IMG/VR virus record: IMGVR_UViG_3300042558_002045
Location: 1 to 27,769 of that record
Source: a virus
Strand: one strand, 5' to 3'
DNA length: 27,769 nucleotides
Positions 1 to 27,769 of the stretch are shown here, one piece after another. How positions within the stretch are numbered: position 1 is the first letter of the stretch; every line of letters begins with the position of its first letter. The notes beneath the pieces were generated by a model that had not been told where the DNA came from, ran no database searches, and was given only the letters and a program-made list of their open reading frames with translations. Made by a program: the position numbers and the translations under genes.

Positions 1-2
1 AT

Positions 3-542
3 GACTTCCGTCCGACCTTCGGTTCGAGAGAGACGGATAAAGGGAATATGGTTGAGGATGACGCTATATCGTTCTACAATGATTTCTTTATGACGAGCTA
101 CAAGAAGTTCGATGATACTGAAGCATTATCGTACGGCATTTATACAGGACATCCTGACATCGTTTCTAATGGCGAAAGAAAGGTAATTGATATAAAGAGT
201 CCTTGGTCAAAGAAAACGTTCCCTAAGACGGTCGATGATGGCAAAAACTCGACTTACGAGTGGCAGGTCAAACAGTATTTGTATATGCTCGGAAAGATTA
301 CGGGTGATGATTGGCGAACGGGCGAGATTGCATACGTTCTGATGAGCACACCTGAGAGTCTTTTGAGCGAGTGGGACGATGACTCGATGCACTATGTTGA
401 CAATCTTCCTGAGAACTTTAGGATAACCATTGTGCCAGTCGAGTTGACCGACAAAGACATCGCTAAGTTTGAGGCAAGAGAGAAAGTAGCGATTAAGTAC
501 TACGAGGAATATAAACAAGTAATTTTAAATAAAAACAAATAA
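3..542 (+). CDS. PD-(D/E)XK nuclease, 5'-truncated (YqaJ/Cas4-like exonuclease)
   Basis: The reading frame is open to the left edge, with 15 sense codons before the ATG at 48, so the window holds only the C-terminal part of a longer gene. The motif GHPDI, followed about 13 residues later by VIDIKSP, is the D...(D/E)xK metal-binding core of the PD-(D/E)XK nuclease fold. A downstream YEWQVKQYLYML helix with its Gln is typical of the Cas4/RecB/YqaJ branch of phage exonucleases. Such enzymes resect double-stranded ends during phage recombination or replication. The SSB-like gene 2 nt downstream fits an exonuclease plus ssDNA-binding recombination or replication cassette. Seen: motif and open frame. 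Known: the family role. Inferred: exonuclease rather than endonuclease activity. The A-rich end of this gene acts as the leader of the next gene. The exact subfamily cannot be given without the missing N-terminus. Confidence 0.8.
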   Translation, partial: DFRPTFGSRETDKGNMVEDDAISFYNDFFMTSYKKFDDTEALSYGIYTGHPDIVSNGERKVIDIKSPWSKKTFPKTVDDGKNSTYEWQVKQYLYMLGKITGDDWRTGEIAYVLMSTPESLLSEWDDDSMHYVDNLPENFRITIVPVELTDKDIAKFEAREKVAIKYYEEYKQVILNKNK

Positions 543-544
543 AT

Positions 545-910
545 ATGAGTGAGTTCAAATTAACAGGTGCATTGAAAGTAATCAATGCGACCAATCAGGT
601 GTCTGATAAATTTTCAAAAAGAGAGTTCGTTATTACGGACAGTAGTTCGATGTACCCGCAGGACATTATGTTCCAACTGACGCAAGACAAGTGCAATCTA
701 TTGGACGGTCTGACAGTCGGTCAGTCGGTCGAGGTGTCGTTTAATCTTCGTGGGAGACTATGGACTAGCCCTCAAGGTGAAGATAAGTATTTCAATTCAC
801 TAGAGGCATGGAGAATTACACCACAGTCGGCAGCAACGCCAACACCTATCGTGGTTGCTCAAGCTACAACGCAAGTAGCTGAAGCTGAAGACGATAACTT
901 GCCATTCTGA
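545..910 (+). CDS. DUF3127-type OB-fold ssDNA-binding protein
   Basis: A protein of 121 residues. Residues 1-95 look like a small beta-barrel (FKLTGALKVI, KREFVI, QSVEVSFNLRGR, FNSLEAWRI), as in the DUF3127 family common in Bacteroidetes and their phages. After a flexible Ala/Thr/Pro/Gln-rich linker (about 95-112), it ends in an acidic tip with a terminal Phe, EAEDDNLPF, very like the DDDIPF tip of bacterial SSB that docks SSB-partner proteins. It likely coats ssDNA during replication and recombination and recruits other factors. It starts at an ATG with an A-rich leader (aaataaatATG), 2 nt after the nuclease stop, so the two are probably co-transcribed and co-translated. A strong hairpin follows its stop and may tune the ratio of this protein to the primase. 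Seen: fold pattern and tip. Inferred: ssDNA binding. Confidence 0.75.
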   Translation: MSEFKLTGALKVINATNQVSDKFSKREFVITDSSSMYPQDIMFQLTQDKCNLLDGLTVGQSVEVSFNLRGRLWTSPQGEDKYFNSLEAWRITPQSAATPTPIVVAQATTQVAEAEDDNLPF

Positions 911-925
911 TATGAAATGAAAATT

Positions 926-952
926 ACCCGTGAGAAGACGCATCTCACGGGT
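926..952 (+). terminator. Hairpin between SSB-like and primase genes (terminator or attenuator)
   Basis: A perfect 10-bp inverted repeat (ACCCGTGAGA / TCTCACGGGT) with a 7-nt loop lies in the 61-nt gap between the SSB-like stop and the primase start. It is followed only by ttaaccttt, a weak T run. It is the only sizeable gap in the left operon up to the primase. It may be a partial terminator, an attenuator or a 3'-end stabiliser that keeps the abundant ssDNA-binding protein in excess over the primase. The stem is certain; the function is inferred. Confidence 0.6.
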
Positions 953-971
953 TAACCTTTGATAATAAATT

Positions 972-3341
972 ATGAGAAATATAACAATATTTAAAGACAT
1001 TCATTCAACAGACGCACCGTATCACGTTAGCATTGAGTCTGTGTTTGAGCGTATAAAGAATGGTCAATCAAAGGACACGGTAGAACTAATACGCTCGACA
1101 AAAGAAAAGAAAGACAGGAACGACTTAAAAAAGAAATTGCCTAGCATTTGTTTCTCAGGAACATTTAAAGGTAGGAATGACGCTGACTTGCTACATCACT
1201 CAGGTTTTATTTGTATTGACTTTGATGGATTTAACAGCCAGGATGAGATAACAGATTTTAGAGATGGCATTGAGAATGACGTTTACACATACGCTTGCTT
1301 CCTATCACCATCTGGTGACGGGCTGAAAGTTTTGGTAATGATTCCACAAGAAGCTGAGAATCATAAATCATATTTCAAGGCTCTGCAAAAATACTATAAC
1401 TCACCAAACTTTGATAAGTCCTGCTCGAATGTCAGTCGTGTATGTTACGAGTCCTACGATGAGAACATCTTTGTAAATGACTTCCCTTGTCTTTGGACCG
1501 AGAAATTTATCGAACCAAAGACAGTAAAGAAAGAAAAAGTTGTGCTACCTATCGACAGCGATGATGAGATAATAAAAAAACTGCTCGCCTGGTGGAACAA
1601 AAAGTTCGGAATGATTGACGGACAGAAGAACAATAACCTATTCATTCTAGCGTCTGCTTTCAACGATTTTGGTATCGACCAAGCAACAGCACTATCGACA
1701 TTACTTCAGTTCGATGAGGGTGGTAAGACGGAAGAAATAACGAACATTTGGCGGTCCGCTTACAAGTCAACATCTACATTCGGCACTAAATCATTTGAGG
1801 ACTTAGACCAAATAGACGACATTGTTAAAATGTATTCATTGAATATGTCAGTCGAGAAAATATCTGCGGTCACTAAAAAGCCCGTGCATATTATCGAGGA
1901 GGTTGTCGAGAAGTTTAAACCTGGTGTCTTTTGGACGGTATCTAACAAAGGCGTTGTAACGATTATCAATCATAAATACCGAGATTTCTTGGTAGATAAT
2001 GGCTTTCATAAATTCTACCCATCAGGCTCACAGAACTTTGTGTTTATCAGAGTCATTAACAATAAGATTTTCAATGTTACTGAGGACATGATAAAAGATT
2101 TTGTGCTTGAGTTCTTGGAGTCACTAGAGGATATGGCAGTGTATGATTTTTATGCTGAGAAAACTAAATTAGCAAAGGAAGATTTTTTGTCCTTTCTACC
2201 GTCAATTACGCCAAACTTTATGAAGGACGGTAAAGATTGCAGCTACATTTATTATAAGAACTGTGTTGTAAAAGTTACTGCGTTAGAGGTTACTCAAATA
2301 CCATACACTGAGCTTGAGGGTGTTATTTGGGACAAACAAATTGTTGAGCGTGATTATGTTGAGGCTGACTTTAGTGATTGTGAGTTTAAGAAATTCATAA
2401 GCAATATATCGGGCGGTGATGACAAACGTCAAAGAGCGATGGAGTCAACGATTGGTTTTTTACTTCATTCACACAAACCGTCTGACTTTTGTCCTGCTGT
2501 CATACTTAACGATGAGATGATTTCAGACAATCCCGAGGGAGGTACGGGTAAAGGTATTTGGGTACGTGGCGTTAACGAGATGAAGCGAACGATAAAGATT
2601 GATGGCAAAGGATTTTCATTTCAAAAGTCATTCCCTTATCAGCGTGTGTCGGCTGACACTCAGGTACTAGTGTTTGATGATGTACCTAAAAACTTTGAGT
2701 TTGAGAGATTGTTCTCCGTCATTACGGAAGGACTGACGCTTGAGAAAAAGAACAAAGATGAGATTTACATACCGTTCGATGATTCGCCAAAGATTATCAT
2801 CACGACAAACTATGCGATAAAAGGGGCAGGCAACTCACATGAGAGACGTAAATGGGAGCTAGAGTTTGCTCAGTATTACAACAAAGACTTTACGCCACTC
2901 GAGGAGTTCGGTCATCATTTATTCAGTTCCTGGTCATCGGACGAATGGGCGAGATTTGACAACTATATGTTGAGCAATCTGTCGAAATATCTACTTGACG
3001 GACTGATTGAATCAGCGTTCAAAAATCTTGAGTTAAGAAAACTCGAGGCATCGACTAGCTTTGAGTTCAGAGAATGGGTGACAAGTACAAGCGATTTGCG
3101 TAAGTACTCACTGAAAGCTGACCATGACTATCTAGGTCAGGACCTACTGAACGACTTCACGAACGAATATCCTGACTACGGAATGTCAGGTAAGATTAAG
3201 CTATCGCACAAAACGTTCTACAAATGGATAAACTTGTATGCCAACTATCAGTTTGGTATGCCAGCTAAGATGTTCAGAGGTGCGAATGGCACAATGGTTA
3301 GATTTGTTAAAAAAGAAATGCAGAAAAAAATAAACTTATAA
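972..3341 (+). CDS. Primase-helicase: VirE_N/BT4734-like primase, PriCT-like middle, SF3 helicase
   Basis: A 789-residue replication enzyme. Residues about 1-175 match the BT4734/VirE N-terminal domain, a primase-polymerase-like fold: CIDFDGF near 81-87 gives the metal-binding DxD, SPSGDGLKVLV near 112-122 is the nucleotide-binding strand, and SRVCYESYD near 155-163 completes the core. Residues about 195-275 (LLAWWNKKFG...IWRSAYKS) look like the helical primase C-terminal linker. Residues about 510-680 are a superfamily 3 helicase/DUF5906 ATPase: Walker A EGGTGKG near 523-529, Walker B VLVFDDVP near 565, and sensor/motif C IIITTNY near 610. It should make primers and unwind the fork in one polypeptide. 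The start is the first ATG after the hairpin and has an AT-rich leader. Its stop overlaps the next ATG by 1 nt (taATG). No key residue appears to be missing. Function confidence is high; the domain edges are approximate. Confidence 0.9.
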   Translation: MRNITIFKDIHSTDAPYHVSIESVFERIKNGQSKDTVELIRSTKEKKDRNDLKKKLPSICFSGTFKGRNDADLLHHSGFICIDFDGFNSQDEITDFRDGIENDVYTYACFLSPSGDGLKVLVMIPQEAENHKSYFKALQKYYNSPNFDKSCSNVSRVCYESYDENIFVNDFPCLWTEKFIEPKTVKKEKVVLPIDSDDEIIKKLLAWWNKKFGMIDGQKNNNLFILASAFNDFGIDQATALSTLLQFDEGGKTEEITNIWRSAYKSTSTFGTKSFEDLDQIDDIVKMYSLNMSVEKISAVTKKPVHIIEEVVEKFKPGVFWTVSNKGVVTIINHKYRDFLVDNGFHKFYPSGSQNFVFIRVINNKIFNVTEDMIKDFVLEFLESLEDMAVYDFYAEKTKLAKEDFLSFLPSITPNFMKDGKDCSYIYYKNCVVKVTALEVTQIPYTELEGVIWDKQIVERDYVEADFSDCEFKKFISNISGGDDKRQRAMESTIGFLLHSHKPSDFCPAVILNDEMISDNPEGGTGKGIWVRGVNEMKRTIKIDGKGFSFQKSFPYQRVSADTQVLVFDDVPKNFEFERLFSVITEGLTLEKKNKDEIYIPFDDSPKIIITTNYAIKGAGNSHERRKWELEFAQYYNKDFTPLEEFGHHLFSSWSSDEWARFDNYMLSNLSKYLLDGLIESAFKNLELRKLEASTSFEFREWVTSTSDLRKYSLKADHDYLGQDLLNDFTNEYPDYGMSGKIKLSHKTFYKWINLYANYQFGMPAKMFRGANGTMVRFVKKEMQKKINL

Positions 3342-3718
3342 TGTACAATAGATATAAAGATTTAAAGACAAAGATTGCAGTTGAGGATTTTCTAAATGAA
3401 GAGATTGGACTGATTAAAGGAGCACCGTACTTCATTGATAAAACACTAGAGGTTTTAGATACGATAAAAATGCCTGACGACAGGATTGTATGGTGGGTGG
3501 GTATGTTTTGCAACTACCATAACCATGACGACTTTTCGTTCGGTAATTTGCAAAAGACGAGAGCACATTTTAAAAATCTCGCAAGACGATTTTTGGATGA
3601 AAATGACACTCAATCGTTCTTAAATTGGGAGAGAAATTGGGCTATCATAACGATGGTCTGTAAGAAGTTCGAGCTGGATTACAGCGAGTTGTTGGATAAT
3701 AATTTTATTGAGGTATGA
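3341..3718 (+). CDS. Hypothetical protein, 125 aa, coupled to primase
   Basis: I do not recognise this protein. It is mostly helical, charged and aromatic (RIVWWVGMFCNYHNHDD, FLNWERNWAIITMV), with no signal peptide, membrane segment or metal motif. The ATG overlaps the primase stop by one base and its own stop overlaps the next gene by 4 nt (ATGA), so it is translated within the replication operon. The codon style (many gac, tcg, cga) resembles the primase, which suggests it is an old resident and not a recent arrival. A role as replication accessory protein is possible from position only. Confidence 0.65.
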   Translation: MYNRYKDLKTKIAVEDFLNEEIGLIKGAPYFIDKTLEVLDTIKMPDDRIVWWVGMFCNYHNHDDFSFGNLQKTRAHFKNLARRFLDENDTQSFLNWERNWAIITMVCKKFELDYSELLDNNFIEV

Positions 3719-3936
3719 ATCAGAAAGATATAAAAATAAAATTTGAGTATTGGGACTATCATTGTAGTGACGGATGTTGTAGTGATTACGGTATAAAGCT
3801 ATATGTAAATGATGTAGAACTACAACATCCTGATGAAGAACAACATAACAACGGTTATCTAGGAGATGACGCTAAGACTGGCATTCATGCCGTATTAAAG
3901 CATTTAGGGTATAACGTTATAATTGAAGAGGTATGA
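3715..3936 (+). CDS. Small phage protein with CSDGCCSDYG motif, 73 aa
   Basis: A short acidic protein of unknown function. It starts at an ATGA overlap with the gene before and ends in another ATGA overlap. The N-terminal strand pattern (IKIKFEYWDYHC) leads into a Cys cluster, CSDGCCSDYG, then IKLYVNDVEL, so the fold is probably a small alpha/beta sandwich with a loop that could hold metal or form a disulphide. Proteins with a WDYHCSDGCC-like signature recur in unrelated phages, but I know of no assigned activity. From here to about 4716 the DNA is visibly more AT-rich than the primase and the first half of the following helicase, consistent with a run of accessory genes acquired separately. 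Confidence 0.6.
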   Translation: MNQKDIKIKFEYWDYHCSDGCCSDYGIKLYVNDVELQHPDEEQHNNGYLGDDAKTGIHAVLKHLGYNVIIEEV

Positions 3937-4271
3937 GTAATAAGCATCTACCTGATTTATTCCCTTGCTCTGGATGCGGTGCTTGTTGTCGCAGGGTAAA
4001 TAAAGGAATAAAAAATATCGGTATGAATAATACAGATAAAGACAATCTTTTATATTTTCCTTATAAATGGGACGAGTTAGGTAGATGCGAAATGCTTACG
4101 GAAGATAATAAGTGTTCTATTTATGAAGACCGACCGTTAGTTTGTAATGTCGATAAGTTGCTATCGTTGATAGAGATTCCTAAAGAACAGTTTTACGAAA
4201 TAAATGTATCGTCCTGCAACGAGATGATGGATGAAGATGAATTACCAATTAAATACAGAATAAAATTATGA
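3933..4271 (+). CDS. YkgJ-family CxxCxxCC metal-cluster protein
   Basis: A 112-residue protein with the full YkgJ (UPF0153) signature: CSGCGACCR near residues 12-20, then GRCEML, KCSIYEDRPLVCN near 80-92 and a final Cys near 115 (SSCNEM). These Cys residues in the family form a zinc or iron cluster site. The biochemical activity is not established, though the family is often discussed in the context of Fe-S or zinc proteins and oxidation chemistry. It is joined by 4-nt overlaps to both neighbours, so it is part of the early operon. YkgJ-type proteins are widespread in bacteria and appear in some phages, and this is a typical short form. Seen: motif. Known: family name. Its role in the phage is unknown. 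Confidence 0.8.
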   Translation: MSNKHLPDLFPCSGCGACCRRVNKGIKNIGMNNTDKDNLLYFPYKWDELGRCEMLTEDNKCSIYEDRPLVCNVDKLLSLIEIPKEQFYEINVSSCNEMMDEDELPIKYRIKL

Positions 4272-4498
4272 ACAGCCCGAAAGAAAAAGCTATTGAATTA
4301 GTTGAAGAGTTTGATGAAACTCTAACGTATTTAGAAAGCAAACAGAAAGCTAAAGCGTGTGCTTTAGTATGCGTAAGAGAATTATTAAGAAATGACTACA
4401 CAGAAAGGTCTTTCGTATGGTCTGATAAAGACGCTATTCATTATTGTCTTTATAGAGAATACTGGACTGATGTATTAATTGAAATATCAAAGTTATGA
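4268..4498 (+). CDS. Hypothetical protein, first of a tandem paralogous pair, 76 aa
   Basis: A small helical protein that is a paralogue of the next gene. Both begin with a SPxEKAxELVExF helix, have a central Ala/Cys-rich helix (KACALVCVRELL here, QCALIAVAEIL next door), and close with a Trp-containing helix ending in EIxKL. I do not know a function. The shared pattern (EKA..LVE.F ... CAL..V.E.L ... W..V..EI.KL) recurs as stand-alone small proteins in phages of Flavobacteria as far as I recall. Start and stop lie in ATGA overlaps, and composition is AT-rich like the surrounding accessory run. Confidence 0.6.
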   Translation: MNSPKEKAIELVEEFDETLTYLESKQKAKACALVCVRELLRNDYTERSFVWSDKDAIHYCLYREYWTDVLIEISKL

Positions 4499-4719
4499 GT
4501 CCTGAAGAAAAAGCGAAAGAGTTAGTTGAAAAGTTTAATTTTATTTGCCATATAGATAGTGATGGTTTTGGAGATTACTACGAAACAAAGCATAATAGAG
4601 AACAATGTGCGTTGATTGCAGTTGCTGAGATATTAAAAGAAACTCCAATGTACACTGGTAATTTGAATCCTAAATGGGTATATTGGAATAGAGTAATGGA
4701 CGAAATAGAGAAGCTATGA
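4495..4719 (+). CDS. Hypothetical protein, second of a tandem paralogous pair, 74 aa
   Basis: Paralogue of the gene just upstream: the N-terminal EKAKELVEKF helix, central QCALIAVAEILKE helix and C-terminal WVYWNRVMDEIEKL helix align in order. The region between the first two helices differs (HIDSDGFGDYYETKHNRE here). The two copies are head-to-tail with a 4-nt overlap, consistent with a tandem duplication that has since diverged, or with two related cassettes. Function unknown; its stop overlaps the helicase start by 4 nt. Confidence 0.6.
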   Translation: MSPEEKAKELVEKFNFICHIDSDGFGDYYETKHNREQCALIAVAEILKETPMYTGNLNPKWVYWNRVMDEIEKL

Positions 4720-5960
4720 CGAAACAACTCAGACCCTATCAGTCGGACGGTGCGAATGACGCTTGTTCGATATTAGAGGAGTTCGGTCTAGTGTACTTAA
4801 TGTGGGGCGTTCGGACGGGCAAGACAGCGACCTCGCTAGAGGTATGCCGATTGTTCGGTGCAAAGAACGTTTTGTTTCTCACAAAGAAGAAAGCTATATC
4901 GAGCATTCAATCGGACTATGATGAGTTCGGGTTTCACAATCACTTCTCTATCAACATCATTAATGACGAGTCAATGCACAAAGTTGTTGGCGACTACGAT
5001 TTAATTGTGCATGATGAAGCTCATAGGTTCGGACAACTGGGTAAGCCAGGCGGAGCAGTCAAACTATTCAAGGAAATGTTTTACGACAAACCTCAAATAT
5101 ATCTGAGTGGCACACCATCCCCTGAGTCATTCAGTCAGTTGTACCATCAGTTTTGGGTCAGCAGATTCTCACCATGGCGAGAGTACAGAAACTTTTACGC
5201 TTGGGCGAAAGATTACATCAACGTTCGGCAGAAAAAAATAAATTCCTTCATGGTGAACGACTACTCGGACGGTATAGAGGACAAGATAATGGGCGACATA
5301 AAGCACCTTTGTCTCACTCGGACACAAGAGCAGTCAGGCTTTCAGTCTGTCATAACGGAGAAAGTACTTCATGTAAAGATGAAGGACGTTACATACAAGC
5401 TCTGTAAAGAACTTTTGGACAAAAGAGTTATCGAAGGTAAGGAAGAAATAATACTCGCTGATACAGCTGCTAAATTGATGCAGAAAATCCATCAGTTATA
5501 CTCAGGGACAATCAAGTTTGAGTCAGGAAATACCAAAGTACTTGACACAAGTAAGGCTGAATTTATAAAAGAACGCTTTGCAGGAAAAAAAATTGGTATT
5601 TTTTACATTTTTAAGGCTGAACTTGATGTATTAATGTCTATATTTGGCAAAGAATTGTTAACAACTGATATTGATGAGTTCAATTCGACCGACAAGAATA
5701 TCGCTTTACAGGTCGTATCAGGTCGTGAAGGTATTAGCTTGAGCAAGGCAGATTATTTAGTATTTTATAACATAAGTCATTCAGCCACAAGCTTTTGGCA
5801 AGCGAGGGACAGACTTACTCAAATCGACCGTCCTAACAATGAAGTGTTTTGGATATTCTCTGAGGGCGGAATTGAGGACAATATTTATAAAGTTGTGAAG
5901 CAAAAGAAAAAGTTTACAGTTAATATTTTTAATAAGATTTATGAAAAAAAACAATATTGA
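4716..5960 (+). CDS. SF2 (SNF2-like) DNA helicase/translocase
   Basis: A 414-residue compact SF2 helicase. The order of motifs is: LRPYQSDG (Q-motif-like, near residue 5), Walker A GVRTGKTATS (near 31-40, with the GxRTGKT form common in phage SNF2-like enzymes), the DEAH box HDEAHRFG (near 94-101), SGTPSP (motif III, near 130), a GREGISL motif V region (near 336), and QARDRLTQIDRP as motif VI (near 361-372) with the arginine-finger region. It lacks accessory domains and so fits the phage-encoded minimal SNF2-type translocases that work with replication or recombination. It starts at an ATGA overlap and overlaps the next gene by 20 nt. Composition is odd: by hand count GC is about 62% at 4801-4860 but about 25% at 5581-5640, which suggests a mosaic join between the two RecA lobes. 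Confidence 0.88.
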   Translation: MTKQLRPYQSDGANDACSILEEFGLVYLMWGVRTGKTATSLEVCRLFGAKNVLFLTKKKAISSIQSDYDEFGFHNHFSINIINDESMHKVVGDYDLIVHDEAHRFGQLGKPGGAVKLFKEMFYDKPQIYLSGTPSPESFSQLYHQFWVSRFSPWREYRNFYAWAKDYINVRQKKINSFMVNDYSDGIEDKIMGDIKHLCLTRTQEQSGFQSVITEKVLHVKMKDVTYKLCKELLDKRVIEGKEEIILADTAAKLMQKIHQLYSGTIKFESGNTKVLDTSKAEFIKERFAGKKIGIFYIFKAELDVLMSIFGKELLTTDIDEFNSTDKNIALQVVSGREGISLSKADYLVFYNISHSATSFWQARDRLTQIDRPNNEVFWIFSEGGIEDNIYKVVKQKKKFTVNIFNKIYEKKQY

Positions 5961-6195
5961 TTTAGCGATAATGCACTGCTATCGGGAGTTGTATGCGAAC
6001 GCTCAGCCGCCCGCTCGGTTTGACGATTTGCCGATATTCGATAAGGAATCACGGTTCTTTATGGATTACGTTCTGTCGGAAGAAGAGCAGAACAAAATCA
6101 TCGAAAAAACGATGGACGATTTTAAAATTGATAAGCACAAAAGACAGGCGTTCAAAACGACAATTATTCTTGGATGCTCGCCTAAATATATGTAG
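5941..6195 (+). CDS. Hypothetical protein, 84 aa
   Basis: I do not recognise this one. It is a helical, charged protein with a Cys in the first helix (IMHCYREL), an Arg/Asp/Pro segment (PPARFDDLPIFD) and a basic C-terminal half (DKHKRQAFKTT). Its ATG lies 20 nt inside the end of the helicase gene, suggesting translational coupling. Codons such as cgg, gac and tcg match the replication genes. No membrane segment or signal peptide. Confidence 0.6.
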   Translation: MKKNNIDLAIMHCYRELYANAQPPARFDDLPIFDKESRFFMDYVLSEEEQNKIIEKTMDDFKIDKHKRQAFKTTIILGCSPKYM

Positions 6196-6197
6196 TT

Positions 6198-6533
6198 ATG
6201 ACAAACATTGTAAACAAAACATTGGTCGGTAAATTAGGCGGTATATCGGACGAGCAGAAGCACGACCTATCGAAAATACTAATTGCCACTATACAGATGC
6301 AGTCGGCAATCCATACGCTCGATGAGATTACAGGCTTAAATAACAAGCTCAGGTTCAATAAAAAGAAAGAGTGGAATATATTTATAGATTACGTCCATTC
6401 GTTCTGCTCAAAGCAGGAAATTGATTTGTATAAAATGACTGCCATCTTTGAAAAGATTGACCAGAACGTCAGCTTTTTTGACTGCGTAAATAGATTTGAT
6501 GAATTAGCGAACGAAATAACTATTGAAGTATGA
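6198..6533 (+). CDS. Hypothetical protein, 111 aa
   Basis: An unrecognised, mainly helical protein with regular hydrophobic spacing (DLSKILIATIQMQSAIHTLDEI). There is no metal site, signal or membrane helix. It starts 2 nt after the stop of the gene before and its stop overlaps the next start by 4 nt, so it belongs to the early operon. A coiled-coil or partner-binding role is possible but unproved. Confidence 0.6.
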   Translation: MTNIVNKTLVGKLGGISDEQKHDLSKILIATIQMQSAIHTLDEITGLNNKLRFNKKKEWNIFIDYVHSFCSKQEIDLYKMTAIFEKIDQNVSFFDCVNRFDELANEITIEV

Positions 6534-6736
6534 CAGACATCTCGAAATGCAGTGCGACAGACTGCAAGTTAAAATACCATTGCTACCGATATACCGCACC
6601 TGATGGCTATTGGCAGGCATACGGTAATTTCAAACCAACGACCAGTCGGAAGTGCGACAGTCAGATAAAACAAAAGTGCCCTCATTGCGGATTAATGAAC
6701 AACCATTGGGCAAGTTGTGTAACTAATAGGATATGA
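6530..6736 (+). CDS. Small Cys-rich (zinc-finger-like) phage protein, 68 aa
   Basis: A 68-residue protein with two likely metal sites. The N-terminal CSATDCKLKYHCYRY segment is a compact Cys cluster, and CPHCGLMNNHWASC in the C-terminal half is a CxxC...H...C zinc-ribbon-like site. A conserved-looking YTAPDGYWQAYGNF lies between. Proteins with this N-terminal pattern recur in phage genomes, but I know no function. A nucleic-acid-binding or adaptor role is plausible from the zinc-ribbon form. It sits in a tight operon (ATGA overlaps on both sides). Confidence 0.6.
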   Translation: MTDISKCSATDCKLKYHCYRYTAPDGYWQAYGNFKPTTSRKCDSQIKQKCPHCGLMNNHWASCVTNRI

Positions 6737-6933
6737 GAATAAAAGATATGAAGGACGAGCAATTTGTCAGCAACTCGTTATACGGCAAAGGCAAAGTGGT
6801 CGGTCGAACGGACGATAGTATTGACGTTCTATTTAAAGATAACGAAATCGTTACTTTTAAAAGTCGGGGGAATGGTAGAACTCAATCTACTTTTGATTTT
6901 ATTATGAGTAAATTGTTTAAGGATAAAAAATAA
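6733..6933 (+). CDS. Small SH3/Tudor-like beta protein, 66 aa
   Basis: The central segment SLYGKGKVVGRTDDSIDVLF followed by KDNEIVTFKS has the G-x-G-x-V, V-x-F spacing of small SH3-like barrels found at the end of UvrD/PcrA helicases and in CarD-type RNA-polymerase interactors. The match is short, so this is a fold guess only. If right, it could be a transcription or helicase adaptor. A basic C-terminus follows (KLFKDKK). Co-transcribed with the Cys-rich gene by a 4-nt overlap. Confidence 0.5.
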   Translation: MRIKDMKDEQFVSNSLYGKGKVVGRTDDSIDVLFKDNEIVTFKSRGNGRTQSTFDFIMSKLFKDKK

Positions 6934-6937
6934 AGTT

Positions 6938-7123
6938 ATGTATAAAGATTTTAAAACTAAAAATACTGACGGTCGATTGATTATCCTAAAGTGTTTCTTC
7001 GGATTTGGATTTCATTTAGATTTTATATCCCCAACGTTTAGCAGACAGAAAAGATTCTCGGTGATAATTGATTTAATTTTCATTCGATTTTGGTGGAACT
7101 TTTATAAGAAAAATAAAATATGA
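6938..7123 (+). CDS. Hypothetical basic, aromatic-rich protein, 61 aa
   Basis: A very basic small protein with many aromatics (FFGFGFHLDFI, FIRFWWNFYKK). The stretch near residues 41-52 (SVIIDLIFIRFWW) could be a short membrane-associated or buried helix. I do not recognise the family. It starts 4 nt after the gene before and ends in a 4-nt overlap with the next, which supports it being real. AT-rich composition like the accessory run. Confidence 0.45.
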   Translation: MYKDFKTKNTDGRLIILKCFFGFGFHLDFISPTFSRQKRFSVIIDLIFIRFWWNFYKKNKI

Positions 7124-7308
7124 AAAGTAAAAAAGTAAAAGAGTTTTCTATCGAAGAAAGCAAAATAAATAAAGGGTTAATGGTATTGATAGCCATAGAC
7201 GAAGATGGTAAAAAATGGGTTTGCTCAGGAGACCATTGGAGTCCGACTTATTTAGTAGAGTATGAAAATGCTTTTGACACTGAGAAAAAGAAATTAACTA
7301 CAAATTAA
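7120..7308 (+). CDS. Hypothetical protein, 62 aa
   Basis: A small Lys-rich protein. Its core GLMVLIAIDEDGKKWVCSGD is a beta-hairpin-like segment, and HWSPTYLVEYENAFDTEKKK follows. I do not recognise it. It starts at an ATGA overlap and is followed by a 12-nt gap before the next ATG. AT-rich coding. Confidence 0.5.
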   Translation: MKSKKVKEFSIEESKINKGLMVLIAIDEDGKKWVCSGDHWSPTYLVEYENAFDTEKKKLTTN

Positions 7309-7320
7309 AAATTTGCAGAA

Positions 7321-7566
7321 ATGAAACAAATAACACGAGATGCGAACGTTCAGGAGTTAATCAAGACGTTCGAGCTTGAGCAGCCGAAACTTCACAAGAT
7401 AGAAACGAACGACTACTATTTTGATGAACTGACAAACTGTATAATTATCAAAAGTATGAGCGTGCTTGATGATGATTATCAGTTTGTTAGACAGGCTGAC
7501 TTAAAGAAAATTATTAATCACTTAAAAGATTCAGATGTCACTTTTAGAGCAAAAGGTACAAAGTAA
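7321..7566 (+). CDS. Hypothetical protein, 81 aa
   Basis: An acidic small protein (NDYYFDELTNCIIIKSMSVL, then a basic helix DLKKIINHLK). It overlaps the VRR-NUC gene by 32 nt. I see no motif. Codon use (cga, tcg, gac) is closer to the replication genes than to the small genes just upstream, so it may be an older gene of this block. The leader atttgcagaaATG is A-rich as expected for Bacteroidetes. Confidence 0.55.
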   Translation: MKQITRDANVQELIKTFELEQPKLHKIETNDYYFDELTNCIIIKSMSVLDDDYQFVRQADLKKIINHLKDSDVTFRAKGTK

Positions 7567-7846
7567 GTTAATCAAACAGCTAGAGCAAGAGGGCTACTAT
7601 GTTATCAAACTGTCGGTCACTAATAAGAACGGTATTCCTGACATCATAGCGATACCCCGAGATAGCGATGTCAAATTCTTTGAGGTCAAACAGAAGGGCA
7701 AAAAACCGTCCGACATTCAGGTCTTTAGAATGAAAGAACTACACAATCACGGAATTAAATCATTTGTATATGACGGCACTCTATATAGCGGACTTGACTA
7801 TTTTTCTGATAGCCAGGAAGACGAAAAGAAAACAGACCTATTCTGA
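7535..7846 (+). CDS. VRR-NUC domain nuclease
   Basis: A 103-residue stand-alone VRR-NUC nuclease. The signature is clear: GIPDIIAIPRD (near residues 33-43) supplies the catalytic Asp, and KFFEVKQKGKKPSDIQ (near 47-62) supplies ExK plus the conserved Ser...Gln. The N-terminal helix (EQKVQSKLIKQLEQEGYYVIKL) matches the family start. VRR-NUC enzymes are structure-specific nucleases, and the phage stand-alone forms are thought to resolve branched DNA during replication or packaging. The gene overlaps its upstream neighbour by 32 nt, and a short out-of-frame gene may overlap its end. The family call is secure; the exact substrate is inferred. Confidence 0.88.
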   Translation: MSLLEQKVQSKLIKQLEQEGYYVIKLSVTNKNGIPDIIAIPRDSDVKFFEVKQKGKKPSDIQVFRMKELHNHGIKSFVYDGTLYSGLDYFSDSQEDEKKTDLF

Positions 7847-8006
7847 TGAAAAATATCCCGTCCTACTGATTGACGGAAAGACGTTGACGGACGAGTGTCT
7901 GCAACGATATGTAAATAAAAAAGTAAAAAATCCAAACGATTACGAAATAAGATATGAACTCAAAAATATTAAATTCAGCACGAACATCTACACAGGAACT
8001 CGCTAG
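7764..8006 (+). CDS. Possible overlapping small gene bridging VRR-NUC and DnaA-like genes
   Basis: The 107 nt between VRR-NUC and the DnaA-like gene is the largest gap in this packed operon, and a frame runs right through it. The residues after about 27 look protein-like (YPVLLIDGKTLTDECLQR, then KNPNDYEIRYELKN). The frame begins inside VRR-NUC (ATG at 7764 or 7770, or TTG at 7794) and ends inside the DnaA-like gene, with about 80 nt and 53 nt of overlap. I cannot tell a real overlapping gene from a lucky open frame, and the true start is uncertain. Function unknown. Confidence 0.35.
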   Translation: MYMTALYIADLTIFLIARKTKRKQTYSDEKYPVLLIDGKTLTDECLQRYVNKKVKNPNDYEIRYELKNIKFSTNIYTGTR

Positions 8007-8373
8007 ACTAAGACAATTGATACTCAATGGCACTGAAGAAGAATTACAAGCCGAAAGAGAGCACATCGGTATGTTATACAAACTGTCCGACCGTGATTAC
8101 TTCTCAAAAATATCTCATTATAGAGGCGAGTTTATTGTAGAGATGCGTAAACAGTATGCCGAGATATTGGTCAAAAGCGGGTTCAAAACTCAGGAAATCG
8201 CTGATTTTTTAGGACTTAAAAACCATACGACCATCTGCCATTTACTTAACACTAAGAAGTCAGGCAAAGAGACCGAGCAGTATATCAGACTGAATTTAGA
8301 ACGATTTATCGCCAATAGTATTTACCCTATGCACAAAAAAGGTGAAATTATTCTTGTTAATATCGCTGATTAA
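7954..8373 (+). CDS. DnaA domain IV-like helix-turn-helix protein
   Basis: A 139-residue protein. Residues about 67-110 fit the C-terminal DNA-binding domain of DnaA: MRKQYAEILVKSG, then the turn FKTQEIADFLGLKNHTTICHLL, in which the ...GLKNHTTIcHal... segment parallels the DnaA signature (GRDHSTVxHA). The protein has no AAA+ ATPase. It likely binds DnaA-box-like sites, possibly at a phage origin, or acts as a regulator at host DnaA sites. N-terminal residues 1-60 are helical and charged. The basis for the start is weak, because the first ATG lies inside a possible overlapping frame, but 7954 gives a plausible N-terminus. It is the penultimate gene of the left block, consistent with a control role. 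Confidence 0.72.
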   Translation: MNSKILNSARTSTQELARLRQLILNGTEEELQAEREHIGMLYKLSDRDYFSKISHYRGEFIVEMRKQYAEILVKSGFKTQEIADFLGLKNHTTICHLLNTKKSGKETEQYIRLNLERFIANSIYPMHKKGEIILVNIAD

Positions 8374-8384
8374 TAATATATTTG
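8353..8384 (+). promoter_or_regulatory. Candidate Bacteroidetes-type promoter (CTTG-N20-TATATTTG)
   Basis: A CTTG element at 8353-8356, 20 nt of spacer, then TATATTTG at 8377-8384, which fits the TAnnTTTG -7 box used by Bacteroidetes primary sigma factor. The -33 element has one mismatch from TTTG. Transcription would start near 8388-8391, that is, at or just after the ATG of the 54-aa gene, so the transcript would be leaderless or would use the second Met at 8421. The -7 match is exact; the promoter function is inferred. Confidence 0.45.
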
Positions 8385-8387
8385 CGT

Positions 8388-8552
8388 ATGGAAAATTTGG
8401 TGGCATACGTAAACTCCACAATGCAAGAGGTCAACGCTCATACAGATGAGCTGTATGAAGCATTGATGGACCAAAGCAAAGACGAAGTGATTGACATTGT
8501 AAAGAAATTGCAAGCGACTCTTAGAGATGTCGTTCGTTCGATGAATGAGTAA
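8388..8552 (+). CDS. Small acidic helical protein, 54 aa
   Basis: This gene encodes MENLVAYVNSTMQEVNAHTD at its start and ends RDVVRSMNE. The frame is closed by taa at 8550-8552, immediately at the base of the terminator hairpin. The composition (heptad-like spacing of Leu, Val and Ile with many Glu, Asp and Lys) suggests one long helix or a helical hairpin. It has a candidate promoter of its own just upstream. I do not recognise it. An alternative start at Met12 (8421) would leave a 5' leader of about 30 nt and a 43-aa product. Good terminator placement supports it being the last gene of the left block. Confidence 0.65.
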   Translation: MENLVAYVNSTMQEVNAHTDELYEALMDQSKDEVIDIVKKLQATLRDVVRSMNE

Positions 8553-8582
8553 AACTCCAGGGGTTATTTCCTGGAGTTTTTT
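8551..8582. terminator. Bidirectional terminator between converging blocks
   Basis: A perfect 11-bp stem (AAAACTCCAGG / CCTGGAGTTTT) with an 8-nt loop, flanked by T runs on one strand and A runs on the other, so it works in both directions. It lies at the exact meeting point of the left (+) and right (-) blocks. The + gene's stop (8550-8552) sits at its left foot, and the - strand giant gene's stop (8564-8566) sits in its loop, so the last codons of the giant protein are part of the hairpin. Confidence 0.9.
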
Positions 8583-11500
8583 ATTACTTCAATCATGGCT
8601 TCTTTTTTAATTTCTTTTACTTTATCTTTAGCCTCACTTGTCTTATTTTTTATTTCATTAACATTTAAGATTCTATCTTTCATGGATTGAATTATGCTAG
8701 ATACACTTTTGTTGTTGTTAATACTACTTACAGTAGTTATTATACTTAAGTTAGAACCAAAAATGCTTTTTATTTTTGCAAAATCATCTTGTTTTTTCTT
8801 AGTATTCAGTCCACCAGCTAATGATATCTTATACTCATTTTCAATCATCTTATCTAACGATGCACCATTCTTAATCATGTCCTTCTGATATTGCGTCAGT
8901 TCTTTCAATCCTAAGTCCTTTTTAAAGGTGTCAGCGACCTCTTTGATGTTCGTTCTGACGGCAGTTGGTTTAGCTCGTTTTAATATCATTCTCGACATAC
9001 TAGCGGCATCTCCAGGTAATGCACCCGCTTGATGTGCTAACATCGCAATCAATCCCCATTTACCCGCCTTAACTGCGTCATCACTTGCTTCTTTGTAGGT
9101 ATATGTACCATCAGGATTCTTGAACGCTATCTTTTTATTTACAGCTAATTCATACATATCCATTGTTAACTGACTTGTTTTGATAGCCGTTGCAACAGTA
9201 CCTCCAAACATTTCTTCTTGTGGTAAATAAAATTGTGATTTTTCTACCTCTGTTTTTATATAATCTGCCTTAAAGTCATCGTAGCTTATTTCTTTTTGTT
9301 TTTTTAATATTCTACTTTCTTTATCTTTCTCGTAAGCGTCTTTTATCTCGCTTTCATTATTCTCAGTTAATTCTGATTCAACTACTTTATCAATTATCGC
9401 ATTCGCTCCCTTTATTGTTAAGAAGTCAAATATTGGTGCAGGAGAAGCGAAATCTTGAATTGTTTGCTTAGCAGCATTTTTTATTAATTCTTTTTTTGCT
9501 TTTTGATATTCCTCATCATCTTCATCACCCATTAAAGCATTTATTGCGAGTTTATACAAATACAACTGTATAGATACTTTGATAAAGTGAAACGCAACTA
9601 TTTCAGCAGTAGTAGCTGTCAATGAACTTAAAGATTCTACCGTACTTCCTTTTCTGAAAAAATTAACAGTATCAGAGTGAAGTTTTACTTTTTGATTCAT
9701 TGAGAATCCTGAGAATGGTATAAATATATTTCTAAGAACTCTTGTTACTGGCTTCTGACTAGAAAATATTTGACCTGTTGCATCAGAATCAGAAGGGTTT
9801 TGATTCTTGTCAACCATGTAATTTGCATAGGCAAAAGCATCTTTATTTACTTTATGGTTATTCCAATCTATGTCTGTATTTTCTTTTTGTTTTTTTAATG
9901 ATTGCTTGTAGTATGTTAACCATGACGCAGTTGCTGCATATTTATCACCCCTTACTAAAAATTGATTTAACCAAAAATCACTTACATTTTCAGCTCCAGA
10001 TAATATAGCATCAAAAGTTGAGCCTGCTTGTCTAAGTCCTTTCTCGTTTACTCTTTTGATATTGTCTAAACTCTCAAGACCACGGATAGATGGACTAGCT
10101 CCATTATCAATCATCCATTGAATAGCATCAGGATTAAATGAATCTCTAAAATCTAGTCTTCTTGCATTAATTAATGTATTAAGTAATGGCGGAATAGACT
10201 GAGCAGGAAATGACGCCATACTACCTAATACACGACCTGTTGCGTATTTTGATACAAGTGAAATAGCACGCTCAAGTTTTCTAGCGTCCTCGTCTTGAAG
10301 TTCTCCTTTTCCTTTTTTGATTTTTATATATCTATCTACTTTATCGACAAATCTTTGTCTGACATCTGATTCAGGAATTACTTTCTTAAACGCTTCAGAT
10401 TTTACAGCACCTCGTATCTGTCTTATTGCTTCAGCAGTGTAAATGTCAATCAATGCTTCATCTAGTGCAGCCTTGTTGTTTGAATCAAAATCAATATCTA
10501 AATATCTATTTTCTCCTGATGGTTTCTTTTTAGATTCCATTAAAACTCCTGACTTGCTTTTTTCTAAATTCATAGATGTAGCAAATGCACCTCCTTCGTC
10601 CTCTCCTAAATCTCCTTCTTTATTTGATTGGTCAATTTTAGAGAATCTATCTGGAGTATAGTTTTCATCTTTATTTAGCATTACATTATAAACACCTAAA
10701 GATGTATCATATAAATCAGAGTAGTGTTGTTGCCATTCATTAATCCACCAATCAACTGCTTCAACATTTTTAGCATCAGCATTTTTAATGACCGTATCAA
10801 TAGTTACATTATCTCCATTTAATCCTAGCTTTTCAATTATTTCATTATACATATTGCCTTTTCTCATTAAATTAGGCTCATTACTTTGAATTAATTTTTC
10901 AGCACTGTTTTTCAGTTCTTTTAATTTTCTATCGAACTCTGCTTTTTTATCAGCATCAGTTCCAAAAACTGTTCTAGCAAGAGAAGCATACACACCTCTT
11001 TCGTAAGTATTGAATGGAGTATTGAATCTTTGACCATTTGGTTTTGTTTTTCCGAACTCTTTTACGTATGAATTTATTATCTTATTACCAATAGTTTTTG
11101 CTTTAGCAACACCTTGAGATAATTTTTGAAATCCTATTTTTTCTAAAAACTCAACACCTTTTTTCTGACCAAACAATGTGTCAGCCATAGCCGTAATGCT
11201 CATTATCTGAGTAGCATAAGCCTTACCAAGTGTGTTTACTATTTTACCAAAACCTTTTATCTTAGTTAAGTTTAAGCCACGCAAGAAGCCAATAGACTTA
11301 GCTACAAATCCCTTGTTAGCTAAATCTTTCATCAAGACATTACCCTCTTGTAGTGGCACTTCGTTGCGTAGCCCTGCCGTTATGCCGTTCTCTATGAAGT
11401 TATTTGCAGCATCAACTAATGCCATTGCGTCTTTAATCTTCATGTCCGTTATGTCGAGCGACATTAATCGCTTAATGATTTCACGGTCGGACTCTGAGAT

Positions 11501-14500
11501 ATTTTCATTTTGTTTCTCAAAAGAATAGTATTTTTCTTTTATTTGTTTTCCTGTCAATACTATTTTTGTTTTTTCAAACGATTTCTTTTTACCAAATAAT
11601 CCTTTTCTAACAGTTGTTTTAACAGAAGAGCTTACGCTATCCTTTAAAAAATCAGGCACATCTCCAGTTGACGTATCTATAATAGTATATGTCTCATCAT
11701 CATTTAAAGCATCTATTTCCTCATCTCTTTCAACATTTACTTTTTCATTTAAAATGTCCTCAATAGCAGACTTAGCGACAGCAAATCTTTCTTTCAAGTC
11801 GTCCATCACGATTTTAGCACGTTCTTTAGCAGTCAATTTGTCGTCATCATTATTTTCATTTGCGACAACCTCACGTATTTCCTCGATAGACATTTTGTCG
11901 TTCAGTATGCCCGCATCAACTAGCTTCTTGTAGTAAGATAGCAAAGACTGACGCTCAATCTCTTTCTGTGCCTTTAATGCTTTCTCAACGTACGACTGAA
12001 CGTCCGCTATATTGATTGGCGTTTTAAGTTTATTGTTTGCTTCGTACTTTAATTTTTTATACTTTTCACGTATCTCATCGTATGTCGCTCTTTCGTCTGC
12101 ATCAGTTATTTTATCAACATCTACTTTACCATTTGTTTTGTAGCTATCAATATTAGGTATTTGTGCTTTCAATTCAGCTTGTTCAGCTTCATTTATTTTA
12201 GCAATTTCATCTACCTGCTTAACACCACTAACAGACGGAGAGATTGCTGCAAGCATAGCGTCTGCCATCTCGTTATACTTGTCGATATCCGTAACGAGCG
12301 ATGGGTCGATAGTTGCGAACTCTTTAGCGACCTGCGTAACGGGTGCTTGGTTTTTCGACTTTAATTTCGCTTTGATTTTAGCCTTAGCTTTAAATCCTTT
12401 GTCCACTTTGTCTGAATATTCAGCATTGGCAAACAGACGGTCCGCATAATCTAAGAACTCTTGAGTAGTATCTTCGTTATCAACGTTTAAATTAGATAAT
12501 TTTCTCAAAAGATTTGCTGATTGTGAGGCTGTTATTTTGCCAGCCTTAGCCATTGCTTTAATTGAGTCAGCTAATGCACGTTGCTTTTTCTTGATATTCA
12601 TAGCGGAATCACGAGCGGCTTTCGCCTCCATACGCAATTGGTCCTTTAATGCTACTCGTTCTGTAACAGTTACTTTTGTATTGTCTTTCTTTGATATGTT
12701 CTTTGCAACTTTCGATGCTTCAGATTCCTTTTGTTTGTTTTGAACCGCTTCAATAGTATCTACAATATCCTTTTCAGATATATCGTTATCTTTTGCATAA
12801 CTTTTTATTGCTTGTTCTAAAGACATACCAGCTTTAACTAAAATACGCACAGCTTGAATCATCTTCTTAGCGGCAGCAACGCCTAAATTCATACCTAGTG
12901 TTTCTTTCCCAAAATCATCTAGTCCCTTCTCTAGGTTAGCTAAGTAATCGTCAACTCTTTTTAATTTTGTTTTATCCTTTGTATCAAGCGACTTAACTTC
13001 CTCTAGGGTTGTTGGTTGTTCGGTTTTTTCAATAGATTTTTTTTCTGATGCTTTTATTTCTTTAGCTCCTTCAAATATTGGTTTAATAAACATTTTTACT
13101 ACATCTTCAGACTCTTGTTCTGAATAACCTTCAGACGTATAAATTGTTTTTACTTTTTTTAATAAATCCTCGAAAGAAATACCTCTTTTTGACGCTTCAT
13201 TTGCACTTTCCCTCAATTTTAATCCGTCAGCATACCAAGTGGTAGGATTACCTCTTAAAGCATCAGAGAAATCATCCATTACTTCTTTATTTGATAATTT
13301 ATCTGGAGATAAATATCTTTCAGCTACTTCCTTTGTTTCTCTAGCATCTCTTTTTTCTATAAAAGAACCAAATCCATTTGGCATCTCTTTCTCTTTTTTA
13401 ATTAAAGCATCAACAGATTCGTTTACTTTTTCTAATGGTATATTAAAAACGCTATCACGCTCTCTTTTTTCCATTTCTTTTTCAAGAGCATTATATTCTT
13501 TTAAATCAGATTCAGATTGAAATTGAGAAGGAATACCATTGTGTATTTCCTCAATTTCTGACATCCTTTTCTCTATTTCCTCATCAGTCTTGTTTAAGAT
13601 TGTCTTCTGTTCGTTTGACTGCTTTTTTGCTTGAGTAGTAGACTCTAATAAAATAGGATATTTTGTTTTTAATATACCATAAGTGTTTGATTTTGCTCCA
13701 TCTCTTGAAGCTGATTCTTTTTGAAGTATTCCGTCAAAACCTAATGCTTGAATGGCTTTTGAAAATGCTTCTGAAGCCTCAGGTTTGTTCATTTTTGTTG
13801 TGAATAATTCTAAATTTTCACCAGCTTTAGATTCAAAATCAGATATTAATTCTAATGCTTTAGAAATATTTTCTCCTTTTAATTTACCAGACTTAGTTAA
13901 ATCAGCAGCTACACTTCTAAGATTATCAGCAATACCAGAACCTCTCACGTCTGTTGCTAATTTATATGGCATCTCAATAGGATTAGATGGTTTTTCAACC
14001 TCTAAGCTTTCTACATTTAACTTACCGTCATCTGATGTACCAGCATAATTTTTAGCTACTTCTTCATCTTCAGCCACCCATAATGTAGATGAATTATCAG
14101 AATCCATAACATTATTTCCTATTCCTCTAAAAACAGCTATTTTTTCTTTAGGCAACAACGGAGTAATCAGTTTATCGTACTTATCGTATATCTCATTATA
14201 CTTAGCTCCGTCTTCAGACGCCATGATTTTCTCTCTATCTACCTTTCCGTCAACCTTATAGTCGTCAATATTCGGTATAGCTTCCGATAGTTCGGTTTGT
14301 TCGTCTGCTCGTAATTTCTCTACTTCTTTTTGGTTTTCCCCGCTTTCGATAGTGCTATCGCTACCGCTTGTTTCTGCGGTTTTCCCGCCTTCATTTCCGT
14401 TCTCACGTTCTGTGAGATTACTTTCTGTGATGTTCCCTTCTTTAGTGGCATTTTTACTGATATTAGTTAATTCATTATTTATTTCTGTGATTCTTTCTTT

Positions 14501-17500
14501 CTGAGGCACAATTAACGCCTCGTCTTTTCCTCTAATTTCTTGCTCAAGTTTTGATTTCTCAACCAATAAGTCAAGCGTCTTTGGTTTATCTTCTTCTCTA
14601 AGACCGTCAGGCAATTTTTCAAATAGACTGACAGTATTATTGATTGCATCAACTCTTTCTTGTCCTTCTTCTTTTGTTATCTCTCCTGATGCAATTTTTG
14701 TTTTTAAATCATTCAAAATCATAACTCTCATGTCAGAGTCATTGAAAATCTTCTCAGCGAACGCTAATTTCTCAGGGTCTTTGAATGCTTTGCTATATCC
14801 AAATTTACCTGCGTCAACTGCAACTTTAGGCATACTGAAAGCTAGACCACCAAGACCCTCCATGTAAGCACCTGATATTACTGCGTCAGTTATGTCAGCA
14901 ATAGTATTCGGTACTTCTTTGAACATCTCTTTACCTTTAATAAGGTTGTAAGTATTCTTTAATGTTATGCCTGTTAACTCTTGCATAGCACCCGTTTTAG
15001 CCTCGCTAGCGAAGTCTTTACCTAGAGTATAAGCAGATGATAGGATAAACTTTTTAAAGTTCGTTTGAAGAGCTAAATCCATTGCCTCGGTTGTAGCACC
15101 AGGTTTTAATCCAGCGATAGTTTTAAGAATTAAATTCTTAGAAACATCTTTGCTTATTTTCCCTGTGTCAATCAAAGCATCAGTACCTAACTTCTCTAGC
15201 TTACCATTTATGTATGCGTAAATCAAAGCTAACCCCTCTTTCTCTGCCGTTGTTGCACCGTCCCATTCAGGACCTTTCATCTCAGATTTAAGCTCATTGT
15301 ACGATAGAGCAAAGAATGGCAATTCTTCAGATAAAGCCATCAACTTAGTACCACCTCCTACTATTTTACCTAAGCCTGAACCAGTAGCCATTGCTCCAAG
15401 AGATTCTACTCCGCCAAATGCAGCTTTAGTTAAATCCCATCTGTCCTCACTTTTCATGAACTCCTCAGTAGTGTAATCACTACCTAGTAAGGATATCAAA
15501 GCATTTGATGCGAAGTTATCGTCTCCACCTGAGATATTGTTTAGTATAGCATCAGGTAAAGCACCTACACCTTTCAATACAGAGTTAACCAATCCGCCCA
15601 TAACATTACCTCTATTTTCATTGAAGGCAATATATAGACCTGCGTTTTTCTCGTTCTCTTTATTTAACGCTTTGACAGCAGACATATCGGCAGATAAGTT
15701 TTTGCTTACTGACTCAATACTTTTTGCTCTTTCGTCAAGCTCTTGCTTTTGTCTTAATAATTCAGGGTCTGTATTTAATTGTTCAGGTGTTATCCCTTGC
15801 TGTTTAAGTCTATTGTAAAATCTCTCTGAATCTTGTTTTAATTTTAACACAGAGTTATTTAACTGCTTATTTTGTTTAGATAAGTCATTCAAATAAGTAG
15901 CTTGTACGTCAGCTTCTTGTTTTAAAACATTTTGATTAGCTACTGCTATTGTAGCTACTTCATCTTTTTGTTTTTGTGTTTTAGCACTATTAGACAAATC
16001 GCTCAATCTTCTTTGAGCATTTATTTTATTTGTCATAATAGTATTAGCCGCTATCTCTTGCTTAAATTCAGCAGGAGCAGATAGTTTATTTTTAGCGTCT
16101 AATGGATTAGAAATGATTGGTCTTTGCAAGTCAGATGTTGACTGCAATTTTATTTGCTCAGGAGTAAGTTTTTCTTGTTCATATTTAGAATTTCTATAAT
16201 TATCCTCAGCTTGCTTAACGGCTTCTCTTTCTTTATCAATATAATCACCAGTAGATTGATTTTCAATCATCCATCTTCTTAGTTTTGCAGATTCAGATGC
16301 GTTAGCTCCTTCTGACCAGTTATCCAAAGAAAAAGTGATTGGTTCTCCACCTCTTGAAGAAGTAACTGTTACTTCATCTTTACCAAACTCACCACTTTCA
16401 TAAAAATTGAATCCATATTTACCGTACATTTTTTGCAAGTACGGCACAGCATCCTCTTCAGCTAAATCAAACATCTTAGAGTTTACTAGTTTAAAACTAT
16501 TTATAGCTGATTCTTGACGTGCGATTTGAGCATCACGTTTTGCTTTAGCATCATCATTAGGCTCTACTTTATTGCCCGTCCAATTATTCAATGCGTTGAT
16601 TGAGCCCTCGTCAGATATAACTGTGAACTCTTTTTGACCCTTACGTTTTACTTCCCAGACTTGTTCTTTTGTTATTGGTAATTTTGAAATTCTATATTCA
16701 TTATCTTCCTTACCTTTCTCAGGATAGCCAACGTAAGTTTGCACACCTTCATTTGTAGATGCTTGGGCTTTAAAATGTTGATTTAAAGTTTTAATTCTTG
16801 TAGGGTCGGTGATATTTTTATATGTCTCACCTAATTCTTTTGAAGATTGTATTTTTTGATAAATATCATCAGGACCATCAAAAGATGATACCTTTACCCC
16901 TAGTTTACCAGCTAACTGCGTTAATGCTAATTTAGCGTTCTTTTGTTTTTCACCGCCAGAGAAACCACCTTCAGCAACTCCTTCTTTTGATAAGGATAAA
17001 TATTTGTTGGCTTTTCCGATTACAACATCTTTATTTTTAGTGTTGTATTCTTGCCATACGTCAACACCGTCAACATTTTTTAGGACGTAAGTTTTATCTT
17101 CAAATCCTTTGATTGGAAGACCTTTATATATTTCGCCTTTCTCTGTTCCTTTATTTAGGTCAACAGGAGCCTCAGCCTTTTTTACTGAAGATGAAGCCGC
17201 AGGCTGTTGTTCCGTTTTGACGGACGATTCCACAGAAGGTATAATACCCTCCCAAGGAGAACGAGAAACCAAACTTTTTTTTTTAGCGGGCGGTTGAACT
17301 GCCTTTGGTTGTGCTCCTATTTTAAATTCAGGAAATTTTGAAAATAACTCGTTCTCATCAGCGTACTTCCCACTGTTTGAGGTTGCTACAAAATCCTTTA
17401 ATGAGTTAACATCATACCCTTTCAATTCAGGGAATTTAGATAATAATACTTTTTCATCTGAATATTTACCGCTATTTGATGTAGCTACAAAATCTCTTAA

Positions 17501-17521
17501 TGATTGCTTTATATCTGGCAT
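8564..17521 (-). CDS. Giant ejection (internal virion) polyvalent protein with ART-like segment, 2985 aa
   Basis: The longest gene of the window, last in the virion block. Residues 7-36 and 40-67 are two copies of a 33-residue-period repeat ([16 protein letters not shown]...LxSKFPE). Residues about 1130-1290 look like an ADP-ribosyltransferase: an IAVFRGIGN strand (Arg), [17 protein letters not shown] (Ser-Thr), and a late GFDGI followed by [11 protein letters not shown]. Two 45-residue repeats (EQxELxxxIPNIDxYK...) occur at about 1074-1118 and 1780-1824. A hydrophobic, Gly-rich segment near 690-730 ([20 protein letters not shown]) and a helix near 2625-2660 ([20 protein letters not shown]) could act on membranes. 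It follows small and medium ejection-type proteins, as T7 gp16 follows gp14 and gp15. It is likely ejected into the host. I see no lysozyme or protease motif. Composition is patchy, which suggests assembly from modules. Seen: repeats and motifs. Inferred: ejection and ART activity. Confidence 0.8.
12050..12184 (-). repeat. IPNID repeat, copy 2 (giant protein residues 1780-1824)
   Basis: Second copy of the 45-residue segment, [16 protein letters not shown] through KYKKL, same length as copy 1 (135 nt each), same strand and frame. Conservation is centred on IPNIDxYKxxGKVD and on the closing YxEIxxKYxKL. No other copy was seen in the giant protein. Confidence 0.75.
14168..14302 (-). repeat. IPNID repeat, copy 1 (giant protein residues 1074-1118)
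   Basis: A 45-residue segment, [16 protein letters not shown] through KYDKL, just before the ART-like region. It aligns without gaps with a copy 662 codons further along the gene, and I count 25 of 45 identical residues. It may mark a module boundary. Confidence 0.75.
17321..17503 (-). repeat. Tandem N-terminal repeat in giant protein
   Basis: Two tandem copies encode [16 protein letters not shown]...LLSKFPE and [16 protein letters not shown]...LFSKFPE, 33 residues apart, at residues 7-36 and 40-67 of the 2985-aa protein. The copies are nearly identical over their first 14 residues. The same motif seems to recur as a header of large polyvalent proteins in Bacteroidetes phages, so it may be a packaging or docking tag. 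That role is inferred. Confidence 0.85.
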
Positions 17522-17540
17522 ATCTTTTAATTTTATTTTA

Positions 17541-19118
17541 TTATCTTACGTTTCCTCCTTTTACTGTCCCTGATGACTTGTTGTTATTTTTTGGCTTTGC
17601 TGTTCCTGATTTTTGTTCTGTATTCCCATAAGACTTTTCTGTGGAGAAATTAAGTCTTCCATTTCTTTGTTGAAATAATTCTTTACCATCATAGTAATTT
17701 TTAGGAGCGTAAGGGGTTGTCCCTGTATCAAACCTTAAATATGTCGTGGCAAGATTTGGTAATTTCAAAGTTTCAATAGGGTTTACACCTCCTGTTTCAA
17801 TTAAAACATCGGTCACATTTATCCCATCATCAGTTACTTTATCATAAACACGCACATAAGGTTTTCCTTGTGCATTGACACCTCTTTTAAAAATATATTT
17901 ATCCGTGTCCCAAGCTGAGAAATCACCATTAACAAAAGCATTTGTCGTACCTACATAAACATCGTAATTCAAATCTTCTTGAGTTTTCTTTTTGTTTTGC
18001 TGGTCTTCTGTAAGACTTTTATCTCTATTTTGTTGTACTTTTTTACCAGTACCTTTTTCATCATATCCTATTTGACTCATTATTTCATTAGATACGACAT
18101 TATATGCAGCATTCTTTAATTCCTCAGTAATAACAGGATTCCAAACTCCATTGTCAGATTGTTTTAATTGAATCATTTTAGACTCAATTTCTCTTCTTGA
18201 TTTTGCTTCATCAAAAGGACTTTCTTTAGTTGCTCCGAGGCGAAGTATGTCAAGTTGGTCTTCTATCTTCTTTTTCTTGCTTTCCTCAGATGTGTAGACC
18301 ATATATCCTAAATTTGAGTTATCAACTAAGATGCTTGCAATAGCTTTAGGGTTATTATTGTTTATGTATCTTCCTGCAATTTGTTTTTTATATGTTTGAA
18401 AATCAGGGTCTGATTCAACAGCAGAAATATCCTTTGTTGAGCCGTCAGCGTTAATTGTAAAAATAGAGTAATCACCTAATTTAGCCACGTCTAATTTCAC
18501 ACCTTCGCTCAAGTTTAATCTGTTGGTAGCAATATTATTCACATTCATTTGACCAGCTAAATCAAAAATACTTCCTTCAACAATTTTACCGTTAGCGTCT
18601 GTTTGTGCAGTCGCTAGTTTACCGTTAGGACCAACGAATACTTGCTTGTTAGGAAGTTCTGCCCAAAAATTTTGCATTTCAGCATACAATTCTGTTTCAA
18701 TACCTGATGCTATTGGTAATTCACCGTTTGGTCCTGGCTCTAATCTTTTCTTTTCTTCTAATGTTCTATCGTCAATTGTTGTCATTAAGCCTATAAGCCC
18801 ATTATGGTCAGTTCTGATATTCTGCATTTCTAAACGATAATTAGAAGGAGAAATTTCTCTATTATTTAACTTTCTATTAAGCTCGTACATATGCTGCCTA
18901 AGAGTTACTGCTGTTTTAGCGGCAAAATCAGTAGTCCCTGTAAAGCTAAACGGTTTGTGAGCATCTAATAAAGCATCATTATCGGTAAGAAGTTTCTTAT
19001 CTGACTCACGAACTTGCTTTACTTTAGACTCTAAACCTGATACTTTAGTAGCTAAATCATTAATACTACCTGCAAAGTCTGTGCCTTCACGTTCTTGAAA
19101 TCCTGCGTACTCTGCCAT
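17541..19118 (-). CDS. Probable ejection/cargo protein, 525 aa
   Basis: A hydrophilic protein I do not recognise by motif. Residues about 10-50 look like a coiled coil (INDLATKVSGLESKVKQVRESDKKLL), followed by a long helical part (VTLRQHMYELNRKLNNREIS) and an extended central region with few hydrophobic patches. The C-terminus is low-complexity and basic (KPKNNNKSSGTVKGGNVR). It lies between a small Gly/Ala-rich membrane-active-type protein and the giant protein, as T7 gp15 lies between gp14 and gp16, so an internal virion or ejection role is the best guess. It begins 1 nt after the upstream stop and is probably translated from the promoter ahead of the small protein. A tail or cargo protein without ejection is also possible. 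Confidence 0.7.
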   Translation of the reverse strand: MAEYAGFQEREGTDFAGSINDLATKVSGLESKVKQVRESDKKLLTDNDALLDAHKPFSFTGTTDFAAKTAVTLRQHMYELNRKLNNREISPSNYRLEMQNIRTDHNGLIGLMTTIDDRTLEEKKRLEPGPNGELPIASGIETELYAEMQNFWAELPNKQVFVGPNGKLATAQTDANGKIVEGSIFDLAGQMNVNNIATNRLNLSEGVKLDVAKLGDYSIFTINADGSTKDISAVESDPDFQTYKKQIAGRYINNNNPKAIASILVDNSNLGYMVYTSEESKKKKIEDQLDILRLGATKESPFDEAKSRREIESKMIQLKQSDNGVWNPVITEELKNAAYNVVSNEIMSQIGYDEKGTGKKVQQNRDKSLTEDQQNKKKTQEDLNYDVYVGTTNAFVNGDFSAWDTDKYIFKRGVNAQGKPYVRVYDKVTDDGINVTDVLIETGGVNPIETLKLPNLATTYLRFDTGTTPYAPKNYYDGKELFQQRNGRLNFSTEKSYGNTEQKSGTAKPKNNNKSSGTVKGGNVR

Positions 19119-19119
19119 G

Positions 19120-19827
19120 TTATTGTGCTTTATTTTTATTATCTAAAATAGTCTGAAGCAAAGAAGGGTCTAAACCTTCAAGTAGATTAGGATTGTTTTC
19201 TAATATTTGTAATATTCCCTCTTGATTATAAGCACTTGTATTTCCTGTCGTTTGAGCACCTGCTCCTGCACCCGCATTTGCTTTTTTAGTATTAAGATAC
19301 GCCAATATATCAGGGTCTAGTGCTCCCGCTACTGTACCTAATCCACTAATTGCTCCCTCAATATTTTTGCTCGCCATATTTGCATAATTAGCGGCAGCCT
19401 TTTGCGAACCTGCTAACTGACTATTTACCAATGCTCTTTGTGCTATAATATTTCTATTTTCAACCTCTTGAGCGTTCGTTAGAACGGCAGCGTCACGTTG
19501 GTAGTTTTGTTTAGACTGCATCAAAGCAGCCTCAGCGTTGGCATCTAAAACGCCTTTATTTAGTGCTGCAATTTGAGCGGCAGCCTCAGGACCACCACCT
19601 TGAATAGCTTGAGTAGCAGATGCCGATTGTTGAGCGGTTTGCTGATTTAAAAGTTTCATTATATCAGGAGATTGAAGGGCAGCCATTAGATTGGTCTCCT
19701 TCATTCCTTTGAGTTGATTTGCATATACAGCTGCTGCCTCAGAAGCCGCCCTAGAATTTTGATTATTCTTTATAGCCATTCCAGCTGAAACAAGTGCACC
19801 TGCACCTGCTATTATTGCTCCAATCAT
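19120..19827 (-). CDS. Small membrane-active ejection protein, 235 aa
   Basis: A protein that opens with a Gly/Ala-rich hydrophobic helix (MIGAIIAGAGALVSAGMAI) with small residues at regular spacing, a glycine-zipper pattern that suits membrane insertion. The rest is Ala- and Gln-rich helix (ATQAIQGGGPEAAAQIAALN, QRALVNSQLAGSQKAAANY), followed by an acidic C-terminal end (LEGLDPSLLQTIL). This matches in style the first internal virion proteins of podoviruses (T7 gp14, P22 gp7), which enter the host envelope first. It is preceded by the strongest promoter candidate of the window and starts the probable ejection unit. Seen: sequence style. Inferred: role by position and resemblance; no catalytic motif. 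Confidence 0.72.
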   Translation of the reverse strand: MIGAIIAGAGALVSAGMAIKNNQNSRAASEAAAVYANQLKGMKETNLMAALQSPDIMKLLNQQTAQQSASATQAIQGGGPEAAAQIAALNKGVLDANAEAALMQSKQNYQRDAAVLTNAQEVENRNIIAQRALVNSQLAGSQKAAANYANMASKNIEGAISGLGTVAGALDPDILAYLNTKKANAGAGAGAQTTGNTSAYNQEGILQILENNPNLLEGLDPSLLQTILDNKNKAQ

Positions 19828-19847
19828 AATTGTCGTATTTATAACAA

Positions 19848-19878
19848 CAAAGATAATTAATTAAAATTAACTATCAAA
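19848..19878 (-). promoter_or_regulatory. Bacteroidetes-type promoter TTTG-N19-TATCTTTG before ejection genes
   Basis: On the minus strand, TTTG (19878-19875), exactly 19 nt of spacer, then TATCTTTG (19855-19848) match the Bacteroidetes consensus TTTG-N19/20-TAnnTTTG without a mismatch. This is the only gap (51 nt) in the virion block. The predicted start near 19843 leaves a leader of about 16 nt before the ATG at 19827. The TTTG element begins next to the stop codon of the upstream gene. Seen: exact match. Inferred: activity. Confidence 0.75.
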
Positions 19879-20613
19879 CTAATAGTATGACTTAAATACT
19901 GTTGTGCTTACAGAAAATATTTCGGACAGTGTAATAGACTGCTCAAGCGGTAGGGTTAACTTCACCTCCATATAGTAGCCTCTGCAACCGTATGACTCAG
20001 CGACAGGGTCTTTTGAGAATAGAACGAAATCACCGATAGCAGGCACGTTAGCCACAGCATCAACCGTTACAGTTGTTGGAGTGTGCGATACAATTGTGCC
20101 AATTTCAAATAAGTCTGTTCCATCATCAAATAGTAATAAGTCACCAACAGCGATAATACTGTCAATCTTAAAAGCGAACGTAAGAGTGTTCGTTGCAATA
20201 GATAGTAGTTGACCTAATCCCTGCACGGATAATGACCTAGCGTCAAAATCATCTACATTTCTTCTGATGTATGAGTACCAACGACCTTCCTTGTTTTTGA
20301 AATAGTCAGCGGATATTTGACCGTCATTTATATCGGTCGTCACCTCTACATCCCAAGCGTCAGTGCCATAGATTGCTAACGCATTAAAGACGTCAACATT
20401 GGCATAATCTTCGTTAAAAATAGTTGTGATTTCAGTCGGATATACCGTCCCGTAAAACTCGTTGTGTGTTTCATTTACCCAATGTTTATATAGACTACCT
20501 TCATTCCAAGTATAGAAATTATTATTTAATCCAAGCATCCAGTCAGGGATATACGACCATCTGCTCGTCCATCCCTTATCTGTTACTGAGTATGTTAGTG
20601 TTGTAATTTCCAT
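19879..20613 (-). CDS. Tail/fibre-type structural protein with YIPDWMLG motif, 244 aa
   Basis: A 244-residue beta-rich protein. Its first 60 residues (DKGWTSRWSYIPDWMLGLNN, FYTWNEGSLYKHWVNET, EFYG) match a pattern I recognise in structural proteins of crAss-like and Flavobacteria phages: KGWxSxxSYxPDWMxGxNNxFYTFxxGxLYxHxxNExxNxFYG, followed by a TIFN turn. A second half (residues about 130-220) has alternating strands with GDLLLFDDGTDLFEIG and VPAIGDFVLFSKDP. It is a likely tail spike or fibre-adaptor component. It ends at the promoter of the ejection genes. Seen: motif; inferred: tail location. Confidence 0.7.
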   Translation of the reverse strand: MEITTLTYSVTDKGWTSRWSYIPDWMLGLNNNFYTWNEGSLYKHWVNETHNEFYGTVYPTEITTIFNEDYANVDVFNALAIYGTDAWDVEVTTDINDGQISADYFKNKEGRWYSYIRRNVDDFDARSLSVQGLGQLLSIATNTLTFAFKIDSIIAVGDLLLFDDGTDLFEIGTIVSHTPTTVTVDAVANVPAIGDFVLFSKDPVAESYGCRGYYMEVKLTLPLEQSITLSEIFSVSTTVFKSYY

Positions 20614-20622
20614 ATCGCAAAT

Positions 20623-22389
20623 TTAGCAAGAATATTTGTCAATCACTTGACCGAATTGATTTATTTGATAACTATATGTCGATGGAGATACATTGTAGTA
20701 TTTATCACCACCTGTAAAATATTCTAAACCTCTGCCGTCAAGATATATTGTATTGCCAATATCAGGCAAGTCATCGCAACCGTCATGGTACATTATCACT
20801 AGCTCAGGCGTTGCCACCGAGCAGGCGGACGTTCCGTCCACTTGGAAGTTCTTTCTATCAATTAAGAACGGCTTCATGGTCATCGCTGGTACTGATGTAA
20901 TTGTAAATGTGTACTCTGTACTTGTGCCAAAACAGTTTGTAGCTTTTAGAGTAATATCTCTTGAGCCTCCTTCAGTTGGTGTACCCTCAATAGAGCCTGT
21001 TACTGTGTTGAACAACAACCCTCCGATGATTGAGCCGTCTTGACAAACGCCTGATAAAGTAGCACTACCGTCCCCCGTTACTAATGTCGGTACAGTTGAT
21101 GAGCAAATTCTTGCTGTCGTGTTGTAATTAACAAGTATTTTGCCATCACAGCCGTCACATTCAGTATAAGTAAAGTATGAGCCCTTTTGCCCGCCATCTA
21201 GTGTGTACTCATCGCAATCTGTAACAACCTCCCAAGATGTAGGGTTATTGTCCGCTTGTACTTTGATACTTACAAAGTTACCTATCACTACTTGAATATC
21301 TCCTTGAGTAATATCAGGCTCGGCTGATTCATCACAATCACACCCTCCTTGAGAATCCATAAGCCCATTAGGTAGAACTGAGATAAAAATTCCTCCCGTT
21401 GGCGGTGGCACAACTAATGACGTTTCACTAATTAAGTGAAGACTGCCTGGCGTTGGGCTATAAACATCAGTGCCTGCATCGTCCAAAAATATTGTATCAC
21501 CAACAATCGGTAATGCGTTATTACCATTATGGTAAACCCTAGTATTTGGCACTTGAGAACAAACATTGCTTAAATTTCCATCATCTGTATCTATGTAAAA
21601 TTCTGTTAGGTAAGTCGGAATTTTTTCGGCTGTCATCTCAGTATTTGACAATGGCATATAAACAACAAGCTGTGCTGCACCGTCCGTCAAGTATTTCTTA
21701 AAAGTAAACGGCAGTAATTCACCATTGTTTACCGTGCCATCGTAAGGCTCTTGCAATTTTATATCTTCAGGTGCAATACCTAAATCAATCAGTTCGTTGT
21801 AATTTCCTACTGAATTAACGCCAATATATCCAGTATCTAAAATTGCTATGCCTGCATAAGAAAAGACATACCTAGCGACACCTGATGGTGTTTCAATATT
21901 TACACCTGCTATGCCTAGTTTTGTTCCGTAATCTATATCAATAAATCTAACTGTGTTGTCTCCGCCACCCTCAAACGATACGTCACCTGCATCTAAATTA
22001 TCTACATAATCCCAAATTAAATACAAGTACTCTAATCCGTCTGGGTTTTCATAAGTAAATGTTCCCTCATATCTGTCCCCAACCAAAGTTAAAGTTATTT
22101 CAGATGCTGCTTTAATCATAGCCTCTCTGTCATTACTTGTGAACACTTGGTTTGAAACAAGATATAAAAACTTGTTATTCATTGTTGGCGCAAAATCATA
22201 CTTTTGCTGTTTTAATCCAGTTGGGTTGCTTGCAATAACAGCTACTTCATCACCATCGTTCGGTATGTAATCTACACCGCCAAATCCTGTTTGAGTGTTA
22301 AATAATGCGATACCACTATCGTTGAATTGAATTTGACTCACATCAAACACATCGCTTCCATCGTATGAATATTTCTGATTTAAAATCAT
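20623..22389 (-). CDS. Tail/fibre-type protein with Ig-like domain and duplicated C-terminal module, 588 aa
   Basis: A 588-residue beta protein. It has an extended N-terminal part (residues 1-265), then module A (277-350: NTRVYHNGNNALPIVGDTIF, LDDAGTDVY, ending GGC), a short DCDE-rich linker, a bacterial Ig-like segment (about 425-500: FNTVTGSIEGTPTEGG, ITLKATNCFG), and module B (523-588: LVIMYHDGCDDLPDIGNTIY, LDGRGLEYF, ending KYSC). Modules A and B are repeats of the same fold, each framed by Cys. Such LPxxGxTIxLD modules occur in surface proteins of Bacteroidetes phages and may bind glycans or other surface ligands. It shares its start with the stop of the 1288-aa gene (1-nt overlap). Seen: repeats and Ig-like pattern. 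Inferred: host-surface contact. Confidence 0.7.
   Translation of the reverse strand: MILNQKYSYDGSDVFDVSQIQFNDSGIALFNTQTGFGGVDYIPNDGDEVAVIASNPTGLKQQKYDFAPTMNNKFLYLVSNQVFTSNDREAMIKAASEITLTLVGDRYEGTFTYENPDGLEYLYLIWDYVDNLDAGDVSFEGGGDNTVRFIDIDYGTKLGIAGVNIETPSGVARYVFSYAGIAILDTGYIGVNSVGNYNELIDLGIAPEDIKLQEPYDGTVNNGELLPFTFKKYLTDGAAQLVVYMPLSNTEMTAEKIPTYLTEFYIDTDDGNLSNVCSQVPNTRVYHNGNNALPIVGDTIFLDDAGTDVYSPTPGSLHLISETSLVVPPPTGGIFISVLPNGLMDSQGGCDCDESAEPDITQGDIQVVIGNFVSIKVQADNNPTSWEVVTDCDEYTLDGGQKGSYFTYTECDGCDGKILVNYNTTARICSSTVPTLVTGDGSATLSGVCQDGSIIGGLLFNTVTGSIEGTPTEGGSRDITLKATNCFGTSTEYTFTITSVPAMTMKPFLIDRKNFQVDGTSACSVATPELVIMYHDGCDDLPDIGNTIYLDGRGLEYFTGGDKYYNVSPSTYSYQINQFGQVIDKYSC
20626..20823 (-). repeat. 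Duplicated Cys-framed module, copy B
   Basis: Residues 523-588, the C-terminus of the same protein: Cys, YHDGCDDLPDIGNTIYLDGR, GGDKYY, INQFGQVIDKYSC. It lacks the PPPTGG insert of copy A and so is the more compact form of the module. Confidence 0.65.
21340..21561 (-). repeat. Duplicated Cys-framed module, copy A
   Basis: Residues 277-350 of the 588-aa protein: Cys, then RVYHNGNNALPIVGDTIFLD, DDAG, a variable insert with PPPTGG, and a final GxxxxxxxxC. It aligns with copy B at its core, YHxGxxxLPxxGxTIxLDxxG. Confidence 0.65.
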
Positions 22390-25300
22390 TATTGTTTTAT
22401 TTCGTTATTAAATACAGCTACAACAACACTACCTTTAGGACCTCTTGCTTGATTTAGAACGAAACTTTTCGTCTGTCCTCCGCAAAAAGTAATAGTTATC
22501 AAAAGTTTTCTGTTTATATTGCTTCCGTTAGAATCTATAAGTGCAAAAATATCAACATTTCCATAACCACTTGTTACTGGTAAATCTATCCAATCAGTGC
22601 CAAAACCAAAAGACTGTGCTTCTATCTCCCAATCAGTATTTGACTCGATTGAGAACATATAATATGAGCCTCCTGCTGTATTAGATTCAACTGTTGTTCC
22701 TCTTTTATTTATATCCAAGAAACACTTATACACACTTTTATCATTAACAGCCAAAGTATATAAATTCAAATAAGGGTCAAACGCACCGAGCTTCTGAGTA
22801 TTCAGTCCTTCGTTCATTATCTCTCTAAAATACTCAACCATGTAAATAGTTGATATATCTACAATTATATCTTCTTGCAATTGTAATACAGCACCACGCC
22901 TAGTGTCTGTAAAGAAAATATCTTTTCCGTACACACTAAACGACTCAGGGTTTCTTGAGATACCGAACTCACCAGGCAAAGCTATTTGATTACCAAGCAC
23001 TTCAGGAATAGATACCACCTGACCACCACCAATAGCGTCAAATAAAATGTTCTTTCCATAAAGAACTTTTGATACTTTGTTCTCTTGCAATACCAATAGA
23101 TTTGTGTCTCTTGGGTACAAATGTTGTATCGGTCCGAAATCTCGTTCGAGATACTTGAAGTTAGAAATACCTAAGTTAAACTCGTTCAATCTATTGACAG
23201 ATGAGTTTTCTTTGAATACACCACTATAAGAAACTGATGAATCATTTCTTACTTGCTGATATTGGTCAACGGACGTACTAGCTCTCAAACTGTAATCTAA
23301 AGTAGTGGCATTAAAATCATCCTTTATTCTATTCGACTCTAGTCCATTGCCAAAACAATATCCATTGTAGTCGCTATTTGCACTGCTAGGTATATTCAAC
23401 TGAACGATAGCAGGAATGCCGTTATTTTGGTCTGTTTCATTTGTGCCTAATATTCTTAATCTGCCTGGGATTTCAGGACCAGAACCAGGGAAAGTTAAAT
23501 TTATAACGACTGAATATCTATTCTCAATATACACAACCTCGTAAGAACCACCTATATTTGATGAGAATACCTCCACTACATCACCAACCGTGAAATAGTG
23601 AGGATATCTGTAATCTAATTGCGTAAGTCTTGTGAGACCATTAGCGAACTGAAAGTCATCGTAATCCCACATAACCTTATGTTTACCGTCAACAATTGGG
23701 TATGTTCGTGTTGTCTCATGGAATATATCAATATCGGTCGCTTGAGCTTCAGACTCGCAGAACAATTTCTTGCTCGTTTGTTGGATTGATAGTCTGGCTT
23801 TTATTACATTCAAATTAGTTATACTTGAATTACTTTGATATCCAAATCCTTGGATAATCATATATACAGGTCCAGTATTGTTATTTTGAAATAATTGCTC
23901 GCCACCCCCAATAGAAACCATATCTCCTCGTCTGAACGTTACTCCTGTTGCACCAATATTTATACCGTCATCATTATATTGAACGAATTGTTGCCAAGCA
24001 CCTGACTCAATAAACCATTCCTCAATATTTTCAAATAATTGAGGAGACTGAAATGGCTGAATACCTGCTTGCTGAGAAGCATTTTGTGAATCCTGAATGA
24101 TTTCTATTTGTATTTGAGCACCTGATTCAATTTGACCAGCATCTCCCAATACAACTGCTCCACCCCAATCTGCCAGTGTATTTGTACTAACCTGATTTGG
24201 TATTCCTACCCCTCCAAAGTAATTTCCTTGAAGATTTCCGCTTTTTCGACAATTAATTTTCCATCTATCTCCAGGAACTAGACCCGTATTAATTACCGAT
24301 GGAATATTCCATAGGATAAAACAAACATCTTGACCGAATACATTTATGCCTGTCGATGAAGTAGTTACGGGCACGTTCTCTATCCAACCACCCGTTGCTG
24401 ATACGTCAATTGTATATCTAAAAGTCGTAGGTGTTTGAACCTCAATAGTTATTCTTAAATCTGTATTACCAGTGAATACATTATTAAATAATTGTAACCC
24501 GTTTGGATTTGAGTCACCATAATAAATAGGCTGCTCGCAAAAAGAAGATGGACTTTGAATTACTGGTATACCAAAAGCATTCCCTTCTTGTTCATCATTA
24601 AATATAACCAAAGAGTTAGGATTGAACTCTGAAACAGTGTTTACTTTAATCTTAAAATAAAGACCCTCAAGTTCAGTTGAAGCATTGCCTGTAATAAAAC
24701 CAGCAGGTTTGTTCTCAAGCTCTAAAACTTTATATTTCTTATTAGTTAGTGTTGGTCCTGAACCGTCAGACTTAAATATAATGTACTCGCCAACTTTAAA
24801 TTTGTCAATGTCAGATTGGTTAATCAAAAAATATCTAAATAGCCCGTCCGCATAAAACAATATAGGAAAGATGTTATAGTACAAATTCTTAGACTGCTTA
24901 ATACCAAAACGATAGTTTGTCGCCCAACATGGCGGATTATGTCTAATATTTACCAATATACTATTTGCCGTCACAGAATTTTGAGGCGGAATGTAAAGCG
25001 TATCTGTTTTAGATTGAGACGCATCTGTATGTACTGAAGTTAACGCAGTAGTCATTCGACCTTTACCATCAGTATAGAACATGACAACCTCATAATCTCT
25101 ATCACTTCTGAAAGTTTGTGCGGCAGAATTAACAGCAACAGCCTCAGTCTTTAAGTCCAAGAAATAATCTATCTTAATAGGCTGATTATTGCAATCTGTA
25201 ATATCTCTAAATTGAACGTAATTCCCGTATGCCAATCTATTACCGACAGTGCTTTGTGCTTTCGCAAGTAAAGGCACATTATCAAATAGTCTTAACACCT

Positions 25301-26255
25301 GCTCGTCAGGTAGTACTGCGTATATTTTGTTATTCTTAAACTCAATTGTGCTACTTGTATTATCACCAATAACTAACTCTGATTTAGAATATGTATCAAC
25401 AATACTTACGTTGATATTGCTTGTATCTCTGACTAATACTTGAATAGCCTCCACAAACTCATCGCCAGTCTCAAAAGAAACTCTTACAGCGTTAAATTTA
25501 TTGACCATGGCTTTATTAAATCCCTCACCAAAGTCATACGCAAATTCTTTTGCACCAAATGACACAGCTGAGAATGGTGACATACTACTGAACTGACCGT
25601 CAATATACTTGTATCTATAAGAAAAGTACAAAAACTTCTCAGACATATTGTTCGACTGAGGGTCTGACGAATCGTTAAATAACTCAACATGTGGAGAGTA
25701 TAAAGGCGGAGTCAATATAACGGGTATATCTTTCTCAATTCTAACATCATCTACATCGTATGATTTTGCTCTCTCAATATTTACCTTACGTGGTTGATTT
25801 AGATTGTCAGTCCAAAACAAAAATCCGTTCTGTGCATTTATAGCGACATAGCTCAACCCTGTAATAATATAATCTTTACTGAAATTCAATAAACTAGGCG
25901 TATCAGCGTCAGGCTTATTGCACTGTAAAACTCTTGTTGATATGCCAGTTGATTCGCTGTATTCATAAATTCCATCAAAGAAATCTCCTGCAACGAACCA
26001 ATAAATGACACTTCGAGCATCATATTCAATAGCACCAATAGTTCTTGCACCGTCAATCTCACGACCTGATAACTCCTCAATATCAGCAACATTCAAGTTC
26101 CCTTTAATATTTTGACCTGCTCCAACGTCAGACCCGTCTGAAGTACCAACTCTAAAGTTCAACGCATCACGATATTGACCGTTAGGCACAAGCCTTTCGT
26201 CAAAATCCTTGTTCATTGTTCCGCTAGAGAAATTTTTAGTTTGGTCTTTCATCAT
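22389..26255 (-). CDS. crAss-like-type tail stabilisation/tubular protein with C-terminal BACON domain, 1288 aa
   Basis: A long beta-rich protein. Its N-terminal segment NKDFDERLVPNGQYRDALNF and the later FGISRNPESFSVYGKDIFFT, DTRRGAVLQLQED and GAFDPYLNLYTL are the pattern of the large tail tube/stabilisation protein (T7 gp12-like place) of crAss-like and related phages. Residues about 1200-1272 form a BACON domain: NTDWEIEA, TDWIDLPVTSGYGNVDI, INRKLLITITF, SFVLNQARG. BACON domains are usually linked to carbohydrate or mucin contact in gut and marine Bacteroidetes. A start at MMKDQT has an A-rich leader. It sits between the second portal-vertex protein and the 588-aa fibre-type protein, consistent with a tail nozzle. 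Family call by pattern; BACON call is firm. Confidence 0.82.
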   Translation of the reverse strand: MMKDQTKNFSSGTMNKDFDERLVPNGQYRDALNFRVGTSDGSDVGAGQNIKGNLNVADIEELSGREIDGARTIGAIEYDARSVIYWFVAGDFFDGIYEYSESTGISTRVLQCNKPDADTPSLLNFSKDYIITGLSYVAINAQNGFLFWTDNLNQPRKVNIERAKSYDVDDVRIEKDIPVILTPPLYSPHVELFNDSSDPQSNNMSEKFLYFSYRYKYIDGQFSSMSPFSAVSFGAKEFAYDFGEGFNKAMVNKFNAVRVSFETGDEFVEAIQVLVRDTSNINVSIVDTYSKSELVIGDNTSSTIEFKNNKIYAVLPDEQVLRLFDNVPLLAKAQSTVGNRLAYGNYVQFRDITDCNNQPIKIDYFLDLKTEAVAVNSAAQTFRSDRDYEVVMFYTDGKGRMTTALTSVHTDASQSKTDTLYIPPQNSVTANSILVNIRHNPPCWATNYRFGIKQSKNLYYNIFPILFYADGLFRYFLINQSDIDKFKVGEYIIFKSDGSGPTLTNKKYKVLELENKPAGFITGNASTELEGLYFKIKVNTVSEFNPNSLVIFNDEQEGNAFGIPVIQSPSSFCEQPIYYGDSNPNGLQLFNNVFTGNTDLRITIEVQTPTTFRYTIDVSATGGWIENVPVTTSSTGINVFGQDVCFILWNIPSVINTGLVPGDRWKINCRKSGNLQGNYFGGVGIPNQVSTNTLADWGGAVVLGDAGQIESGAQIQIEIIQDSQNASQQAGIQPFQSPQLFENIEEWFIESGAWQQFVQYNDDGINIGATGVTFRRGDMVSIGGGEQLFQNNNTGPVYMIIQGFGYQSNSSITNLNVIKARLSIQQTSKKLFCESEAQATDIDIFHETTRTYPIVDGKHKVMWDYDDFQFANGLTRLTQLDYRYPHYFTVGDVVEVFSSNIGGSYEVVYIENRYSVVINLTFPGSGPEIPGRLRILGTNETDQNNGIPAIVQLNIPSSANSDYNGYCFGNGLESNRIKDDFNATTLDYSLRASTSVDQYQQVRNDSSVSYSGVFKENSSVNRLNEFNLGISNFKYLERDFGPIQHLYPRDTNLLVLQENKVSKVLYGKNILFDAIGGGQVVSIPEVLGNQIALPGEFGISRNPESFSVYGKDIFFTDTRRGAVLQLQEDIIVDISTIYMVEYFREIMNEGLNTQKLGAFDPYLNLYTLAVNDKSVYKCFLDINKRGTTVESNTAGGSYYMFSIESNTDWEIEAQSFGFGTDWIDLPVTSGYGNVDIFALIDSNGSNINRKLLITITFCGGQTKSFVLNQARGPKGSVVVAVFNNEIKQ
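22440..22658 (-). other. BACON domain (residues about 1200-1272 of the 1288-aa tail protein)
   Basis: The order of conserved positions is Trp in NTDWEIE, Trp-Ile in TDWIDL, a Gly-rich TSGYGN turn, Asn-Arg in INRKL, ITITF, and a closing SFVLNQA strand. This is the normal layout of one complete BACON domain, at the very C-terminus, with only about 16 residues after it. Confidence 0.8.
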
Positions 26256-26258
26256 ATC

Positions 26259-27146
26259 TTATCTATTTTGGAATCTATTATTCATTCTCATTGCAATTCT
26301 CGCAGGATGCAAATTAGACATTCTGATTTTAGCATTACGCCACATAGCGGTCTTTTTATCTCTCAATCGTTTAACCTGATACTCAGGAATACCGACTTTT
26401 CTTGATAAGATAGAATAGCTGATATATGCGTAGATAAATTCTTCTGCCAATTTATTAACAGTCATCAATGATTCATCACCGTTCTCCATACCGTCAGAGA
26501 TATACTCTAGGACGATAGTGCGGTTTCTAGCACCTGACGTGAAGTCAATCACACCGTTGTTAATTCTGAATGTCGGACCGTCTTTGTCGTCATCACGGAA
26601 TCCAATCAATTGATATCTGAAGTACCAACTATCGTCATATAGCCAACCATAACTACCACAGTAATCGCCTGGGCCGAAATACTGACTTTGCTCAAGTCGT
26701 TTTATATCCAAAGCGGACTGTCCCGTAATCACTTGACCGTCTAGGTCGAACAGAAAATCATTATTGTTATCTTGCAAATAAGCGTTCGATGAATTTGCCT
26801 GACGGTTTTCATTAATAACGGTCAAACAACCGTCCGTAAGAATGGACATACGGACGTAATTAATATAGTCAGCAGGCAAGATGAATTTAAGGTTGTCACC
26901 GACCTCCATATCGACTACCTTTATATTCTTTAGTGCATCGTAATTAAGCTCTTGTATAGCTCTCTTTGCGTGGTAAACGACCTCATATCTTGGTACATTG
27001 TCAACCAACTTGTCAGCACCAACATCAAACAACATGAAATTATTTACAACGTCCTTCAAAGAAAGATATTGATAGCTCCCCCAATTTGTATCTTCAGGGA
27101 TATTACCATTATTTGTGTAATATTGATAGTTACTTATGTATTCCAT
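26259..27146 (-). CDS. Portal-vertex/tail adaptor protein (crAss-like type), 295 aa
   Basis: A 295-residue protein. The core VPRYEVVYHAKRAIQELNYD, DALKNIKVVDMEVGDNLKFI, LPADYINYVRMSIL is a pattern I recognise in the conserved head-tail protein encoded beside the ring protein in crAss-like and Cellulophaga phages. A C-terminal helical part is typical too (EEFIYAYISYSILSR, ARIAMRMNNRF). It should sit at the portal vertex and connect to the tail tube. Four nt separate it from the next gene, as is common in this block. The start at MEYISNYQYY follows an A-rich leader. Family by pattern; location inferred. Confidence 0.78.
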   Translation of the reverse strand: MEYISNYQYYTNNGNIPEDTNWGSYQYLSLKDVVNNFMLFDVGADKLVDNVPRYEVVYHAKRAIQELNYDALKNIKVVDMEVGDNLKFILPADYINYVRMSILTDGCLTVINENRQANSSNAYLQDNNNDFLFDLDGQVITGQSALDIKRLEQSQYFGPGDYCGSYGWLYDDSWYFRYQLIGFRDDDKDGPTFRINNGVIDFTSGARNRTIVLEYISDGMENGDESLMTVNKLAEEFIYAYISYSILSRKVGIPEYQVKRLRDKKTAMWRNAKIRMSNLHPARIAMRMNNRFQNR

Positions 27147-27149
27147 TTG

Positions 27150-27767
27150 TTATTGTTTTTGTTGGTTATTTTGCATTTCCTCTTGATTTACCAACTGTAC
27201 AACATCATTTTCTCTAATAGACAATCCTGCATACTGTAAAATCTTTGCTACAATCTTAGGGAAATCACTTTCAGGCAACTCGAAATCTTGGTAGTCAGAA
27301 GCAGACTGATTAAATAACGGCTCACCGTTAGATAAAACTGAGTAAGTCCATTTAGGGTCTTTAGGATTTCTGATATAATTGATAGTCATACCACTCACTA
27401 TAATGTCAGGGTAAACTTTAATCCCATCGTTTTTTAGGCTGTAAACAGGTCTTGTTACGTTTGGAGCCATAAAGTTTGAGTTCAACAAACTATTTAACTT
27501 AGTGTAGTTAACTTTCTCAACCTCAATATTATTATTGTACAACATATCTGTAATCTTATACAATGTTGGTTGCGTTGGATTGGCGGGGTTAGTCCCTGGC
27601 AAAAAGAAAGTATCAGTTGTTGAATTATATTGCAATGTATCATTAACTATAAATCCATCAATGTCTATCTCCATTGTCTCAGGAATATTCGCATGACCAG
27701 TATTGTAAATACGTGCGTTACGCTTAACTATTGCTGAGCTATAACTATAAAACATTTGCTCAAAAAG
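27150..27767 (-). CDS. Ring/tail adaptor structural protein (crAss-like type), N-terminus cut by window edge
   Basis: An in-frame ATG lies at 27755, but the frame is still open to the edge (codons for Leu-Phe-Glu-Gln come before it), and the residues around it look like the inside of a helix. I expect some tens of residues more upstream, so I call it partial. The body matches the conserved head-tail ring protein of this phage group: LPxxY-like segment, VTRPVYSLKNDGIKVYPDII, NYIRNPKDPKWTYSV, FELPESDFPKIVAKILQYAG, SIRENDVVQLVNQEE, and a Gln/Asn-rich end (MQNNQQKQ). It likely forms a ring between portal and tail. Gap to the next gene is 3 nt. Confidence 0.75.
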   Translation of the reverse strand, partial: LFEQMFYSYSSAIVKRNARIYNTGHANIPETMEIDIDGFIVNDTLQYNSTTDTFFLPGTNPANPTQPTLYKITDMLYNNNIEVEKVNYTKLNSLLNSNFMAPNVTRPVYSLKNDGIKVYPDIIVSGMTINYIRNPKDPKWTYSVLSNGEPLFNQSASDYQDFELPESDFPKIVAKILQYAGLSIRENDVVQLVNQEEMQNNQQKQ

Positions 27768-27769
27768 GT

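What the first reader, a model, noticed from the sequence alone, without database searches (positions are those of the whole stretch)
13650..14140. ADP-ribosyltransferase-like segment inside the giant ejection protein
Residues about 1130-1290 have the spacing of an ADP-ribosyltransferase (VFRG strand, STLW...EEVAKNYA, late GFDGI and a following [11 protein letters not shown] strand). Virion-borne ARTs such as T4 Alt enter with the DNA and modify host proteins at once. Here the ART is buried in a 2985-aa protein whose neighbours look like ejection proteins, so the effector would be delivered as part of the ejection machinery. The key glutamate cannot be fixed by eye.
Basis: partly seen in the sequence, partly recalled or inferred. 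Interest (0 to 1): 0.65.

Follow-up and report, generated by a model that had tools for sequence, protein, structure and literature searches.

The report
Swappable enzyme cassette in phage cargo protein
A crAss-like phage carries, inside a giant protein that is probably packed in its particle and pushed into the host with the DNA, a divergent ADP-ribosyltransferase-type enzyme domain sitting in a slot where related phages carry other host-attacking domains or none; such injected multi-domain proteins are known, but this enzyme variant and the small repeated joint in front of the slot are new.

Summary
ORF 8564-17521(-) (2985 aa) contains [21 protein letters not shown] and [11 protein letters not shown] at the stated place (residues 1126-1293). 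Alone, the segment scores only weakly against Pfam ART-PolyVal (15.5 bits, cut-off 31.2). Related sequences settle the fold: it is linked by profile comparison to an intermediate family (E=1.7e-4; 0 of 150 shuffles), which links to above-threshold ART-PolyVal domains (E=8e-6; 0 of 150). A 16-row AlphaFold model (pLDDT 76, pTM 0.72) has an ART-like strand order; its confident matches are unnamed phage proteins, and no PDB ART matches. The active site is not R-S-E. By alignment it is R1132-W1148-D1263 (possibly E1269), a variant of the H-Y-D pattern of ARTs in 'polyvalent' phage proteins. The giant protein follows a crAss-type muzzle gene and two cargo-sized genes, as gp47 does in crAss001, where gp47 is in the virion. 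The ART is a cassette: bounded upstream by a ~60-aa module that in about 50 phages precedes ARTs, ddrB-ParB, zincin-like, SAM-lyase or other domains; naturally absent in one relative; 80% identical to another phage whose flanks are about 30% identical; under purifying selection (dN/dS about 0.15). Best reading: an injected polyvalent effector. Catalysis and packaging are inferred.

The parts
8564..17521 (-). giant 2985-aa polyvalent cargo-type protein
   Evidence: single intact ORF; conserved N-terminal scaffold (28 ORFs) and C-terminal scaffold (33 ORFs) in related viral contigs
13643..14146 (-). divergent ADP-ribosyltransferase-type domain, residues 1126-1293
   Evidence: profile chain to ART-PolyVal, sub-threshold Pfam PF18760, AlphaFold pLDDT 76 / pTM 0.72 on 16-row alignment, BFVD fold matches
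14126..14128 (-). R1132, beta-1 position (H in canonical H-Y-D ARTs)
   Evidence: alignment A6, invariant in three orthologues
14078..14080 (-). W1148, beta-2 position (Y in canonical H-Y-D ARTs)
   Evidence: alignment A6, invariant in three orthologues
13733..13735 (-). D1263 of FDG, candidate beta-5 acidic residue
   Evidence: aligned with GYDA/GYDG/GIDG of canonical members; invariant in three orthologues
13715..13717 (-). E1269 of QKE, alternative catalytic acid
   Evidence: invariant in three orthologues; aligned with the conserved D of the L042-type family
14150..14332 (-). ~60-aa junction module, copy 1 (residues 1064-1124), directly before the ART
   Evidence: hmmsearch and tblastn: 52 viral contigs, always inside long ORFs, followed by varied domains
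12029..12214 (-). junction module, copy 2 (residues 1770-1831), diverged
   Evidence: blastp and alignment A2
13091..13615 (-). domain after the ART (residues 1303-1477) that follows the module directly in the ART-less relative L018
   Evidence: blastp L018 706-870 vs W 1303-1477, 48% identity, E=1e-38
17541..19118 (-). 525-aa protein in the position of crAss001 gp46 (534 aa) cargo C2
   Evidence: gene order and size; no sequence match
19120..19827 (-). 235-aa protein with N-terminal hydrophobic segment, position of transmembrane cargo C1 (gp45)
   Evidence: hydropathy 2.01 over residues 1-19, gene order
19879..20613 (-). crAss muzzle C-terminal domain protein
   Evidence: PF25729 E=1.9e-15
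22389..26255 (-). crAss-type muzzle protein
   Evidence: PF25731 E=1.7e-10, phrog_14478 E=2.8e-189

Best explanation
Residues 1126-1293 form a divergent ADP-ribosyltransferase-type domain of the ART-PolyVal superfamily, carried as an exchangeable cassette in a polyvalent cargo protein of a crAss-like phage. Most likely the giant protein is packed in the capsid cargo zone, threaded through the portal and tail ahead of or with the DNA, and refolds in the host. The ART domain then uses NAD+ to modify a host macromolecule and favour early infection. Shown here: homology, ART-like predicted fold, cassette behaviour, purifying selection, late/cargo gene context. Inferred: packaging, ejection, catalysis and target.
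For: Pfam PF18760 is the best family though sub-threshold. Profile chain window family -> L042-type family (E=1.7e-4, 31.5 vs shuffled maximum 19.7) -> canonical ART-PolyVal set (E=8.4e-6, 37.7 vs 18.5). The L042-type member L107 itself matches PF18760 over nearly its whole length (E=0.002) and L042 has a weak Scabin-like hit. AlphaFold pLDDT 76.1, pTM 0.72 with beta-beta-alpha-beta...beta-beta order. BFVD matches at probability about 1.0 to uncharacterised phage proteins, with a named 'PolyVal ADP-Ribosyltransferase' and an LPD-containing polyvalent protein lower in the list. L003 carries this domain and a second, H-Y-type ART-PolyVal domain in the same protein. The same post-module slot holds above-threshold ART-PolyVal in other phages. 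dN 0.13 and dS 0.85 between window and L002. Muzzle and cargo gene order matches crAss001 gp44-gp47; gp47 was detected in crAss001 virions (PMC10172136); crAss001 gp47 is homologous to module-bearing giant ORFs L029/L030 (E=2e-13).
Against: The direct comparison of the window family with canonical ART-PolyVal is not significant (8 of 150 shuffles score as high). No solved ART structure was matched by Foldseek or by sequence. Two of the three H-Y-D residues are substituted, so the domain could be inactive. No virion data exist for this phage. The window giant protein has no direct sequence match to crAss001 gp47.
Confidence: 0.68

Rival explanations
1. The domain keeps the ART fold but has lost catalysis (H to R, Y to W) and serves as an NAD+/ADP-ribose- or protein-binding module, for example a decoy or sensor.
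For: Two of the three H-Y-D residues differ; the helical insertion is specific to this subfamily.
Against: R1132, W1148, D1263 and Q1267-K-E1269 are invariant across three orthologues at 62-80% identity with dN/dS about 0.15. Arg at beta-1 is normal in R-S-E ARTs, and the RES family is active with S and E replaced by Y and N (PMC9503650).
Confidence: 0.2
2. It is an Alt-like R-S-E ART with a Q-x-E motif (R1132, S1144/S1145-T1146, Q1267-x-E1269).
For: VFRG, SST and QKE are invariant or nearly so.
Against: In the alignment the strand-2 active-site position falls on W1148, three residues after the ST pair. All detectable relatives are of the ART-PolyVal/H-Y type. No match to R-S-E families in Pfam, NCBIfam or PDB.
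Confidence: 0.12
3. The segment is a structural or ejection part of the cargo protein with no enzymatic role.
For: It sits in a probable ejection protein; the weak top PDB match is a cyanophage pre-ejectosome chain (E=0.18).
Against: It is dispensable: naturally absent in L018, found in 3 of about 80 related loci, and replaced in the same slot by ddrB-ParB, SAM lyase, Tox-MPTase2 or SprT-like domains.
Confidence: 0.06

Closest known systems
ART-PolyVal (PF18760) / Tox-ART-HYD2 domains of polyvalent proteins (Iyer et al. 2017, PMC5512222)
   Same: Same kind of host protein (giant, multi-domain, next to virion genes), same strand pattern (HG/RG, Y/W-x-x, A..Y helix, xDG strand, last YxIV-type strand), tandem ARTs in one protein (L003)
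   Different: H replaced by R and Y by W; a roughly 70-residue helical insertion; score below Pfam cut-off
T4 Alt (R-S-E ART packaged and injected)
   Same: Inferred delivery logic: virion-borne ART acting at once after injection
   Different: No sequence link, not R-S-E, and it is one cassette of a 2985-aa polyvalent protein rather than a stand-alone enzyme
crAss001 cargo proteins gp45, gp46, gp47 (PMC10172136)
   Same: Gene order muzzle -> TM protein -> about 530 aa -> giant protein; gp47 homologous to module-bearing giants L029/L030
   Different: crAss001 gp47 is annotated as a putative RNA-polymerase subunit; no direct match to the window giant protein
Polymorphic toxin systems (PMC3482391)
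   Same: Constant carrier with interchangeable effector domains behind a conserved joint
   Different: No secretion signal or linked immunity gene examined; carrier is a phage cargo protein

Membership tests
ART-PolyVal (PF18760, H-Y-D) | Pfam score above curated cut-off 31.2 | tested here: not met
   15.5 bits, E=0.03; L003 orthologue 16.3 bits
ART-PolyVal (PF18760, H-Y-D) | histidine in strand 1 | tested here: not met
   R1132 in all three orthologues
ART-PolyVal (PF18760, H-Y-D) | tyrosine in strand 2 | tested here: not met
   W1148; aromatic character kept
ART-PolyVal (PF18760, H-Y-D) | aspartate in strand 5 | tested here: inconclusive
   D1263 of FDG aligns with the D of canonical members, but the intermediate L042 family does not keep it, so which acid is catalytic is open
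ART superfamily fold | homology or fold match to accepted ARTs | tested here: met
   two-step profile chain, each step 0 of 150 shuffles; AlphaFold SSE order; BFVD matches; direct one-step comparison and PDB Foldseek negative
R-S-E ARTs (T4 Alt type) | R in beta-1, S-T-S in beta-2, E/Q-x-E in beta-5 | tested here: inconclusive
   R1132 and QKE present, ST pair out of register by alignment
Polyvalent proteins | several disparate effector-type domains in one large polypeptide near virion genes | tested here: inconclusive
   2985 aa beside muzzle genes; homologues carry ddrB-ParB, ART-PolyVal, SAM lyase, metallopeptidase-type domains. In the window protein itself only the ART is recognisable, so the multi-effector feature is met by its homologues rather than by it.
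crAss cargo proteins | presence inside virions | not testable with these tools
   needs proteomics of an isolate; crAss001 gp47 is in virions (PMC10172136)
crAss cargo proteins | gene order after muzzle | tested here: met
crAss cargo proteins | sequence homology of the window giant to gp45-47 | tested here: not met
   no hit by phmmer or iterated profiles; homology only for module-bearing relatives L029/L030

The most novel reading that the evidence does not exclude
Crass-like phages of aquatic Bacteroidota have a 'polymorphic ejection protein': constant N- and C-terminal scaffolds with an internal effector slot opened by a dedicated ~60-aa joint module, into which host-modifying cassettes (an R-W-D type ART here) are exchanged by recombination, so related phages inject different first-strike effectors.
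Probability: 0.5. Interest if true: 0.65.

Novelty: new variant of a known kind. Interest (0 to 1): 0.5.

Why it matters
Injected host-modifying enzymes decide the first minutes of infection. If true, this puts ART effectors, and a swappable slot for many other effectors, into the ejected cargo of crAss-like phages, whose early host takeover is little understood. It also gives an ART subfamily with an unusual active site to test. The elemo isolates on Flavobacterium sp. BAL314 encode a module-bearing giant protein with an ART-like stretch in the same slot, so the question can be tested in a cultured phage-host pair.

Tried and rejected
First AlphaFold run with a 3-sequence alignment gave pLDDT 48, and Foldseek found nothing: discarded as uninformative. 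Sequence searches of PDB with the domain and with both family profiles found only noise. tblastn of the ART segment in 50,697 phage records found nothing, and genome-contig scans found no relatives. Alt-like R-S-E reading considered, disfavoured by alignment. SHOCT, TFIID and similar weak Pfam hits in other pieces were judged noise. Direct homology of the giant to crAss001 gp47 tested and not found. YN00 dN/dS failed numerically; NG86 values used. The large dS of the scaffold regions is near saturation, so recent exchange of the ART cassette rests mainly on 80% versus about 30% amino-acid identity.

Full report
Observation. The domain spans about residues 1126-1293 (window 13643-14146).

Context. 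Upstream on the same strand lie a crAss-type muzzle protein (22389-26255; PF25731 and phrog_14478), a 588-aa protein, a protein with the crassvirus muzzle C-terminal domain (19879-20613; PF25729), a 235-aa protein with an N-terminal hydrophobic segment and a 525-aa protein. In crAss001 the muzzle gp44 is followed by gp45 (842 aa, putative transmembrane), gp46 (534 aa) and gp47 (2341 aa), after which the strand changes. The window has the same layout with extra genes between. gp45, gp46 and gp47 were detected in crAss001 virions and are proposed to leave the capsid before the DNA (PMC10172136). I found no direct sequence match of the window giant to gp47, but giants L029/L030, which carry the same junction module, are homologous to gp47 residues 85-517 (E=2e-13), and an ORF in L035, which also holds a module-bearing giant, matches the region of gp45 that includes its portal-bound part.

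What the domain is. Pfam alone gives ART-PolyVal at E=0.03, below threshold. Orthologues exist in L002 (80%) and L003 (64%). L003 has, after its orthologue, a second ART-PolyVal-type domain with HG, GLYFTD, IDGI and NYVVFD signatures. In L042, directly behind the junction module, lies another ART-like domain, and its family of 11 sequences bridges the two. Window family to L042 family: hhalign E=1.7e-4, score 31.5, maximum of 150 column shuffles 19.7. L042 family to canonical set (L019, L026, L027 and others, with PF18760 scores up to 75 bits): E=8.4e-6, score 37.7, shuffled maximum 18.5. The direct comparison window family to canonical set was not significant (8 of 150 shuffles). With the 16-row alignment AlphaFold reached pLDDT 76.1 and pTM 0.72, with strands 4-11, 23-27, 45-53, 58-60, a helical insertion, and strands 141-147 and 154-161 (add 1123). 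Because the alignment contained ART sequences, the model is not wholly independent of the homology claim. Foldseek found no PDB match below E=0.001. In BFVD three matches had E below 0.001: one is a 54%-identical homologue, the next has TM-score about 0.65 at 17% identity. A named PolyVal ADP-ribosyltransferase appears at rank 15 (E=0.12).

Active site. Aligned with H-Y-D members, beta-1 H is R1132, beta-2 Y is W1148, and the strand-5 D is D1263. E1269 in QKE is an alternative acid: the L042 family does not keep the FDG aspartate but has a conserved D at the position of E1269. R in beta-1 is typical of the R-S-E clade, and ARTs with altered triads such as RES are active (PMC9503650), so activity is plausible but not shown.

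Cassette behaviour. A ~60-aa module (residues 1064-1124; diverged second copy 1770-1831) precedes the ART. It was found in 52 viral contigs, always in long ORFs, and crAss muzzle-type genes lie in the same fetched stretch in 30 of 64 loci (the 64 include overlapping short loci of the same contigs, so 30 is a lower bound). What follows differs: in 48 post-module stretches Pfam found ART-PolyVal (4), ddrB-ParB (2), DUF3293 (2), putative zinc peptidase DUF5700 (2), S-adenosylmethionine lyase, Tox-MPTase2 and SprT-like (1 each), at E up to 0.01. These are per-member E-values without correction for 48 members, so weak single hits may be chance. In L018 the module (73% identical) ends at residue 701, and residue 706 onward matches window residue 1303 onward: the same neighbours without the ART. 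The window and L002 ARTs are 80% identical while their scaffolds are 30-32% identical; NG86 dN 0.13, dS 0.85. Not every giant has the module: 19 of 28 N-scaffold ORFs do, and L002 has the ART without a recognisable module, so the module is not strictly required.

Interpretation. This fits the polyvalent proteins of Iyer et al. 2017 (PMC5512222): large, multi-domain, encoded beside virion genes, thought to be injected, with ARTs as their commonest protein-modifying domain. The crAss setting, the R-W-D variant and the junction module are, to my knowledge and in the papers searched, not described. The library holds only open-licence papers, so absence there is weak evidence.

Confidence. ART-type fold about 0.85; packaged and ejected about 0.75; catalytically active about 0.6.

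Noticed in passing
L003 residues 1395-1720: Second ART-PolyVal-type domain (H-Y-D like) in tandem with the divergent one, then a HEFSH zincin-like motif in the same protein.
   Followed up: partly
window 14150-14332 and 12029-12214: Two copies of a ~60-aa module with no hit in Pfam, NCBIfam or PHROGs scans of the whole protein; the module is present in about 50 viral contigs at the head of a variable domain slot.
   Followed up: partly
L006 (MT497078.1, Flavobacterium phage elemoE_10-3D) residues about 1085-1190 of its 3667-aa giant protein: ART-like stretch (TYRG...VTWVSDKKEYSEGY) behind the same module in a cultured phage annotated 'structural protein'.
   Followed up: no
L020, L023, L025: The giant protein appears split into two ORFs; in L020 and L023 one carries the module plus a ddrB-ParB domain and the other the C-terminal scaffold.
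   Followed up: no
window 22389-26255 and 19879-20613: The crAss muzzle N-terminal and C-terminal domains are recognised on separate genes with a 588-aa protein (weak Ig-like hit) between them.
   Followed up: no
L120 gp47 residues 1703-1862: crAss001 gp47, annotated as putative RNA-polymerase subunit, matches PHROG 298 (exonuclease) at E=1e-6, so it may itself be polyvalent.
   Followed up: no
window 7954-8373 (+): Small protein with a weak DnaA C-terminal helix-turn-helix match (E=0.007), next to a VRR-NUC nuclease gene (7535-7846).
   Followed up: no
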